Assembly: GCF_000012885.1 (NCBI RefSeq)
Contig: NC_007498.2
Location: 558,001 to 622,000 of the forward strand
Length of the DNA stretch: 64,000 nt
Reading direction: 5' to 3'
Source: Syntrophotalea carbinolica DSM 2380
Lineage (GTDB): Bacteria > Desulfobacterota > Desulfuromonadia > Desulfuromonadales > Syntrophotaleaceae
The notes under the pieces were generated by a model that saw nothing but the letters and a program-made list of their open reading frames with translations, had not been told where the DNA came from and searched no databases. Below, one piece after another: positions 1 to 64,000 of this stretch. The position numbers were made by a program, and so were the translations under genes. Numbering within the stretch: position 1 is the stretch's first letter; every line of letters starts with the position of its first letter.

Positions 1-212
1 ATCTCCGGGCCGGCCAGCGCGGTAATCAGGCTGGCCAGGCCGAGCAGCGGCAGCAGGCAACGAGCCGCGCGACGCCAGCGGGGGTTGCCGTTGACGGTGG
101 CTCTGAACCGATGACGCAGGCGGTTGAGATAGTGTTCTGTGGACAGAATCCGCCAGGCCATGGGAATGAGTAAGAAAATCAGCCAGAATAACTCGGGAGA
201 CGTGAATCGCAT
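1..212 (-). CDS. vWA-domain membrane protein (BatA/BatB-like), 3' part outside window
   Basis: Only the first 70 codons are inside the window. The reading frame starts at ATG 210-212 with an AGGCGG-like ribosome site upstream and runs off the left edge without a stop. It encodes two hydrophobic stretches (about residues 8-20 and 50-68) separated by a basic linker, which is the usual N-terminal layout of BatA/BatB proteins, where two membrane segments precede a von Willebrand A domain. The vWA domain itself is not visible. It lies 10 bases downstream of the small membrane-anchored gene at 223-1023 and closes a run of vWA/BatD/DUF58/MoxR genes on the same strand, which is the main reason for the call. 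Confidence 0.6.
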   Translation of the reverse strand, partial: MRFTSPELFWLIFLLIPMAWRILSTEHYLNRLRHRFRATVNGNPRWRRAARCLLPLLGLASLITALAGPE

Positions 213-222
213 GACCTACCGC

Positions 223-1023
223 CTATTTCTCGACGCGGGTTTCCAGGGGCACGCCTGGCGCGAAACCAGCGACATCGGGAATGAACGCTTCCAGTTGTTC
301 CTGGACCTCGGACATGTTTTCCTGGCGGATTTCGCTCAGGCCTATTTTCCGGTATTCGCCGAGACCTACGATGAGTTCCATATTCCAGCGCGGTAGTGAG
401 CGATCCAGTGTTGAGCTGCTGGTCCGGTCGACGAGGTCGATGGAGCTTTTATAATCATCAATGGCGTCGGATAGGAATTTGGCGGCTTTGCGGCCGTCCT
501 GTTCGAAATTAAGTACACTGTATGCCAGCATGACCGATACATTGCCTTTGAGGTTGAGTAGTTTCCAGTCCTGCGGGCCAGGTTGCATGCCCATGCTATC
601 GAGATTTGCCGCGCATCGGTCGCGCAGGGAGAGCAGCTGCGAGTGGAAGGTTTGCAGTTGTTGCCGTTGTTCCGCTGCCAGATATCGATTGCCGAGCATG
701 GCATTGATCTGTTTGAAGTGCCGGACGGCCAGTTGCCATTGCTGCCATAGACGAGCGTATTCGGCTTCCGGCATGGCCACCCCGAGGGTTTTACCCTGGA
801 GGATGACTTGCTTGAGTTCGTCCAGGCTGGCTTGGTGGTCTTCATCCGGGGGCATGCTCGCCAGATGCGCGTTGAGTTGCTGCAGCGCCTCAAGGTGGGC
901 GGTTTTTTCCCGGAAGCCGACAATGCCGGCCATCAGCAGCGCAACCCCTGCGACCAGCACGAGTAGCAGGCCGGCAAGGGTGGCGCGCTTATGATGTCGA
1001 AGGATATCGTTGATGTTGGACAT
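223..1023 (-). CDS. Membrane-anchored protein of unknown function in MoxR/vWA operon
   Basis: Encodes 266 residues. One clear membrane segment lies at about residues 14-36, preceded by a basic cytoplasmic N-terminus (HHKR), so the rest is probably periplasmic. That rest is mostly helical, with heptad-like Leu/Gln-rich stretches around residues 40-150 that could form a coiled coil or TPR-like bundle. I do not recognise the family. Its place between two vWA proteins suggests the role taken by BatC/BatE (helical repeat proteins) in other Bat operons, but sequence alone does not prove this. The flanking gaps are short, consistent with one transcript. Confidence 0.7.
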   Translation of the reverse strand: MSNINDILRHHKRATLAGLLLVLVAGVALLMAGIVGFREKTAHLEALQQLNAHLASMPPDEDHQASLDELKQVILQGKTLGVAMPEAEYARLWQQWQLAVRHFKQINAMLGNRYLAAEQRQQLQTFHSQLLSLRDRCAANLDSMGMQPGPQDWKLLNLKGNVSVMLAYSVLNFEQDGRKAAKFLSDAIDDYKSSIDLVDRTSSSTLDRSLPRWNMELIVGLGEYRKIGLSEIRQENMSEVQEQLEAFIPDVAGFAPGVPLETRVEK

Positions 1024-1119
1024 GGTTTATTCCTCGCAATTGTCTTGAATCGTTAAATCATGATAGCCATCTGCGGCGGGCCACGGGGTACCGGGCAGAA
1101 TTCTGCAACAACGGTTGCA

Positions 1120-2232
1120 TTACAGCTTTCGCAGCGCTGGCAGGCTGCGCAACAGCAGATGCAAAACCATGAGGCCGAACCCCAGCAGCGCCAGCGATGG
1201 GCGCATCCAGCGGGGTTGAAGGGTGACACGGGTCAGGTTCCGGTTGCTTTCCAGGATGTCGATTTCCCGGTAGACCGCTTCGATCTGCTGGCGATCCAAA
1301 CCCCGGGACGTAACAAAGATACGCCCCACCGACGGTTCGCCGGCTGTTGGTTCCATGGCTTTTTGCACCGCTGCGTCGACCTCGCCGCCGACCGAAATAA
1401 TATAAAACCGGACCCCCACAGCTTTCATCAGGGTGATGATGTTGACCAGGTTAGGCAAACCGCCGCGCCGTACATGGGCGCGCAGGGTCGGCTCGATACG
1501 GCCGTCGGTGAACAGGATGACGGCCATCCCCGTACCCAGCCCGGCGTTGCGGATTTTCTGGGGAATGTCGAGCAACGCACCCGGTTCGCCGAGAAGAAAT
1601 TCGCGCATGCCGGCAATCTGCTCGACGCTCAGTCGGTTGTCCTCCGGCAGCATGGAAAAAAAAGCGGACAGGGAAAGCCAAACCGCTTCGGAGGCATTGG
1701 TGCCGCCGCCGGCTCCCAGTTCCCGATAGATGCGTGAGTGGTTTTTGCTTCGGACCAACGCAAGCTTGGCTTTGAGCAAATCCTTGTCAAACGTCAGCGG
1801 CGCCAGCAGTTTTGCATAGCTGGAAAAAGCCACCAGGCCGATGTAGTCTTCATGGCGGCGCATGTCGATAAAGGATTCAATGCCGTCCAGAGCCAGGTCG
1901 CCAAGGGTTTGACTGGAAAACCGGCTGACCGGTCGTTTCATGGATCCGGACAGGTCGAGGGCCAGAAACAGCCATTTCGATTCAATGAATTCTTCCACCG
2001 TTTCTTTCGAGTAGCCGGGGTTGACCAGACTCATAACCAGGCACAGGTAGACGAGGCCGAAAAGAATCCCGTTATAGTTGCGTTTCCAGAATCCGGGCCG
2101 CAGTTGCGCCATTTCCGGAAGGATGGCCGGAAATGGCAGCTTGCGTCGGGTGCGTCGTCGCAGCAGCAGAAACAGCGGCGCCAAAAGCAGCAACAGCAGG
2201 GCCAGGGGATATTGCAGTTCGAAATCAGGCAT
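1120..2232 (-). CDS. vWA-domain membrane protein (BatA-like)
   Basis: About 370 residues. Two N-terminal membrane segments (roughly 10-24 and 56-70) are followed by a von Willebrand A domain with a metal-ion-dependent adhesion site: DLSGS at residues 93-97, a GGTN motif further on and the later FTDGR strand. A third hydrophobic segment sits near the C-terminus (about 345-365). This matches BatA/BatB architecture. I chose ATG 2230-2232 because AGGGA lies seven bases upstream; an in-frame ATG at 2238 is possible. In other organisms vWA proteins of this type act with MoxR AAA+ ATPases as chaperones for envelope or cofactor-containing proteins. The neighbours (BatD-like, DUF58, MoxR) fit that grouping. 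Confidence 0.85.
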   Translation of the reverse strand: MPDFELQYPLALLLLLLAPLFLLLRRRTRRKLPFPAILPEMAQLRPGFWKRNYNGILFGLVYLCLVMSLVNPGYSKETVEEFIESKWLFLALDLSGSMKRPVSRFSSQTLGDLALDGIESFIDMRRHEDYIGLVAFSSYAKLLAPLTFDKDLLKAKLALVRSKNHSRIYRELGAGGGTNASEAVWLSLSAFFSMLPEDNRLSVEQIAGMREFLLGEPGALLDIPQKIRNAGLGTGMAVILFTDGRIEPTLRAHVRRGGLPNLVNIITLMKAVGVRFYIISVGGEVDAAVQKAMEPTAGEPSVGRIFVTSRGLDRQQIEAVYREIDILESNRNLTRVTLQPRWMRPSLALLGFGLMVLHLLLRSLPALRKL

Positions 2233-2258
2233 CAGCATGTCCCTGTGCGGGGGGGTAA

Positions 2259-3989
2259 TCAGTCTTTTTGGGCATATTCCGGTTGCGGTTGTGCGAAGGC
2301 CTGCAACGCACCAAGCAGCAGGGCGGTACGGTCCGGCAGATCCTTCGGCAGGGGCGCGTCTGCACCGCGTGCAAGAATCTGATCGAACCCGGCGAGCAGT
2401 TCGGCGATCGACTGGCGGCATTCCATGGGCAGTTCGGCTTCGATGCGGCGGTAGAACGAAGCATGGCTGCCGCCGCGCTTGTCCGGATCCAGATCGGCGA
2501 ATTCGGCCAGGTAGTGCTTCCATACGGTGCCCAAAGCGACATATTCCGACAAGCCCGGATGCTGCTGCGCGGCTATAACCGCTGATTGTACGGCAGCGTG
2601 ACAGCGCGCCAGGGCATGGTTTTCCGGTTTTTGCGCGGCCAGGCGACGGTTGCGTCGCAGCAGGGCGGCAACAGTGGCGACCAGTCCGATAAGGAGTAAT
2701 CCCGCCAGAAGAAGGAGTACGGCGTGGCGTTTGGCTTTCGACGCTTCGGCAGGATCGATGCCGGGCAGGGGCTCCGGGGGGACGACCTGCAGTTCGAAAC
2801 CGCTGTGCCGCTCGGGGATCATGGCAGCGATGCGCACCGGCATTTCGTCGGTTTTTGTGCGTTGTACTTTGCTGCCGGGCGCGCCACTGTCGGTGTAGTA
2901 GACCGGAATGCCGGGAATGCTGAATTCACCCGTGGCGTAAATTTTGAGTTGGCCGGTGATGCGAATGGGGCTGCGGTTCAGATCGATAGAGCTTAAGGGC
3001 ACATCGTAGTGAATGTCGTACAGATTGTGGAAAATACCTGCCGGTTTGAGATTGAGGTTGGCAATGGTGCTCGATTCGATCTTGATCCGGTCGGTGAAAC
3101 GGATCTCAAAGGTAAAAGGAATGGCCGAGCCGGGCGTGGCACCGTTCAGTCCGAGATCAAAACGCACCCCGATCGGGGGGACCAGGGGCATCAGCAGCGG
3201 CCTGGCCTGCGCTACGCGGATATCGTCCGCCAGCAGATTGGCTGCCTGCCAGACACTCCGGCGGCAAGGGTCGATGGAGATCTGCTGCCGGTTGGCGGTG
3301 ACGGCTTCATCGGTCGGTACGGCCCCCAAAGCCTGCAGCAGGGCATGGCGTTGCCCCAGGTCGGTTGCGGTTTTCCAGGTGATATCGATGCGTTCGAGGG
3401 GGGCATGGAGTTGATCCTCGATATTCCAGGCCGGATGGGCGTAGAGGACTTGCGGATCCTGGTGTAAACGTGTCATCAGTGTCTTAAACACGTCCTTCGG
3501 CATGTCCCGGCGCAGTTTGTAGGCAGCCATGGCTGGAGCCAAGGCCGGGTCATGAAGAAAATGACTGAAGTAAGCGCCGTATCGGGCGTTAAACGCCTCG
3601 AATGACGGGGGGGCGGCCACGGCCATGCCAGCTTCGGATGTGTTCCTGTCGTTCAGGCGCACCACCAGCCAGGTAAGGTCCATCGTGGGCAAGATGCGTT
3701 TGCCGTTGTCGCCGTAAAACCAGACATCTTCCTGATAGTTCGACCAGATGCGGTCAAAACACGCGGTGCGTTGGGTCTCCATACGGTCCGCGATGGTCTG
3801 CGGCGAGTCTGCTCCCGGTCTTTCCACTTGCCCCGCGGTCTCAGCCGGCAAAACCTGTTGTTCGGGCAGTGGCTGAGCCGCAAGCGGTTGGCATATCAAC
3901 AGCATCAAACAACTCAGGGCAACAGCAAGTGCCCGGCAGGCCGTCGGTCCGATAAATGATGGAGGCGCATTGCGAAGATGGTTTTTCAT
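2259..3989 (-). CDS. BatD-like exported membrane protein
   Basis: A 576-residue protein with a long basic N-region and a hydrophobic core at about residues 18-38 ending in an Ala-rich cleavage-like site. A large, presumably periplasmic domain follows, then one membrane helix at about 415-440 followed by RRNRR, and a C-terminal cytoplasmic helical domain of about 130 residues. That topology, and its position between DUF58 and vWA genes, resembles BatD proteins, but I see no diagnostic motif, so this is a contextual call. AGGGAA precedes the ATG. The preceding DUF58 gene is only about 30 bases away, so one operon is likely. Confidence 0.65.
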   Translation of the reverse strand: MKNHLRNAPPSFIGPTACRALAVALSCLMLLICQPLAAQPLPEQQVLPAETAGQVERPGADSPQTIADRMETQRTACFDRIWSNYQEDVWFYGDNGKRILPTMDLTWLVVRLNDRNTSEAGMAVAAPPSFEAFNARYGAYFSHFLHDPALAPAMAAYKLRRDMPKDVFKTLMTRLHQDPQVLYAHPAWNIEDQLHAPLERIDITWKTATDLGQRHALLQALGAVPTDEAVTANRQQISIDPCRRSVWQAANLLADDIRVAQARPLLMPLVPPIGVRFDLGLNGATPGSAIPFTFEIRFTDRIKIESSTIANLNLKPAGIFHNLYDIHYDVPLSSIDLNRSPIRITGQLKIYATGEFSIPGIPVYYTDSGAPGSKVQRTKTDEMPVRIAAMIPERHSGFELQVVPPEPLPGIDPAEASKAKRHAVLLLLAGLLLIGLVATVAALLRRNRRLAAQKPENHALARCHAAVQSAVIAAQQHPGLSEYVALGTVWKHYLAEFADLDPDKRGGSHASFYRRIEAELPMECRQSIAELLAGFDQILARGADAPLPKDLPDRTALLLGALQAFAQPQPEYAQKD

Positions 3990-4019
3990 CGTTTTTCCCT
4001 TGGTGTGAACATGATCAGA

Positions 4020-4883
4020 TCAGACTCTAGCCGCCAGCCTTCGTGCGAACAGGGTGTTGACGCGGGTTTGAATGTCTTTGGCGCCGACGGGTAATACTGC
4101 TGAATCGATACCGGCTCCGGCCAGACTGCGTACGGTGCGTTCCCGAGCCCTTTTGAGCAGGGTGTTGAACTCCTGTTGACGGGACAGATCCAGGGCTATC
4201 TGGCGGCCCGATTCCATATCCCTGAGGGTCAACAGACCGTTTTCGATATCGGTCAGGCAGTACTCGGATTCCTCCAGTACATGCAGGGCGACCAGCTCAT
4301 GGGCGGGCAGGCGGCTGTCCGCGGCGTCCATCAGCCCCCTCAAGTCGGCAAGGTCCGTGTGAAAATCGGAAATGATGACCCCCAGGCACGAGGATAGCCG
4401 TTTCATGATGAATTCCAGCGCCGGCGCCAGGCGGGTCTGCCGGCTTCGGGCAACGGGTGCCTGTTCCAGTGCCGTAACGATGCGGTGGAACTGTCGCGGC
4501 GCGGCACTTGGAGGAATCCAAACCAATACCTTGTCCGCAAACAGCAACAGGCCGCAGGGGTTGTTGGACCGCAGTGCCGCATGGGCCAGGGAAACCGCCA
4601 GGTCGCGGGCCACGGCGAACTTGTCGCCGAAATGCATGGATGAGCTGACATCGCAGATAAGCAGCAGATTGTAGGCGCTGTCCTTGAGAAATTCCCGCAC
4701 ATACAACTCGCCGCTGCGGGCGCGGGCTTTCCAGTCGATACGGCTCCAGCTGTCGCCCGGCAGGAATTTACGCAGCCCCCAGAACTCGTAACCGGTGCCC
4801 TTGTCGTGCCCTGCCCAGTCGCCGGCCATGTCGTTGCGCGGCGGATGTTTGAGCTGAATATTGAAGCGATACGGCGGTTTCAT
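4020..4883 (-). CDS. DUF58 domain protein
   Basis: A 287-residue protein with the DUF58 hallmark region near residues 25-60 (a YEFWGLRKFLPGDSW segment followed by IDWKARAR, typical of the R-x-Y-x-x-GD-x-x-R-x-I-x-W family motif). A vWA-like half follows, with DVSSSM near residue 79 replacing the classical DxSxS site. DUF58 proteins are almost always encoded directly after a MoxR ATPase and are thought to be its partner in protein maturation. Here MoxR ends 16 bases upstream. No membrane segment is visible, so it is probably cytoplasmic. The family call is secure; the function of the complex is inferred. Confidence 0.9.
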   Translation of the reverse strand: MKPPYRFNIQLKHPPRNDMAGDWAGHDKGTGYEFWGLRKFLPGDSWSRIDWKARARSGELYVREFLKDSAYNLLLICDVSSSMHFGDKFAVARDLAVSLAHAALRSNNPCGLLLFADKVLVWIPPSAAPRQFHRIVTALEQAPVARSRQTRLAPALEFIMKRLSSCLGVIISDFHTDLADLRGLMDAADSRLPAHELVALHVLEESEYCLTDIENGLLTLRDMESGRQIALDLSRQQEFNTLLKRARERTVRSLAGAGIDSAVLPVGAKDIQTRVNTLFARRLAARV

Positions 4884-4899
4884 AAATCACCTGATTGCG

Positions 4900-5931
4900 T
4901 CAGTCCGGGTTTACAGTGCGGGGGACAACGGAACTCACGATGTCCTGCAGCAACATGTCGGCGTGCAGTCCTTCCAGGATGGCGGCATCGCTGAGAATCA
5001 GGCGGTGACCCAGTACCTGCGAGGCGCAGACATCAACGTCCTCAAAGGTCACATAGTCGCGGCCGCGCAGAAACGCATAGCCCTTGCAATAGGCAATAAG
5101 GTGTTCGCCGGCCCGCGGCGAAACCCCCACCGAAACGTAATTGCGGACGGCGGCGGGTGCCTCTGCGGACTCGGGGCGGGTGCGCAGGCAGATATCGAGG
5201 ATGTAGGCAACCACCGTTGGCGAAACGGTCACATGTTGCGCTACATGGTGCTGCATGGCGATGATTTCGTCCGGTTGCAGCAGACAGGGGACAGCCTTCT
5301 GAATGGCTTCGAAGTCGGTACTTTTTTTTCTGAGCAGCTGTTCTTCGAAAGCCCTGGGGGGATAGGTCAGATTGATTTTGGCGATAAACCGGTCGAGCTG
5401 GGCTTCCGACAGGGGATAGGTGCCGAGCTGTTCCACCGGGTTCATGGTCGCCAGAACCATGAATAATTCCGGCAGCTGGTACTGGTCGCGGTCGATGCTG
5501 ACGCGTTTTTCCTGCATGGCCTCGAGTAACGCCGACTGGACTTTCGGTGCGGCCCGGTTGATTTCATCCGCCAGTAGAATGTTGCAGAAAACCGGCCCCT
5601 GATGGAAAGTGAACGTGCCGCTGGCCTGGTCGAATACGGTGGTGCCGGTAATGTCGCTGGGCAGCTTGTCGGGGGTGAATTGAATGCGTTTGAAATCCCC
5701 CCCGATGGTTCGGGCAAAGGTCGCCACGGTAAGACTTTTGGCCAGCCCCGGTACGCCTTCGAGTAGAATATGCCCCTGGGCCAACAGGGTGCAGATGATG
5801 GCCTCGATCATGCGATCCTGACCGATGATGACCTTGGCGATTTCGGCCTCGACCTGCTGGATTCTGGTGCGGAAGCTTTCCGCAGCACAGCGGCTGGCGG
5901 TGGGCGAAGGGTCTTGGCTACGATGGCTCAT
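4900..5931 (-). CDS. moxR: MoxR-family AAA+ ATPase
   Basis: 343 residues with a canonical AAA+ core. The Walker A motif is GVPGLAKS at residues 59-66, and Walker B ends in DE at residues 121-122 within an LLADEINRA context. The ATMNP sensor region and a C-terminal lid follow. This is a normal-length MoxR protein. MoxR ATPases pair with vWA proteins to activate or insert cofactors into client proteins; the founding member supports periplasmic methanol dehydrogenase. Here it heads the DUF58/BatD/vWA run and lies 58 bases after the B12/siderophore-type permease, so it may belong to the transcript that starts at the first Eut cassette. The ribosome site is weak (GGAG 11 bases upstream). Confidence 0.93.
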   Translation of the reverse strand: MSHRSQDPSPTASRCAAESFRTRIQQVEAEIAKVIIGQDRMIEAIICTLLAQGHILLEGVPGLAKSLTVATFARTIGGDFKRIQFTPDKLPSDITGTTVFDQASGTFTFHQGPVFCNILLADEINRAAPKVQSALLEAMQEKRVSIDRDQYQLPELFMVLATMNPVEQLGTYPLSEAQLDRFIAKINLTYPPRAFEEQLLRKKSTDFEAIQKAVPCLLQPDEIIAMQHHVAQHVTVSPTVVAYILDICLRTRPESAEAPAAVRNYVSVGVSPRAGEHLIAYCKGYAFLRGRDYVTFEDVDVCASQVLGHRLILSDAAILEGLHADMLLQDIVSSVVPRTVNPD

Positions 5932-5989
5932 GGCGGTACGAACTCCACGGAAGACAAGGGCCGTTCAGATACAATCTGGCGAACCCGTT

Positions 5990-7045
5990 TCAGAAAAACA
6001 CGAATTTACGGCGATCCCGGATAATCAGATAAAGAAAAAAAGGCCCGCCCAGCAACGCGGTCAGTACACCGATGCGCAGGCCGCCGCCGCCCCAGACGCG
6101 CACCACGCAGTCCGAAAAGACGACCAGGGCTCCCCCCAGCACGCCGGCGGAAGGAATGAGCGCGCGGTTATCCGAACCGACGAAGCTGCGCATGATGTGC
6201 GGCGCGATGAGGCCGACGAATCCGATGGCACCGGAGACGGCGATGGCGCCGCCGGTCAACAGTGCGGCGAAAAACAGCAACATGTTGCGGGAGCGGGTGA
6301 CGTTGACGCCGAGGTTGGCGGCGATCTCTTCGCTGAGCATGATGATGTTGAGGTCGCGGGCATACAGCATCGACCACAAGGTGCCGATCAGGGTGACGAG
6401 CAGCACGATATGCACATGTTGCCAGCTACGGTTGGTCAGGTCGCCCATCAACCAGCCGACGATCTGCCGGGCCATTTCGAACTGATCCGTCGAAAGCACG
6501 ATGACCAGCGATGTCAGGGCACCGAAAATGGCGTTGAAGGCGATGCCGGCCAGCAGCAGGGTATAGCGCGAAGTCAGCCCGCCGCTGGTGGCGATGCCCA
6601 GCACGATCAGCATGGACAAAAACGCGAACAGTATGGCAAACGAGGGTACCGCGTAGATGCTGGTGGCCGCCCAGCCGATATAAATGGCACTTACCGCACC
6701 CAGCGCCGCCCCGGAACTGGTGCCGATCACCCCCGGGCTGGCCATGGGGTTCTTGAATATACCCTGCATGATGGTGCCGGCGGCGCCCAGTGCAAATCCC
6801 ACCAGTACCCCTGTCAGGGTGCGCGGCACCCGTCCCAGCCAGACGATGGCCTCAAGGGCCGGATCGCTCGGCATGTCCATGTGCAGAACCTTGGCCGCCA
6901 GGATGCGGCCGATGTCCTGCAGCCCGATTTCCCACGGCCCGATGCGGATCGACAGAAACATGCCGATCAGCAGCAGGAGCGTGGCTGCCGAGATGGCTAC
7001 GACGCTGGTAATAAAAAAATGTCGGCGATCAGAACGACGATTCAT
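5990..7045 (-). CDS. FecCD/BtuC-family ABC transporter permease
   Basis: A 351-residue polytopic protein with about ten hydrophobic segments and the FecCD family signatures, including the region around TGVLVGFALGAAGTIMQG and the Gly-rich SGAALGA loop. This family forms the channel of ABC importers for cobalamin, ferric siderophores or heme. It overlaps the end of the binding-protein gene by 17 bases, so the two are translationally coupled. Because the window is dominated by B12 synthesis and a B12-dependent enzyme, cobalamin or a cobalamin precursor is the most economical substrate, but the sequence cannot separate this from iron chelates. Confidence 0.9.
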   Translation of the reverse strand: MNRRSDRRHFFITSVVAISAATLLLLIGMFLSIRIGPWEIGLQDIGRILAAKVLHMDMPSDPALEAIVWLGRVPRTLTGVLVGFALGAAGTIMQGIFKNPMASPGVIGTSSGAALGAVSAIYIGWAATSIYAVPSFAILFAFLSMLIVLGIATSGGLTSRYTLLLAGIAFNAIFGALTSLVIVLSTDQFEMARQIVGWLMGDLTNRSWQHVHIVLLVTLIGTLWSMLYARDLNIIMLSEEIAANLGVNVTRSRNMLLFFAALLTGGAIAVSGAIGFVGLIAPHIMRSFVGSDNRALIPSAGVLGGALVVFSDCVVRVWGGGGLRIGVLTALLGGPFFLYLIIRDRRKFVFF

Positions 7046-8102
7046 AGATCAATCCCGCCAGGTAGTTGATGCTGGCGACCAGGTACTGCGAGGAACTCAG
7101 CAGGTAAACGGTCGGCATCTTGCGGATATTTTTCCGGCGTACGGCGCGCGCCGTGGCCAGCATCGGCTGGCTGTAAAGTTGCCGGTCGTAGGTGCTTTCC
7201 TCCGGTACGATGATCACTTCCGGATCCCATTGCAGCAGGGTTTCATAGTCGATCTGCTTGAAATTACGAATCCCCTTGACCGCGGCGATATTGGTCACGC
7301 CCAGGGCTTTGCACATGCTGTCGAAGGTGGTGCCGGCGCCGGCCACATAAGCCATATTGTCGTAATATAACACCGTCGGCGGTTTGGCCGCAGGAGTGCG
7401 CCGCTTGCGTACCGCAGTCTGGATATCGCGCAGCTTTTCATCCATGACGGCCACCAGGCGCCGGGCCGAGTTCTCCTCGCCGGTGAGACGGCCGGCCAGC
7501 AGGATCTGCTCCTTGATGGAGTCCAGGTCGTCAAAGAATCCGAATTGCGCCATGGGGATGTGGGCGGTGCGCAACTGGTGCAGAAAATTCGCGTTGGAAA
7601 AGAACGAGGTCATGACCAGGTCGGGCCGGTAGCCGATGACGATTTCCGCGTCATCGGTACCGTACACGGGCAGGTCGTCGGGCAGTAGCGGCGCAAGGAA
7701 TGAGTATTGCCGATCCTTGCAGCTCTTGTGGACAGCCACCAGGCGTTCATGGGGCACGATCGCCCAGAGGATCTCCGTGAGACCGGTGGAGTGGGGGATA
7801 ATGCGCAAGGGCTGATGCTCAAGGGTGACCGAGCGCTGTTCCTGGTGCTGCTGGTCGGTGGCAAAATCATAGTGCATAAAACGATAGGGGACGGTACGGG
7901 GGTAACTATCCGTCGTTACCGGCGTCGGTCGGCGCGTGTCGCTTAAGGCGCCCATCAACGCATCCATCTCCAGGGGAAACCTGCGCGCTCCGCGGGCGTT
8001 TCCCGCCGCTGAGCACACGCCGCCTAGCAGCGTTACAAGCAGAGCAAGCCCGAGGATTCCGGCAAGCAGGGGCTTACCGGTAAAACAGCAGCGAAACGCC
8101 AT
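7029..8102 (-). CDS. BtuF-like periplasmic substrate-binding protein
   Basis: About 357 residues. The start at ATG 8100-8102 gives a good signal peptide (basic FRCCFTGKP, hydrophobic core, cleavage near CSAAG). The mature part has the two-lobe helical-backbone metal-receptor fold of the BtuF/FepB family: a PDLVMTS segment, a long connecting helix with many charged residues, and a second lobe containing WDPEVIIVP. The start overlaps the 3' end of the ATPase gene by 29 bases; GGAGG lies rather far upstream, so a different start is possible. It is the specificity component for the adjacent permease and ATPase, probably for a corrinoid or siderophore. Confidence 0.85.
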   Translation of the reverse strand: MAFRCCFTGKPLLAGILGLALLVTLLGGVCSAAGNARGARRFPLEMDALMGALSDTRRPTPVTTDSYPRTVPYRFMHYDFATDQQHQEQRSVTLEHQPLRIIPHSTGLTEILWAIVPHERLVAVHKSCKDRQYSFLAPLLPDDLPVYGTDDAEIVIGYRPDLVMTSFFSNANFLHQLRTAHIPMAQFGFFDDLDSIKEQILLAGRLTGEENSARRLVAVMDEKLRDIQTAVRKRRTPAAKPPTVLYYDNMAYVAGAGTTFDSMCKALGVTNIAAVKGIRNFKQIDYETLLQWDPEVIIVPEESTYDRQLYSQPMLATARAVRRKNIRKMPTVYLLSSSQYLVASINYLAGLIYESSF

Positions 8103-8850
8103 GTTCGGTTGCGATTTCCTCCACGCCGACATGGAATACCTCCTTGATGCGTTGTTCGGCAAAGCCCTGCTCGGCCATGCCGTGATAATGGACACGGCCC
8201 TGCTGCAGCAGGGTTACGGTGTCGCAGTAACGTCGCGCAAGATCCAGATCGTGGATGCTGATGACGATGGTTTTACCTGCGGCGCGCAGGCTGGTCAGCA
8301 ATTCCATAATCTCGAGCTTGTGCCGTATGTCGAGGGCGCTGGTCGGCTCATCGAGGAGGATGATCGGCGCCTCGGTGGCCAGCGCTCGCGCCAGACTCAC
8401 CAGTTGCGCCTCGCCGCCCGACAGCTCGTTAATGAGACGATGGCGGAAGACCTCGGTGCCGGTGACCTCGAGAGCCTGATCGATGATGTCCTGGTCTCGC
8501 TGGCGTAGCCATTGCAGTCGTTTCAGATGCGGATGGCGTCCCATGGCGACGAAATCGGAAACCAGGATGGAAAAATCGAGACGCGTATCCTGCTGCACCA
8601 GGGTCACCAACTGGCTCAGGGATTTGCGTGGAATCCGGCGATAATCCCGCCCTTCAATGAGCACCCGGCCGTTTTGCGGTTCCCAGATACGGCAGATATT
8701 GCGCAGCAAGGTACTCTTGCCGGAACCGTTGGGTCCGATAAGCCCATGGATGCCTCCGGCGGCAAAACGGCAATTGATGTCTTTGAGAATCGCATGGCCG
8801 CCGATGGCAAAGTCGAGCTTTTCAATCTGCAGGATCGGTTGTTCCGTCAT
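8074..8850 (-). CDS. ABC transporter ATP-binding protein (BtuD/FepC type)
   Basis: 258 residues with a complete nucleotide-binding domain: Walker A GPNGSGKST at residues 39-47, Q-loop in LVQQDTRLD, signature LSGGE, Walker B ILLDEPTSALD and switch His in ISIHDLDLA. The FepC/BtuD/FhuC subclass is indicated by the FSILVSDFVAMGRHPH segment. Its start codon overlaps the stop of the upstream membrane-protein gene (8850), so the importer is translationally tied to the Eut cassette rather than being a separate unit. That coupling is the strongest sequence hint that uptake through this transporter serves the Eut system. Confidence 0.93.
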   Translation of the reverse strand: MTEQPILQIEKLDFAIGGHAILKDINCRFAAGGIHGLIGPNGSGKSTLLRNICRIWEPQNGRVLIEGRDYRRIPRKSLSQLVTLVQQDTRLDFSILVSDFVAMGRHPHLKRLQWLRQRDQDIIDQALEVTGTEVFRHRLINELSGGEAQLVSLARALATEAPIILLDEPTSALDIRHKLEIMELLTSLRAAGKTIVISIHDLDLARRYCDTVTLLQQGRVHYHGMAEQGFAEQRIKEVFHVGVEEIATEHGVSLLFYR

Positions 8851-9668
8851 TATTCCTCATAATCCTTATGGCGCAGAACCAGTTTCCAGGCCAGCGGCAG
8901 GCTGAACTTGGCGATGCCGGTCATCAGCGTTCCGCACAGCACGATGCCCCACATGACGCCATGACCCAACTGGTCCTGAAACAGACCGGTGGTCAAGGTT
9001 GTTGCCCACAGCAGGACCAGGCCGAGAATCATCTGGATATTCTGACTCATGGCGTGAATACCCCAAAAATTATCCGAGATATGGCTTAGTTGGCCGTTGC
9101 GCAGCTTGATCTCGATGAGTTTGAACCAGATGCGACCTTCCGCGACCTGCGCCGAACCATCACAGATGTGATGCATCAGATACAGTACGATAAGGACGTA
9201 TCGTCCTGCCGCCATGGTACCGAACAGTTCGTTGAACAAAGGCGGGTAGCACAGCAGCAGCAACACCGCCCCCAGCGCCTGGCCTCCGCCTACCAGGGCC
9301 ATGGCCCGTATCAGGTGTCGCACCTGACTGTTGGTATCCGCAAAGCGTTCCAGATAATCGACAAAGGACGAAATCTTGACGTTGCTGATAAAGGTGATGC
9401 CCGGGTAAAAGTACTTGGTCAGAACGCCGAGCACAGCCGCGACCTTGAATTCGGTCTGAGCCATGGAAAACATGGTATAGAGTACCGCACCTTCCAGAAT
9501 GCTCTTACCGAGAGTGTACAACAGGTTGCCGATCTCGCCATAGCGATAATAGGGACTTAGTCCCATAGCATGAAACCAGAGGGCGGTTTTATGCAGGACG
9601 TCCCGCCACAAAGGTTGGGGTGCGGATTGCGGATCGGGCGCTACGGCTTTCAGGGCTGTTTCGGACAT
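8850..9668 (-). CDS. Polytopic membrane protein of Eut cassette 1, family not recognised
   Basis: About 272 residues starting at ATG 9666-9668 with AGGA seven bases upstream. It has a hydrophilic N-terminal tail of about 35 residues, then five or six hydrophobic segments (strongest near 120-140, 155-175, 215-235 and 240-260). Conserved features shared with the paralogue at 37401-38249 include a GKSILEGAVLYTMFSMAQTE stretch, an FYPGITF/YPGITF loop and a helix with DGSAQVAEGRIWFKLIEIK, so the two are clearly homologous along their length. I know no named family that fits. It could be a transporter for substrate or product of the exported lyase, or an assembly factor. It is translationally coupled to the downstream ABC ATPase. 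Confidence 0.85.
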   Translation of the reverse strand: MSETALKAVAPDPQSAPQPLWRDVLHKTALWFHAMGLSPYYRYGEIGNLLYTLGKSILEGAVLYTMFSMAQTEFKVAAVLGVLTKYFYPGITFISNVKISSFVDYLERFADTNSQVRHLIRAMALVGGGQALGAVLLLLCYPPLFNELFGTMAAGRYVLIVLYLMHHICDGSAQVAEGRIWFKLIEIKLRNGQLSHISDNFWGIHAMSQNIQMILGLVLLWATTLTTGLFQDQLGHGVMWGIVLCGTLMTGIAKFSLPLAWKLVLRHKDYEE

Positions 9669-9674
9669 GGGCAT

Positions 9675-9844
9675 ATCCTGGTGTTCCCACCGGAAAGCCG
9701 GACCGCCCGTAGGCGGTCCGGTGGTTTATGTTGTCAAATCCGGCATTCCGACCGCAGGCAGGGGGCCGGAGCGTCGGTAAGGCAGGGTGTAAAAGGTGGC
9801 CCGGGGCAAGGGACCCCGGGCCGATTTCAAGGAAGGAGGCTTGC
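9675..9844 (-). terminator. Two stem-loops between eutBC-1 and the membrane-protein gene
   Basis: Two perfect inverted repeats fill this gap: nine base pairs at 9798-9806/9814-9822 and ten base pairs at 9698-9707/9712-9721. Read on the minus strand, the first is followed by ACCTTTT, so it resembles a leaky intrinsic terminator just after the eutBC stop. This would give more eutBC than downstream message. The second copy of the cassette has the same two-hairpin layout at the same junction. Confidence 0.6.
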
Positions 9845-12112
9845 TTACATTTCCATCAGCAGTTTGACCGTCTGGCGGGCCGCTTCGGCGGGAACCAGGC
9901 CGGTGTCGGAAATGCCGGACAGAACTTTGGACGAGTCATGGTCGACCGAGCCGGTTTTGGCCCAGGTGCTCGGCTTGACTTTGACCAGGTAAGCGGAGAA
10001 AGCATGATGGCCGCTACCCGGGCGTTCGCCGATGATGTGAACAACGGCTTTGGCTTTGCTGCCGACCTTGCTGAACAGCGTTTCACCAGCTTTGTAGCCG
10101 GCGCGGACACGACCGCCGGTCACGACGATGTTCTTGTCGGACAGGGTCAAGCCAGCTTTTTTGCACTGTTTTTTCAGTTCCTTCAGGTAAGGCATCAGGT
10201 GTCCATCATCCATGATGGCCTTGGCGTTCAGGCCGTCGGAAATAACAACCTGCACGTCAGGAGCTTTGTTGCCCCAGGACGCAGCCAGTTTGTCGAGGGT
10301 GGCAACGGCCGACGCCGACAGTTCTTCACCGGTACCCGGTGCGGAGATGTAGTTCTCGCGGTCGTGAGCCTTGGATTTGATGCTCACGGCGTTGGGGATG
10401 GAATCGATGAATTCAGGAGTGAATTCGGCCCACAGGCTGATTTTGGCATCGTCATACAGGTCGTGGATACGTTTGTTGGTTACAGGTTCCAGATCCCAGA
10501 TGTTTTCGCCGTAGCCCACGGCAAGGTCGACACCGCGGCCGCGAACGTTGGCAATCTTCTTCTGACCTTCGGCATAGATTTCCTTGAAGGAGCGCTTGTC
10601 GCCTTTGGCCTGACGGAATTTGTAGTAAACCCAGGCAGGGTCGCCAAAGTGCTTGGTCGGTTTGCCGTTGGCGTCGATGACTTCGATTTTTTTGTAAAAG
10701 TCCCACATGGCGTCGTTGACTTTGAAGCCGAATTTTTCACGAATACGCACGTGGTCCTGGAAACCGGTGGTCAGGTAGCTGAGCATCGGGTCGTTACGGG
10801 TAGGCAGAGCCATCAGGTAGGCCGGGTTGGCAGGAGCGATCTGGTCCTGGCACCAGGCCAGGTCATCGAGGGTAACGGGCATGTGCAGGGTCGAGCAGAT
10901 ATCGAGACCCAGTACCAGGCCGTGCAGTTTACCCATAACGATGTCTTCCAGGCAGCAGCGCACCAGCTGCTCGCGGGTTTTGAAAACCTCGGGACCGATG
11001 AATCCGGCCACGTCGTTGACGTGCAGCCAGACCTGGTCTTCGGTCACACCCTTGGCTTTGGCGGTCACCTGTTTGAGCGCGCGGGAGAAACCGTATTTGC
11101 GGGATTCATGCACGACCATGTCGAAGCCGTGACCGTGGCCGTTGGTGTAGTCGGCGCCCTGGCCGGTTTCGAAGTAGAGGCTGTAAGGACCGGTACGCAT
11201 TTTGGCGTAGTCGATCATTTTCTGGATGGTCAGGTCGAAGGTCTTGTTGGCGCTCTCGGTGCCGGCGAGACTCTGGAACCAGATCGCGGTGGAACCGGGC
11301 TCCTCTTTTTCGGCAGCGGCCTGCCCGTCGATATGGGACAGAACACACCAGGGAATGGTTTTTTCCAGGCCGAAAGCGGTGACGATTTCCTTCAGAGCGT
11401 TTTCGACGCGAAGGGTCGCTTCCAGCTGGCTGTCGACGGGGTTGGTACCGATGATGATGTCGCCGACGCCGTAGGAGAAGCCGTCGAATACCTGCATCTG
11501 GATGTCTTCTTTGTTGTCGGTCGGCGAGTTAGGCTGAATGCGCGCCCCGATGTAACCTTTTGCGCCGATTTTGGAGCCGGGCAGAGGGTTGAATATTTTG
11601 CTGCCGACGCGGATCAGTTCATCGTTGGACATCAGTTTGACCACGGAACCGATGACGTCGCTGTGCAGGCCGCCCATGATGGCTTTGATATCGGCTTCGG
11701 ATTTGGTGAGCAGGAAGTTCTTCAGCTCGCCCATGGTCATGTTCTTGATTTTGTTGTACTTCGCTTTGTCCGTGGTCTTGCGGATCAGTTCTTCCTGGCC
11801 ATCCACGAACAGGGGATTTTCAAAAATGTCTTTGATCTTGGTGTTGGCCAGCAATTTGCGGGCGTTTACGCGGTCCGCTTCGGTGTCAGCTGCAACACCG
11901 AGGCCTTCGTCACCTTCTTTGAACGCATTGGCGGCGCCGATGACTTGTTGATAGGTGGTTTGATCGAACTTCCCTTTGGTGCGGTTGACGTACTGCATGA
12001 CGTCTTCACCGGGCTTTACGCCGCCGATGGTGACGGCTCCGGCCATGCTGGCCAGAAAGGTCATTACCAGCGCGCCGGTAATGCCTGCTACGAATTTCCC
12101 CTTTTGTAACAT
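9845..12112 (-). CDS. eutBC: Exported EutB-EutC fusion: ethanolamine ammonia-lyase (copy 1)
   Basis: 755 residues from ATG 12110-12112 (GGAGG seven bases upstream). A Sec-type signal peptide (basic LQKGK, hydrophobic core, cleavage near residue 26, ASMAGA) precedes a complete EutB-type TIM barrel. Residues that match the EutB active site are present in order: R191 and Q193 in ARIQPN, N224 in IGTNP, E315 in FETGQG and D404 in LGLDIC. From about residue 575 the chain continues into the EutC cobalamin-binding half (DVQVVISDGLNA, GRVRAGY, GERPGSGHH, VDHD...SGISDT); the N-terminal extension of enteric EutC is missing. The usual enzyme is two cytosolic polypeptides, so both fusion and export are unusual. 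The predicted reaction is adenosylcobalamin-dependent conversion of ethanolamine to acetaldehyde and ammonia. No reactivase EutA is seen nearby. Confidence 0.92.
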   Translation of the reverse strand: MLQKGKFVAGITGALVMTFLASMAGAVTIGGVKPGEDVMQYVNRTKGKFDQTTYQQVIGAANAFKEGDEGLGVAADTEADRVNARKLLANTKIKDIFENPLFVDGQEELIRKTTDKAKYNKIKNMTMGELKNFLLTKSEADIKAIMGGLHSDVIGSVVKLMSNDELIRVGSKIFNPLPGSKIGAKGYIGARIQPNSPTDNKEDIQMQVFDGFSYGVGDIIIGTNPVDSQLEATLRVENALKEIVTAFGLEKTIPWCVLSHIDGQAAAEKEEPGSTAIWFQSLAGTESANKTFDLTIQKMIDYAKMRTGPYSLYFETGQGADYTNGHGHGFDMVVHESRKYGFSRALKQVTAKAKGVTEDQVWLHVNDVAGFIGPEVFKTREQLVRCCLEDIVMGKLHGLVLGLDICSTLHMPVTLDDLAWCQDQIAPANPAYLMALPTRNDPMLSYLTTGFQDHVRIREKFGFKVNDAMWDFYKKIEVIDANGKPTKHFGDPAWVYYKFRQAKGDKRSFKEIYAEGQKKIANVRGRGVDLAVGYGENIWDLEPVTNKRIHDLYDDAKISLWAEFTPEFIDSIPNAVSIKSKAHDRENYISAPGTGEELSASAVATLDKLAASWGNKAPDVQVVISDGLNAKAIMDDGHLMPYLKELKKQCKKAGLTLSDKNIVVTGGRVRAGYKAGETLFSKVGSKAKAVVHIIGERPGSGHHAFSAYLVKVKPSTWAKTGSVDHDSSKVLSGISDTGLVPAEAARQTVKLLMEM

Positions 12113-12194
12113 GTGTTTACCTCCGTCTTGTTTTGATGGGGGGCTGTCCGGCCTGCGGCAGGTGCCGTAGTCCGGATATGGGGTTGTTAAAGTT

Positions 12195-12228
12195 GGGGGG
12201 GCGTCAAGGGGCAACCATGACGTCCCCC
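12195..12228 (-). repeat. Stem-loop between binding-protein and eutBC genes, cassette 1
   Basis: A GGGGGCGTCA arm and a TGACGTCCCCC arm flank an 11-base loop, with one bulge. It lies in the 123-base gap between the binding-protein stop and the eutBC start and has no U-tract, so it is more likely an mRNA stability element than a terminator. Confidence 0.5.
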
Positions 12229-12235
12229 GTGCCAG

Positions 12236-13354
12236 TTACTGACGCAGCTCCTTTGCTGCTTCCCACATGGCGTTGAAAGCCTGCTCGGTCTCGTCGCTGA
12301 GAACCCGCCACAGGGCTACGGTTTTGAAGTAGGCGTCATCGCCCACGTGGAACATGGCTTTTTCCTCTGCGTTGAGGGTGTTGCCGGTGTCGGCCATGAC
12401 AGGTGAGACACCTTGAGATTTGACCACGTCGGCCTGACGTGCGGGCTCAAGCATGAAGTTGATCCACTCTTCGGCCAGGGTTTTTGTCATGCCTTTGGCG
12501 CCGGAACCGATGTACCAGCAGTCGATCCAGGCGGTGCCGCCTTCGGCGGGCGTGGCCAGGCGCCAGTTGCCGCCTTTGAGGTTGGCGGCCTGAGCCGCGA
12601 AGCCCCAGGTGGTGGCCAGTGCCAGTTCGGGGAATTCCTCCGGATTGGCGGCGCCGTCCCACAGGCTCTTGGCGTTTTTGGCCAGCGCGTTGAGTTTTTC
12701 CTGAACCTTGGCGCGGTCCAGATTGTTGATGTCGAAGATGTCTTCATAGCCGTAACCGAGAGCCAGGGCCGAGATCCAGACATTCACCTTGGGAAAGTTG
12801 TTGTTGATGGTGTACTGACCGGCATACTGGGGATCCCACAGCACGTTCCAGCTGGTTGGAGCGGCAGCAACCTTGTCGCGATTGAATGCCAGACCGTAGG
12901 GACCGCAATTGTAGGGAACACCGTAGCGTACGCCGTTGTAAAACGGCGTCTGGTCGTTACGGAAAACTTCCATCATTTTTGCCAGGTTGGGGATGTTGTT
13001 CACATCCACGGGCTGCAGATACTGCTTGCCTTCCTGAAAGGAGAAGAAACGCGGTATTTTGGGCAGTTCGATGGGCGGGGAGATCAGATCCGCCTTATCG
13101 TCTTTAACGGCCTGGAAGAATTCGTCCTGATCGGTAGGGTTGAAAATTTCGACATCGACATCGACGCTGTATTTGTCCTTGACCAGTTTCTGGAAGTCCT
13201 CGACATAGGGCTTGGCGTAGCCGCCCCAACAGGTGATGCGCAAGGTTTCTTTTTGGGTCTCTGCCTTTTTGGTGCAGGCGGGGGTCAGCAACAGAGCGCT
13301 TGCGGCTACAACGGCCGCAGTTGTGGAAACGACTCCCCACAAGGTTTTTTTCAT
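12236..13354 (-). CDS. PotD-like solute-binding lipoprotein of Eut cassette 1
   Basis: About 372 residues from ATG 13352-13354 with GGAGG eight bases upstream. The N-terminus is MKKT plus a hydrophobic core ending in TPAC, a slightly atypical lipobox, so a lipoprotein is likely. The mature part belongs to the spermidine/putrescine-type periplasmic binding family: an LRITCWGGY strand near the start, ADLISPP, YGVPYNCGPYGLAFN in the hinge region and a C-terminal KSQGVSPV motif. The family binds small cationic amines, which suits ethanolamine, but no permease of the PotBC type is encoded nearby. The protein may therefore hand substrate to the exported lyase or to the cassette membrane protein. 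Closely related to 40796-41905. Confidence 0.88.
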   Translation of the reverse strand: MKKTLWGVVSTTAAVVAASALLLTPACTKKAETQKETLRITCWGGYAKPYVEDFQKLVKDKYSVDVDVEIFNPTDQDEFFQAVKDDKADLISPPIELPKIPRFFSFQEGKQYLQPVDVNNIPNLAKMMEVFRNDQTPFYNGVRYGVPYNCGPYGLAFNRDKVAAAPTSWNVLWDPQYAGQYTINNNFPKVNVWISALALGYGYEDIFDINNLDRAKVQEKLNALAKNAKSLWDGAANPEEFPELALATTWGFAAQAANLKGGNWRLATPAEGGTAWIDCWYIGSGAKGMTKTLAEEWINFMLEPARQADVVKSQGVSPVMADTGNTLNAEEKAMFHVGDDAYFKTVALWRVLSDETEQAFNAMWEAAKELRQ

Positions 13355-13447
13355 GACGTTCCTCCAGACATGCGTTGGTTTCAGGAAAGCGTTGATAGAT
13401 TGTCTTTGCCAATAATTCCGCGCGGTGCCGGACATATCGCGGAAAGG

Positions 13448-13480
13448 CGGGCGAGGGGCTGATATTCAACCTCTCGCCCG
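13448..13480 (-). repeat. Stem-loop between barrel-protein and binding-protein genes, cassette 1
   Basis: Arms CGGGCGAG (13448-13455) and CTCGCCCG (13473-13480) form an eight-base-pair stem, extendable by GG/CC. It lies between the two coding regions on the shared minus-strand transcript, and a stronger hairpin occupies the same junction in cassette 2. Confidence 0.5.
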
Positions 13481-13519
13481 TCGGATTTACCGGATATTCA
13501 GACCCGCTTTTTTAGACCT

Positions 13520-14257
13520 TTAGAAGGTAAAGGTCAGGTTAAGGGCCGCGGCCGATTCGGTATCGATGAGTTCCTTGGCGGCGCTGCTGATCGGCGACGA
13601 GAAGATCACGATCGGGCTGAGGGTCAGCTGGTCGGTCAGGGCGTAATCAAGGCTGGCGCTCAGCTCATAGTTATGCCATCCGGAGTAGTCGGCCACGGTG
13701 CCATCGGCGTGCTGGTTGTAAGAAACCAGGGCGCCCAGGTTCAGGGTGGTGTCGGGTACCCACTGGGTAAGGTCGAAGCTGTGGCTGATGTCAAAGCTGA
13801 AGAACAGGCCGTCTTCTTCGGCGCGGTCCCAGTCGTAGGAGATTTTCAGGTTCGGAGACAGCAGGGTGTTGAGGGTGATGGTAGCGAACAGTTCGTTGGT
13901 GTCTTCGCCTTCGATCATGTACCAGATATCCCCGATCGAAACGGAGATCAAATCGTTCACATCGTAAGCGTAGGTCAGGATAACATCGGTTTCGTTGAGC
14001 TCGCCGGCAGGCCAGTTGTCGCCACCGGTCAGCTGCCAGTTATGCCAGGTGCTGAGGGTGAAACCGCCGCCGAGGGTCAAATCCACGCCTGCCTGAATGG
14101 TCGGGCGGGAGTCACTCAAGTTAAATCCACGCCACATGTACTTGTCCCAGATGCCCGCGTAGGCATCGCCCTCCACTTCGATTGCCGCCGTGGCCGAGCT
14201 GGCGAAACCGGCAATCAGCATAAAGACAGAGACCAACAACACACTCCACTTTTTCAT
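13520..14257 (-). CDS. Outer-membrane beta-barrel-like protein (Gcw_chp-type) of Eut cassette 1
   Basis: 245 residues from ATG 14255-14257 with GGAGG nine bases upstream; longer upstream starts lack a ribosome site. A signal peptide ends near ATA. The mature protein alternates polar and hydrophobic residues throughout, contains repeated aromatic girdle-like segments (DKYMWRGFNLSDSRPTIQ, STWHNWQLTGG, NYELSASLDYALTD) and ends in Phe, as outer-membrane proteins do. The WRG.x.SDSRP.Q pattern recalls the Gcw_chp/TorF family of proteobacterial barrels. It is the first gene of the cassette, so it probably supplies outer-membrane passage for the substrate. The paralogue at 42061-42798 has exactly the same length. 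Confidence 0.85.
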   Translation of the reverse strand: MKKWSVLLVSVFMLIAGFASSATAAIEVEGDAYAGIWDKYMWRGFNLSDSRPTIQAGVDLTLGGGFTLSTWHNWQLTGGDNWPAGELNETDVILTYAYDVNDLISVSIGDIWYMIEGEDTNELFATITLNTLLSPNLKISYDWDRAEEDGLFFSFDISHSFDLTQWVPDTTLNLGALVSYNQHADGTVADYSGWHNYELSASLDYALTDQLTLSPIVIFSSPISSAAKELIDTESAAALNLTFTF

Positions 14258-14773
14258 AACGATGTACCTCCATAAAGGAATGAAATAAGGACAGGCGTTC
14301 CTCCGGGCCATCCGGAGATCCACCGATCCGGGAAAAGGCATGTGAAACCCCGGCTAATGGCGACCCGCCGAGGATGAAAGGCATGATTGGCAAAGGGGGG
14401 CAGTGGGGTGGAACATACAGGCTGAAAAGGGCAAGACGATTCTGCAGAAACAGAATGTGCGACCGGGCGAGCGGTCTTCAATATGAACTTGTGTGCCATG
14501 ATCGTCATCAACCGGTTCATTGATTACCCTGTCCAAACGACATAGGAGGAGCCGATATCGGCCATGGAAGACGTGGTGTTTCCGGACTCCGGGGCTCCTG
14601 GGTTAGAACGGATTTTTACGGAGCGTCAAACCATGCTCCAGCTACCATTCATGAGTTAAAATACCCCAGGAGGGGATCACGGGAGTATCCCCCAACGGAG
14701 GGGAATTTGACTCACCAATTGGGGGGATAGAGAGGGGGTGAAGGGGTAAATGGCCGAAATGAGTATGGTTAGT
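14258..14773. other. Intergenic region between cbiJ and Eut cassette 1
   Basis: About 516 bases with no convincing coding sequence on either strand. It must contain the minus-strand promoter of Eut cassette 1, but I see no clean -35/-10 or -24/-12 pair and no cobalamin riboswitch. A stem-loop with ATCCCCC/GGGGGAT arms lies at 14687-14728, downstream of cbiJ, and may act in its 3' end formation; similar arms flank the end of the second cassette at 37381-37399. Confidence 0.5.
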
Positions 14774-15556
14774 TCAGAAAGGTTGCCCGGAGAGTGGAAG
14801 GATGGCGGTAACGGCTTTGAGCAGTTCCGGTAGATGCTGAAAAGTGGCGATCGGATCATGGCTGACGGGGCGTCGAACCACGATAACGATACATCGTTCG
14901 AGATGGGCCGCCTGCAGTTTGGCCGGCACGCCACCAGCCTGACCGCTGTCCTTGGTAACCAGCACACCGATACCGTGTTGTTGAATATGGCTGCGGTTGC
15001 TTTCGACAGAAAAAGGCCCCTGCCCCCAGATCGTTTCTTCGGGGGCCAGTCCGGCTTGCTGCACAGCGTTGCGGGATTCCGCATGGGGCAGAACCCTGGC
15101 CCTTAAGCGGACACCGGTCAGGCGTGCCTGGGCGACATAAGGCGCCAGATGCCGCGAGCCGGTGGTCAGTAATACGGGGCGGCCGTCGGCGCAGGCCAAC
15201 CTGGCGGCCTGGGTGTGATCGTCGGCCCAGGTAACGGCAAAACCATCGAAATCGGTAGCGGGACGCTCCCAGCGTAAATACGGCAGGTCCAGCGCGGCCG
15301 TAGCCTGTTGCGCCTGAGTACGTGCCTGGGCGGCATACGGGTGAGCGGCATCGATCAACACCCGTACGCCGCGCTGACGCATCAGATTTGCCATGGCCGC
15401 TGCATCGAGACGGCCATGCCGTCGTTCCAGCGACGGATGCCCGGGAAGGGGCAAAGGGGCATCCGTCGCTGTTGACACCAATACGCGATAACCGGTTTCC
15501 AGCAGCGCTGTGGCCAGCGGTGCCGTTTCACTGGTACCTCCGAGCAGCATGATCAT
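14774..15556 (-). CDS. cbiJ: Precorrin-6A / cobalt-precorrin-6A reductase
   Basis: 260 residues. The start MIMLLGGTSE gives the family's N-terminal nucleotide-binding strand and loop (LLGGTSET). Further family features are the DAAHPYAAQ segment near residue 70, YLRWERP, and LLTTGSRHL. It reduces the corrin macrocycle after ring contraction, using NAD(P)H. The ATG (15554-15556) overlaps the cbiH stop as ATGA, so the pair is translationally coupled. It is the last gene of the cbiF-G-H-J module of the anaerobic cobalamin pathway. Confidence 0.92.
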   Translation of the reverse strand: MIMLLGGTSETAPLATALLETGYRVLVSTATDAPLPLPGHPSLERRHGRLDAAAMANLMRQRGVRVLIDAAHPYAAQARTQAQQATAALDLPYLRWERPATDFDGFAVTWADDHTQAARLACADGRPVLLTTGSRHLAPYVAQARLTGVRLRARVLPHAESRNAVQQAGLAPEETIWGQGPFSVESNRSHIQQHGIGVLVTKDSGQAGGVPAKLQAAHLERCIVIVVRRPVSHDPIATFQHLPELLKAVTAILPLSGQPF

Positions 15557-16269
15557 AGCCGGTAACCCCGTGGCGTGATCATGCGACCGTTCAGGCACAG
15601 GGAGGTACTGTTGCCGATGATGACCGTGCTGCGCATGCCGACATCGGCCTGAAGCACTTGGCCAAGGGTGGTCAATGCAATCTGTTCGTCCGTTTCGCCA
15701 ATAGCGGTGACGATACCTACCGGGGTGCTGTCGCTGCGGTGGCGCCGCATGATGGCCACGGCTTCGTCGAGGTGCCGGATGCGTTTTTTGCTGCGCGGAT
15801 TGTACAGGGCCACGACCAGATCGGCGGCGGCCAGTGCCGAAAGCCGGTCGCAGATGGTTTCCCAGGGCACCAGCAGGTCGCTGAGGCTGACGCAGGCGTA
15901 GTCCAGCATCAGCGGCGCCCCGAGGCGTGCCGCCGCGGAGTTGGCCGCCGAGATGCCCGGTACGATCTCGATGGGTACCCCGAAGCCTTCGGCGGCGGCC
16001 ATCTCCAAAGCCAGCCCGGCCATGCCGTACACGCCGGGGTCGCCGGACGACACCAGGGCCACAACAGCTCCTTCGGAGGCTCGTTGCAACGCTGCGCGAC
16101 AGCGCTCGGTCTCCTGCATCATGCCCGAGGCAATGCGTTCCTTGCCCCCGGTCAGGTCGGCGATGTGTTCCAGGTAGAGGTGGTACCCGGCGACGACCTG
16201 ACTGTCCGCTATGGCTTGCTCGGCACGGCGGGTCCGGTCGAGTCGGTTGCCGGGTCCGATGCCGACCAC
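15553..16269 (-). CDS. cbiH: Cobalt-precorrin-3B C17-methyltransferase
   Basis: About 238 residues from a GTG start at 16269. The tetrapyrrole methylase fold is evident: VGIGPGNRL at the N-terminus, VSSGDPGVYGMAG in the SAM-binding region, VPGISAANSAAARLGAPL and the later VALYNPRSKKR. This is a ring-contraction enzyme acting with CbiG. The start is not well defined: the frame stays open upstream through GKLFV, as in typical CbiH proteins, but that stretch has no ATG, GTG or TTG codon, so translation probably begins at the internal GTG inside the end of cbiG. The overlap with cbiG is about 60 bases. Confidence 0.92.
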   Translation of the reverse strand: MVGIGPGNRLDRTRRAEQAIADSQVVAGYHLYLEHIADLTGGKERIASGMMQETERCRAALQRASEGAVVALVSSGDPGVYGMAGLALEMAAAEGFGVPIEIVPGISAANSAAARLGAPLMLDYACVSLSDLLVPWETICDRLSALAAADLVVALYNPRSKKRIRHLDEAVAIMRRHRSDSTPVGIVTAIGETDEQIALTTLGQVLQADVGMRSTVIIGNSTSLCLNGRMITPRGYRL

Positions 16270-17039
16270 GAACAGTTTTCCCGGGCGATGGCCACGGTGA
16301 CATTCTTGATGATGGTTTTCGGTAGTATTAATTGGGTCCTCCTTCCCGCCAGCAGGGCGGCAGGCTCGGCTACGGCCGGCAAAGCGACCTTGTCCTGTAC
16401 AAACGCGGATGAATGGAACATGCGGCCGCTGGCGCGGATTTCGGCTCCCGAAATCAGCCGCAAGGGGATGTCGAGGCGTTCGGCGGCTTCCAGAAGCCCC
16501 GCTTCGTCGGCTTTGAGATCCGCCGAAGCGAGATAGCGCACCTCGTCCGGACGGTGTCCGCGCAGTACCAGGCCCTCCGTAATGGCGGCCACGATGGTGT
16601 CGGCCGGGGTGCCGCGACGGCAGCCGATGCCGACGATCAGGTTTTTGGCGGCCTCCGAAGTGGTGGTGATGACCGGTTCGGCCTCCAGCAGGTTGGCAAT
16701 CTGCAGGGTCAGGGCATTGGCACCCCCTTCATGTCCGCACAGCAGGCTCACTGCCCAGCGACCCAACACATCGACCACCACTACCGCAGGGTCGCGCAGC
16801 TTGTGTTCGACCAGGGGGACGATAGCCCGCACCGCCACGCCGCTGGGCATGATGTAGACGATGCCCTTGCAGCGGCCGAACAGGCCGCGGGTGAGATCGG
16901 CCACCTTGCTAAACCTGTGAGACTCCGTTGCCCCTTCGACGGAATCATGCACATGGATTTCGACGTCACAAAAATACGGAGCCAGCCTGCGGGCAACGTT
17001 CAACCCTTCGGCAGATAGTGAAACCAGGGCGATACTCAT
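16209..17039 (-). CDS. cbiG: Cobalt-precorrin-5A hydrolase (CbiG)
   Basis: 276 residues. The N-terminal CbiG domain (GIVYIMPSGVAVRAIVP, LCGHEGGANALT) passes almost directly into the C-terminal CobE-like domain (NLIVGIGCRRGTPAD, SADLKADE), so the variable middle domain is very short. The enzyme opens the delta-lactone and releases acetaldehyde in the anaerobic pathway. The normal family end falls near VTVAIAR. Here the frame continues for over 20 low-complexity residues into cbiH, suggesting the original stop was lost and a chance downstream stop is used. The start overlaps the stop of cbiF. Confidence 0.92.
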   Translation of the reverse strand: MSIALVSLSAEGLNVARRLAPYFCDVEIHVHDSVEGATESHRFSKVADLTRGLFGRCKGIVYIMPSGVAVRAIVPLVEHKLRDPAVVVVDVLGRWAVSLLCGHEGGANALTLQIANLLEAEPVITTTSEAAKNLIVGIGCRRGTPADTIVAAITEGLVLRGHRPDEVRYLASADLKADEAGLLEAAERLDIPLRLISGAEIRASGRMFHSSAFVQDKVALPAVAEPAALLAGRRTQLILPKTIIKNVTVAIARENCSWSASDPATDSTGPAVPSKP

Positions 17040-17794
17040 GACGATTTGGCCTGACGGTATTCATGAGAAAAACCGGCGTCGTAGAGCTTGGACACCGGGA
17101 TGTCCCGCGACAGGGCCCAACCCACCACGATCATGGCGGTTTTGGTGATGCCGGCGGCATCCGCCTGTGAGCCGATATCCGCAAGAGTGCCGCGCAGCAC
17201 CAGCTGGTCGGGCCAGGAAGCGTGATAGACCACGGCGACGGGGCATTGACTTCCGTAAGGTTCGGACAGGGTGTCGGCGACCTCGCCGATTTTATGCGCC
17301 GACAGGAAAATGCACAGGGTGGCGTTGCTCTTGGCCAGTTTCAGCAGATCCTGGTCTTCCGGCATCGGCGTGCGTCCCGCCGTACGGGTGAGAATGATGG
17401 TCTGGGAGATTTCCGGCGCCGTCAGTTCCGTGCACAGGGCCGCGGCCGCCGCCTGGAACGAACTGACCCCCGGGATAACTTCGTACCCGATACCGAGCCG
17501 GTCGAGTTCATTCATCTGCTCGCGGATGGCACCGTAGATCGACGGGTCGCCGGAGTGGAGACGGATCACGTCGAGGTCGCGCTGCCGGGCGTTTTCGAAC
17601 AGCACCGCCATTTCATCCAAACTCATAACGGCGGAATCGTGCCGTTCAGCACTTGCCGGGAGGTGCTCAAGCACCGCCGGGTTGACCAGCGAGCCGGCAT
17701 AGATGCAGATCGGGCAGGAACTCAGCAGGCGTTTGGCCTTGAGGGTGACGAGTTCGGGATCGCCGGGGCCGGCGCCGATGAAGTAGACTTTCAT
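17036..17794 (-). CDS. cbiF: Cobalt-precorrin-4 C11-methyltransferase
   Basis: 252 residues with a typical tetrapyrrole methylase layout: VYFIGAGPGDPELVTLKA at the N-terminus, the PICIYAGSLVNP segment characteristic of CbiF/CobM, HSGDPSIYGAI for SAM binding and VIPGVSSFQAAAA. It methylates C11 of cobalt-precorrin-4. It is the first gene of a four-gene module (cbiF-G-H-J), with the cbiG start overlapping its stop. Upstream lies a repeat-rich gap that separates it from cbiE, so it may have its own promoter. Confidence 0.95.
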   Translation of the reverse strand: MKVYFIGAGPGDPELVTLKAKRLLSSCPICIYAGSLVNPAVLEHLPASAERHDSAVMSLDEMAVLFENARQRDLDVIRLHSGDPSIYGAIREQMNELDRLGIGYEVIPGVSSFQAAAAALCTELTAPEISQTIILTRTAGRTPMPEDQDLLKLAKSNATLCIFLSAHKIGEVADTLSEPYGSQCPVAVVYHASWPDQLVLRGTLADIGSQADAAGITKTAMIVVGWALSRDIPVSKLYDAGFSHEYRQAKSS

Positions 17795-18260
17795 GTATTT
17801 ATCTCCTTGCGGGAAATGGCCTTATTTCAGTTTTGCAATCTGTCTGTATTCCATAAGTCGTGCCGGATTGTTTTTGATCTGTACCTCAGCACTCAGCACT
17901 TTAAATCCTGAAACCGGCGGGACGCGCCCCGCCAGGCGACTTGGTCGCGTGTTGAGCTTGAAGTAAATGCCGCCGTGCCGATGAGTACCTCCGGTGGTTT
18001 CTCGGGGACTCTCTCCCTTTCGGGAGTTGGTTGCAGGCTCGTTCGGTTCATCCTTTTGCGGAACGGGCTAAGCCTGTGTTGTTGAGTAAAACCTTAAAGG
18101 CAACCCCTTTACTTTTCCGGTCTCATCTATAAAGCTTTCGCCTCACGTAACTAATCACTAATCACTAATCACCAACCACCAACCACTAATCACTAATCAC
18201 TAATCACTAATCACTAATCACTAATCACCGGTTTTTACCTCGGACCTTTGGCCTTTGGCC
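17795..18260. repeat. Repeat copy A plus heptanucleotide array between cbiE and cbiF
   Basis: No gene seen. From about 17908 to 18245 the sequence is an internally deleted copy of the large repeat found at 20843-21350 and 28665-29165: it begins with the same GGCGGGACGCGCCCCGCC hairpin, then jumps to the shared 3' half. It ends in a run of ACTAATC-type heptamers (about 18150-18228), the longest such array in the window. Confidence 0.75.
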
Positions 18261-18905
18261 TCAAACATCCCACACATCCGGTCGCACCAACAGCACCACC
18301 GTTCTGGAGCTGGCTTGCATTGTTACCAGGTCGCTGGCCGTAACCTGGGTAACGGTTTCGCCGGGCAGGGTGAGTTCCTCGCAGACCAGAACCCAACGCG
18401 GGGCAAGATGTTCCGCCAATGCGGCGATCCAGCGCAGGGCGGCGGGTGATCCGGCCAGCACGGCGATTTTGTCCACTGTGTCGAGTTCGGAGTGATCGAT
18501 GTCCGGTAGCGCTCCGTGGGCGCTGAGGATGCGGGCATCCATCCAGTCGAGGCCGGCGGCGGCGAAAGCGGCCTGTACGGAGCTGATGCCGGGGATAATG
18601 CGACAAAGCTTCCGTCCGAAGTGGCGCACTACGGGCCGGGCCAGACTGTGCATGCCGGGGTCGCCGGTCACCAGCACCACCATCGGTGTGTGCCCGATGT
18701 GGGTATCCATGAATTCGAGGGCGGCAGCGATGTCGGCTCCCACCACAACCCGTTTGCCCTTAGCTTCCGGGAAAAGCGCCAGCAGGCGGTTCGCGCCGAT
18801 CAAAATATCCGCCCTGTTTACGGCCTGTCGGGCGGCATCGGTCAGATATGCGGATCCGCCCGGGCCGCAGCCGACGATGGTAATGGGTTGGTCTGTTATT
18901 GCCAT
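18261..18905 (-). CDS. cbiE: Cobalt-precorrin-7 C5-methyltransferase (CbiE)
   Basis: 214 residues. The CbiE-type methylase features are IVGCGPGGSAYLTDAA, ILIGANRLL, LVTGDPGMHSLA and PGISSVQAAFAAAGLDW. This is a normal-length CbiE without the CbiT decarboxylase half that forms CobL in many organisms. CbiT, which adds the C15 methyl and removes the C12 acetate carboxyl, is not encoded beside it or elsewhere in the window. The gene overlaps the end of cbiD and is followed directly by repeat sequence. Confidence 0.93.
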   Translation of the reverse strand: MAITDQPITIVGCGPGGSAYLTDAARQAVNRADILIGANRLLALFPEAKGKRVVVGADIAAALEFMDTHIGHTPMVVLVTGDPGMHSLARPVVRHFGRKLCRIIPGISSVQAAFAAAGLDWMDARILSAHGALPDIDHSELDTVDKIAVLAGSPAALRWIAALAEHLAPRWVLVCEELTLPGETVTQVTASDLVTMQASSRTVVLLVRPDVWDV

Positions 18906-19948
18906 GGTGTCAGATCTCCGCAGGAGCCAAGCATGTCGCCGGCCAGATTGATGAGAGCCGTGGCAACCGGTGCGCGATGGTCAAGGCGATGGCTGACGGC
19001 GATTTGCAGGGCTCGCGCCAAGGTGTCGCCGAGGCATTGTCGCTGCTCGGCGGTCAGGTCGGCGAATACCCCTTCCACGGTCGTCGATTCGGCCACCGGA
19101 CATTCAAGGATTCTGGTCGCAAGCTCACGGACGGAGGGCACCGGACTGGCCGAACGGCTCGAATGGGTATCCCAATGCCCGAGGGGAAGCTTCGCCAGTT
19201 TGCCGGGATGCCCCAGAACCAGCAAAGCCGAGGGGGGCGTTTGTGCCACAAGGTCGATCATGAAGCCCCATTCGTTGCCGGCTTCCACCACCTGCTCCTG
19301 TGTTACCTGAAAATGCCGGTGCGCTGCGCGCTCGCCGATGTGCCCCGGCACCAGCACCGGATGGCGAACGCCGGAAGCGCAGGCCACATTGTAGGAGCAT
19401 TCCATGGTTTTGCGGACTGCCTCGAGGCTGAAAGGACGCACCCGGCCGGTGGTGCCGAGGACCGAGATGCCGCCTTTAATCCCGAGTCGGGGATTGAAGG
19501 TGCGCTCGGCGAGCTGTTTGCCGTCCGGAATGGCAATGGTGACGCGCAGTCCACGATCTGTCACTTCACGGACTGCCGATTCGATCATGAGCCGGGGGCC
19601 GGGGTTGATGGCCGGTTCGCCGGGGGGCAATGCCAGTCCGGGTTTGGTGATGATGCCGACGCCTTCGCCGGCACGAAATTCCAGAGGTTTATCGCTTGCG
19701 ACAACCCGGGCGATGATCAACGCGCCATTGGTGACATCGGGATCGTCACCGGCATTTTTGTACACCGCGGCCTCCGCTCCATCCGGCAGCCTGTGCGCAT
19801 AAGCCAGGGGCAGCGATTCGCGAGTGCCGTCCAGCAGCGGGATGCTTATCCTTTCGGAAATCGCCTCGCCGCATAACAGGGCGGCGGCCATTTTGGCCGC
19901 TGCTGCAGCACAGGCGCCGGTGGTGAATCCACCCTGCAGGCCGGCCAT
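18896..19948 (-). CDS. cbiD: Cobalt-precorrin-5B C1-methyltransferase
   Basis: 350 residues. The N-terminal GGFTTGACAAAAAKMAA motif is diagnostic for CbiD, and the Asn/Asp-rich NAGDDPDVTNGA segment follows. Later features include INPGPRLMIESAVREV, GGISVLGTTGRVRPFS and HPGKLAKL, which also agree. It methylates C1 after acetaldehyde release by CbiG, a reaction specific to the oxygen-independent pathway. It begins two bases after the cbiL stop and overlaps cbiE by ten bases, forming a tight cbiL-D-E module. Confidence 0.95.
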   Translation of the reverse strand: MAGLQGGFTTGACAAAAAKMAAALLCGEAISERISIPLLDGTRESLPLAYAHRLPDGAEAAVYKNAGDDPDVTNGALIIARVVASDKPLEFRAGEGVGIITKPGLALPPGEPAINPGPRLMIESAVREVTDRGLRVTIAIPDGKQLAERTFNPRLGIKGGISVLGTTGRVRPFSLEAVRKTMECSYNVACASGVRHPVLVPGHIGERAAHRHFQVTQEQVVEAGNEWGFMIDLVAQTPPSALLVLGHPGKLAKLPLGHWDTHSSRSASPVPSVRELATRILECPVAESTTVEGVFADLTAEQRQCLGDTLARALQIAVSHRLDHRAPVATALINLAGDMLGSCGDLTPWQ

Positions 19949-19950
19949 GT

Positions 19951-20721
19951 TCAGGCCACCTCCTGGGCCGCCGTGTTTTGCTCCCAGGACCGGCGGCCTA
20001 CGCGGACGATGACCGTCGACATGTAACCGTGGCTTTCGTCGCTAAGCGCTTCGCGGAAATCACGGAAAATGACCTCGCGACCGTTTTGCTCCACATAGCA
20101 GGCCAGACGGGCCTGATGGATCAGGTTACGTTCCTGGAGCAGGGCGCCCAGTTGTTGCAGACGCGGTCCGACTTTGTAGAGCACCAGGGTTTCACAGGTA
20201 TCGAGTGCGCGTCCGATGGCGGGCATGTCGGTGGCGGGCATCATGGTCAGACGATCTTCCTGCAGGGTCAGCGGTTCCACCAGCAAGGCGGCGGTCGCCT
20301 GGAAGGCGCTGATGCCGGGGACCACGTGAATGTGCTCCGGGGGCAACATTTCAACAAGACTTTCGATCAGATAGGAACTGGTGCTGTAGATCATCGGATC
20401 GCCAATGGTGACCTGTACCACCGATTTTCCGGCATCGATGCGCGTCGCGATTTCCGCGGCTACTTCGGCCCAGCAGGTCCGCGTCCGGGCTGAGTCGCGT
20501 TTCATGGGGTAAACGTGCTCGATGACCTCCTGTTGGTCGATCAGGTCGCGGATGGTGATCAGGGCGAGGCTCTCTTTTGCCAGCTCCGAGCGGGGCACGA
20601 TCACCGTATCGGCGGACTGGATAAGGCGGGCAGCCCGCAGGGTGATCAGATCGGGAGAGCCGGGGCCGACACCTACGGCGTAGAAGTGGCCGGGTTGACA
20701 CTCTTTGGTTTTGATGGACAT
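19951..20721 (-). CDS. cbiL: Cobalt-factor II / precorrin-2 C20-methyltransferase
   Basis: 256 residues. I chose ATG 20719-20721 because AGGA lies nine bases upstream; two ATGs just before it are too close to that site. Motifs are FYAVGVGPGSPDLITLRA, VIVPRSE, VTIGDPMIYSTSSYL and VPGISAFQATAALL, all typical of the CbiL/CobI methylase. It adds the C20 methyl group, the first step after cobalt insertion in the anaerobic route. It heads the cbiL-D-E module. Confidence 0.94.
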   Translation of the reverse strand: MSIKTKECQPGHFYAVGVGPGSPDLITLRAARLIQSADTVIVPRSELAKESLALITIRDLIDQQEVIEHVYPMKRDSARTRTCWAEVAAEIATRIDAGKSVVQVTIGDPMIYSTSSYLIESLVEMLPPEHIHVVPGISAFQATAALLVEPLTLQEDRLTMMPATDMPAIGRALDTCETLVLYKVGPRLQQLGALLQERNLIHQARLACYVEQNGREVIFRDFREALSDESHGYMSTVIVRVGRRSWEQNTAAQEVA

Positions 20722-21375
20722 GGGCATCATTCCTTGTTGGGGCGAATCTTGTATTCGTTCCCGGTTAATGTACTGATCAATCAATCGACAGGATGTGCTG
20801 AGGCATAAAGTGCATCGATTGAAGTATCGTTTTTTGGGACCCTAAAACCGGCGGGACGCGCCCCGCCAGGCGCCTTACTTTTTGTCCAAGCCCACAAAAA
20901 AGTAAGCAAAAAAGGGCTCCCCTGCGGGGGGCAGCTCGCGAAGGACAGAGATAATTTGAACAGTTGAACCATTCAATACCGTCTATGGTTTCTTCGAGTT
21001 CCCCCTCGGTCGGAAGATGGGTGGTAGTTACGAAGAACTATTCCTTTTGCGAGGCGAGCGTCAAAAGGCAGTTGGGTGAAAAGCTAAAGCTAAGCCTCAG
21101 TCATAACCGGAACTTGTAGGATGTGCTGAGGTACGAAGCGCATCGATTGCGAGACTGTCAGCTGTTTCACCGGGGTTCCTTCCTTTCGAGCGTTGGCCGC
21201 AAGCTCGGTCGATTCATCCTTTTTGCGAAACGGGCCAGGCCGGTGTTGTTGGGTAAAACCCTAAAGGCTACTTTTGACTTCCCCGTTTGTATTCCACAGG
21301 TTTTCGCGTCACGTAACTAATCACTAATTACTAATCACTGGTTTTTACCCCGAACCTTGAACCTCGTCCCTGCTG
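20722..21375. repeat. Repeat copy B (full length, about 0.5 kb) between permease and cbiL
   Basis: No gene seen. Positions 20843-21350 align closely with the repeat at 28665-29165. Shared blocks are a GC-rich hairpin (GGCGGGACGCGCCCCGCC), a TTACTTTTTGTCC...AAAAAGTAAGC inverted repeat, a block with GAACAGTTGAACCATTCAA, a block containing GTACGAAGCGCATCGATTG, and terminal ACTAATC-like heptamers. Small indels between copies shift every reading frame, which argues that the repeat is non-coding. Confidence 0.8.
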
Positions 21376-22569
21376 CTACCAAACAACGATCATCACCCAG
21401 GTACAAAGAAGCACGAAACAAACCCTTAACACCTGCGCACTGACCGCCATCACCAGGCCGGGCCGGGCGCCGAGGGTGGCCAGGTAGGTGGGCAAGGCGT
21501 GGCGCAGGGTTCGTATGGGCGCGGTGATCACCGAACCGAGCAGGATAACGGTGACGGCCTGCTTGATGGACAGGCTGCCGGCATCGATGAAATTGGCTGC
21601 TGCGATGGCGCCGTTATACATATTGACCGCTTGCGCCGGGATGATGGCCACGGCCTGTGGGGGTAAAAAGGCGGGTTTGAACACACTCGGCAGCCACGCG
21701 GCCAGGTAGTCGAAAACCCTGTATTGTTCCAGCAGAGCCATGGCTGCGAAGGTCGGGACCACGTACAGCAGCAGGCGGCGGATGGTGCGTCGCGACCGTT
21801 TCCAGACTTTTCTCCAGAAATCGGTACTGGCGAAAACCGGTCGTTCCAGTCGCCTGCCATCGACATTGGCCGAACTCGCGATGTTGAAACCGTCTCGATC
21901 CTCGTTCCAGCGTTGGCTGAGCCAGCTCGAAACCATCAGCACCAGCACGATTTCCAGGCCGATGGCGGCCATCCTGACTCCGAACAGGGCACCGGTGGCC
22001 ATCCAACCGAAAGCGAAACCGAGAGGCACGATAAAGGTCGGCAGGTGAGCAAACAGCGAGATGCAGGACACCACCAATACCGAGGTGTAAAGGTGGCGGT
22101 TGTTGATGACGCCTTGATCCCGATACGAGACCAGCATGCTGTTGGCCACCGCGCCCGACTGGAAGGCCATGATGAAGGCCGGCGCCGTCGCACGGGGCAG
22201 ACGTCCCAGACGGATCAACGGCCAGGCCAGCACCGACAGGGTGCCGATCCACCCGGCGACTTCAAGGACCTGGCCAAGGAGGATGCCGGCGGCAATGATC
22301 AGGGCCAGCTCAATAAGCAACACGCCCTTGCGCGGCCAGAAGGGGAGCTTTCGTTTCCAGCTGCTGTAGGCCGAAGGTTTTTTTCTGGCCTGGCTGCGGG
22401 CTTGCTCCAGGGCGCGGCCGCGCTCCCCCTCGGCTTGTATTCTGTCAGGTTTTGAAACACCGACTTCGGTTGTTGTCGATTGTTCCGCGGCGGCAACAGG
22501 TAAGGCGAAGCCGACTGATCCTAAGTTCAGCGTCAACACGACCAGCAGCAGTAACATAGCGCGTTGCAT
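21376..22569 (-). CDS. Polytopic membrane protein, nucleoside-recognition/Gate-like permease linked to cbiK
   Basis: 397 residues with an N-terminal signal-like helix, a charged linker (residues about 30-75) and about eight membrane segments. Two similar halves with Gly/Ala-rich kinked helices (AFIMAFQSGAVANSMLV and IIPAQAVNMYNGAIAAANF) resemble the Gate/nucleoside-recognition domain family. It starts five bases after the cbiK stop with AGGATAACCTC before the ATG, so it is cotranscribed with the exported cobaltochelatase. A role in moving cobalt, sirohydrochlorin or a corrinoid intermediate across the membrane is inferred only from that coupling. Confidence 0.8.
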   Translation of the reverse strand: MQRAMLLLLVVLTLNLGSVGFALPVAAAEQSTTTEVGVSKPDRIQAEGERGRALEQARSQARKKPSAYSSWKRKLPFWPRKGVLLIELALIIAAGILLGQVLEVAGWIGTLSVLAWPLIRLGRLPRATAPAFIMAFQSGAVANSMLVSYRDQGVINNRHLYTSVLVVSCISLFAHLPTFIVPLGFAFGWMATGALFGVRMAAIGLEIVLVLMVSSWLSQRWNEDRDGFNIASSANVDGRRLERPVFASTDFWRKVWKRSRRTIRRLLLYVVPTFAAMALLEQYRVFDYLAAWLPSVFKPAFLPPQAVAIIPAQAVNMYNGAIAAANFIDAGSLSIKQAVTVILLGSVITAPIRTLRHALPTYLATLGARPGLVMAVSAQVLRVCFVLLCTWVMIVVW

Positions 22570-22573
22570 GAGG

Positions 22574-23449
22574 TTATCCTTCCACTGCCTGCAAAGCGGT
22601 CATGGCGGTATCGAGGTGCCGGAAAAAGATATCGCGGATACCGGCGTTGTAGCCCAACGGCTGCGAACAGCTCGCCTCGGGGACACCTATGAGGCTTTTC
22701 CACGAATCGGGTTCGTCGCCCAGGACATCGTTTTCGATATGATCGCCGGCGACCAGCATCAGCGGCACGAAATGGACAGCGCCGGCTTTTTCTGCCTGCA
22801 TGCGTGCTTTGGGGAGTTTGGCCAGTCCGGGTTGGCCTTCGACACTGCAGGTGAAGGTACTGTCGCTTTGCGCTTCGATGGTTGCGGCAAATGCAAGCAA
22901 AGCCTGGTTGTAACGGGGGTGTTTACTGTTGCCGTGGGTGACGAACACGGTTGGCCGATCCGCTGCGATGTCTTCGTTAACCGCGGCGGCCACGGCACGA
23001 ATATCCTCCGGGGTGGCCATCAGTGCTTGTCCGTAAGTTGCCTGCAAGGTTCCGGTCGGTACCTGGGAGATTTCCGCATCCTTTTGGCCCGGTACGATCA
23101 TCAGCGATTGCAGCACCGCCTGGCGATAGCCCTGTGCCTGCAATACCGCGAGGGTTTCTTCAAGATTGCGTACCTGTATCCCGCGCTTGTGCAGGCGGTC
23201 GACCACCGTCTGGGAGGTGAAGGCCAGAAAGATGTCATGGTCCGGATAGCGTCGGCGGGCCGCCTGCTCGATAACGTCGAACACTTGCCGGCCTTTGTCC
23301 GAGGTGGTACCGAAGGCGACCAGCACGATAGCCGGCGATTTTTGATTCATGGTAGTGTCCTTCTCTACGGTGGTGCCGGACTCTTTCATCGCGCAGCCGC
23401 ACAGAGCAAACAGCAGCAGGCAGACGATGATTCTGGATAGATGGGACAT
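22574..23449 (-). CDS. cbiK: Exported sirohydrochlorin cobaltochelatase, CbiK type
   Basis: 291 residues from ATG 23447-23449 (AGGAG eight bases upstream). The N-terminus is a lipoprotein-type signal (hydrophobic core ending LCGC, Cys19), so the enzyme should be tethered outside the cytoplasm. The CbiK fold follows: LVAFGTTSDKGRQVFDVIE, the two metal-ligating/catalytic His residues in VTHGN (H172) and VAGDHIENDVLGD (H237). It is expected to insert cobalt into sirohydrochlorin. A periplasmic CbiK paralogue is known in Desulfovibrio, so export is not unprecedented, but no cytoplasmic chelatase is encoded in this window. Confidence 0.92.
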   Translation of the reverse strand: MSHLSRIIVCLLLFALCGCAMKESGTTVEKDTTMNQKSPAIVLVAFGTTSDKGRQVFDVIEQAARRRYPDHDIFLAFTSQTVVDRLHKRGIQVRNLEETLAVLQAQGYRQAVLQSLMIVPGQKDAEISQVPTGTLQATYGQALMATPEDIRAVAAAVNEDIAADRPTVFVTHGNSKHPRYNQALLAFAATIEAQSDSTFTCSVEGQPGLAKLPKARMQAEKAGAVHFVPLMLVAGDHIENDVLGDEPDSWKSLIGVPEASCSQPLGYNAGIRDIFFRHLDTAMTALQAVEG

Positions 23450-23916
23450 GGGGCTCTCTCCTGAGTGGTTTTCGTTTTTGACCTGATATTCAAACATCAA
23501 CGGATGAAGGACGGTTTTGCCTGAAGCTTTGCTTTAGCTTTTCACCCAACTGCCTTTTGACGCCCGCCTCGCAAAAGGAGTAGTTCTTCGTAATTACTAC
23601 CCATCTTCCGACAGAGGGAGAGCTCGAAGAAACCATAGACGGTGTTGAATGGCTCAACTGTTCAAGTTATCTCTGCCCTTCGCGACTTGCCCCCCGCAGG
23701 GGAGCCCTTTTTTGCTTACTTTTTGTGGGCTTGGACAAAAAGCAAGGCGCCTGGCGGGGCGCGTCCCACCGGTTTTGGGGTAAATCAAAAGTATCGCAAC
23801 CGATGCGCTTCGTACCTCAGCGCATCCTACAAGTTCAGTTCATCCGAGAGGGAGGGCAGGTTTGACATGATTTTTGTCACGGAGGGCTGAATTATCAGCC
23901 CTCCGTGACCGGCTTC
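23450..23916. repeat. Inverted repeat copy C and a 15-bp palindrome after cbpB
   Basis: No gene seen. Positions about 23520-23835 are an inverted, truncated copy of the repeat at 20843-21350 (same blocks in reverse order and complement). At 23876-23890/23895-23909 a perfect 15-base-pair inverted repeat lies eight bases past the cbpB stop; it lacks a U-tract in either direction and may protect the 3' end. Confidence 0.75.
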
Positions 23917-25332
23917 TTACAAAGACGTCAAATCGATGCTGGTCGTCGTATCCGCATCCCAATCTTCCCACAGGTAGATATCTTCCTTGCCTTCGGCGAT
24001 CAGGCGCAGGGCATAGCGTACCTGCTCTTCATAGAGTTCGCAGAAAGCGCCGGGGACGTTCTGGCCGCCGTTCATTTCATGCGCTTCGGCAGGGCAGGGG
24101 GAGCCGCAAAAGTGGCGGATCGCACAGGTTTTACAAGGATCGATGTTTTCCACCACGCGTTCGGTGACAGCGCGGAAAGCTTCGGTTTGCAACACTTCAT
24201 CGATATTGTCGGTATACAGATTGCCGCCCTTGAAGCGCTCGACGCCGACGAATTCGCTGCAGGGGAACATGTCGCCGGAAGCGGACAGGGCGAAGAAACA
24301 GCGACCGCCGCCGCAGGGCGAGATGTCGCACATCAGGCGGCGGGCCGCCGGTGCAACGACGCTGACCAGCACATTGGCGAAGTTGGCCACCACCAGTTTG
24401 CGGCCGGTCTTCTGGTACAGTTCGTAGGTGCGATCGAGGGCCTTGAGGTAGTATTTGGCCATTTCATGATCGAGGGGCTTGATGTCGCGCGCGCCCTGGC
24501 GGGTGCAGCGCACCTGGTTGAGCATGCAGATCGGCACCTCGTGTTCGTGGAAGAAGTCCACCATCTCCACCAGTTTGTCCATATTCTCCTGGGTTACGGT
24601 GCAGATGACGTTGAAATTGGCGTATCCCTTGAGTTTGTTCATGGCGCGAACCACATGGGCGTAGACGCTGTCGCCTTCCCAGGTTTTACGGGTGCGGGTG
24701 CAGATCTCTTCCAGGTGGCTGTCGAGGGACAGGCCGATGCCGATGTTGCGTGAGGTAAGAAATTCGATGGCTTCGTCATCCAGCAGGGTGCCGTTGGTTT
24801 GCACGCCGAAACGGAAATCATCCAGATAAGCGTCGATACCGGCAAAGACGGCCTCGCGGGCCATCATCGGTTCCGCGCCGTGGAAGATGATCTGCGGCTT
24901 GAGGCCTTCGGGAACGGTGGTTTTGAAGTATTCCTTGAGGATACCCAGGGCTTTGATCAATTCGTCCGGGGTCATGGTTTTGCCGTCGCTGCGCATGTCT
25001 TCCGGGATATAACAGTAGGAACAGTTGAGATTACAGCGGTCGGTGGGATTGAAATAGACCGCCGACGGCTTCAGGCCGAAGCGCAGTGCGTCGATCTCTT
25101 CGAGGAATTCATCGCGGCGGCTGAGAAACTGCTGCATGAACGTGCTTTCGTTGCACAATGCCTCGCCCAGTTTGTCCTTCTGGATCAGGGACCAGAAAGC
25201 CGCATCGGGATCGAGCAGTGCAACGTACTCGGGATGATCGATGCTGACGGGCAGCAGGCTCGGGCCGTTGCCGGTGTTGAAGTGGATGCCACGCGAGGAG
25301 GCTTTGTTGTCGAAGGTTTTCGTTTCGTTCAT
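23917..25332 (-). CDS. cbpB: Radical SAM/SPASM peptide-modifying enzyme (CbpB)
   Basis: 471 residues from ATG 25330-25332 with GGGAG upstream. The radical SAM cluster motif CxxxCxxC is at C100, C104 and C107 (CNLNCSYC), followed by HGAEPM and a C-terminal SPASM domain with many Cys (CDISPCGGGRC, FPCSEF, CKTCAIRHFCGSPC). The domain architecture is that of enzymes that modify ribosomal peptides or mature sulfatases. The adjacent 33-residue peptide gene and the cobalamin neighbourhood match, from memory, the CbpA/CbpB pair named for cobalamin-region peptides. The substrate is therefore probably CbpA; the modification is unknown. Confidence 0.88.
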   Translation of the reverse strand: MNETKTFDNKASSRGIHFNTGNGPSLLPVSIDHPEYVALLDPDAAFWSLIQKDKLGEALCNESTFMQQFLSRRDEFLEEIDALRFGLKPSAVYFNPTDRCNLNCSYCYIPEDMRSDGKTMTPDELIKALGILKEYFKTTVPEGLKPQIIFHGAEPMMAREAVFAGIDAYLDDFRFGVQTNGTLLDDEAIEFLTSRNIGIGLSLDSHLEEICTRTRKTWEGDSVYAHVVRAMNKLKGYANFNVICTVTQENMDKLVEMVDFFHEHEVPICMLNQVRCTRQGARDIKPLDHEMAKYYLKALDRTYELYQKTGRKLVVANFANVLVSVVAPAARRLMCDISPCGGGRCFFALSASGDMFPCSEFVGVERFKGGNLYTDNIDEVLQTEAFRAVTERVVENIDPCKTCAIRHFCGSPCPAEAHEMNGGQNVPGAFCELYEEQVRYALRLIAEGKEDIYLWEDWDADTTTSIDLTSL

Positions 25333-25583
25333 GGAGTTTCTCCCAATGGTCGATATGGTGATCAGTTCCGCACTCAACTGGCGGTATATAACTGGGTAAA
25401 TTGTCTAGGGTGCGGAGCGTCCGGGGACGCTCCGCGGGTTTTGTCTCCACTTGAAAAACGAGCGATTTTTCCCAAGGTCAAGGAAATCAAACGCTTGCGC
25501 GGAGGCGTAGTTTTTACGCCGCAACAAGTAAGCGTGAAGATTGACGCCGAGATTGGGGAAAAGGGCCGTTTCTCGATGAAAAC
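25333..25583. other. cbpA-cbpB intercistronic region with hairpin
   Basis: 250 bases between the peptide gene and its enzyme. An 11-base-pair near-continuous inverted repeat lies at 25412-25422/25425-25435. The part at about 25440-25583 is GC-balanced, unlike the flanking repeats, and reads as a charged open frame on the plus strand that ends over the cbpA stop. I do not think it is a gene. A hairpin here could raise the ratio of precursor peptide to enzyme. Confidence 0.45.
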
Positions 25584-25685
25584 TTAGTTGGTCTTCTTGT
25601 CCATCAAGATGTAATGGGAAAGACCGGTACCGTTTGCCGCGCAGGATTTGCGGTAGGCAATGACTTCTTTACGCTTTTGCTTCAT
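25584..25685 (-). CDS. cbpA: CbpA-type precursor peptide, 33 residues
   Basis: A 33-residue reading frame, ATG 25683-25685 to TAA 25584-25586, preceded by a near-perfect AGGAGGTGA site seven bases before the start. The peptide is very basic at the N-terminus, has a central RKSCAANGTGLSHY segment with a single Cys (C15), and a KK-rich tail. It lies directly upstream of the radical SAM/SPASM gene on the same strand. The strong ribosome site, position and composition match a RiPP precursor; from memory it is like CbpA peptides near cobalamin genes. C15, the Gly-Thr-Gly or the His-Tyr are plausible modification sites. Confidence 0.85.
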   Translation of the reverse strand: MKQKRKEVIAYRKSCAANGTGLSHYILMDKKTN

Positions 25686-26004
25686 GCAATCACCTCCTTT
25701 CGTTTTGGATGGGTGGAACAAATCTCATCCCATCTTGTTACGACGGATGTTGTTATATTTGGTTTTCAATCAATCAACTTCAAGACCGCGGGGTTGCGCC
25801 CCCGCCCGGCGCCTTACTCTTTTAATGCGCCTCAAAAGAGTAAGCAGAAAAGTGCGCCCCGATTCCTTGCCCGCCTGCGGCGGGTTCCCTCCACTACGCG
25901 ACCGTCGGGCGGGCGGAGAAGATTCGCTGCGCTCAGTCCTCCGTCTGGTTCGCCCGTCGTTTGCTTCGCTCCGGCGGCGTCACAGGGGGAAGACATTCAA
26001 AACC
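25686..26004. repeat. GC-rich repeat-like region E between cbiC and cbpA
   Basis: No gene seen. From about 25785 a second kind of repeat-like sequence appears, with a GGGGTTGCGCCCCCGCCC palindrome and a TTACTCTTTTAATGCGCCTCAAAAGAGTAA inverted repeat. Its organisation parallels copies A-D (GC hairpin, then a TTACT...AGTAA stem) but its sequence differs. The stretch nearest cbpA must contain that gene's promoter; no clear hexamers were found. Confidence 0.55.
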
Positions 26005-26682
26005 TCAATCTTTGTCACTGTCTGCTAACGCCAACTCACACAGCGCGTGAATCACGCTGACCGCCAGCGGCGAACCGCCGCGTCGCCCTTCGATGGTGAT
26101 ATAGGGCACACCCATTTCCATCAATTCCTGCTTACTCTCCACCACGTGGACAAAACCGACCGGCATGCCGATGACCAGTGCCGGCCGCAGACCGGTTTCC
26201 TGGATCATTCGATTGAGTTCCAGCAGTGCGACCGGTGCGTTGCCGAATACTGCGATGCCGCCGTGCAATTTATTCGCAGCTTTGCGCACGGCGAACAGGG
26301 AGCGCGGCAGGGCTTTCTGGCGGGCTATGGCGGCAATGTCGGAGTCGGCCACGTGGCACAGGATCGACTCCGGCTGGTAAGTGGGACACACCTTTTTCAG
26401 GCGCGCCTGCGACAGCCCCGAGCGGATCATGTTGGAATCGGCGTAGATGGGGGCGCCGCTGCGCAGTGCCCGGCAGGCCGCCTCAATGGCGTCGGACGAA
26501 AAGCGCACCATGTCGAGCAGGGAAAAGTCGGCGGTGGTATGTACCATGCGTCGTACCACCGGCCATTGTTCCGGTGTGAATGCATGAGCCGGAGTTTCCT
26601 GATCGATGATGGCGAAGGAACGATCTTCGATCTGTTGCCCGCTCAAGGGGTTGTTCAGTAAATCGTGGATCAACGGTTTCAT
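26005..26682 (-). CDS. cbiC: Precorrin-8X / cobalt-precorrin-8 methylmutase
   Basis: 225 residues from ATG 26680-26682, with GGAGA before it and overlapping the cbiA stop. The catalytic His is in RMVHTTAD (H48). Other conserved features are IYADSNMIRSGLS, CHVADSD, and the C-terminal GMPVGFVHVVESKQEL and EGRRGGSPLAVSVIHA. It moves the C11 methyl to C12 to give cobyrinate. Third gene of the cobO-cbiA-cbiC module. Confidence 0.96.
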   Translation of the reverse strand: MKPLIHDLLNNPLSGQQIEDRSFAIIDQETPAHAFTPEQWPVVRRMVHTTADFSLLDMVRFSSDAIEAACRALRSGAPIYADSNMIRSGLSQARLKKVCPTYQPESILCHVADSDIAAIARQKALPRSLFAVRKAANKLHGGIAVFGNAPVALLELNRMIQETGLRPALVIGMPVGFVHVVESKQELMEMGVPYITIEGRRGGSPLAVSVIHALCELALADSDKD

Positions 26683-28058
26683 GATTCTCCTCGGCAAAAA
26701 TCGACAAAGGCCCGGGCCGCGCCGGGGCGGCTGGCAAAATGGGTGTGGACGTAGCTGGCGAACAGGCGGCCGCGTTGATAGCCCTCCGCTACCGGTTTAT
26801 TGGAACGGCGATAGCTGACCTGCCAGGCGCTCTGCCAGCCCGGAGCGGCCGGTTCGGCGATGGCCTCGGAATAGTGGAATTCATGACCGCGCAGACACGT
26901 CCCGGCTGGACCGAAAGGTCCATGGGCAAGATGCCGGACTTCCGCATAACCAAGGCGCTTGCGGGTGGCGAGCATGCGGGTGGCAAAGGGCAGGGCGCCG
27001 GTCATGGCATGTCGACTGCCGTCACGCAGTTCGATCCCTTCGGACAGGTACATAAGTCCGCCACATTCGGCGTAGATCGGGCGGTCGGCAGCGGCGAAGT
27101 CGGCTACAGCCTGACGCATGGTCTGATTGGTTTCCAGGGTGTCGGCATATTCTTCGGGGTAGCCGCCGCCCAGCAACAGGGCATCCAGATCGGCAGGCAA
27201 GGTATCGTCATGCATCGGCGAAAAGCGCACCAAAGTCGCACCGGCATCTTCCAGAGCCTGGAGATTGTCCGGATAGTAGAAGTGAAACGCTTCGTCGAAC
27301 GCCATACCGATGCGGACCGGGCGCCCCTCGGTGCTGGAGGCCGTTGCGGCGACACCAGGAGTTGCCGGCACCTTTTCAGCCAGGTCGAGGATGCGGGGCA
27401 TATCCAGTTGTCGCTCCACGGCATCGGCCAGAGTGTTCAGGGCTTCTGAGGTAAGATGCTGGCGGTCGGCGGTGACCAGACCCAGGTGGCGACTTGGTAA
27501 AGGCGGCAGGGAATCCCGTATTACCGTGCCGGTCAGGGGTGGCATCCCGGCCGCGCAAAGGGCTTCCGAGAGCCAGTCGCCATGACGCGTTGAGCCGCAG
27601 CGGTTGGCAATGACCCCGGCCAGATGCAGGTCGGGATCGAATTCCGCATAACCTTTCACAAGTGCTGCGAGGCTGCGGGCCATGCCGTGAGCGTTGACCA
27701 CCAGCAGCACCGGCGCATCGAGCCAGCGTGCGATTTCGGCGGTGCTGCCTGCCGCAGCGGCGGGGTCGGCGCCGTCGAACAGCCCCATGACCCCTTCGAC
27801 GATGGCGATATCCGCATCGGCGGTGGCTGTTGCAAAACGGTCTCGCACATAGCGCTCGCCGCACATCCAGCCGTCGAGGTTGATACAGGGCCGTTCGCTG
27901 GCCAGGGACAGCCAGGTCGGGTCGAGGAAGTCGGGTCCGACCTTGAAGGTCTGGACTTTCAAGCCTCGCCGACGCAGAGCAGCTGTCAGCCCCAGGGTCA
28001 GGGATGTTTTACCGGCGCCGCTGGAGGTGCCGGCGATGACCAGTCTCGGACAACTCAT
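26679..28058 (-). CDS. cbiA: Cobyrinate a,c-diamide synthase
   Basis: 459 residues. An N-terminal P-loop domain (GTSSGAGKTS near residue 10, VGPDFLDP) and a C-terminal class I glutamine amidotransferase-like domain (LLLGGGYPEEYA and the nucleophile Cys in YAECGGLMYL) are both complete. It amidates carboxylates a and c of cobyrinate using ATP and glutamine. The coding region starts three bases after the cobO stop and overlaps cbiC, so the three genes form one unit. Confidence 0.96.
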   Translation of the reverse strand: MSCPRLVIAGTSSGAGKTSLTLGLTAALRRRGLKVQTFKVGPDFLDPTWLSLASERPCINLDGWMCGERYVRDRFATATADADIAIVEGVMGLFDGADPAAAAGSTAEIARWLDAPVLLVVNAHGMARSLAALVKGYAEFDPDLHLAGVIANRCGSTRHGDWLSEALCAAGMPPLTGTVIRDSLPPLPSRHLGLVTADRQHLTSEALNTLADAVERQLDMPRILDLAEKVPATPGVAATASSTEGRPVRIGMAFDEAFHFYYPDNLQALEDAGATLVRFSPMHDDTLPADLDALLLGGGYPEEYADTLETNQTMRQAVADFAAADRPIYAECGGLMYLSEGIELRDGSRHAMTGALPFATRMLATRKRLGYAEVRHLAHGPFGPAGTCLRGHEFHYSEAIAEPAAPGWQSAWQVSYRRSNKPVAEGYQRGRLFASYVHTHFASRPGAARAFVDFCRGES

Positions 28059-28060
28059 AG

Positions 28061-28591
28061 TCAGAACTCCACGCCGGATTGCGCCGGTCGGCCCTGTTGC
28101 AGGCCGTGCTTGACGCAGCGCATTTCGGTCACGGTATCGGCCAGCGCGATAAGTGCTTCCGTTGCATGGCGGCCGGTCAGGGCCAGGCGTAGCCGTGCCG
28201 GTGCCTGTTGCAGCAGTTCGGTCACGGATGTCTCCTCCAGCAGTCCGGCGGCGATGGCGCCGCAGATCTCGTCCAGAACCACCAGATCGTAGTTGTCGGA
28301 CAGGACGGCATCACGGGCCAATGCCCATCCTTCTAAGGCAACTCGTTGATGCTCATTAAAACGCGGGTCGTCGCGGCGTTTCGGTACGAAACCCAACCCG
28401 CGGCGTACGAATTCTACCCCCGGGAGTTTCTCTAAAGCGGCGATCTCGCCACTGCCGGTGTCCGATTTGAGGAATTGCACGACCTTGGTGCGCATGCCGT
28501 GACTGCTGGCTCGCAACACCATGCCCATGGCGGCAGTGGTTTTGCCTTTGCCGTCGCCGGTGAAGATGAGGATGCGTGGTTTATCGTTCAT
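28061..28591 (-). CDS. cobO: Cob(I)alamin adenosyltransferase (CobO/BtuR type)
   Basis: 176 residues, normal length for the CobA/CobO/BtuR class. The P-loop GDGKGKTTAA is at residues 13-22 and the DLVVLDEICGA strand corresponds to Walker B. It attaches the 5'-deoxyadenosyl group that the radical-type enzyme ethanolamine ammonia-lyase requires, a functional link to the two eutBC genes. It begins the cobO-cbiA-cbiC module just downstream of repeat copy D. Confidence 0.95.
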   Translation of the reverse strand: MNDKPRILIFTGDGKGKTTAAMGMVLRASSHGMRTKVVQFLKSDTGSGEIAALEKLPGVEFVRRGLGFVPKRRDDPRFNEHQRVALEGWALARDAVLSDNYDLVVLDEICGAIAAGLLEETSVTELLQQAPARLRLALTGRHATEALIALADTVTEMRCVKHGLQQGRPAQSGVEF

Positions 28592-29171
28592 TAGGGATAC
28601 CCTTTCGGTTTTAGAAACTCCCTGAGTTCTGGTGCTCAGTGCTTAGCCTTAAAATCAAACATCGGCGGGACGCGCCCCGCCAGGCGCCTTACTTTTTGTC
28701 CAAGCCCACAAAAAGTAAGCAAAAAAGGGCTTCCCCTGCGGGGGGGGCAGGTCGCGAAGGGCAGAGATAATTTGAACAGTTGAACCATTCAACACCGTCT
28801 ATGGTTTCTTCGAGCTCCCCCTCGGCCGGAAGGTGAGTGGTCGTTACGAGACCTATTCCTTTTGCGAGGCGGGCGTCAAAAGGCCGTTGGGTGAAAAACT
28901 AAAACTAAGCCTCAGTCAAAACTGGAACTTGTAGGATGTGCTGAGGTACGAAGCGCATCGATTGCGAGGCTGTCAGCTGTTTCACCGGGGTTCCCTTCCT
29001 TTCGAGCGTTGGCCGCAGGCCCGCTCGATTTCTCCTTTTGCGGAACGGGCTAAGCTTGTGTTGTTGGGTAAACCCTTAAAGGCAACCCCTTTATTTCTCC
29101 GGTTGCATCCGATAGGTTTTCGCGTCCCGCAACTAATCACCAATCACTAATCACTGTTTTTTACCTCGAAC
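28592..29171. repeat. Repeat copy D (full length) between cbiB and cobO
   Basis: No gene seen. About 28665-29165 is a full-length copy, similar throughout to 20843-21350 and in the same orientation, ending in ACTAATC-type heptamers. It separates cbiB from cobO, so cobO may not be on the riboswitch-controlled transcript. Confidence 0.8.
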
Positions 29172-30116
29172 CTAAAACACCATCCACCGCACCCCGATGA
29201 ATGCCACCGCCGCCAGCAGCGAGGTCAGCAGCATCAGCTGCACCGCCGCTGCGATGTGCCTGGTTACCAATGGCTGACCGATATCGCCGAAGTACGGCAT
29301 GTCGGTCAGCTTGCCCTGGCGGTAGACCGGGCCGCCCAGCTGAATCCCCAGGGCGCCGGCGGTGGCGGCTTCGCTCCAGCCGGAGTTGGGGCTGGGGTGG
29401 TTGCGCCAGTCGCGTAGGGCGATGCGCCAGGTGTGTTGGGGGCGCAGGCCGAGCAGGGCGGATGCGGCTACCGTGAGCGGCAGGGTCAGGCGCGCCGGCA
29501 GGTAGTTGAGCACGTCGTCGAGGCGGGCCGAGGCCCAGCCGTACTGCAGGTACCGCTCGTTTTTGTAGCCGAAGGTCGAGTCGAGGGTGCTTGCGGCCTT
29601 GTACGCCATGGCGCCGATCGGACCGAGCAGCACCGCCCAGAATAGCGGCGCGGTGACGCCGTCCACGGTGTTTTCCGCCACGCTTTCCACCGCCGCGCGT
29701 ACCACCCCGGACCGGTCGAGGGGCGCGGTGTCGCGGCCGACCAGCCAGCCGACCCGCTGCCGGGCCAGCTCAAGATTGCCGAGGCGCAGGGCCTTGAGCA
29801 CCTGCCAGGCATGCGCGGCCAGGTCGCGGGCAGCAATGCAGGTTGAGAGCAGCAGGATGCTCAGGGCGTCACCCGCCCAGGGGTGCAGGCGGTATGCTGC
29901 ACTAAGCAGCAAGGCGGAGATTGCTGCCGTGGCGGTTACGACGATCATGGCCGTGACGATACCGGCCAGTCGCGGGTTGGCGATGCGACGGCGCAGCGGG
30001 GCTTCCAGGGCCATGGCCAATTGCCCCATGCCTTTCACCGGATGCGGCAGGCGGCGAGGGTCGCCCCACAGCAGATCGAGGCCGATGGCGGCCAGTATCT
30101 GCATCTCGAGTGTCAT
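29172..30116 (-). CDS. cbiB: Adenosylcobinamide-phosphate synthase (CbiB)
   Basis: 314 residues with several membrane segments. Family motifs are LDLLWGDPRRLPHPV near the start, ESVAENTVDGVTAPLFW in the middle, KAASTLDSTFGYKNERY, and the C-terminal PSPNSGWSEAATAGALGIQLGG. It joins aminopropanol phosphate, or threonine phosphate derived material, to adenosylcobyrate. The ATG at 30114-30116 overlaps the stop of the cobD-cobQ fusion as ATGA, so supply of the linker and its attachment are encoded back to back. Confidence 0.95.
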   Translation of the reverse strand: MTLEMQILAAIGLDLLWGDPRRLPHPVKGMGQLAMALEAPLRRRIANPRLAGIVTAMIVVTATAAISALLLSAAYRLHPWAGDALSILLLSTCIAARDLAAHAWQVLKALRLGNLELARQRVGWLVGRDTAPLDRSGVVRAAVESVAENTVDGVTAPLFWAVLLGPIGAMAYKAASTLDSTFGYKNERYLQYGWASARLDDVLNYLPARLTLPLTVAASALLGLRPQHTWRIALRDWRNHPSPNSGWSEAATAGALGIQLGGPVYRQGKLTDMPYFGDIGQPLVTRHIAAAVQLMLLTSLLAAVAFIGVRWMVF

Positions 30117-32707
30117 CGCAGCCCCATGAGACGGTAGAGGGCCGGGATGTCGATGCTCTGGCGCACGATGTCGGCCAGTCGTTCGAAGGCCGGTTCCAGG
30201 TCGTAGCAGACCTGCACCGTGCCGTAGGGTTTGAGACCCTTGCGCTGCCGCAAGCGGTCGATGAACCAGCGGCGGAAACCATCCGCATCGAACAGGCCAT
30301 GCAGATAGCTGCCCCATACCAGGCCGTCGTCGCGGCAGGCACCCATAGCCTCGCCGTCGGAACCGATCAGCGCCGGCGGGATCGGGTCGCTGTGGCTCTG
30401 GCCGTGATGAATTTCGTAGCCATGGACTTTCAGTCCCGAAATGCGATGCCGTGCTTCGCTGCGGGTAAGGGTTTTGTCCTGCTCGAGGACGGTGTCGATG
30501 GGGAGCAGACCGAGGCCTGTCAACTCGGTTCCCGGGGACTCGATGCCGTGGGGATCGTCGATGGAGCGTCCGAGGATCTGATAGCCTCCGCAAATGCCGA
30601 TGATTTCACAGCGACCTTCGGCAGCCAGTTGTTCCAGGCTGCGGTCAAGACCGACGGCGCGTAAAAAGGTGAGGTCACCGATGACATTCTTGCTGCCTGG
30701 AACGATAACGGCATCCGGTTGCCCCAGATCCTGGATGCGGCGTACCGTGCGTATGCGGACATCCGGCTCGATATGCAACGGTTCGATATCGGTGAAATTG
30801 GAGATGTGCGGCAGGTCAAGGACCGCGATATCCACGGCATCCTCGCTAGAGCGTGTATCGTTGAACATGCCCTCCTTGAATCCCACGGAATCCTCTTCGG
30901 GAAGGCCCAGGTCCTTCACGTAGGGGACCACACCGAGGATCGGACGACCGGTGTGCTGCAGGGTGTAATCGAGCGCATCCTTGAGCAGGTCGGCCTGGCC
31001 GCGGAAGCGATTGACGATAAATCCCGCGACCTGAGCACGTTCGCGTTCCGACAGAACCTCCATGGAGCCGACGAAGGAGGCGAACACGCCGCCGCAGTCG
31101 ATGTCGCCGACCATCAGCACCGGGGCCTGGGCGAACAGGGCCATTTTCATGTTGACGATGTCGTGGGCTTTGAGATTGACCTCGGCGGGGCTGCCGGCGC
31201 CTTCAAGCACCATGGCATCGTGCTCGGAGGCCAGGGAGTCGTAGCACTCCTTGACTCGCTCGAAGGCTTCGGCCTTGTAGCGGAAATAGTCCATGACTTT
31301 CATGTTCCCCACCGGCTTGCCGCACAACACTACCTGGCTGCCCGTTTCGCTGCTCGGTTTGAGCAGGATGGGATTCATGCGTACGTCCGGATCGAGGCGG
31401 GCAGCCTGGGCTTGCACAACCTGGGCGCGACCCATTTCGCCGCCGTCGCGGGTGACGAAGGAATTGAGGGACATGTTCTGGGATTTGAAAGGGGCCACCC
31501 GGTAGCCGTCCTGCAGCATGATGCGGCACAGGGCCGCGGCCAGTACGCTTTTGCCGGCGTTGGAACTGGTGCCCTGGAACATGATCGCCGGGGTATGGCG
31601 TCGCGTGGTGACCAGGGGGGCCAGGAACAGTTCCTGGCGCAGGGCTGCCACCAGTTGCCGGTTTTCCGGTTCGGTACGTACCGCGACCCGGAAGAAGCGC
31701 CTGTCGAGTCCCTCGAAATTTTCGCAAATCCGGATCGCCAGCCCGCGCTTGATCAGGCGGTTGGCCAGGGTGCGGGCGTCCATCGATTTGCGGTCGCAAC
31801 GGAGCAGCAGGAAATTCGCCTGGCCCGGATACACCGTCAGGTACGGAATTTTTTCGAGTTCATGGCGTAATGTGTCACGCAGAGCCGTGACAGCGGTACG
31901 CGATGCGTGGATGTACTCGGCATCGCGCAGGGCGGCTTCACCGACCTGTTGGGCAATGGTGTTGACGGACCAGGGGGGTTGCAGAGATTTGACTTTCCGC
32001 ACCAGGGCTGGTGACGCAACAGCCAATCCGAGGCGTAACCCAGGGATAGCGAAAATTTTGGTCAGGGACAGCATGACCACGACATTGGCGGGACGGTTGA
32101 TTGTGAGGCTGTCGAAATCTTCCACAAAATCCGCGAAGGCCTCGTCGACCACAAAAGTCGTGGTGGGAAAGCGACGGGCAAGCGCCCGCAGGCGTTGCGC
32201 ATCAAGGCTGCGGCCGGTGGGGTTGTTGGGGTGTCCGATGGGCACGATGACAGGGCTGCCCTTCAGTTCTTCAAGGGCGGTTTCGAGTATCTCGAAATCG
32301 AACGCGAAGCCGTTGTCGGCGGTAAGCGGCAGGGTATGAACCGTCAGACCGGCGATGTCCGCGGCGGTCGCGTAATCGACGTAGCTGGGCACGGGAATCA
32401 GGGCATGACGGACCCCGAGGGCATGGGGCAACAGGTAGAACAGCTCCGTGGAACCGTTGCCTATGAGAATTTCATCTGCGTCGACACCATAGCGCCGGCA
32501 AGCGGCGTCGACCAGGGCCAGTCCTTCGGGGTCGGGGTAGTGCACCAGCGAACTGATGCTTCCGCTGATACGGGAACGCAGCCATTCGGGTGGACCGAGC
32601 GGATTGATATTGGCTGAAAAGTCGAGCAGCGATTCGGGATTCACCCCAGCTGCCATGGCCAGTTGTCGCAGGTGGCCACCGTGGCGCCAGTTGCCGGATT
32701 CCGTCAT
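30113..32707 (-). CDS. Fused threonine-phosphate decarboxylase (CobD) and cobyric acid synthase (CobQ/CbiP)
   Basis: 864 residues. Residues 1 to about 365 are a PLP-dependent class I/II aminotransferase-fold protein matching CobD (NWRHGGHL, SANINPLGPP, HPNNPTGR, the PLP Lys in SLTKIFAIPGLRLG). From about 370 the chain is a complete CobQ: P-loop-like GTSSNAGKS, KSQNMSLNS, LEGAGSPAEVNL and a glutaminase domain with the Cys in IGICGGYQILG. ATG 32705-32707 with AGGA upstream is preferred over a TTG overlapping cobS. CobD makes aminopropanol phosphate and CobQ amidates the corrin; they act at neighbouring steps, and here they are one polypeptide. Confidence 0.93.
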   Translation of the reverse strand: MTESGNWRHGGHLRQLAMAAGVNPESLLDFSANINPLGPPEWLRSRISGSISSLVHYPDPEGLALVDAACRRYGVDADEILIGNGSTELFYLLPHALGVRHALIPVPSYVDYATAADIAGLTVHTLPLTADNGFAFDFEILETALEELKGSPVIVPIGHPNNPTGRSLDAQRLRALARRFPTTTFVVDEAFADFVEDFDSLTINRPANVVVMLSLTKIFAIPGLRLGLAVASPALVRKVKSLQPPWSVNTIAQQVGEAALRDAEYIHASRTAVTALRDTLRHELEKIPYLTVYPGQANFLLLRCDRKSMDARTLANRLIKRGLAIRICENFEGLDRRFFRVAVRTEPENRQLVAALRQELFLAPLVTTRRHTPAIMFQGTSSNAGKSVLAAALCRIMLQDGYRVAPFKSQNMSLNSFVTRDGGEMGRAQVVQAQAARLDPDVRMNPILLKPSSETGSQVVLCGKPVGNMKVMDYFRYKAEAFERVKECYDSLASEHDAMVLEGAGSPAEVNLKAHDIVNMKMALFAQAPVLMVGDIDCGGVFASFVGSMEVLSERERAQVAGFIVNRFRGQADLLKDALDYTLQHTGRPILGVVPYVKDLGLPEEDSVGFKEGMFNDTRSSEDAVDIAVLDLPHISNFTDIEPLHIEPDVRIRTVRRIQDLGQPDAVIVPGSKNVIGDLTFLRAVGLDRSLEQLAAEGRCEIIGICGGYQILGRSIDDPHGIESPGTELTGLGLLPIDTVLEQDKTLTRSEARHRISGLKVHGYEIHHGQSHSDPIPPALIGSDGEAMGACRDDGLVWGSYLHGLFDADGFRRWFIDRLRQRKGLKPYGTVQVCYDLEPAFERLADIVRQSIDIPALYRLMGLR

Positions 32708-32730
32708 GGTTTCATATCCTTTATGGTTTC

Positions 32731-33477
32731 TCAAGTACCGCCGACCGTGCCAAGCGCTGCCGCTACCAGGGCGGGAATGAACTCCACCAGTTCGCAGGTT
32801 GCACCGAGGGTGTCGCCGGTAAAGCCGCCTATCTTTTTTTTGCTGTAAGCCGCCAGCAGCAGGGTGCCCGCCAGGGCTGCCATGGCCGCTATCAGACCCG
32901 TATAGCTTTGCAGAAGCCAGCCGCCGGCCATCAGAGCTGTTGCGGCCAGCAGGGCCTGTATCCCGTCGGTGCTGAAGACCCCGGCCAGACCACCGGTGGT
33001 GCGTGCATAGGGGAGGGCCGTAAGGCTTACCGTCAGGGATGCGCGTCCCGCCAGAGGCATGAGGACCAGAGTGGAGGTGCGCAGTGGCTCAGGAACCGCG
33101 GCCAGGGTTACGGTTTTCAGCAGCAGCAGGCCGCAGATGGCCATAATGCCCATGGGGCCGCTGCGGCTGTCGCGCATGATTTCAAGCATGCGTTCGCGGC
33201 CGCGACTACTGAAAAAACCGTCGGCTGTGTCGGCCAGGCCGTCCATGTGCAATCCTCCGGATGCCGCCAGCATCATCAGGACACTGAAGGCGCTGACCAC
33301 CGTCGGCGGCAGAAAAAGTCCCAGACCGAAATCGAACAGGGCGACGACTCCGCCGATCATGGCTCCGACCAGGGGGAACCAGATCGGACTGCGGCCCAGG
33401 TCGCATTCGTTTCCGTGACAGCGGGCCGGTAGCGGCAGAATGGTGAGAAAGCCGAGGGCGGCGAACAGGCTTTTCAT
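32731..33477 (-). CDS. cobS: Adenosylcobinamide-GDP ribazoletransferase (cobalamin synthase)
   Basis: 248 residues, integral membrane. The metal-binding motif in GGLHMDGLADTADGFF and the following SRSGPMG motif are those of CobS; PLPARCHGNE near the N-terminus is also typical. It joins GDP-cobinamide and alpha-ribazole (phosphate) in the final assembly. It starts seven bases after the cobT stop and is followed after 23 bases by the cobD-cobQ fusion. Confidence 0.95.
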   Translation of the reverse strand: MKSLFAALGFLTILPLPARCHGNECDLGRSPIWFPLVGAMIGGVVALFDFGLGLFLPPTVVSAFSVLMMLAASGGLHMDGLADTADGFFSSRGRERMLEIMRDSRSGPMGIMAICGLLLLKTVTLAAVPEPLRTSTLVLMPLAGRASLTVSLTALPYARTTGGLAGVFSTDGIQALLAATALMAGGWLLQSYTGLIAAMAALAGTLLLAAYSKKKIGGFTGDTLGATCELVEFIPALVAAALGTVGGT

Positions 33478-33483
33478 GGGTTG

Positions 33484-34545
33484 TTATTTCCCCTGGCTGA
33501 CGGCGGCTTCATCAAAGGTTGCCATTTCGGTAAGAAGGCGCTTGGCACCTTCCACCAGGTTCATGGCCAGGGCTGCGCCGGTTCCCTCACCGAGGCGGAA
33601 ATCAAGGTCCAGCAGCGGTTTTTTACCCAGCCGGGCCAGCGCCAGTTGGTGCCCCTGTTCGATGCTATGGTGTGCGGCGATCATGTAGTCCACCGATGCC
33701 GGCGCCAGGGACTGCGCCAGCAGGGCGGCGGCAGTGCTGATGAATCCATCGATGATGATCGGTTTTCGCAGGGCCGCGGCCCCCAGGATCAACCCGGCCA
33801 GTCCGCCGATTTCGAAACCGCCGACTTTGGCCAGCACGTCAAGACCGTCATGGGGGTCGGGCAGGTTGGTTTGTAGTGCGCGTTCGATGACGCTCACCTT
33901 GTGTTTGCGCCGGTTATCGTCGATACCGGTGCCGCAACCGGTCGCCTGGTCCGCTGTGGCATCGGCCAGCAGCGCCACGATGGCACTGCTCGGAGTGGTG
34001 TTGGCGATGCCCATTTCGCCGGTGCCGAACAGATCGGCTTCGCCGGCAAAGGTGTTCGCGATTTCGATACCGGCCTCCAGGCTGCGTACTGCCTGCTCTC
34101 GGGTCATGGCAGCTCCCAGCGCCATATTCGCTGTGCCGGGGGCGATGCGCCTGGAGAGGATCTGGCCGCTGTCGACGAGGTCCGAAAGGTCGCAGGCCGC
34201 CCCCATATCCACCACCTGCACCCGTGCATTGGCGACCCGTGCCAGTGTGCTGATACCCGCGCCGCCATTGGCGATGTTGGCGACCATCTGGCCGGTGACT
34301 TCCTGGGGAAAAGCGCTGACGCCTTCGGCCGCCACCCCATGATCGCCCGCCATGGTCACGATCAGGCGCCGATCCACCGGCGGCTGCAGGGAGCCGGTCA
34401 TGCCCGCCAGGTCGAGGGCCAAATCGAGCAGCCGGCCCAGAGCCCAGTGCGGCATGGTCAGGCGGTCGAGGCGGTCTTTGGCCTGGCGGCGAATATTTTC
34501 ATCTTGAGGCTTGATCCGGGCGACGGTGGTATGGAGCAGATTCAT
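33484..34545 (-). CDS. cobT: Nicotinate-nucleotide:dimethylbenzimidazole phosphoribosyltransferase
   Basis: 353 residues, normal length. Key segments are TMAGDHGVAAEGVSAFPQEVT, the NGGAGI motif, GEMGIANTTPSSA and, near the C-terminus, LGEGTGAALAM with the catalytic Glu. It activates the lower-ligand base for cobamide assembly. The ATG overlaps the cobU stop and has GGAGA upstream. Which base is used cannot be read from this window, as no bluB or bza gene is present. Confidence 0.96.
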   Translation of the reverse strand: MNLLHTTVARIKPQDENIRRQAKDRLDRLTMPHWALGRLLDLALDLAGMTGSLQPPVDRRLIVTMAGDHGVAAEGVSAFPQEVTGQMVANIANGGAGISTLARVANARVQVVDMGAACDLSDLVDSGQILSRRIAPGTANMALGAAMTREQAVRSLEAGIEIANTFAGEADLFGTGEMGIANTTPSSAIVALLADATADQATGCGTGIDDNRRKHKVSVIERALQTNLPDPHDGLDVLAKVGGFEIGGLAGLILGAAALRKPIIIDGFISTAAALLAQSLAPASVDYMIAAHHSIEQGHQLALARLGKKPLLDLDFRLGEGTGAALAMNLVEGAKRLLTEMATFDEAAVSQGK

Positions 34546-35093
34546 GACATGTTCTCCTGTTTCAGATGCAATGGCAGGCCGCAGGCCACCAGCGTTACTT
34601 GTTGGGCGCTGGCGGCCAGCAGCTGGTTGCAGCGCCCGAGAAGATCCCGGAACAAACGGGTTTCGCGATTCTCCGGGACGATGCCCAGGCCGACTTCGCC
34701 GCTGACGAAAATGACGGTGCCGGGATGTCGCTGTACCGCCTCGGTCAGAGCCTGACAGCGCAACTGCACATCGTCTTCCGACAGCGATTGATTTTTGCCG
34801 GCGGCCTGGTACATGAGGTTGTTGATCCACAAGGTCAGGCAGTCGACCAGTACCGTGGGGAAGTTTTGCGCCTGCGCCAGGGCGGCGGGCAGATCCAGCG
34901 GCTCTTCTATGGTCTGCCAGGCATGCCGGGCACGTGCTTTCTGGTGTTTGGCGATGCGTTCGGCCATCTCCGGGTCGGTGACGGGACAGGTCGCCACATA
35001 GGCGTGCGGACCGGGCAGGGCTTCGGCCAGGTTTTGGGCGAAGGCGCTTTTACCACTGCGGGCGCCTCCGGTGATCAGGATCATGCGGCTCAT
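34542..35093 (-). CDS. cobU: Adenosylcobinamide kinase / adenosylcobinamide-phosphate guanylyltransferase
   Basis: 183 residues. P-loop GGARSGKSAFA near residue 9, the AYVATCPVTDPEM segment, DCLTLWINNLMY and VSGEVGLGIVPENRETRLFRDLLG are all diagnostic. It phosphorylates and then guanylates adenosylcobinamide. The start at 35093 overlaps the cobC stop and the stop overlaps cobT, so translation of cobC-cobU-cobT is coupled throughout. Confidence 0.96.
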   Translation of the reverse strand: MSRMILITGGARSGKSAFAQNLAEALPGPHAYVATCPVTDPEMAERIAKHQKARARHAWQTIEEPLDLPAALAQAQNFPTVLVDCLTLWINNLMYQAAGKNQSLSEDDVQLRCQALTEAVQRHPGTVIFVSGEVGLGIVPENRETRLFRDLLGRCNQLLAASAQQVTLVACGLPLHLKQENMS

Positions 35094-35713
35094 GACGGCA
35101 ACTCTCCGAGGTGACCGAGGTCGTTGAGGCGCACCAGTACTCCCTGGTCGCCGAACAGACGCACTGCGGAAACGGATGCGGGCTCGACCTCGAATAACAG
35201 GTAATGTTTGGCCGGCAGACCCAGCCATTGGCAGATCAAGGCCCGTATGACGCCACCGTGGGCAAAGATCGCAAGCGGTGCGGACTGCGATGCGGCGGTG
35301 CGAGCGATACGCTCCGCCGCCTGTTGGATGCGTTGTAAGAAGTCGGCGTAAGTTTCGCCTTCCGGGAACCGGAAGTCAGGCTTCAGACGTGCCCAGCAAT
35401 CGACCTCGGCAGGAAAATCACGAGATATTTCACTAAAGGAAAGACCTTCCCATCGGCCGAAATCGATCTCACGCAGATCCTCGTCCTGGCGACAGAGTAA
35501 ATCGAGTTTGGAATGTCCGACGGTTTCCCGCACCCGCAGCATGGGGCTGCAGAAGGCTTCCTTGCAGGATTTTAATTCACTACACTGGCCCAGTGCCGCG
35601 GACTGCCGCTGACCAAGGGAACTGAGAGGTACATCCTGACGACCGACAAAACGACCTTTGAGGGCCTCGCCCGTATCGCCGTGGCGGATGAGATAAACCT
35701 GGGCGCCGTTCAT
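35090..35713 (-). CDS. cobC: Alpha-ribazole phosphatase-like histidine phosphatase
   Basis: 207 residues with the phosphoglycerate-mutase fold: YLIRHGDT at the N-terminus holds the phosphorylated His, and IFAHGGVIRAL holds the second His. DLREIDFGRWEG is the typical CobC segment. In the cobalamin pathway it removes the 5'-phosphate from alpha-ribazole phosphate or from the final nucleotide. The position between cobA and cobU with ATGA overlaps at both ends supports this rather than a general phosphatase. Confidence 0.9.
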   Translation of the reverse strand: MNGAQVYLIRHGDTGEALKGRFVGRQDVPLSSLGQRQSAALGQCSELKSCKEAFCSPMLRVRETVGHSKLDLLCRQDEDLREIDFGRWEGLSFSEISRDFPAEVDCWARLKPDFRFPEGETYADFLQRIQQAAERIARTAASQSAPLAIFAHGGVIRALICQWLGLPAKHYLLFEVEPASVSAVRLFGDQGVLVRLNDLGHLGELPS

Positions 35714-36963
35714 GCTGCAATCCCTTCCATGAGTCTGCTCAGTAAGGTAAAGGTGGTTTCCTGGTCTGTCGCGTCGATATACTTGCCACCCGGACGAGGC
35801 TCGAACCACTGCATGCTGGAAAATGCCGAGACGACCTCCCCGACCACGATCAGTCCGGGACCCTCGTTGCCGTCGGCTGCTCGTTCAACATCTTCGACAA
35901 TGGTGGCCAAGGTGCCGATAAAACGCTTTTGGCGACAGGTGGTACCGTCGGTAATCAGGGCTACGGGGGTGGCGGCCGGCCGCCCCTGACGCACCAACTG
36001 GTCGGCTATGGTGGCAAGCATGGTTTTACCCATTAGAAGGATCAGGGTGTCAGGGCCCTGGGCCATGCGGCGCCATTGTTCTTCGCTCAGATCGGCACCG
36101 CCTTTTTTGTGGATGGTGTAGACTCCGAAGGACGAGCCGTATTCGCGGTCGGTGATGGGGATGCCGGCATAAGCTGGTACGGAGGCCACGCAACTGACTC
36201 CAGGGACTATTTGGAAAGGGATGCCGGCCTCAAATAAAGCCCGTGCTTCCTCGCCGCCACGCCCGAAAATGGTTGGGTCGCCGCCTTTAAGTCGGGCTAC
36301 GTTGCGACCTTGGTGGGCCAGTTCGAGCATCAGGCGGATAGTGTTTTCCTGAGTGGATTTGCAGTTGCCCTTGCGTTTGCCGACGTCGATTTTTTCGGCC
36401 TGCGGTGCGTACCGTGATACCAGCAACGGGTTGGCGATAGCATCGAACAGCACCACGTCGGCATCTTGCAGGCAGGCAGCCCCTTTGACGGTGAGCAAAC
36501 CGGGATCTCCAGGGCCGGCCCCGATCAGGGAAACCTTTCCGGGTGAGACATGCAGGCCCCGGTTGGCAACGTTTGCCACCGGGAGTGTGTCGTTTGCAGA
36601 ACAAGCGGGTAGTGAAGTTTTCAATCCCGGAAGAATGATGTCTCCCGATGCGGGCAGATCGCCACGCATGATCAGTACCCCGGCGGCGCGAGCATCATCG
36701 GCGACCTGCCCGTTGACGGCAGGATTGTCGGCATCGGTTATAACCAGGAAGACGCCGTCGAGATCCTCACGCCGGTAGAGGCGTTGTCGCATTTCAATAG
36801 TATCCGGCAAGGGCCCGACTTGCGATAAGGTGACCTGTGGGTCGACATGGCGCAGGTGGGCATTGTGTTCGGCAAGCTTGGGGATGAGGGCGTGAACCAG
36901 GGGGCCGTTGCCGACCAGCAGGCAAAGCCTTCCTTCAATGGCTAGTTGAATCGGCAGGTGCAT
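35710..36963 (-). CDS. cobA: Uroporphyrinogen-III C-methyltransferase with N-terminal siroheme-synthase-like domain
   Basis: 417 residues. The start is ATG 36961-36963, with GGAGAGG upstream and just past the riboswitch terminator. The C-terminal two thirds form a complete SUMT: VSLIGAGPGDPGLLTVKGA, DVVLFDAI, RLKGGDPTIFGRGGEEA, VPGVSCVASVPAYAGIPITDR. The first ~145 residues resemble the Rossmann part of CysG/Met8 (precorrin-2 dehydrogenase) but the glycine-rich loop is degenerate (LLVGNGPLVHALIPKL) and the dimerisation region is missing. It makes precorrin-2, the branch point to cobalamin and siroheme. It is the first gene under riboswitch control. Confidence 0.93.
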   Translation of the reverse strand: MHLPIQLAIEGRLCLLVGNGPLVHALIPKLAEHNAHLRHVDPQVTLSQVGPLPDTIEMRQRLYRREDLDGVFLVITDADNPAVNGQVADDARAAGVLIMRGDLPASGDIILPGLKTSLPACSANDTLPVANVANRGLHVSPGKVSLIGAGPGDPGLLTVKGAACLQDADVVLFDAIANPLLVSRYAPQAEKIDVGKRKGNCKSTQENTIRLMLELAHQGRNVARLKGGDPTIFGRGGEEARALFEAGIPFQIVPGVSCVASVPAYAGIPITDREYGSSFGVYTIHKKGGADLSEEQWRRMAQGPDTLILLMGKTMLATIADQLVRQGRPAATPVALITDGTTCRQKRFIGTLATIVEDVERAADGNEGPGLIVVGEVVSAFSSMQWFEPRPGGKYIDATDQETTFTLLSRLMEGIAA

Positions 36964-36978
36964 GGGTAACCTCTCCGC

Positions 36979-37013
36979 AAAAAAAAATCCCCGAAGCTTT
37001 AAGCTTCGGGGAT
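36979..37013 (-). terminator. Intrinsic terminator in the cobA leader (riboswitch expression platform)
   Basis: Arms 36987-36999 and 37001-37013 form a perfect stem (ATCCCCGAAGCTT and its complement), followed on the minus strand by nine T residues. It lies between the cobalamin riboswitch aptamer and the cobA ribosome site, the place expected for transcription-attenuating control. Confidence 0.9.
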
Positions 37014-37091
37014 ATCGTTTTTTATCCGCCTGGTACGGTTTGCGCACGAGCAGAATTGCCAGACCTCAATCCTCGAAGGTCATAAACAGCA

Positions 37092-37262
37092 CGTGGGCAG
37101 GACAGGCAGGTCTTCTGGCTTCCGGGTCATATCTCCGGCCACGCCTTCCCTTCCGTGTTTACGAAAAGTGGCATCGTGTGGCCATTGTCACCGGTTACAG
37201 CGGCGGGACCGCGACGGATTTACACCGTCTTCCCTGTTAGGCTTTTGGAGCACCTGTCCTTG
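37092..37262 (-). promoter_or_regulatory. Cobalamin riboswitch
   Basis: Read on the minus strand, the element begins with ACAGGTGCTC, then AACAGGGAA, a GGTGTAAATCC segment, CCGCTGTAACCGG, a GATGCCACTT B12-box-like segment, CGGAAGGGAAGG, and ends with AGCCAGAAGACCTGCCTGTCC. These are the conserved core blocks of the AdoCbl riboswitch in correct order, and the outer arms ACAGG/CCTGT pair. With the terminator at 36979-37013 it should shut off cobA through at least cbiB when cobalamin is plentiful. Confidence 0.95.
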
Positions 37263-37400
37263 AGCAAATTGTGTGGTGCGAGATCGGGGTTTCGGAAGGG
37301 CGTGCGCATATCGCCGAGCAAGCCATACTGTGTGTCCCGATATCTGAATTGAGTTTTAACAGATATCCGAACCTAATGCCATCCCCCAAATGGGGGGATT

Positions 37401-38249
37401 TCATGATGGCTCAGAGGGGGGAGTTGCCTGCGGGGCATGTCGCAGGCGTAAGTGCCAGGCCAGCGGCAGAGTGAATTTGGAAAAAGCGGTCAGCAAGGTT
37501 CCGCTCAGCACGATGGTCCACATGACCCCGGCATCGAGACGGTCCCGGAACAGGCCGGTGATCAGGGTTGTGCCCCATAGCAGGATTAAGCCGAGCATAA
37601 GCTGAATGTTTTGGCTCATGGCGTGGATACCCCAGAAGTTTTCGGAAATGCGGCTCAGGTTGCCATGGCGTAGTTTGATTTCAATGAGTTTAAACCAGAT
37701 GCGTCCTTCTGCGACCTGGGCTGAACCGTCGAAAATATGATGCAGCAGATAAAGCACAATGAGCAGATATCTGCTGAATCCTCCGCTATCGAAGCAGGTC
37801 GTAAAAAACGGTGGATAACATAATACCAGCATCAGCGCGCCCAACGCTTGGCCGATGCCAACCAGGGTTACGCCGCCGATGAGTTTTTGAAGTTGCCGGT
37901 TCTTATCCGTAAATCGTTCCAGATGGTCGACAAATGAGGAGACTTTTACGCTGCTGACAAAGGTGATACCGGGGTAGATGTATTTGGTCATGACTCCCAG
38001 TACGGCGGCAACTTTATACTCGGTCTGGGCCATACTGAACATGGTGTATAAGACAGCCCCCTCAAGAATGCTTTTGCCGACAGTGTACATGAGATTACCG
38101 GTTTCACCGAAACGGTAGAAGCGGCTGATGACCAGTGCATGGGCCCATAAATGGGTTTTGTGGATGACATCGTGAATCAGGCCGGGGCGTTTGTCCTCGG
38201 GAGGTGGTCCGGTCTCCGATGGGGGTACGGGAGGAAGAATAAGGTTCAT
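37401..38249 (-). CDS. Polytopic membrane protein of Eut cassette 2, family not recognised
   Basis: 282 residues, homologous along its length to the protein at 8850-9668. The identical or near-identical blocks are a GKSILEGAVLYTMFSMAQTE stretch, YPGITFVSSVKVSSFVDHLERF, DGSAQVAEGRIWFKLIEIKLR and the ENFWGIHAMSQNIQ loop. The N-terminal Pro-rich tail and the C-terminus have diverged. Five or six hydrophobic segments are visible. There is no strong ribosome site before ATG 38247-38249. Retention in both cassettes of the same position, directly after eutBC, argues for a dedicated partner of the exported lyase. Confidence 0.85.
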   Translation of the reverse strand: MNLILPPVPPSETGPPPEDKRPGLIHDVIHKTHLWAHALVISRFYRFGETGNLMYTVGKSILEGAVLYTMFSMAQTEYKVAAVLGVMTKYIYPGITFVSSVKVSSFVDHLERFTDKNRQLQKLIGGVTLVGIGQALGALMLVLCYPPFFTTCFDSGGFSRYLLIVLYLLHHIFDGSAQVAEGRIWFKLIEIKLRHGNLSRISENFWGIHAMSQNIQLMLGLILLWGTTLITGLFRDRLDAGVMWTIVLSGTLLTAFSKFTLPLAWHLRLRHAPQATPPSEPS

Positions 38250-38422
38250 GAGACCGTTTCTTTCTTTGCCCGGAGTCTACGTTTATCCGGTAGGGTGACA
38301 TACTGTTCGGGCTATCGGTTGGTGCCAAAAAGGCGTAACGGCGATAAGCTGTCCGTTACGCCTTTCTGATCAGGGTTGATACGGGTTCGGTACGCCGGAA
38401 AGATACCGGCGTACCGAAAAGG
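38250..38422 (-). terminator. Terminator and second stem-loop between eutBC-2 and the membrane-protein gene
   Basis: At 38329-38341/38353-38365 a 13-base-pair stem (AAAGGCGTAACGG and its complement) is followed on the minus strand by TTTTT, a good intrinsic terminator. Nearer the eutBC stop, 38386-38398/38406-38418 is a second perfect 13-base-pair stem without a U-tract. Most transcripts probably end here, with read-through to the membrane-protein gene. Confidence 0.75.
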
Positions 38423-40684
38423 TTACATGGATTGCAGCAGCCTTACGGTTTGGCGGGCCGCTTTGCGGGGGTCAAGACCGGTATTGGAAATACCGGAGAT
38501 AACCTTGGTCACATCATGGTCGACGGTGCCGGCGGCCCAGGTGGCCGGAGCAACGCGAGTCATGTAGACCGAGTAGGCATGGTGACCGCTACCCGGGCGT
38601 TCGCCGATGATGTGGATAATGGCTTTGGGTGTACTGGCCGGATCTTTGAACAGGATGTCGCCGGCCTGGTAACCGGCGCGCACGCGGCCGCTGGTAACCA
38701 CGATATTTTCCTTGGCCACGGTCCAGCCGGCTTTGGCCATTTCAGACTTTAGCTCGTCCATGAAAGGCATGAGGTGATCTTCGTCCATGAGAGCCTTGGC
38801 GTTCAAGCCGTCGGAAAGGACGATCTGTACGTCCGGAGCCTTGCCACCCCAGGCGGCCCGCAGTTTTTCGAGAGTGGCGACGGCGGCGTCACTGAATTCT
38901 TCGCCGGTGCTCGGGTGAGCAACATAGTCTTCCCGGTCGGCTGATTTGGTCTGGACCGTCACGGCGTTGGGGATGGAGGCGATGAACTCGGGGGTGAATT
39001 CGGCCCACAGGCTGATCTTGGCGTCATCATAAAGGTCGTGGATCGCCTTGTTGGTTTTCGGTTCCAGATCCCAGATGTTTTCGCCATAGCCGATGGCCAA
39101 AGGTACTCCGCGAGCCTGAATTTCATCCACCTTTTTCTGACCTTCGGCGTAGATTTCCTTCATGCTGCGGGTGTCGCCTTTGGCCAGCTGGTATTTGTAG
39201 TAGACCCAGATCGGGTCGCCGAAATGCTCGGTCGGTTTGCCATTGGCGTCGATGATCTCGATCTTCTTAAAGAAATTCCACATGTCGTCATTGATCTTGT
39301 ATCCGAATTTCTCGCGCATGCGGACATGGTCCTGATAGGCGGTGGTCAGGTAGCTGAGCATGGGATCGTTTTTGGTCGGCAGGGCCATCAGATAACCGGG
39401 GTTGGCCGGAGCGATCTGGTCCTGGCACCAGTCGAGATCATCGAGGGTGACGGGCATGTGCAGGGTCGAGCAGATGTCGAGACCGATGATCAGGCCGTGC
39501 AGCTTGCCCATGGCAATGTCTTCGAGGCAGCAACGCACCAGCTGCTCACGGGTTTTAAAAATTTCGGGGCCGATAAAACCGGCCACGTCATTGACATGGC
39601 ACCAGGCGCCCTGACCATCGGTCTGGGCGGCGGCTACCTGCTGTTTGAGAGCGCGGGCGAAGCCGTACTTGCGCGATTCATGTACGACCATGTCGAAGCC
39701 CTTGCCGTGACCGTTGGTGAAGTCGGCGCCCTGGCCGGTTTCATGATAGAGGCCGTACTTGCCGGTACGCATCCTGGCATAGTCCATCATTTTCTGCAAA
39801 GTCAGGTCGAAGGTCTTGTTAGCATCGACTACGCCGGCAAGACTCTGGAACCAGATGGCGGTGGAACCGGGGTTGTTTTTTTCGACTTCGGCCTGGACGT
39901 CGATATGCGAAAGCACGCACCAGGGGTTGTATTTATCGACATCGAAGGTCTGCATGACGTCACGCAGGGCCAGTTCGATGTTTTCGATGTTGGCCGCTTC
40001 GCTGTCGACGGGGTTGGTTCCGACGACCAGATCACCGACGGCATAAGCATAGGCGTCGAAGACCTGCCAGACGATATCGTCGGCATTGTCGGTCGGTGAG
40101 TTGGGTTGGATGCGCGCGCTCAGATAGCCTTTGGCACCGATATTGGAGCCAGGTAGGGGGTTGAAGACGGTCTGGCCGATGCGCGTCAGTTCATCGTTAG
40201 ACATCATCTTTACGACGTTGCCGATGATGTCGCTGTGCAGGCCGTACATGATCCCCTTGATCTGGGATTCAGATTTGGTCAGGAGAAAATCTTTCAGTTC
40301 GCCCAAGGTCCAGTCTTTGACTTTGTTGTACTGGGCCATATCGGTGGTGTTCGTGATGAGGTCGTACTGGGCATCCACAAACAGTGGCTTGGCCATCAAA
40401 TCCTTGATTTTGGTGTTGGCCAGAAGTTTGCGGGCGTTCTCGCGGCTGGCGTCGTCATCCGCTGCCACGCCGATGGCCTCATCCCCTTCTTTGAAGGAGT
40501 TGGCCGCGCCGAGCACTTGTTGGTAGAGGGGCTGATCAAATTGTCCTTTGACCCGTGTTACGTAGGCGAACACATCCTCGCCCGGCTTGACGTCGCGGAT
40601 GGCGACAGCCCCGGCCAGGCTTGCTACAAAGGTCAAAGCCAGGCCAAACGTGATGCCGTACAAAAATTTGGATCTGAGTCGCAT
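38423..40684 (-). CDS. eutBC: Exported EutB-EutC fusion: ethanolamine ammonia-lyase (copy 2)
   Basis: 753 residues from ATG 40682-40684 with GGAGG six bases upstream. Signal peptide: basic RLRSK, hydrophobic core, cleavage near SLAGA. The fused EutB barrel and EutC cobalamin-binding part match copy 1 in order and length. Active-site equivalents are again retained: ARIQPN, GTNPVDS, HETGQG and the Asp in GLDIC. EutC-type motifs DVQIVLSDGLNA, GRVRAGY and GERPGSGHH close the chain. Sequence divergence from copy 1 is substantial (different spacing around residues 235-260 and 345-360), so the duplication is old or the substrates differ. Predicted adenosylcobalamin-dependent amino alcohol deamination outside the cytoplasm. 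Confidence 0.92.
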   Translation of the reverse strand: MRLRSKFLYGITFGLALTFVASLAGAVAIRDVKPGEDVFAYVTRVKGQFDQPLYQQVLGAANSFKEGDEAIGVAADDDASRENARKLLANTKIKDLMAKPLFVDAQYDLITNTTDMAQYNKVKDWTLGELKDFLLTKSESQIKGIMYGLHSDIIGNVVKMMSNDELTRIGQTVFNPLPGSNIGAKGYLSARIQPNSPTDNADDIVWQVFDAYAYAVGDLVVGTNPVDSEAANIENIELALRDVMQTFDVDKYNPWCVLSHIDVQAEVEKNNPGSTAIWFQSLAGVVDANKTFDLTLQKMMDYARMRTGKYGLYHETGQGADFTNGHGKGFDMVVHESRKYGFARALKQQVAAAQTDGQGAWCHVNDVAGFIGPEIFKTREQLVRCCLEDIAMGKLHGLIIGLDICSTLHMPVTLDDLDWCQDQIAPANPGYLMALPTKNDPMLSYLTTAYQDHVRMREKFGYKINDDMWNFFKKIEIIDANGKPTEHFGDPIWVYYKYQLAKGDTRSMKEIYAEGQKKVDEIQARGVPLAIGYGENIWDLEPKTNKAIHDLYDDAKISLWAEFTPEFIASIPNAVTVQTKSADREDYVAHPSTGEEFSDAAVATLEKLRAAWGGKAPDVQIVLSDGLNAKALMDEDHLMPFMDELKSEMAKAGWTVAKENIVVTSGRVRAGYQAGDILFKDPASTPKAIIHIIGERPGSGHHAYSVYMTRVAPATWAAGTVDHDVTKVISGISNTGLDPRKAARQTVRLLQSM

Positions 40685-40710
40685 GTGACACCTCCACTTT
40701 TCGGGTGAAC

Positions 40711-40748
40711 CACAGGGCCCGGGCCCGTTTTTTTCGGGGAGCCCTGTG
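40711..40748 (-). repeat. Stem-loop between binding-protein and eutBC genes, cassette 2
   Basis: Arms CACAGGGC (40711-40718) and GCCCTGTG (40741-40748) close a loop that itself contains a short CCCG/CGGG stem. It occupies the same intercistronic position as the hairpin at 12195-12228 in cassette 1. Confidence 0.5.
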
Positions 40749-40795
40749 TGTCAAGTTTTTGTACACGGATTGTCTGTTGGAGATGATGCAGATTT

Positions 40796-41905
40796 CTATT
40801 CCCTGTGTTTTTTCGCCTCCTCCCACATGTCGTTGAATGCTTTTTCCGTTTCCTCGGTCATGACCCTCCACAAGGCAACACTTTTGAAGTAATTTTCATC
40901 CCCGACATGGAACATGGCTTGTTCCTTGGCGTCGAGCAGTTCGCCGACATCGGCAATGACCGGGGACACTCCCTGGGATTTGACCACGTCAGCCTGTCGG
41001 GCCGGGTCCAACATGAAGTTGATCCACTCCTCGGCTAAAGTCTTGGTCATATCCTCGGCTCCAGCACCGACGTACCAGCAGTCGATCCAGGCCGTCCCGC
41101 CTTCCTTGGGACTGGCCAACAGCCAGTTGCCGCCTTTAAGATTGGCTTGCTGGGCGGCAAATCCCCAGGTGGTGGCTAGCGATAATTCGGGGAACTCATC
41201 CGGATTGGCGGCACCATCCCAGAGGCTCTTGGCGTTTTTGGCCAGAACGTTGAGTTGCTGCTGAACTTTATCCCGGTCGAGGTTCCCGATATCGAAGATA
41301 TCCGCATAGTCGTAGCCGAGGGCCAGTGCAGTGATCCAGACGTTGACCTTGGGGAAGTTGTTGTTGATGGTGTACTTGCCGGCGTAACGGGGCTCCCATA
41401 GGATATTCCAGGTAGCTGGAGTAGTGCCGATCACATCCGTGTTGTAGGCCAGGCCGTAAGGACCGCAATTGTACGGTACGCCGTAACGCTTACCAGCGAA
41501 TATGGGCGTGGTATCGTCACGGAATACCGGCATCATGTTCTTGAGATTGGGAATGTTGTTGATATCCACCGGCTGAAGATAAGGGGTCTGCTCGTCATAG
41601 GCATAAAAACGCGGGATTTTTGGCAGTTCGATGGGTGGTGAGATCAGATCCGCCGTATTGTTTTTCACCGCCATGAAAAACTCGTCCTGGTCGGTGGGAT
41701 TGGTGATCTGGACCTCAACGTCGACCTTGTACTTTTCCTTGACCAGTTTCTGGAAATCGGCCACATAGGGTTTGGCATAGCCGCCCCAGCATGTGATGCG
41801 CAAGGTTTCTTTCTTGGCTTTGCTGCAGCCCGGAGCCAATGCCAGGCCTATGGCGACCAGGCCCAGGATGCCGAAAAGCGATACTCCCCAGAATGCTCTT
41901 CTCAT
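40796..41905 (-). CDS. PotD-like solute-binding lipoprotein of Eut cassette 2
   Basis: About 369 residues from ATG 41903-41905, preceded by AGGAGG. The signal ends in LAPGC, a lipobox-like site. The mature protein is a spermidine/putrescine-type binding protein closely similar to 12236-13354: LRITCWGGYAKPYV, ADLISPPIELPKIPRF, YGVPYNCGPYGLAYN, GAANPDEFPEL and the C-terminal KSQGVSPV. As in cassette 1 no cognate PotABC permease or ATPase is present. A binding protein without transporter, next to an exported enzyme and a barrel, is consistent with substrate capture in the periplasm. Confidence 0.88.
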   Translation of the reverse strand: MRRAFWGVSLFGILGLVAIGLALAPGCSKAKKETLRITCWGGYAKPYVADFQKLVKEKYKVDVEVQITNPTDQDEFFMAVKNNTADLISPPIELPKIPRFYAYDEQTPYLQPVDINNIPNLKNMMPVFRDDTTPIFAGKRYGVPYNCGPYGLAYNTDVIGTTPATWNILWEPRYAGKYTINNNFPKVNVWITALALGYDYADIFDIGNLDRDKVQQQLNVLAKNAKSLWDGAANPDEFPELSLATTWGFAAQQANLKGGNWLLASPKEGGTAWIDCWYVGAGAEDMTKTLAEEWINFMLDPARQADVVKSQGVSPVIADVGELLDAKEQAMFHVGDENYFKSVALWRVMTEETEKAFNDMWEEAKKHRE

Positions 41906-42004
41906 AAGTAATCCTCCTGCCGTTTCGGTGTGCGGGGTTCGTCGGTTATCTTGGCTGCTTGCCTGTTGCCTGGCCGGCACTGGAAACGGGCCAGTCAAAC
42001 TTTG

Positions 42005-42032
42005 CTGGCGGGGAGATTTTTCTCCCCGCCAG
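42005..42032 (-). repeat. Stem-loop between barrel-protein and binding-protein genes, cassette 2
   Basis: A perfect 12-base-pair inverted repeat (CTGGCGGGGAGA and complement) with a four-base T loop. On the minus strand no U-tract follows, so stabilisation of the upstream message is more likely than termination. Confidence 0.6.
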
Positions 42033-42060
42033 ATTCATTGGGTTTGTTTTATAAGGTGCC

Positions 42061-42798
42061 TTAGAAAACGAAAGTCAGGTTAATGGCTCCGGCTGTTTCA
42101 GTGTCGATACTAGCCTTGGCGGCGCTGCTGATGCCCGAAGAAAAAATGATGGTCGGACTGATGGTCAGCTGGTCGGTCAGGGCGTAATCGAGGCTGGCAC
42201 TGAGTTCGTAGTTGTGGAACCCGCCGAAATCACCAACTGCGTAATCGGTATGCTGATTGTAAGCTACGAGGGCGCCAAGATTCAGAGCGGTATTGGGTAC
42301 CCATTGGCCGAGATCGAAACTGTGGCTGATGTCCAAGGTGTAGTAGAGGCCATCTTCTTCAGCTGCGTCCCAGTCCCACCAGATTGTGAAGGTTGGAGAG
42401 AGAAGAGTATTGAGGGTGGCATGAATGAATAACTCGTTGGTATCTTCACCCTCGATCATGTACCAGATATCCCCAACCGACATCGAAACCATGTCGCCCA
42501 GATCAAAGGCGTAGGTAAGAATGACATCGGTTTCGTTGAGCTCTCCCGAGTCCCAATTGGGACCGCCTGTCAACTGCCAGTTGTGCCAGGTGCTGAGCGT
42601 CCAGCCGCTGGCGAGGCTCAGGTCGATGCCGCCCTGAATCGTCGGGCGGGAATCACTGAGGTTGAAACCACGCCACATGTACTTATCCCACAATCCGACA
42701 TAGGCATCGCCCTCGACCTCGATCTTGGCTTGGGCTGTTGATGCCAGACCTGCACATAATACGAACATCGCGAGAAACAACACGCTCCACTTTTTCAT
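42061..42798 (-). CDS. Outer-membrane beta-barrel-like protein (Gcw_chp-type) of Eut cassette 2
   Basis: 245 residues from ATG 42796-42798 with GGAGG nine bases upstream, exactly the length of its paralogue at 13520-14257. The signal peptide (MKKWSVL plus hydrophobic core, ending TAQA), the KYMWRGFNLSDSRPTIQ segment, repeated amphipathic beta strands and a terminal Phe are shared. It probably forms an outer-membrane pore for the substrate of the exported lyase. It is the promoter-proximal gene of the cassette. Confidence 0.85.
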   Translation of the reverse strand: MKKWSVLFLAMFVLCAGLASTAQAKIEVEGDAYVGLWDKYMWRGFNLSDSRPTIQGGIDLSLASGWTLSTWHNWQLTGGPNWDSGELNETDVILTYAFDLGDMVSMSVGDIWYMIEGEDTNELFIHATLNTLLSPTFTIWWDWDAAEEDGLYYTLDISHSFDLGQWVPNTALNLGALVAYNQHTDYAVGDFGGFHNYELSASLDYALTDQLTISPTIIFSSGISSAAKASIDTETAGAINLTFVF

Positions 42799-43194
42799 TG
42801 TTTTTACCTCCATGTTCAGCATAAAAGGTTGCCCAGACTGCCGGGAACCTTCCCGGTGCTGCGCAACCGCGTGAAGAACGTCTCTACCCTCCGTGGGACG
42901 CCAAGATAAATTGGCTGAGGTCAACGTACATGCGATACGAACAGGTGGGACATAAAACAACGACAATGTTATGCGTGAAACAGAAACCTTAAACAGTGCA
43001 TGGGAGTAATCCGCATGCCGGTGTGTGGAAATTACAATGCCGGAAGCCCTTCATCCATCGGGCTCAGCATTGTGGCTACAATGAAAAAGTAACACAGAGT
43101 TGGCGGGTTGCAAGATCGGATAGGTATTGAAAAGCGGAGAAAAAGCAGAAAATATGAACTGTAAGGTCTTTTGAGAAAACCAGGTATACGCTGG
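42799..43194. other. Intergenic region upstream of Eut cassette 2
   Basis: 396 bases without a convincing gene. It lies between the stop of a radical SAM gene and the first gene of cassette 2, all on the minus strand, and should contain the cassette promoter. I found no cobalamin riboswitch, sigma-54 site or clear sigma-70 pair, and no similarity by eye to the leader of cassette 1. Confidence 0.45.
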
Positions 43195-44892
43195 TCACAG
43201 TTCGATCTGATGTACCTGCATGGCTGCACCCGGACGGGTCAGGTAGACAAATAGCAATATCGTGCGCTGATTTTGCCGATGGGGTAGCTGGGAAAATACA
43301 CAGGCAAGATGTTGAAGCTTGATACCCTGGCCTTTGATGCGATCGGTCTCGAGCCGTACCCGTTCACGCACGCGTTGTTGTTCTTCGGGATGCAGGTCGA
43401 GATCCAGAAACTCGGGAGCCTGGGCAGGTGCGATGCGTTCGACGCGGGCAAAATCGCGTGCCAGGGCCTCTTGCAACGGCTTGTGTTCAGGATCGGAATG
43501 ATAGGTGCGAAGGAAATGCCAGAATTCTTCAAACAAGGCTCGCTGAGACAGCAAGCGGCGGAACAATCCCTGCTTGCGCCAGAAGCTTTCCAAAGCTTTC
43601 AAGGCCTTTGAAAGACTGCCGTAGAGCGCGGAGAGCAGCTCCAGAAACTCCTGCAGCCGTTCGGCGTTCCAGGTCAGATCGAGGAGCCGGCCGATACCGC
43701 GTAAACGCTCAAGCTCTTCGAAGGTCAGATCGGGAGTTTTCAGAACGCCGTAAGGCGGGTGGGGATCAAAACGCAGACCAAGAGATGCGGCATTACGGCG
43801 CAGCGGGGCACCTGGTAGCAGTTTAACCGGTTCCAATTGCAGGTGATGGGGGCGTAGCTCCATGACCCGGTCGACCGATTCCAGGAACGATGCACTGCCT
43901 TGGCCCGGCAGGCCGGCGATGAGGTCGAGATGCAGATGGATATTGTCTGCACGCCGCAGACGCAGGACATTGGCCTCAAGTTTTTCCAGGGAGGTCTCGC
44001 GGCTGATGGCTTCCAGGGTTTTCGGCAAGGTTGATTGCACCCCGATCTCGAACTGAAAGGTATCTGGCGGCGCCTGCTCCAGCAGCGACAGGGTGGCATC
44101 GTCCAGCAGATGAGCACCGATTTCAAAGTGAAACCGGCTGGTGCGGTTGTTCTCCAGGATAAATTGGAAAATATCCCGGGCCCGTTCGGCGTCGTAATTA
44201 AAAGTACGGTCCACCAGTTTGATACAAGGCACCTCGCGTGTTATCAGGTAGAGCAGATCCGTCTGAATGCGTGGCATCGAATAGGATCGTACCCGGGTAT
44301 CCAGGGCGCTCATGCAGAAGGCACAGCGGTAGGGGCAACCGCGGCTGGTTTCGAGGTAGACCAGTCCGCGCGACAGATCGACCAGGTCCAGATTGAAAGG
44401 CGAAGGGATGTCATCCAGTTCGGCCAGCAGCGGACCATCCGGGCCTGAATGCACGCGCTCGCCGTCGCGCCAACTGAGTCGCGCGATGTTTTCGGGGCTT
44501 TTTTCATGCAGCCAGGCATCGAGCAGTGCCCGCAGCGGTGTTTCCCCTTCGCCACGCACCACGGCAGCGATTCCGGGGTGGCGCGCAAACAGTTCCGGAC
44601 CATCGAAGGAAACCTCCGGCCCGCCGAGAATAATCCGCAGTCCGGGACGCGCTACCGCCAGCGCATCGGCCAGTTCCAGGGTCGCGGTACGGTTCCAGAT
44701 GTAGACGGAAAACGCGATCACATCGGGCTGTTCGGCCAGCAGTGCGGCAAGCACCGTTTCTTTCGGTTCATGCAGGGTATATTCGCGGATCAGCAGGGTG
44801 CGCTGCGGATGGCGGCAGTAAGCCGCCAGCAGTGGCAGAGCCAGACTGGTGTGAACGAATTTGCTATGAAGAGTGGTCAGTATAATGCGCAT
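43195..44892 (-). CDS. B12-binding-domain radical SAM protein, DUF4080-type
   Basis: About 565 residues. The N-terminal ~130 residues form a cobalamin-binding-like Rossmann domain (LLAEQPDVIAFSVYIWN, RIILGGPEVSF, VVRGEGETPLRALL). The radical SAM motif CPYRCAFC follows with Cys at 186, 190 and 193. A long C-terminal helical domain is typical of the DUF4080 subfamily. Such enzymes often methylate or rearrange unactivated carbons using cobalamin and SAM, but the substrate of this group is unknown. ATG 44890-44892 is the likely start; earlier in-frame ATGs at up to 44934 have no better ribosome site. Confidence 0.88.
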   Translation of the reverse strand: MRIILTTLHSKFVHTSLALPLLAAYCRHPQRTLLIREYTLHEPKETVLAALLAEQPDVIAFSVYIWNRTATLELADALAVARPGLRIILGGPEVSFDGPELFARHPGIAAVVRGEGETPLRALLDAWLHEKSPENIARLSWRDGERVHSGPDGPLLAELDDIPSPFNLDLVDLSRGLVYLETSRGCPYRCAFCMSALDTRVRSYSMPRIQTDLLYLITREVPCIKLVDRTFNYDAERARDIFQFILENNRTSRFHFEIGAHLLDDATLSLLEQAPPDTFQFEIGVQSTLPKTLEAISRETSLEKLEANVLRLRRADNIHLHLDLIAGLPGQGSASFLESVDRVMELRPHHLQLEPVKLLPGAPLRRNAASLGLRFDPHPPYGVLKTPDLTFEELERLRGIGRLLDLTWNAERLQEFLELLSALYGSLSKALKALESFWRKQGLFRRLLSQRALFEEFWHFLRTYHSDPEHKPLQEALARDFARVERIAPAQAPEFLDLDLHPEEQQRVRERVRLETDRIKGQGIKLQHLACVFSQLPHRQNQRTILLFVYLTRPGAAMQVHQIEL

Positions 44893-45049
44893 GGCCGTCA
44901 GCATAACCAAGGATGCTCGCGGAGAAAAGCGCAAAATCGATTTTGCGGGAATATCTGTATGCGGCGAGGCTATTCCCTCCCGCGGGCTGCCTGTGTTATG
45001 CTTGGCGATCTAAGTGGTTATTGCATCGATAAAAAAGGATTTTTAGCAC

Positions 45050-46381
45050 ATGAAACGCAACAAGACCATCCTGGCTGTGGTAGCGGATGCCTCCGGCGAA
45101 GTTTTTGAACATCCCGAACTGCTTATGGTCGGCATGAACGGCGGCCATACCAGGCTACCCCGTGCCGAGGAACTCATTCCTCTGCCGGAAGGGAGCCGCC
45201 TTTTCACCATCCCTGATACTCCGCCGGTCGGGATGGACGGAAACAACAACCGCATGGTCACCCTGCGCAAGTTGCCGCGTCATTACGGCGGCGGCAGGGC
45301 GCAAGCGGTATCTGCGTTTTTGACGCCGGGGTATACCCGGACTTTGGTGCCGGCAGCCGCCTATGGCGACAAACAGGTGCAGTTGCCCCTGTGGTCTTAT
45401 ACGGCGGTCGGTTGGTGTGTTGAGGAAGAGCGTTTTTATGCCGCCGCAGTGCGCGTCGATCGCAATACCCAGTGGGAACCGGATCATTTTGATGATCGCA
45501 AGCTCGATCCTCTGGTCAAGAAACTGGTGCGTGCCTATCCCGATAACCGGTTGGTTGAGCAGTTGGCCCGCTGCGCTCTGGACTATCACTGCTTTGCTGC
45601 CAAAAACCTGTTTTTCCGACGCTGGGAGGCTCCGCTGCCGACCTCGCCGGTTTGTAACGCCCGATGTCTGGGGTGCATCTCCTTGCAGGAAGCGCCCGAG
45701 TGTTGTCCTTCCAGCCAGGAGCGAATCACTTTTGTGCCGACGGTCGAGGAGCTTTGTCAGATCGCCGTGCCGCATCTGGAACAGGCGGAAAATGCCATTG
45801 TCTCCTTTGGACAAGGCTGCGAGGGCGACCCGATCCTGCAGGCGGATACCATCTGTCAGGCGGTGCGCGAAATGCGTCGTCGCACCGATTGCGGTACCAT
45901 CCATTTTAATTCCAACGCTTCCGACCCCGATGCCGTCGATCGGCTGGCCCAGGCCGGCATCGATTCCATCCGGGTATCGATGAATTCGGTGCAGGAAGGC
46001 TTTTACCAGGCATACCATCGACCCTGTGGATACGGATTGGAGCAAGTTTACGAGTCGGTGCGGCGGGCCAAAAACCATGGTCTGTTTACCATGATCAATT
46101 ACCTGGTTTTCCCGGGTCTCAACGATCGCGCCGAGGAAGTTCAGGCCCTGGGCGACCTGGTGGAAGCCGCCGGTGTCGATCTGATTCAGATGCGTAATTT
46201 AAGTATTGATCCGGCCTTGTACTGCCGGGCCATGAAGCTGGAGGGAGAAGGTCTTGGCATGGTCGAGATGCTCACCCGGCTGAAACAACGCATTCCGCGT
46301 TTGCAGTATGGTTATTTTAATCGCACCCGGGAGAATTTTTATCCCGAGGGATACGAGACGGACTGGCCTCTGCCGGTCTGA
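45050..46381 (+). CDS. Radical SAM protein of unknown function
   Basis: 443 residues starting at ATG 45050 after AAAGGA. An N-terminal ~195-residue region of unknown type contains several Pro-rich loops and a possible beta domain. The radical SAM motif is CNARCLGC (Cys 202, 206, 209), with further Cys just downstream (EAPECCPS) that could bind a second cluster. The barrel continues with FGQGCEGDP, IHFNSNAS, IRVSMNSV and INYLVFPGLNDR, like other barrel-type radical SAM enzymes. It is divergently transcribed from the B12-dependent radical SAM gene, and its stop is 33 bases before a histidine kinase gene. Confidence 0.88.
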   Translation: MKRNKTILAVVADASGEVFEHPELLMVGMNGGHTRLPRAEELIPLPEGSRLFTIPDTPPVGMDGNNNRMVTLRKLPRHYGGGRAQAVSAFLTPGYTRTLVPAAAYGDKQVQLPLWSYTAVGWCVEEERFYAAAVRVDRNTQWEPDHFDDRKLDPLVKKLVRAYPDNRLVEQLARCALDYHCFAAKNLFFRRWEAPLPTSPVCNARCLGCISLQEAPECCPSSQERITFVPTVEELCQIAVPHLEQAENAIVSFGQGCEGDPILQADTICQAVREMRRRTDCGTIHFNSNASDPDAVDRLAQAGIDSIRVSMNSVQEGFYQAYHRPCGYGLEQVYESVRRAKNHGLFTMINYLVFPGLNDRAEEVQALGDLVEAAGVDLIQMRNLSIDPALYCRAMKLEGEGLGMVEMLTRLKQRIPRLQYGYFNRTRENFYPEGYETDWPLPV

Positions 46382-46414
46382 TCCCTTCGACGGGAGGTTG
46401 GCGAACAACGAATC

Positions 46415-47860
46415 ATGCATTTTCTGCGTCCCAAATCGTTTCTTTCTTTGGTTTTGATCGGTTTTGCCATGGTGGCTCTACCTTTTAACCTGGCCATGAT
46501 CAACGCCGAGTTTTTCCTTGATCGCCTTGCGCAGCGCGGTTCCCAGGCGGTGTATCGCTCGGTGTCGGTGATTCAGGAAAGCCGCAACCTGGTCGAACAG
46601 TTGCTGGTTCTGGAACGTCGGGTACGCCAGTACCAGGTTCTGCAGGCAGGCGAACTGCTTGCCGGTATCGAGGAAAAGCACAAGGAATTCGTGGTTTCCA
46701 TCGAGCATTTGGGTTCCCTGCCGCTGAAACCGGACCAATTTCAACGTTTGCAGCAGCTCGGTGAAGGGGAGCAGCTTCTCTATGCCAAGCTGCGCAGTAA
46801 CGGACAATCCGAAAACAAAGACAAGGCTTTTCTTGAGGGGTTTGACGAACTGAACCGCTTGGCTCGCGGGCTTTATGATGAAAGTCAGGAGCTTATTGTC
46901 CATGAGGTCGACGCTTTGCGCGCTTCAACGACCCGTGCCCGTCGTATACTGCTCTGGTTGGCAGTGCTGCTGGTTCCGGTAACCGGTTTGTTCGCCACTT
47001 TTTTCACGCAGCGGATTACCAAGCCGATTCGCCAGATAAACCGCGGCATTTCCCGTCTCGGCGAGGGGGATTTTGTTTCCTCCATCGAGGTCGGGGGGCC
47101 GGACGATCTGCGTTTTCTCGGTACACGTCTGGACTGGTTGAGACAGCGGCTCGATGCGGCGGAGAAGGATAAAAGTAAATTTATATCCCATGTGTCCCAT
47201 GAGTTGAAAACGCCCCTGGCCTCTATACGCGAAGGCACGGAATTGCTGGTCGAGGAAGAGGTGGGGCCGCTCAACGATCAGCAAAGGGAAATCGCCTGGA
47301 TCCTGCGCAAAAACGGTGTGCATCTGCATAAGCTCATCGACAACCTCCTCGGTTTCAGCCGCATGCAGGCCAAAATATCCTCTTTTCACGGTATCGATGT
47401 CGATTTTTCGCGCCTGATCAAGGGGATTGTCGCTGCCCAGCGGCCTGCCATACTTAAAAAAAACCTTGATCTCAAACTTGATGTTGTAGAATTGCAACTG
47501 CACGGAGACCGTGAACGACTGCGCAACGTGGTGGACAATTTGCTGTCCAATGCCGTCAAGTACACGCCTGTCGGGGGGACCATTCAGGTTGTTCTTCGAC
47601 GGGTGGACAATCAGGCGTTATTTGAAGTGGCCGATTCGGGGCCGGGGATTCCGGAAAGCGAACGGCAGAATATTTTTAAACCTTTTTATCAGGGCTCGGC
47701 GCCGATGGTGGGGCCTGTGCAGGGGACCGGCATCGGTCTGTCCATTGTCCAGGAATATGTGCGCGATCATGGCGCCGGCATCGAGGTGTTGGAAAGCTCC
47801 TTGGGGGGGGCGTGTTTTCGGGTAACATTGCCGCTTTCGAATCAGGAGGAAAAGGCATGA
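46415..47860 (+). CDS. Sensor histidine kinase, GlrK/QseE-like
   Basis: 481 residues. Membrane segments at about 9-28 and 178-197 enclose a helical periplasmic sensor domain of about 150 residues. A HAMP linker follows, then the phospho-acceptor His at 262 in VSHELKTPL, and an ATPase domain with N box (NVVDNLLSNAVKYTP), G1 (DSGPGIP) and G2 (GTGIGLSIV). The downstream lipoprotein and sigma-54 response regulator give the order kinase-lipoprotein-regulator seen in enterobacterial glrK-yfhG-glrR, which responds to envelope state. Its stop overlaps the next start (ATGA). Confidence 0.92.
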   Translation: MHFLRPKSFLSLVLIGFAMVALPFNLAMINAEFFLDRLAQRGSQAVYRSVSVIQESRNLVEQLLVLERRVRQYQVLQAGELLAGIEEKHKEFVVSIEHLGSLPLKPDQFQRLQQLGEGEQLLYAKLRSNGQSENKDKAFLEGFDELNRLARGLYDESQELIVHEVDALRASTTRARRILLWLAVLLVPVTGLFATFFTQRITKPIRQINRGISRLGEGDFVSSIEVGGPDDLRFLGTRLDWLRQRLDAAEKDKSKFISHVSHELKTPLASIREGTELLVEEEVGPLNDQQREIAWILRKNGVHLHKLIDNLLGFSRMQAKISSFHGIDVDFSRLIKGIVAAQRPAILKKNLDLKLDVVELQLHGDRERLRNVVDNLLSNAVKYTPVGGTIQVVLRRVDNQALFEVADSGPGIPESERQNIFKPFYQGSAPMVGPVQGTGIGLSIVQEYVRDHGAGIEVLESSLGGACFRVTLPLSNQEEKA

Positions 47861-48387
47861 TGCCAAAACGCTTTGCAGGCTTTACGCGAGTGGTTGCGGG
47901 ATCCCTGCTGCTGGGGGCGTTGCTTGCCGGTTGCAGCAGCTTTCCCCGGGTGTGGTGGCCACGGCTGCCGAACGAGGGACTTTCCGTCGAGGCGGTTCTT
48001 GATTATTTCCATAAAGCCGATTCTTTAAGGAGCGCAACGGTTTCCAAGGAGATCCTGCGTCTGCGCCAGGTTTATCGCAGACAGCCCGATGATGAGACCC
48101 TTTTTCAGCTGGTGGCGCTGGCTATGCAGCCCGGTCGACCCGTTAGTGATCGTCAACTGGCACTGCAATTGCTGAATGATTTCCGCCAGCGTAAGAAGGG
48201 CGGCCATTCGTTGATGGTTCTGGTGTCGATATTGGACGATCAATTGGAAGAACAGTTGCAATTGGCCGGGGAGCGGGACCGGCTGCGCCAGCAGGCCCAG
48301 GAGCTGGAAGCGACCTCCCGGGAATTGCAGGACAAGTTGCGGGCCCTGGAAAACATCGAAAAGATTCTGCGCCAGCGGGAAATGTGA
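47857..48387 (+). CDS. YfhG/QseG-like lipoprotein
   Basis: About 176 residues from ATG 47857, with AGGAGG upstream and a four-base ATGA overlap with the kinase gene. The signal peptide ends in LLAGC, a textbook lipobox, so the protein should be membrane anchored. The C-terminal 50 residues form a strong coiled coil (QLEEQLQLAGERDRLRQQ and onward). Position and layout match the lipoprotein between GlrK and GlrR homologues, where it is thought to influence the kinase. There is little sequence identity to rely on beyond that. Confidence 0.85.
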   Translation: MMPKRFAGFTRVVAGSLLLGALLAGCSSFPRVWWPRLPNEGLSVEAVLDYFHKADSLRSATVSKEILRLRQVYRRQPDDETLFQLVALAMQPGRPVSDRQLALQLLNDFRQRKKGGHSLMVLVSILDDQLEEQLQLAGERDRLRQQAQELEATSRELQDKLRALENIEKILRQREM

Positions 48388-48417
48388 TTTCCCCGTGGCG
48401 CTAACCTGAGGACATTG

Positions 48418-49773
48418 ATGGAAGAGAAAAAACAGCGCCTGTTGTTGGTAGATGACGACACCGATCTGTTGCGGCTATTGTCCATTCGCCTGCGCGGTGC
48501 CGGATACGAGGTCAACATCGCGGAAAGCGGCGAGGAAGCCCTGGCCAAGATTCCGGCCGTGCGCCCCCATCTGGTGATTACCGATCTACGCATGGCGGGC
48601 ATGGATGGCATGGCGTTGTTCGACGCCATTCGCACCCGCCAGGGTTCCTTGCCGGTTATCATTCTGACGGCCCATGGCTCCATCCCCGATGCCGTCGAAG
48701 CGACCCGTCGGGGGGTGTTCAGCTTTCTCACCAAGCCTTTGGACAGTAAGGCCCTGCTGGAGGAGATTCAGCGTGCGTTGCGCATAGCCGGCGGTTCCGC
48801 CGAACAGGAATCTTCGGAGGGGATGTCCTGGCGCAGCGAAATCATTACCAAAAGCCCGACGATGGAAGATCTGCTGGCCAAGGCGCGGCTGGCTGCCGAG
48901 AGTGATGCCGCGGTTTTGATCCGCGGAGAGAGCGGCACCGGCAAGGAATTGATTGCGCGTGCCATTCATCGGGCCAGCGCCCGCGCCGACAAACCCTTTG
49001 TCGCCGTCAACTGCGGCGCCATACCCGATACGCTGCTCGAATCGGAACTGTTCGGCCATACCAAAGGGGCTTTTACCGGTGCCATGAAGGATTACCCCGG
49101 TCTGTTCCGTTCCGCCGAAGGGGGCACCCTGTTTCTCGACGAAATCGGGGATATGCCTCTGCCGTTGCAGGTCAAGTTGTTGCGCGTCCTGCAGGAGAAG
49201 CAGATGCGGCCGGTCGGCTCGGTCGCTACCTGTGCCGTCGATGTGCGGATCATTTCCGCCACGCATCGCCATCTCGAAGAGGAGATCAGTGCCGACCGGT
49301 TTCGCGAGGATCTTTATTATCGCCTCAATGTCGTCTCCCTCGACTTGCCGAGCCTGGCCGAGCGACGTGAAGATATCCCCTTGCTGGCCAACCATTTTTT
49401 GCAGAAATTCGCCGCGCGGAGCGGTAAAAAAGTTACCGGGTTTGCACCCGAGGCCATGGAAGCCCTGTTGTCGGCGTCCTGGCCGGGCAATGTGCGCCAG
49501 CTGATCAACGTGGTCGAGCAGGGATTGGCCCTGACCACGACCTCCCTGATTTCGGCTTCGCTGGTTGCGGATGCCATTCACGAAAATATCGAAAGCATTC
49601 CCCCCTTCAGCGAGGCGCGACGCCAGTTCGAGCAGGACTACCTGGTGCGCCTGATGCAGCTTACCCGTGGCAATGTCGCCCATGCCGCGCGGCTGGCCGG
49701 CCGCAACCGTACGGAATTCTATAAATTGCTCGGTCGCCACCACATCGTGCCGAGTCTGTTTAAAAATGTCTAA
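48418..49773 (+). CDS. Sigma-54-dependent response regulator, GlrR/NtrC family
   Basis: 451 residues from ATG 48418 (GAGGA upstream). Receiver domain: acidic pocket DDD near residue 12 and phospho-acceptor D56 in VITDLRMAG. AAA+ domain: Walker A GESGTGKE, the sigma-54 contact loop GAFTGA, Walker B GTLFLDEIG. C-terminal Fis-type helix-turn-helix ending near the stop (NVAHAARLAGRNRTEFYKLL). All parts required for sigma-54 activation are intact. A palindrome matching the known GlrR half-site spacing lies 107 bases after the gene and a sigma-54 promoter match follows. Confidence 0.93.
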   Translation: MEEKKQRLLLVDDDTDLLRLLSIRLRGAGYEVNIAESGEEALAKIPAVRPHLVITDLRMAGMDGMALFDAIRTRQGSLPVIILTAHGSIPDAVEATRRGVFSFLTKPLDSKALLEEIQRALRIAGGSAEQESSEGMSWRSEIITKSPTMEDLLAKARLAAESDAAVLIRGESGTGKELIARAIHRASARADKPFVAVNCGAIPDTLLESELFGHTKGAFTGAMKDYPGLFRSAEGGTLFLDEIGDMPLPLQVKLLRVLQEKQMRPVGSVATCAVDVRIISATHRHLEEEISADRFREDLYYRLNVVSLDLPSLAERREDIPLLANHFLQKFAARSGKKVTGFAPEAMEALLSASWPGNVRQLINVVEQGLALTTTSLISASLVADAIHENIESIPPFSEARRQFEQDYLVRLMQLTRGNVAHAARLAGRNRTEFYKLLGRHHIVPSLFKNV

Positions 49774-49879
49774 GCGCCATCGTCGTCAAAAGGCGACGAT
49801 GGCGGGCCCGCGTTTCTGCTTCAAAATCGCTGGGTTTGTTAGCATTGTCGCTAAAGATTAGATGATTTCTTTGTCCCAG

Positions 49880-49899
49880 TTGTCGCCATATGGCGACAA
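49880..49899. promoter_or_regulatory. Palindrome TGTC-N10-GACA, likely binding site of the GlrR-like regulator
   Basis: The 20-base sequence is a perfect palindrome, TTGTCGCCAT followed by its complement. It contains TGTC at 49881-49884 and GACA at 49895-49898 with exactly ten bases between, the spacing recalled for GlrR sites in Enterobacteriaceae. It lies 107 bases after the regulator gene and about 280 bases upstream of the predicted sigma-54 start. Confidence 0.65.
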
Positions 49900-50079
49900 A
49901 AGTGTCGATTTTCCCACCGTTTTAACCTCTTTGCGTTTTTTCCCACTCTTTTTCGATCTTCCAAAAAAACAATCCGGTCTGGTCATGAACAAAATTTGTA
50001 TCGGCCTGGCCGGGCGTATCGACGCCAGATGATCCGGTTAAAGCTCCTGTGGTTACCGAGTTGTACCACTTGAGCCGTT

Positions 50080-50114
50080 GGAACGCGTCTCGCTCAGGCG
50101 GGGGCGCGTTTTTT
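50080..50114 (+). terminator. Intrinsic terminator-like hairpin
   Basis: AACGCG...CGCGTT arms with an inner CTCGC/GCGGG stem, followed by TTTTTT on the plus strand. It may end the kinase-regulator transcript before the sigma-54 promoter. Confidence 0.55.
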
Positions 50115-50147
50115 GCGAACCATGGAATGTTGCAAGGCTGTGAATAT

Positions 50148-50163
50148 TGGTGCGGCCTTTGCT
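50148..50163 (+). promoter_or_regulatory. Sigma-54 (-24/-12) promoter
   Basis: TGGTGCG-GCCT-TTGCT matches the consensus TGGYRYR-N4-TTGCW at every defined position, with GG (50149-50150) and GC (50161-50162) correctly ten bases apart. It faces the small-ORF/SH3-anchor operon and lies downstream of a sigma-54 activator gene and its probable binding site. Confidence 0.7.
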
Positions 50164-50230
50164 GATGCATAGTCCGATTTGTAACAATGTACCCGGTGGC
50201 TTGCGGAGGAATATTTCAGGCCTACCGGAA

Positions 50231-50335
50231 ATGGCGCAGAACGAGGTGGCGCGATTTACCGTTCAGGTTACCCGGCGACGGGTGGCTGACCGTATCGCGT
50301 TGATCCCAAACCCAGAGGGGAAATATATACGATGA
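50231..50335 (+). CDS. Small ORF, 34 residues, coupled to next gene
   Basis: ATG 50231 to TGA 50335 encodes 34 residues, basic in the middle (VTRRRVADR), without signal peptide or known motif. Its stop overlaps the next ATG by ATGA, and the next gene overlaps its successor in the same way, so translation may pass through three frames. The ribosome site is poor. It could be a leader peptide rather than a functional protein. Confidence 0.35.
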   Translation: MAQNEVARFTVQVTRRRVADRIALIPNPEGKYIR

Positions 50336-50538
50336 GGGGATTGTGGCGTGTACTGCTGGTGAGTGCTTGCGGAGGCCTTATGGCATTGGCGGCATTGGCG
50401 GGCCAGGTCGGCTATGGTGACGATTTCGGCCGACCGGGATTGAACAACAAAAGCGGCGGCGATGCGACGATCCATTCTATACAGGGGCATACCGTGACAA
50501 CGGCCGGCATGTCGTCATCCACAACGGAGAGCTTATGA
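50332..50538 (+). CDS. Small exported protein of unknown function, 68 residues
   Basis: ATG 50332 begins inside the stop of the 34-residue ORF. The N-terminus has a short basic region and a good hydrophobic core with an Ala-rich end (MALAALAGQ), so a signal peptide is likely. The remaining 40 residues are polar and Gly/Ser/Thr-rich with no recognisable domain. Its stop overlaps the start of the SH3-anchor gene (ATGA at 50535). Such tight coupling makes it more probably real than its size suggests. Confidence 0.5.
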   Translation: MRGLWRVLLVSACGGLMALAALAGQVGYGDDFGRPGLNNKSGGDATIHSIQGHTVTTAGMSSSTTESL

Positions 50539-51263
50539 ACAGGTCGAAAACCGGGGAGGGGATATTGCGACGTGAGTTTCGGGTGGAACGGGCCGGGATG
50601 ACGGGGAAAGGGCAAGGTTGCAAGGCGCTGGTACAGGTGATGGCCGTTTTGTTGTTGCTTGGGGGAGGTTTTTCCTCCGCCTGGGCGGCTTACATCACGG
50701 ATCAGATTCCGGTGACCCTCAGACGCGGTCCGGGCAACGAGTACCGCATTTTAAAATCCCTGACCAGTCCTGCCAGCATCGAAATCCTTGAAGACAACGA
50801 TAACTACTTCAAGGTGCGCACGGCAGACGGCACCGAAGGATATATCCTCAAGCAATACGTGATTCGTCAGGAACCTTCCGCCGTGATCGCAGCGCGCCTG
50901 CAACGAGAACAAACCGTTTTGCGCAAAAAGGTCGATGAACTAAGACAGCAGAATCAAGATTTTCAAGCCCTGCAGGCGGAGAATCGCACTCTGCTTCAAC
51001 AGACCGAGACCGAATTGCGCAAGGTTCAGGGTGACTATGACAAGTTGCGCAAAGGTGCACAGAATATTACCGAGACTATGGCCGAACGCGATCGGTTGCA
51101 GCAGGAAAACGAGGAGCAGTTGCAGAAGATCGCAGCACTGGAGAAGGAAAACCGGTACCTGTGGCGCAATAATATCCTGCGCTGGTTTTTTGCCGGCGTA
51201 GGTGTGCTGTGTCTCGGTTGGTTGCTCGGCCGCCGGCCGCCGCGGCGGACCCGTTCATTTTGA
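50535..51263 (+). CDS. SH3-domain protein with coiled coil and C-terminal anchor (TIGR04211-like)
   Basis: 242 residues. A hydrophobic signal segment at about 33-52 precedes an SH3b domain (ITDQIPVTLRRGPGNEYRILKSL ... YILKQYV, about 55-112, written here in parts), then a coiled coil of about 90 residues, then a membrane helix near 213-232 and a basic C-terminal tail. This is the YgiM-like 'SH3 and anchor' architecture of an inner-membrane protein exposing SH3b to peptidoglycan. The start may be ATG 50535 or an internal ATG at 50598. It is probably driven by the sigma-54 promoter at 50148. Confidence 0.87.
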   Translation: MNRSKTGEGILRREFRVERAGMTGKGQGCKALVQVMAVLLLLGGGFSSAWAAYITDQIPVTLRRGPGNEYRILKSLTSPASIEILEDNDNYFKVRTADGTEGYILKQYVIRQEPSAVIAARLQREQTVLRKKVDELRQQNQDFQALQAENRTLLQQTETELRKVQGDYDKLRKGAQNITETMAERDRLQQENEEQLQKIAALEKENRYLWRNNILRWFFAGVGVLCLGWLLGRRPPRRTRSF

Positions 51264-51416
51264 GTACCAGGCCATAAGGAATTGTGGATAAACGTTTGAT
51301 AGGTCGGGGCGGGGGATTCGGCCGCGCATAAGGCCTTGTTCCCAAACCTCTGCCATGCTAATAATGCCGCAGATATCATCGCCGCAAGGCGGCTCAACCC
51401 CAGCATGGAGGACGGT

Positions 51417-52250
51417 ATGCTCGATCTGAAAATAGACAGCGACAAGTGTACGCGCTGTGAACAGTGCGTCCGGGACTGCCCGTTGAGCGTTCTGGTTATG
51501 GACCAGGGTGTGCCATACGTTGGTGAAGATAAGGCGGAGAAATGTATCGAGTGCCAGCACTGTCTGGCGGTTTGTCCCACCTCGGCCCTCAGTATTTTCG
51601 GTCTGAAACCGGAAGACAGCCTGCCCCTCGAAGGATATTTACCCGACGAAGTTCGGATGGAGACTCTCATCAAGGGGCGTCGCTCCATCCGGCGTTTCCG
51701 GCAGGAACCCGTCGATCCGGCGGTTATCGAAAAGCTGCTCAAAATATCCGCTCATGCGCCGACCGGCGTCAATTCCCGCAAGGTGCTGTTTACCGTGGTT
51801 GAGGATCAGCAGGCCATGGAGCAGGTCAAGCTGGCGACCATGGACGGCATCCGTAAAAGAGTTGAAGAGGAAAGCCTGCCCAAAGGCAAAGAGTTTTACG
51901 GCGGTATCCTGCGGGCGTGGGATAAAGGTGCGGACATCCTGTTTCGCAAGGCACCTCATCTGCTGATGGTGTCCGTCGATGCCAAGGCGCCGACCCCCAC
52001 GGCCGATGGTTTTATCGCCATGACCACTTTCGAGATGATGGCTGCGACCATGGGATTGGGGACCCTGTGGGACGGCCTGGCCAAATGGGCCATGGTCGAC
52101 ATGAACCCGGAACTCGGCACCAAACTCGGCATTCCCGAATCCCACGAGATTGTTTACGTGATGCTGTTCGGCAAACCGGCGGTGACCTACCACCGCACCG
52201 TGCAGCGCGACGCGGACCTCAAGGTCAATCGGGTGGTGTGGGATGATTAG
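51417..52250 (+). CDS. Nitroreductase with N-terminal two-cluster ferredoxin domain
   Basis: 277 residues from ATG 51417 with GGAGG six bases upstream. The first ~60 residues carry two 4Fe-4S motifs (CTRCEQCVRDCP and CIECQHCLAVCP). The rest is a nitroreductase-fold flavoprotein (RRSIRRFRQEPVD, HAPTGVNSRK, GLGTLWDG). The electron path is presumably ferredoxin domain to FMN to an unknown substrate. This fusion is common in strict anaerobes. The gene stands alone and ends in a strong terminator. Confidence 0.92.
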   Translation: MLDLKIDSDKCTRCEQCVRDCPLSVLVMDQGVPYVGEDKAEKCIECQHCLAVCPTSALSIFGLKPEDSLPLEGYLPDEVRMETLIKGRRSIRRFRQEPVDPAVIEKLLKISAHAPTGVNSRKVLFTVVEDQQAMEQVKLATMDGIRKRVEEESLPKGKEFYGGILRAWDKGADILFRKAPHLLMVSVDAKAPTPTADGFIAMTTFEMMAATMGLGTLWDGLAKWAMVDMNPELGTKLGIPESHEIVYVMLFGKPAVTYHRTVQRDADLKVNRVVWDD

Positions 52251-52275
52251 GTTGTCGAAAGCATATTTGTTTGAA

Positions 52276-52310
52276 GAAAAGCCCCGTCGAATGACGGGGC
52301 TTTTCTTTTC
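52276..52310 (+). terminator. Intrinsic terminator after the ferredoxin-nitroreductase gene
   Basis: A perfect 13-base-pair stem (GAAAAGCCCCGTC and complement, tetraloop GAAT) followed by TTTTC, 25 bases after the stop. The A/T symmetry would let it work in both directions. Confidence 0.9.
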
Positions 52311-52639
52311 CCCGGGGGTAAAAAGGGGACAGTGTCGGAGGGATTTTTTGGTTCGGAACAGGTTCAGCCCCTGACCTTTCGAAGGAAATGTGAAGCACTA
52401 TAATTTTCCCATGTTTGTCTGGCCTGCTGCCCTATCCGCCTCCCCGTTTCATTGATTGGCAAATATTTTCCATGCCCTCGTTGACAGGAAGGGGGGCGGT
52501 GATAACTGTTAAACACGTTCTAGCTTAACCGTAAGGGCCAATGTTCCTGTCAGAGATATAAAGCTGCCGGAGGGCAACTCTTGACAGAGTTCGCGGCGGG
52601 AGGAATGGATATTCGGAGCATGCTGAAAGGAGAAGCAAT
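52311..52639. other. Intergenic region upstream of the amidase
   Basis: About 330 bases without a gene. A TTGACA at about 52484 and another at about 52571 lack well-spaced -10 elements. The AAAAAGGGGACAGTGTCGG stretch near 52320 looks like a fragment of a dispersed repeat. AAGGAGA before 52640 is the amidase ribosome site. Confidence 0.4.
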
Positions 52640-54151
52640 ATGGCTTCATTCCCTGAATATGATCAATTTGATGGTACTGGTTTAGCGGAGCTGATCAAAA
52701 AGGGGGAAATCAGCAGCCTGGAAGTATGCGAAGAGGCGATTCGCCGTGCTGAAAACCTCAACCCTCAATTAAATGCGATCATCACAAAAACCTACGCTCT
52801 GGCAAGAGAAACGGCTAAAAGCTCGTGCGGCGACGCTCCCTTCTGCGGTGTTCCCTTTCTGCTGAAAGATGCGCACCATGCCTTGAAGGGGGTTCCCATG
52901 AGTTGCGGCAGCGCGTTACTCAAAACGTACATCCCGCAGTATGATGCCGAAATTGTGCGTCGCTTCAAAAAGGCCGGTTTGATCATACTCGGCAAGACGA
53001 ACACGCCTGAGTTCAAGCTTGCTTATGTTACCGAGCCTAAGGCCTTTGGCCCGACACGGAATCCCTGGAATCCTGAGTACTCGTGCGGCGGCTCCAGCGG
53101 CGGGTCAGCCGCGGCGGTGGCTGCCGGCATTGTTCCCTTCGCATCAGCCACGGATGAGGGAGGATCCATTCGCGTCCCCGCATCTTATTGTGGCCTGTTC
53201 GGCCTCAAGCCGAGCAGGGGACGCAACCCGGTGGGACCCGACTTCGATGAAGAATGGTCGGGCATGTCCCATAGCCATGTTGTTACACGATCTGTTCGAG
53301 ACTCTGCTGTCATGCTCGATGCTGTCTGCGGCTTTGAAAACGGAGCCCCATACGGCATTTTCAACAAGGAAAGACCTTTTATCGAAGAAGTGGATATTGC
53401 ACCGGGCAAGTTGCGAATCGCTTTTTACTTGCGAGCGGCATACGGAAAAAACATACATCCGGAATGCGTGAAGGCGGTAGAGCAGGCATGTACGCTGCTC
53501 ACTGATTTGGGGCATGAAGTCGTAGAAGAAGAGCCTGATTTTCGGGAGGAAGATGCTGCCCTGAACTACGTCATCGTGGTGATCGGGAATGCCGCCGCGC
53601 TTGTCGATAAACTGGTTCGGATTCACGGACGATCCAAAGTGAGACGGGAATTGGAATTGTCAAACTACACCTTTTACGGCCTGGGGCGGGCCCTGAAGGC
53701 GCTCGACTTTGTGAAGGCTAAACGCAGGTGGACGCAGTTCGGGGTAACGATGGATCAGATGCTGAATAAATATGACGTGGTACTCACCCCGACCCTGGGT
53801 CAGCCGCCCGTGCCTGTTGGTTCGCAGCAGCTCGGCAGGGCAGATCGGTTTTCGATGAAGCTGATCGCTTCGTTTATCGGCAGCATGATGTTAACCAGCC
53901 GGAAACTGACCGACGCGATACTTGATAAAACCGTTGATACGATAATGAGGGGGCAGATGCCGGTCACATTCATTGCCAACATTACCGGACAGCCGGCAAT
54001 GTCTGTACCGTTGCATTGGTCAAAAGACGGATTGCCTTGCGGAGTACAGTTTATCGGTCGCTATGGCGATGAAGCGAAATTACTGCGACTCGCCGGCCAG
54101 TTGGAAAAAGCACAGCCGTGGTTCGATAAGAGGCCGCAGATTCAGCAGTGA
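52640..54151 (+). CDS. Amidase signature family hydrolase
   Basis: 503 residues, ATG 52640 after AAGGAGAAGCAAT. The Ser-cisSer-Lys triad of the amidase signature family is present: Lys near 75 in VPFLLKD, cis-Ser near 152 in CGGSSGGSAA, nucleophile Ser near 176 in DEGGSIR. The C-terminal ITGQPAMSVPLHWSKDGLPCGVQFIG block is also typical. The substrate cannot be assigned; the closest types I recall are 6-aminohexanoate cyclic dimer hydrolase-like and aryl acylamidases. The protein has no signal peptide. It seems to be a single-gene unit unrelated to its neighbours. Confidence 0.93.
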   Translation: MASFPEYDQFDGTGLAELIKKGEISSLEVCEEAIRRAENLNPQLNAIITKTYALARETAKSSCGDAPFCGVPFLLKDAHHALKGVPMSCGSALLKTYIPQYDAEIVRRFKKAGLIILGKTNTPEFKLAYVTEPKAFGPTRNPWNPEYSCGGSSGGSAAAVAAGIVPFASATDEGGSIRVPASYCGLFGLKPSRGRNPVGPDFDEEWSGMSHSHVVTRSVRDSAVMLDAVCGFENGAPYGIFNKERPFIEEVDIAPGKLRIAFYLRAAYGKNIHPECVKAVEQACTLLTDLGHEVVEEEPDFREEDAALNYVIVVIGNAAALVDKLVRIHGRSKVRRELELSNYTFYGLGRALKALDFVKAKRRWTQFGVTMDQMLNKYDVVLTPTLGQPPVPVGSQQLGRADRFSMKLIASFIGSMMLTSRKLTDAILDKTVDTIMRGQMPVTFIANITGQPAMSVPLHWSKDGLPCGVQFIGRYGDEAKLLRLAGQLEKAQPWFDKRPQIQQ

Positions 54152-54819
54152 ATCACATTTTTCGAAATACCGCCAAGCGACTTGATGGAGACCAATTCCC
54201 GTGGACGCGAATCGTCACGGCAAAATCCAGGACGGCCCGATCGGTACATTGCAGAGATCAGGTCCGGAAGTTGTTGTAAAATACGCAACATGCGTTGTAG
54301 TGAAGATGGGATTCTCGAATGGGGCTCAGGAACGACGGCATCCGATAGGCGCACAGGTTGTCGATTTGCAACTCCATTAGACACCATGTTTAAAAGCGGG
54401 TCTGTAACCCCATGAAAATGGCAAATTATCTCCAAAACACAGGTTTTTATGCCAATGTTATGCAAGAGGTATCTCATTGAATGCACGTGTGATGCTCATT
54501 GAGGTGACAGCCTCTTGAAACTCTGATGTTTCGAAATCGCCCGACAAAGTATCTGCCACCCTTCCTCTGTACCATGGCGAAGGTAAAACTCAACAAAAAC
54601 GCCGTCTCGCCGATAAAGTCGATTTAAGTGAAAAGTTTTTTCCTTGCGCTTCGCACTCTGCGATTGCTCCCCGTTTCTGGACTGCGCGCTGTTGCTATAC
54701 GGATATGAAAATCTAATGAGTTGAAATATATAGCTTGTGGGATTATAACCCTAATTTTTCCTATAGAATCACTATTTTTATGGTACTATATACCTAAATA
54801 AAACTCTTGGAGCTAATGA
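54152..54819. other. AT-richer intergenic region before hipA
   Basis: 668 bases without a gene I can support. On the minus strand a frame from 54750 to a stop at 54496 stays open for 84 codons and gives a protein-like sequence (LNRLYRRDGVFVEFYLRHG) but has no start codon, so it may be a gene remnant. The last 120 bases are very AT-rich, suitable for the hipA promoter. Base composition here and in hipA is lower in GC than in the flanking genes. Confidence 0.45.
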
Positions 54820-56112
54820 ATGGATGAAGTCAGTGTCGAAATGTATGTCAAAGGGGAATGGCGCAAGGTAGCCGACTTCGGTGTTTACGGGAAAAATTAT
54901 GGGGCGGGGTATCATTCTAAATGCCATCTCTCATATGACATTGACTATGTCCTCTCACGAATGGAAGAAGACCGAATCGTTGATCGGGTAGGCTGCCGCT
55001 ACCCCATTAACTTTGACCTCTACGAAGCTGATAGCTGGCCGGCCTTTTTGCTCGATCTGTTGCCGACCGGTGCAGCACGAGAAGCCTGGCTCAAAATGCT
55101 TGGGATTAGAGACGACACTTCGTCCTGGTGGCAGCTTTTGAGATTTGCGACTGGGAATCCGCCTGGGAATCTTCGCATTGCCGGCGCCGCCGTCAAGGCA
55201 AAAGCGCATCCCGGTTTTGAAAAGAAAATGGTCATAGAGAAAAATGTCGACTTTATTGAGTACGCCGAAGCCAATGGCGCTCTGGTTGCGGGAGCCAGCG
55301 ACGTGCAAGGCCAGGCTCCAAAATTTTTACTGGTGGAGGATCGCAACGAACGTTGGCATGCAGAGGGGGCTATCCCCGAGGACCGGGTCAAATGTTATTG
55401 GCTTGTCAAATTCCCAAGAGGAAAAACTGCTGCCGACAGACTGGTGCTTCGTAATGAGGCACCATATTACGAAGTGGCCAGAGCCTTTGGTCTTCGTACC
55501 GCAGCACCTTTGAAATATGAGGATGGCGCCCTGTTTGTTCGTCGCTTCGATCGAAGGGTAACACAAGGCGGTGTGGAAAGATTCGGATTGGAAAGCATGA
55601 CCTCGGTTTGCGGTATCAGCGAATTTGGACTTAGAGGTTCCCACAATGAGGCATGTAAAATGATCCATCGCTATGCAACTGAGCCGCGCAAAGAAATCCC
55701 GGAATACATCAAAAGGGATATTCTCAATGTTGCCCTGAGGAATACCGACAACCACGGAAGAAACACAGCCTTTCTAAAATCGCCCTTGGGGGTTGTCACC
55801 CTGTCTCCACTGTTCGACTTTGCCCCTATGTTTAAAGACCCTGAAGGAATCGCCAGGGCTTACAGATGGGACGCTGAGGGCGAAATGGAGATCGGATTGC
55901 CTGACTGGGGTTATGTAGCCGAGGCGCTCGAAAAGGAAGTAGACATCGACAGCAAACAGCTTCGTAGTTGGTTGGCCGATTGTGCATCCGAGGTTGAGGA
56001 TCTGCCAGATACGATGGTCCGTTGCGGCGTTGAGGAAAGTCTTGTCGATGACCTCTCCAGAAGAATTCAACAGGTCGCTCAAAAACTGAAAGAGGCGCGT
56101 CCGGCACAGTAA
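54820..56112 (+). CDS. hipA: HipA-type kinase toxin
   Basis: 430 residues, ATG 54820 with GGAG eight bases upstream. The HipA kinase core is recognisable: a Lys in the YWLVKFPRG strand, the N-x-D-x-H catalytic loop in LRNTDNHGRN, and the DF metal-binding motif in LSPLFDFAPM. HipA kinases phosphorylate and inactivate aminoacyl-tRNA synthetases, giving growth arrest. The gene lies before its XRE-type partner, the reverse of the classical hipBA order. Lower GC content than the flanks suggests acquisition by transfer. Confidence 0.85.
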   Translation: MDEVSVEMYVKGEWRKVADFGVYGKNYGAGYHSKCHLSYDIDYVLSRMEEDRIVDRVGCRYPINFDLYEADSWPAFLLDLLPTGAAREAWLKMLGIRDDTSSWWQLLRFATGNPPGNLRIAGAAVKAKAHPGFEKKMVIEKNVDFIEYAEANGALVAGASDVQGQAPKFLLVEDRNERWHAEGAIPEDRVKCYWLVKFPRGKTAADRLVLRNEAPYYEVARAFGLRTAAPLKYEDGALFVRRFDRRVTQGGVERFGLESMTSVCGISEFGLRGSHNEACKMIHRYATEPRKEIPEYIKRDILNVALRNTDNHGRNTAFLKSPLGVVTLSPLFDFAPMFKDPEGIARAYRWDAEGEMEIGLPDWGYVAEALEKEVDIDSKQLRSWLADCASEVEDLPDTMVRCGVEESLVDDLSRRIQQVAQKLKEARPAQ

Positions 56113-56128
56113 GAGAAGGGAAGTGTCA

Positions 56129-56404
56129 ATGAAAAGACCCGATGCAAAAGAGATGAAAAGGCTGCGCCAGGAGTTCTTCAATGACATAGAGGAGGGTCGT
56201 ATTACCCTGGCGGAAGCAACAAGAAGGATGCGTAAGATTTTGGGCATGAACAGAAGGGAATACGCAGAAAAGGTCTTGAAAATTGGTTTTGAAACCCTGC
56301 AAGCCGTAGAGACAGGGAAGGGAAACCCGACCCTGAAAACACTTAAGATCATCGGCGCCCCTTTTGGATTGGAGGTTGGATTCGTCCGAAAAAAGGGCGA
56401 ATAA
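56129..56404 (+). CDS. HipB-like helix-turn-helix antitoxin
   Basis: 91 residues from ATG 56129 (AGGGA seven bases upstream; a GTG at 56123 is possible). The central region (RMRKILGMNRREYAEKVLKIGFETLQAVETGKGNPTLKTL, here as one helix-turn-helix of about 40 residues) matches XRE-type DNA-binding proteins. The first 35 residues form a charged helix not usual in short HipB proteins. The start is 16 bases after the hipA stop, so the two form an operon. It presumably neutralises HipA and represses the promoter in the AT-rich leader. Confidence 0.82.
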   Translation: MKRPDAKEMKRLRQEFFNDIEEGRITLAEATRRMRKILGMNRREYAEKVLKIGFETLQAVETGKGNPTLKTLKIIGAPFGLEVGFVRKKGE

Positions 56405-56632
56405 CGGTATTCGGTGGACAAACACGGGGGCCTTCCAAAATTTGATAATGGGGTTTTATGACGCCCCGGGCGACAGGTTCAGAGTGCCAGATTGCCAAGT
56501 GGTGAATCGTATGCCCTAAGATATCCCCGAATGGATGAGCAGATTATCCGGGATTTATCCGTCAATCCAAAAAGGACAATGGGCTCGTCCTCGGCAGCAA
56601 TAAAGCCAAGCAAGGATGGTGATTGCGCCTGG

Positions 56633-57082
56633 TTAATCCCGCACGGACAGGATAAACCGCCGGGCGATATATACGACACTTTCGGGGATGATGATCGGGA
56701 AGAAGCGCTGCGGCTGGTTAAGGTAATCGCTTACCCGATTGCTGTCCTGGGGCAGGTCGACGAAAACTTCGCCGGTAATTTCCTTGCCGCACAGGGTAGT
56801 GATTCCCACGGTATATTTTTTGCCCAGCATCATCAGGTCGTCCAGCTCTTCGTCTGCCGGGGTTATCGCCTGGATGATGTTGGCGACGTTCAGTTGAAGT
56901 GTACCGTTCGCTGTCTTGACGGGTAAAAAAGCCTCTTCGCTGTTCAGCAGTTCGCCGACGCGTTGGGGGCTGTGCCGGTGAGCTTCGTAAGGGCTGAGAA
57001 AAACATCTCCTTCGACCTGTTTGCCATCGGCAAGGGTGAAAATTACCCGGCGCAGGTTTTTGGCTATTTTCCGATCATCCAT
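56633..57082 (-). CDS. Small conserved-looking protein of unknown function, linked to pilT
   Basis: 149 residues with no signal peptide or membrane segment. Two repeated beta-rich units can be seen: RRVIFTLADGKQVEGDVFL near residues 11-30 and VGITTLCGKEITGEVFVDLP near 91-111, so the protein may be an internal duplication of a small barrel. I do not recognise the family. It begins 15 bases after the pilT stop on the same strand, so co-expression with the retraction ATPase is likely. Confidence 0.75.
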   Translation of the reverse strand: MDDRKIAKNLRRVIFTLADGKQVEGDVFLSPYEAHRHSPQRVGELLNSEEAFLPVKTANGTLQLNVANIIQAITPADEELDDLMMLGKKYTVGITTLCGKEITGEVFVDLPQDSNRVSDYLNQPQRFFPIIIPESVVYIARRFILSVRD

Positions 57083-57097
57083 AAGCTCTCCTTTGTC

Positions 57098-58141
57098 TTA
57101 TTGGAACAGGGCCTTGTTGGAGGCGAATTTGTGAGCTTCCTCGCGGGTGATTTTTCCCGCGGTCAGAAGATCCTGAATGGCCTGGTCCATGAGCTGCATG
57201 CCCTGCGTTTTACCGGTTTGAATAACCGACGGAATCTGGAAGGTTTTACCTTCCCGGATCAGGTTGGAGACGGCCGAATTTACAGACAGGATCTCAAGGG
57301 CGGCGCAACGCTTGCCGTCCACCGTCCTTAGCAGTTGTTGGGCGATGACTCCCTTGAGGGATTCGCCGAGCATGGTGCGGACCTGCTCCTGCTGGTTGGT
57401 GGGAAAGACATTGATGATGCGATCCACCGTTTTGGCGGCGCTGCTGGTATGCAGGGTGCCAAATACCAGATGCCCGGTTTCTGCCGCCGTGATGGCCAGT
57501 TCGATGGTTTCCAGATCGCGCATCTCGCCGACCAGGATCAGATCCGGATCTTCGCGTAGAGCCGCTTTGAGGGCGGCGGCAAAGGAGCGGGTGTGGCGCC
57601 CGACTTCTCGCTGATTGATGAGGCTCTGCTGGCTGACATGCACGAATTCAATGGGATCTTCGACGGTAAGGATGTGTTCTTTGCGGGTCCGGTTGACATG
57701 ATCGATCATGGCCGCCAGGGTGGTCGATTTGCCGCTTCCGGTCGGTCCGGTGACCAGTACCAGACCTTTTTTGAACTGGGTGAAATCGAGTACCGCAGGG
57801 GGAAGGCCAAGCTGGTCGGCGCTGAGGATCTCAGCGGGAATCAGGCGAAACACAGCGCCCATACCGAGCCGGCCCATAAAGATGTTGGCACGAAAACGCG
57901 ATTTAAGCTCCGTTACCTCATAGGCAAAATCGAGATCGCGGGTCGTTTCATAGGTTTTGCGCTGGGCTTCGCCCATAATTTCGTAGAGCAACGCCTTATT
58001 TTGTTCGTGGGTCAGAACTTGAGTCAAAATGGGTTCCAGTTGCCCCGATCGGCGTATAAGCGGCGGATTGCCTGCTGAAAGGTGCAGGTCCGATCCGCCT
58101 TTTTCTTTCAATATTTTGAACAGCGCATCAATTTTTGCCAT
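57098..58141 (-). CDS. pilT: PilT-type twitching motility ATPase
   Basis: 347 residues from ATG 58139-58141 with AGGA seven bases upstream. The N-terminal PAS-like domain is followed by Walker A GPTGSGKSTT, the Asp box (ILTVEDPIEFVH), Walker B (LILVGEMRDLETIE) and the His box (HLVFGTLHTSSAAKT). The C-terminal AIRNLIREGK-like motif appears as SAVSNLIREGK, needed for retraction. A normal-length PilT that disassembles type IV pili at the inner membrane. No pilus structural genes are near. Confidence 0.95.
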   Translation of the reverse strand: MAKIDALFKILKEKGGSDLHLSAGNPPLIRRSGQLEPILTQVLTHEQNKALLYEIMGEAQRKTYETTRDLDFAYEVTELKSRFRANIFMGRLGMGAVFRLIPAEILSADQLGLPPAVLDFTQFKKGLVLVTGPTGSGKSTTLAAMIDHVNRTRKEHILTVEDPIEFVHVSQQSLINQREVGRHTRSFAAALKAALREDPDLILVGEMRDLETIELAITAAETGHLVFGTLHTSSAAKTVDRIINVFPTNQQEQVRTMLGESLKGVIAQQLLRTVDGKRCAALEILSVNSAVSNLIREGKTFQIPSVIQTGKTQGMQLMDQAIQDLLTAGKITREEAHKFASNKALFQ

Positions 58142-58639
58142 GAAGTGATCCTTGCTCGTTTTAGGTAAAGGCACAGGCAGACGTTGTTTTTACCGGGGTG
58201 TCAGCAAATCCGCCCGGAAACCGATGGTAGCGATGAAGCCTGCCAGTCTGCAATTGCAGATTATATGCCTTTCACTCTCGGAGAAAATACGGTGGGAAAT
58301 TAGGGTATTTCACATGTCGCTGTCAACAGCTTATGGATATTCAGGCGATGGATTGGGGCACTGTCACAGGATTGGGGTGTGGCGTGCATAAAAAAAGGCG
58401 CGTTGTCCTGGAGGTGGAGGCAACGCGCCAAAAGATGGAGGTTTGAACCGTGTTGTTTATCGCTCTGTCGAGCGCTGTGTTTTATGGCTGAACTATACCC
58501 CCCTGCCAAAAGATCCGCCACGTGGCATTGCGTAAAAAAGGCGGGCATGTCTTCCCTTGGCAACTGTGCATTTGAACAGTTTCTCGTTTTTAAGCATAAA
58601 AAACCATGTATAAACAACAGGTTGACGAGCTTTGGTGTT
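58142..58639. other. Intergenic region between pilT and VOC gene, contains candidate sRNA
   Basis: About 500 bases with no convincing protein gene. The part at 58388-58485 looks like a minus-strand small RNA with its own terminator and -10 element (listed separately). The rest, including the pilT promoter near 58260-58330, has no clear signals. Confidence 0.5.
58388..58485 (-). ncRNA. Candidate small RNA with anti-Shine-Dalgarno-like loop
   Basis: On the minus strand a -10-like TATAGT (58492-58497) is followed about 100 bases later by a nine-base-pair terminator stem (58397-58405/58421-58429) and seven T residues. No coding frame fits. The terminator loop reads CCTCCACCTCCAGGA and another ACCTCC lies just upstream, so three unpaired CCUCC-type segments could pair with ribosome sites. 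No good -35 element was found. Confidence 0.45.
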
Positions 58640-59020
58640 TTAGGCCTTAAGGACCTCGATCAAATATCCGTCGGGATCCGCCAGAAAGTAAAATCTCGGA
58701 TCACCACCCGTCAGGCTTTTGAGTGGTTTGGGATGAAGTCCCATGGCTTCATGTTGCTTGTGGGATGCGATCAGATCTGCGACCCCTACCGCCAGGTGGG
58801 AGTAGCCATTGCCCAACGCGTAGGGTTCTTCCTGGTCGTGGTTCCATGTCAATTCCAGTTCGAAAGTGCCGCCCGGACTGCGCAGCCATGCCAGGGTGCA
58901 TTTATGCTCGGGCAACTCAAGCCGCCGTACGACCTCGAAGCCGAAAGCCTGCTGATAGAAAAGTTCGGATTTTTTCAGGTCCATGACCCGGATACAGGTA
59001 TGAATCATTTGATATTTCAT
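58640..59020 (-). CDS. Glyoxalase/VOC-family protein (lactoylglutathione lyase-like)
   Basis: 126 residues from ATG 59018-59020, AAGGAG upstream. Two beta-alpha-beta-beta-beta halves are visible, with metal ligand candidates in the order of glyoxalase I: His near residue 8 (MIHTCIRV), Glu in FELELTW, His in YSHLAVGV and Glu in YLIEVL. This is glyoxalase I size and pattern, suggesting methylglyoxal detoxification, though the thiol cofactor is unknown in this organism. Single gene. Confidence 0.88.
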   Translation of the reverse strand: MKYQMIHTCIRVMDLKKSELFYQQAFGFEVVRRLELPEHKCTLAWLRSPGGTFELELTWNHDQEEPYALGNGYSHLAVGVADLIASHKQHEAMGLHPKPLKSLTGGDPRFYFLADPDGYLIEVLKA

Positions 59021-59401
59021 CTTTAAGACTCCTTTGCTGCCCGTTGTGGGCCTGGGTGAAAATTCTGGATGCAGTATACGCAATGTACGTGTTTTCGGCT
59101 ACGATGATTTGTTTCCCAAGCTCGAAGCATCTGCCCCGACTATGGCATGTTGGCGAATAAATATAATAACGCGGATCCGGAATGATCTTAACCTTTAATG
59201 TTTTTATTGTGGCATGCGCGCCTTCGGGGCAGCGGGGCGGGGACGGAGAAACCTTTCCTGGCTCCTAACAGCTTCGTAACCATCCGAAGCGACAATCTTG
59301 TTTGTAAAAAAACAGAACCGGAAGCGCGGTAGATTTTGGTGCCTGAGCAGCGTTTTGTTAAAGTAAGAAGGATTTTTGTGGTTTTTCGCTAAGGAGTTCA
59401 A
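59021..59401. other. Intergenic region between divergent VOC and cardiolipin synthase genes
   Basis: 381 bases without a gene. It should contain promoters for both flanking genes. Nothing beyond moderately AT-rich tracts near 59150-59200 and 59340-59390 was recognised. Confidence 0.4.
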
Positions 59402-60841
59402 ATGGCCTACGCCTGGCTTGAAGATCTTTTCTGGCTGTTGTTGGTGGGGTACGGCGTGCTGACGGCATGGCATGCCTTGTTGTACAAACGCGATCCGCGT
59501 GCGGCACTCGGTTGGATCGTCACCGCCCTGGCGATACCCGGCATCGGTCCTGTGCTTTACTGGCTGCTGGGAGTGAACCGTATCCGTACCCGGGGCCGCG
59601 GTTGGCAGGAGGGCGGACAGGGACTGCCCATGCGTGTGGCGCAGCAGGTCGACGGGGCAGGGGCAATGGTACCAACCGCCTTGGCATCCTATAGAGAATG
59701 CTACGCTCCCTACCTGGACCTGGCCGAGGCGGTAACCCGGCGGCCGCTGCTTTGCGGTAATGACATCGAAATTCTGTTCAACGGCGACGGGGCGTATCCG
59801 GCCATGCTGCAGGCCGTTGAGGATGCCCACCGGCACATTTATCTGTCGAGTTATATCTTTGAGAGCAACGCCACCGGTCGGCGATTTGTCGAAGCTCTGG
59901 CCCGAGCTGTAAAACGAGGGGTCGAGGTGCGGGTGTTGGTCGATGCGCTTGGCGAATGCTATTCCTGGCCCCGTATCAGCAGCCTGCTGCATCGTCACAA
60001 CGTACCCGTCGCCCGGTTTCTGCCTTTTTCTCTCGGTGGTCGCGGTATGCATTTCAATTTGCGCAATCATCGTAAATTGCTGGTGGTGGATGGCCGCCTC
60101 GGTTTTACCGGCGGCATGAATATCGGCGACCGGCATCTGGTTGCAGGGGCATCGGTTGGCGGTGTGAAAGATCTGCATTTTCGCATTGCCGGGCCGGTGG
60201 CCGGGCAGATGCGGGATGCTTTTTGCGAGGACTGGGCCTTTGCAACGGGTGAAAGACTGTCGCCGAGTGCCGTGTCCGACGACACCGCGGGGCAGGCCAT
60301 ATGTCGCGGGATCAGTGCCGGCCCCAACGAAGATTTCGAAAAGCTGCACTGGTTGTTGACCGGTGTTCTGGCGGTTGCCCGTCAGAGGGTCTGTATCATG
60401 ACGCCCTACTTCATTCCCGATCGCGGACTGATGACGGCTTTGAACAGTGCCGCTTTGCGCGGGGTCGAGGTCGAGCTTCTGCTGCCGGAGCGAAGTAATC
60501 TGCCGCTGGTGCATTGGGCGAGTCGTAGTTACCTCTGGGAGTTGCTGCAGTATGGGGTGCGTATATACTGGCAGCCGCCCCCTTTCGATCACACCAAATT
60601 GCTGTTGGTCGATCATCAGTACAGCCAGGTCGGTTCCGCTAATCTCGATCCGCGCAGCCTGCGTCTTAATTTCGAATTTAATCTGGAAATCTTCGATGCC
60701 GCAGTCAACGCCCGGCTTGCCGGGCATTTTGCGGCCTGCCGCAACGCCGCCCGCCGCGTCACCTTGGAGGAGGTCGATGGTCGCCCCCTGCCGGTAAAGA
60801 TGCGCGATGCTACGGCAAAGCTGTTTTCCCCCTATTTGTGA
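59402..60841 (+). CDS. cls: Cardiolipin synthase (phospholipase D family)
   Basis: 479 residues. Two N-terminal membrane segments (about 8-25 and 38-58, containing WIVTALAIPGIGPVLYW) anchor the protein. Two phospholipase D HxK motifs follow: HRKLLVVDG near residue 222 with GGMNIGD, and HTKLLLVD near residue 396 with GSANLDPRS. This is the ClsA-like layout and joins two phosphatidylglycerols, or PG with another phospholipid, in the inner membrane. The gene ends just before a heptamer array and a long palindromic terminator. Confidence 0.94.
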   Translation: MAYAWLEDLFWLLLVGYGVLTAWHALLYKRDPRAALGWIVTALAIPGIGPVLYWLLGVNRIRTRGRGWQEGGQGLPMRVAQQVDGAGAMVPTALASYRECYAPYLDLAEAVTRRPLLCGNDIEILFNGDGAYPAMLQAVEDAHRHIYLSSYIFESNATGRRFVEALARAVKRGVEVRVLVDALGECYSWPRISSLLHRHNVPVARFLPFSLGGRGMHFNLRNHRKLLVVDGRLGFTGGMNIGDRHLVAGASVGGVKDLHFRIAGPVAGQMRDAFCEDWAFATGERLSPSAVSDDTAGQAICRGISAGPNEDFEKLHWLLTGVLAVARQRVCIMTPYFIPDRGLMTALNSAALRGVEVELLLPERSNLPLVHWASRSYLWELLQYGVRIYWQPPPFDHTKLLLVDHQYSQVGSANLDPRSLRLNFEFNLEIFDAAVNARLAGHFAACRNAARRVTLEEVDGRPLPVKMRDATAKLFSPYL

Positions 60842-60847
60842 AAGGCA

Positions 60848-60960
60848 GTGACTGGTGACTGGTGACTGGTGACTAGTGACTAGTGACTAGTGACTAGTGA
60901 AGGGTGAAGGGTGCGGTCTATTTCAGCCTTTCACTAATCACCAATCACGAATTACTAATC
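60848..60960. repeat. Heptanucleotide repeat arrays after cls
   Basis: Seven GTGACTG/GTGACTA units run from 60848 to about 60898, then degenerate GTGAAGG units, then, after 20 bases, ACTAATC-type units in the opposite sense (about 60932-60960). The unit is the same as that at the ends of the large repeats at 18150-18228, 21317-21340 and 29133-29155. Confidence 0.75.
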
Positions 60961-60963
60961 ACG

Positions 60964-61003
60964 GCACTACGCCTCCCAGTCTGCGGGCTGGGAGGCGTAG
61001 TGC
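60964..61003. terminator. Long palindromic bidirectional terminator
   Basis: A perfect 16-base-pair stem (60964-60979/60988-61003, GCACTACGCCTCCCAG and complement) lies between the convergent cls and hemerythrin genes. There is no U-tract, so it may be a barrier or stability element rather than a classical terminator. Confidence 0.6.
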
Positions 61004-61010
61004 TAGAAGT

Positions 61011-61418
61011 TTACCTGACGCCCTTGCCGGTCAGAAACGGGCTGTAGTCCATGTCGCTGCCCTTGATATGGTTACGCAGCCAATCGCCGAGGAAGTTCAT
61101 TACCGAGACGGAGAGGCCGAGCCGCCCTTCGTCAAACCCTTGCTTGAACTCGCTGACTTTGGCGGTAAAGTCGCGGTGCTCTTGTTTGTGGGCGTTGCTG
61201 GCCGGGTAGCCGTGACGATCGAAATATTTTTCTTCGGTGGCGAAATGGGTAGCGGTATAGGATACCAGACCGGCGATGATCTTGCCGAGAACATCTTTGC
61301 CGCGTCCCTGCAGCATGGCGTCGTTAAGTTCGTTGATCATACTGATCAGGCGTTGGTGCTGGGTGTCGATTTCCGCAATATTGACAGATAAGCTGGTGTT
61401 CCATTGAATCAGGGCCAT
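61011..61418 (-). CDS. Bacteriohemerythrin
   Basis: 135 residues from ATG 61416-61418 with AGGAG upstream. The di-iron ligands are in the canonical order: His in IDTQHQRL, His and Glu in THFATEEKYF, H-x-x-x-H in HKQEHRDF, and H-x-x-x-x-D in HIKGSDMDY. Single-domain, cytoplasmic. Such proteins bind oxygen and may protect oxygen-sensitive enzymes, which are abundant in this window. No neighbour shares its transcript. Confidence 0.95.
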   Translation of the reverse strand: MALIQWNTSLSVNIAEIDTQHQRLISMINELNDAMLQGRGKDVLGKIIAGLVSYTATHFATEEKYFDRHGYPASNAHKQEHRDFTAKVSEFKQGFDEGRLGLSVSVMNFLGDWLRNHIKGSDMDYSPFLTGKGVR

Positions 61419-61573
61419 GTACTTCTCCTGCAGATATGAATTGAATTGGCATGAAACCTCGGGCAAAACGCATTTAAAATTAGACTAAAACGGTAAGGAT
61501 TACCTTAGCGGTTCAACCGGAGAAGGGCAATTATAAAATTAATTATTCAGGTAATTTTTTAACAGGGTGATAA

Positions 61574-62119
61574 TCAGTACCGGTTGCTCCGACTCATGGC
61601 GTGCGCATCTTTGCGGGATTTAGGGCGTTGGGGATAGTCCTGCGGGGCGTAGCCGAGGCTTATAACCAGGCCGATGCGGCGTCGGCGGGGGATGTGAAGC
61701 AGCTTTTTGATGGTGCTTTCGTCGAACCAGCCCATCATGCAGGTACTCAGGCCAAGGTCGGTGGCCTGCAGGCAGAAATGGGCGGCAGCGATGCCGATGT
61801 CGATAAGGGGGAATTCCCGCCGCTGGATCAGGGCTCCCATGCGCACGGTCCATTTCGGTTTTTCCAGGACCAGCACGGCGATGACCGGAGCTTGCGTGGC
61901 GAAATTGTTCAGGCCCAGGGCTTTGCTGCAGGCGGCACGGGCCACTTTGTCTTTAAGCGCCGGATCATCGACCAGGATCAGGGTCCAGGGCTGGGCGTTG
62001 CAGGCGGACGGCGCCAGCCGTACAGCCTCGATAAGTTGCCGGAGTTTTTCGGTTTCGACAGGTCTGCTACTGTATTTGCGAACGCTCTGACGGGTATGGA
62101 GAAGCTGTGAAAAGTCCAT
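61574..62119 (-). CDS. Nitroreductase family protein
   Basis: 181 residues, typical short nitroreductase: RQSVRKYSSRPV at the N-terminus (FMN phosphate contacts), APSACNAQPW, and GLSTCMMGWFD in the C-terminal half. The protein should be a homodimeric flavoprotein reducing quinones or nitro compounds. It is followed upstream by a J-domain gene with a 32-base gap and may be cotranscribed with it. Confidence 0.92.
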   Translation of the reverse strand: MDFSQLLHTRQSVRKYSSRPVETEKLRQLIEAVRLAPSACNAQPWTLILVDDPALKDKVARAACSKALGLNNFATQAPVIAVLVLEKPKWTVRMGALIQRREFPLIDIGIAAAHFCLQATDLGLSTCMMGWFDESTIKKLLHIPRRRRIGLVISLGYAPQDYPQRPKSRKDAHAMSRSNRY

Positions 62120-62151
62120 GGTATCCTTCCTGGGGACAGTGCCGTCGGAGG

Positions 62152-62445
62152 TTATGAACGGCTGCCCCAGACCGGATCTTCCTCATATTGACGTCGGATC
62201 CGCTCCTCCGGGCACTGTTCGTAAAAGGTGTCCTCATCAAAGCTGAAACGGTAATGGCGAACGTATTCCAGCAGCAACTTGTAACTTTCGTTCAGTTGCC
62301 GGATAGCTTGTTCGTCGCTCTGATTACCTGCATCCGGGTGGTAACGTTTGGCCAGTTCGCGATGCCTGTTCTTGATCTCCTTCAGGGAAGCCTGATCCCC
62401 GAGATCAAAGACTCTCAACGCATGTTGCAACTCCTCGTATGTCAT
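62152..62445 (-). CDS. J-domain protein
   Basis: 97 residues from ATG 62443-62445 with GGAG ten bases upstream (a TTG at 62454 is an alternative). Residues 1-65 form a J-domain with the HPD tripeptide in KRYHPDAG, needed to stimulate an Hsp70. The remaining 30 residues are acidic and rich in Glu and Arg. There is no Gly/Phe or zinc-finger region, so this is a class III type with an unknown client. Confidence 0.9.
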   Translation of the reverse strand: MTYEELQHALRVFDLGDQASLKEIKNRHRELAKRYHPDAGNQSDEQAIRQLNESYKLLLEYVRHYRFSFDEDTFYEQCPEERIRRQYEEDPVWGSRS

Positions 62446-62564
62446 GGCGTTCAATCTCCGTGGCCTATTTTATGGGCGCATGCGGCTGTCGGAAAGGCCC
62501 CATCCGCAGTGGTTGATCTGCTTGGATGATAACACGGAACACGTGCATTGTGTCCGGCCTTTTA

Positions 62565-62595
62565 TTGACAGGGACAACACGCCCATGCCATAGTT
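62565..62595 (+). promoter_or_regulatory. Sigma-70-type promoter of leader/sRNA at 62603
   Basis: Perfect -35 TTGACA at 62565-62570, and a CATAGT -10-like hexamer at 62589-62594 with 18-base spacing. It drives the short transcript that ends at the terminator at 62641-62680. Confidence 0.6.
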
Positions 62596-62602
62596 TCAGG
62601 GC

Positions 62603-62680
62603 GGTCACAAAGGTGTGGCAGCCATAGCATCGGCAACGAAGCCCGCAGGGATGGAGATCCGTCCCGCGGGCTTTTTCTTT
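62603..62680 (+). ncRNA. Candidate small RNA or attenuating leader
   Basis: About 80 bases between the promoter at 62565 and a strong terminator. The terminator stem pairs 62641-62646 with 62666-62671 and continues after one bulged A through another seven pairs, followed by TTTTTCTTTT. No open reading frame or known riboswitch core was recognised. The downstream ArsC-like gene begins 45 bases later, so it could be an independent RNA or a condition-controlled leader. Confidence 0.5.
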
Positions 62681-62724
62681 TCAGAATGAACTTCTCAGCC
62701 TGTTGTACAAACGAAGGAGGGCCT

Positions 62725-63135
62725 GTGGCCAAGGTGATTTTTTGGGAAAAACCGGGATGCAAAGGCAACGCGCATCAAAAGGAAATATTGTTGGCTTCCG
62801 GCCATGAACTGGAGGTGCGCAACCTGCTCACCGAACCCTGGACAAAAGTGGAACTGGCGCAATTCTTCGGGGACCGGCCGGTGGCGGAATGGTTCAATAT
62901 GACCAATCCGCAGGTCAAAGCCGGTGAAATCGTACCCGCAAAGGTGTCGAGGGAAGACGCCTTGGCCATGATGGTGGCGGAACCCCTGCTTATCGTTCGG
63001 CCGTTGATGCAGGTCGGTGAGCAGCGGATGGCGGGTTTCAATGTCGAAGCGGTGCAAAACTGGATCGGTCTGAAATCCGAAACGATCAGCGCGCCCGATC
63101 CGCAAAACTGCCCCTGCGTCAACAGTGAAGGGTAG
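62725..63135 (+). CDS. ArsC/Spx-fold protein, nitrogenase-associated type
   Basis: About 136 residues from GTG 62725, chosen because GGAGG lies five bases upstream; an ATG at 62686 falls within or next to the terminator. Thioredoxin-fold family with N-terminal KVIFWEKPGCKGN, where a single Cys replaces the CxxC of arsenate reductase, then a RNLLTEPWTKVELAQFFG segment and RPLMQVGEQRMAGF. A C-terminal NCPCVNSEG tail is present. This recalls the nitrogenase-associated ArsC-like family. The function is unknown, and there are no nif genes in the window. Confidence 0.82.
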   Translation: MAKVIFWEKPGCKGNAHQKEILLASGHELEVRNLLTEPWTKVELAQFFGDRPVAEWFNMTNPQVKAGEIVPAKVSREDALAMMVAEPLLIVRPLMQVGEQRMAGFNVEAVQNWIGLKSETISAPDPQNCPCVNSEG

Positions 63136-63168
63136 GCGTCGCAAATGCCGCCCTGAGTTCGCCATCTT

Positions 63169-64000
63169 TTAATGCCGTTTTGGCGCCAGCAAGGTCATGA
63201 CAACATTTCCCACCGATGTGTTGTCCAGATAAGGGCCGCGTACCGGATCAGGGCGCGGCCGTACTTCTTCCCGCAAAAGTTGCGTGCCTGCCCCTTTGGC
63301 AAACAGCGGCACAAGCGCGTTGGTATGACCGGTGGAATGCCATTGAACGGACGGTTGGTGCAGAATGCCTTTGCTTACCAGGGGGTTCCATTGTGTTGAG
63401 GGGCCTGCGCCGTTGAGAAAACCGCATTCGTGGTCGGCGGTGACGATCAGCAGTGTGTCCTGCCATGAGCTGTGCGTCTCTACCCACTTGATGACACTGG
63501 CAACGGCACGGTCGAAATCGACCTGTTCCTCGATCATCCTGTCGGTCTGGTTGGCGTGACTGGCCCAATCGATGGCGCCGCCTTCGATCATCAGAAAAAA
63601 TCCATCCGGGTCGTTGTCCAGAACATTTAATGCACCACGGCTCATCTCCGCCAGTGTCGGTACCGACGTAATAAACGGTTGCGCAAAGGCTTTGTCGGAG
63701 ACCTCGCCGGCTTCGCCTCGCTTCTGCTGCAGAGTGCGGGCGACTCGCGCGATACCGAGAACCCGTTTGGGCGTGGCGCCGTCAGCCAGCTTGCGGAAAG
63801 CTTCCCGTTCTTCGATCAGAGTCCAGGGGTCGATGATACCGTCCTTGTCGCAATCGTTACCCATATCTCCCTGTAACAGCGCATCCCAAGTCGATTCTCC
63901 ACCGATAAAGCTGTACGAATTCGGCGTTTCACGGAGCTGGCCACTGTCGTCATACCAAGGGTGGCCGCTGCCCATCAGCACCTCCAGTCCGCTTTTGGTA
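63169..64000 (-). CDS. Alkaline phosphatase, N-terminal part outside window
   Basis: The last 276 codons are present; the frame continues past 64000. The alkaline phosphatase fold is shown by LMIEGGAIDWASHANQTDRM (metal ligands Asp and His), TADHECGFLNG (the DHE metal site) and HTNALVPLFAKG with the late His. This is a secreted or periplasmic type in most bacteria, but its signal peptide lies outside. It converges on the ArsC-like gene with a 33-base gap and no obvious terminator. Confidence 0.92.
   Translation of the reverse strand, partial: TKSGLEVLMGSGHPWYDDSGQLRETPNSYSFIGGESTWDALLQGDMGNDCDKDGIIDPWTLIEEREAFRKLADGATPKRVLGIARVARTLQQKRGEAGEVSDKAFAQPFITSVPTLAEMSRGALNVLDNDPDGFFLMIEGGAIDWASHANQTDRMIEEQVDFDRAVASVIKWVETHSSWQDTLLIVTADHECGFLNGAGPSTQWNPLVSKGILHQPSVQWHSTGHTNALVPLFAKGAGTQLLREEVRPRPDPVRGPYLDNTSVGNVVMTLLAPKRH

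Follow-up and report, generated by a model that had tools for sequence, protein, structure and literature searches.

Two putative fused ethanolamine ammonia-lyases with predicted export signals in Pelobacter carbinolicus belong to a deep clade spanning three phyla

The window, which is the whole 64-kb stretch of DNA analysed here, encodes two EutB-EutC fusion proteins (EutBC copies 1 and 2). We consider that both are adenosylcobalamin (AdoCbl)-dependent ethanolamine ammonia-lyases (EALs) working outside the cytoplasmic membrane, and we put the probability of this reading at roughly 0.72. We infer the compartment, the activity, the cofactor route and the role of a neighbouring gene module; the fusion, the signal, the intact active site, the fold, the clade, the gene order and the missing EutA, EutH and microcompartment (BMC) proteins were read from sequence. 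What is new here is one deep clade in which export signals are present on all members whose N-terminus is complete. To our knowledge, no AdoCbl radical enzyme is known outside the cytoplasm. Because the fused copies and their relatives in three phyla bear export signals, our results suggest that radical chemistry so far placed only in the cytoplasm can run outside it.

Results

The open reading frame of copy 2 starts with an ATG at 12112 and encodes 755 aa (Table 1). Pfam EutB matched residues 53-487 with 497 bits (cut-off 25), and Pfam EutC matched residues 553-755 in the same frame with 118 bits (cut-off 25.8). The protein also scored 662 bits against the NCBIfam EutB model, above the curated cut-off of 554, and about 92-95 bits against the NCBIfam EutC equivalog, below the cut-off of 230. 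Its sequence matches in the PDB were exclusively EAL chains. A structure model of copy 2 was computed with 23 family members as input and reached a mean pLDDT of 80.8. Both of its halves matched EAL chains: comparison with E. coli EutB (3abo_A) gave a Foldseek TM of 0.86 (on the target) and a Z of 38.7 over 435 residues, and comparison with the EutC chain gave a Z of 22.

All of the active-site residues were present in the alignment. Residues R160, Q162, N193, E287 and D362 of the E. coli enzyme align with R191, Q193, N224, E315 and D404 of copy 2 and do not vary across the 23 family members. The same invariance (23/23) was observed for Q246, S247, F258, V326, F329, L402 and Y404 (E. coli numbering), and M392 is methionine in 22 members and isoleucine in one. 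The assignment of substrate- and adenosyl-contacting residues among them follows the E. coli EAL structures. In addition, the linker GYGENIWD is invariant. The exported clade has Cys387 and Cys421 in every member and Cys386 in 30 of 32; all three cysteines are absent from 29 other EutB proteins.

Copy 2 begins with a predicted Sec-type signal peptide. Its N-terminus reads MLQKGKFVAGITGALVMTFLASMAGA, followed after the predicted cleavage by VT, and comprises a basic n-region, a hydrophobic core (h-region) and an A-G-A cleavage site of the A-x-A type; the corresponding sequence of copy 1 is MRLRSKFLYGITFGLALTFVASLAGA, followed by VA. In both copies, EutB homology begins about 30 residues past the signal. 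A start codon ahead of the hydrophobic segment is well supported, because GGAGGT lies 6 nt upstream of the ATG; the next in-frame ATGs fall within the hydrophobic core, and the start of copy 1 is likewise preceded by GGAGGT. The original prediction for this DNA, which covered copy 2, had described a EutB barrel running in frame into EutC behind a Sec-type signal and had named the same five active-site equivalents. The barrel and its continuation were confirmed by Pfam and NCBIfam domains in one frame, the five residues by their exact and invariant alignment, and the signal by the sequence, the ribosome-binding site and its conservation in relatives. That prediction had also raised the possibility of a true start after the hydrophobic segment, and the ribosome-binding site places the start before it.

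Table 1. Features in the window and at its edge. Positions are those of the window unless a locus is named.
Feature	Position	Strand	Basis
EutBC copy 2, 755-aa EutB-EutC fusion with predicted signal peptide	9845..12112	(-)	
Predicted Sec-type signal peptide of copy 2, residues 1-26, predicted cleavage between A-G-A and V	12035..12112	(-)	sequence; conservation in relatives
Ribosome-binding site GGAGGT, 6 nt before copy 2 ATG	12119..12124	(-)	
EutB barrel, residues 53-487	10652..11956	(-)	
EutC cobalamin-binding part, residues 553-755	9848..10456	(-)	
EutBC copy 1, 753-aa fusion with predicted signal peptide	38423..40684	(-)	
Gcw_chp / TorF-like putative porin, cassette 2; ORF as listed, true start probably 14257	13520..14341	(-)	
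SBP_bac_6 (PotD/YdcS-like) binding lipoprotein, cassette 2	12236..13435	(-)	
274-aa multi-helix membrane protein, cassette 2	8850..9674	(-)	
BtuD-like ABC ATPase	8074..8850	(-)	
BtuF-like periplasmic binding protein (Peripla_BP_2)	7029..8195	(-)	
BtuC-like permease	5990..7045	(-)	
MoxR AAA+ ATPase (mxaR position)	4900..5931	(-)	
DUF58 protein (mxaS position)	4020..4883	(-)	
576-aa exported/membrane protein (mxaA position, by place only)	2259..3989	(-)	
VWA protein (mxaC position)	1120..2238	(-)	
266-aa membrane protein (mxaK position, by place only)	223..1023	(-)	
Second VWA protein, beyond the window edge	L108 11190-12212		
Gcw_chp / TorF-like protein, cassette 1	42061..42966	(-)	
Binding lipoprotein, cassette 1	40796..41998	(-)	
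Membrane protein, cassette 1	37401..38249	(-)	
Cobalamin riboswitch ahead of cobalamin-biosynthesis genes after cassette 1	37088..37272	(-)	

Copy 1, which the original prediction had missed, is 71% identical to copy 2. Across the genome (3,665,893 bases, one contig) there were two EutB matches, both inside the window. Neither EutH nor a BMC shell protein was found in the genome, and no ethanolamine permease scored above the cut-off, the match of 82.6 bits being far below 381.75. The genome search for EutA gave just a 45-residue match within a 441-aa frame, which is too short to be taken as EutA and is probably FtsA.

Relatives were gathered without regard to their N-termini, and signal-peptide calls rest on sequence, conservation and controls. 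All members at least 56% identical with a complete N-terminus had an export-type N-terminus; the fragment L027, whose N-terminus is missing, was left out of this judgement. The Desulfuromonadales members have Sec-like signals, those of Sinorhizobium, Pararhizobium and Phyllobacterium have twin-arginine signals of the form S/T-R-R-x-L-L, and those of Bacteroidota have twin-arginine-like signals (R-R/K-x-F-L), mostly with a lipobox-like cysteine after them; several of the latter read RK instead of RR. TatC was found in 7 of 7 genomes checked. The canonical EutB proteins that these searches also gathered, at identities of about 33% or lower, have short N-termini and no export signal; in three of them (L100, L105 and L042) the stretch of high hydrophobicity belongs to a long upstream or an internal region and not to a signal-like start. 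In the maximum-likelihood tree, the exported group was set apart from all others with support of 100/100; inside it, support was 98/89 for rhizobia, 94/99 for Bacteroidota and only 83/52 for Desulfuromonadales. The EutB-EutC fusions with export-type N-termini, for which the original prediction had proposed a genome search, form this one deep clade in three phyla. The export trait was kept while the type of signal changed, which would otherwise be hard to explain, so being outside probably matters. At more than 50 positions, the exported clade has a fixed residue that differs from canonical EutB, and some of these positions adjoin catalytic residues (T223 and S228 around N224, T323/N324, and L403 beside D404). 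Most Desulfuromonadales having exported EutBC carry two copies per genome.

In Desulfuromonadales, the gene order runs from a Gcw_chp/TorF-like outer-membrane protein through the binding lipoprotein, EutBC, the 274-aa membrane protein, BtuD, BtuF and BtuC to MoxR, DUF58, a large exported/membrane protein, VWA, a small membrane protein and VWA. This order is kept even at loci of 67-69% identity. Some Desulfuromonadales loci are truncated by the end of a contig, and in some genomes what comes after one of the EutBC copies is instead a set of cobalamin-biosynthesis genes. No permease gene accompanies the binding lipoprotein in its cassette. The 274-aa membrane protein matched nothing in Pfam or NCBIfam, and its best Foldseek match (E 0.35) was not significant; a multi-helix membrane protein of about 275 aa always stands directly after EutBC in Desulfuromonadales, as it does twice in the window. 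In the window genome, the gene run extends to an aldehyde:ferredoxin oxidoreductase, a BtuB-like TonB receptor and TonB. A cobalamin riboswitch precedes the receptor (L108 8501-8677), and a molybdenum/tungsten cofactor riboswitch (L108 10836-10955) overlaps the 5' end of the oxidoreductase ORF, so the true start of the latter lies further in. The Desulfuromonadales-type neighbourhood, B12 genes included, is absent from the Bacteroidota and rhizobial members within the flanks examined.

Clusters of the MoxR-VWA type (Bat operons) occur widely. Starting at MoxR, the six genes here (MoxR-DUF58-x-VWA-x-VWA) follow the order of mxaRSACKL, a cluster associated with methanol dehydrogenase (PMC3615186). 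When the module was compared with mxa-type clusters from Hyphomicrobiales, MoxR, DUF58 and the first VWA protein showed detectable homology to R, S and C, and the last gene (L position) was found to contain a VWA domain. Profile comparison of the A and K positions with MxaA and MxaK gave E values of 0.017 and 0.23 and did not support strict orthology of these slots. The module thus shares with mxaRSACKL of the periplasmic methanol dehydrogenase its order, a nearby enzyme that is putatively periplasmic here, and homologous R, S and C, with A and K corresponding by position only; the client of the mxa cluster is a PQQ/Ca enzyme, whereas here it would be a B12 enzyme. One further MoxR-type protein in the genome scored over the cut-off. 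This mxaRSACKL-like run (window 1-5931 and L108 11190-12212) occurs in a fermenting anaerobe and is conserved beside EutBC and BtuCDF.

Discussion

From the gene order and the published description, the two window copies are almost certainly Pcar_0467 and Pcar_0491. Fused and duplicated genes with duplicated neighbours, in the absence of eutA, had already been reported in 2012 as eutBC1 and eutBC2 of Pelobacter carbinolicus (Pcar_0491 and Pcar_0467), in a species whose strains grow by fermenting ethanolamine (PMC3543383). The passages of that account drawn on here mention neither export nor a signal peptide of EutBC, nor the wider clade, nor a link to MoxR-VWA, and the export was apparently not noticed in it. 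We found no report of a periplasmic or Tat-exported EAL in the open-access literature. In comparison with E. coli EutBC (PDB 3abo/5ysr; NCBIfam NF011649, NF003971), the fold of both parts and the checked catalytic and adenosyl-contact residues are shared, whereas the proteins described here form one chain rather than two subunits, have an export signal and a lineage-specific linker and cysteines, score below the equivalog cut-off in EutC, and have no EutA partner and no microcompartment.

AdoCbl is made and adenosylated inside the cell, and the known reactivase EutA does not fit a compartment that is free of ATP. That a Sec substrate must obtain AdoCbl in the periplasm counts against the extracytoplasmic reading. 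Under that reading, EutBC would be exported unfolded by Sec as an apo-chain, fold in the periplasm and bind AdoCbl there, with cobamide supplied either through the gene run's own TonB/BtuB receptor or from the cytoplasm by another route. The enzyme would then split ethanolamine into acetaldehyde and ammonium, and neutral acetaldehyde would diffuse inward without a carrier and be oxidised in the cytoplasm by the aldehyde:ferredoxin oxidoreductase that the run also encodes, which would make an ethanolamine permease and a microcompartment dispensable. The MoxR-DUF58-VWA module and BtuCDF would probably serve EutBC assembly, cofactor supply or enzyme recovery, replacing EutA. In rhizobia and Bacteroidota, Tat or Tat-like signals would let the enzyme exit already loaded, as a folded holoenzyme, and the RK in several Bacteroidota signals weighs against this. 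Reductive dehalogenases (RdhA) differ in fold and chemistry, carrying out reductive dehalogenation with iron-sulfur clusters and not AdoCbl radical chemistry. They are nevertheless corrinoid enzymes with a twin-arginine signal that exports folded protein (PMC4918011), and they provide a precedent for the Tat-type EutBC members, whereas Pelobacter EutBC would use Sec instead. We offer this combination, in which the enzyme is assembled with its cofactor in the periplasm after Sec export, upkeep falls to MoxR-VWA and BtuB/BtuCDF instead of EutA, and Tat relatives leave the cytoplasm loaded, as a tentative scheme that is less likely than not.

Other explanations have to be set against catalysis outside the membrane. 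EutBC might be exported and catalytic with another small amino alcohol, such as 2-aminopropanol, as its main substrate and ethanolamine as a secondary one. The clade-fixed positions beside catalytic residues and the presence of two copies in most Desulfuromonadales having EutBC would fit such a specialization, but all of the checked substrate- and adenosyl-contact residues are the same as in the E. coli enzyme and the ethanolamine-fermenting species has no other EutB, which leaves this possibility unlikely. The 2012 proposal that one copy may act on choline (PMC3543383) is unneeded, as a CutC choline trimethylamine-lyase (1591 bits against a cut-off of 1050; G000:C1:1103691-1106051) accounts for choline; it is present although the genome lacks microcompartment shell proteins. 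A polyethylene glycol lyase, which the genus had brought to mind, was rejected: the literature search gave nothing relevant, and the active site is EAL-like. The original prediction had left room for a cobamide/ethanolamine-binding sensor with a kept fold. More widely, EutBC might be a non-enzymatic periplasmic protein that binds or senses cobamide or ethanolamine and perhaps aids B12 acquisition. EutBC does adjoin BtuDFC and cobalamin biosynthesis genes, and the reactivase is absent; no sensor or signalling domain is fused to it, however, and its Bacteroidota and rhizobial members lack adjoining B12 genes. Because the catalytic residues, needless for a binder, are invariant across three phyla and the two copies are the only EutB homologues of an ethanolamine-fermenting species, we regard this idea as improbable.

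We also see little chance that the hydrophobic N-terminus fails to work as an export signal in Pelobacter and that the enzyme is cytoplasmic or lies on the inner face of the membrane, with ethanolamine imported by the lipoprotein and the membrane protein. These two proteins flank EutBC and could indeed mean substrate uptake, as proposed for the neighbours in the passages of PMC3543383 drawn on here, and the cytoplasm is where the cofactor is synthesised. Nevertheless, no Desulfuromonadales copy whose N-terminus is complete lacks the Sec signal and its consensus cleavage site, other phyla swap this signal for a Tat-type one rather than lose it, and even an uncleaved N-in anchor would still put the enzyme outside. 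Homology, the model, the invariant catalytic residues, the conserved but varied signals and the lack of EutA, EutH and BMC proteins thus all favour the periplasmic AdoCbl radical enzyme first suggested for copy 2; its compartment and its activity are the parts that they make probable. A clade that bears both Sec and Tat-type signals makes periplasmic cofactor delivery, repair and radical chemistry directly testable in culturable bacteria, including P. carbinolicus, Sinorhizobium meliloti, Polaribacter and Echinicola. If an extracytoplasmic EutBC is real, genome-based prediction of ethanolamine use would change, with a permease and a microcompartment being unnecessary, and acetaldehyde and ammonium would be released outside the cell membrane.

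Two further loci were observed among the relatives. Methylocystis carries an independent EutB-EutC fusion without a signal (L054 7974-10169), in which the catalytic Asp362 position is an alanine within MGMAPCY. On the symbiotic plasmid pSymA of S. meliloti (L049 269-12292), the EutBC with a predicted Tat signal follows adhP, phosphoketolase and glycosyl transferase/glucoamylase-family genes.
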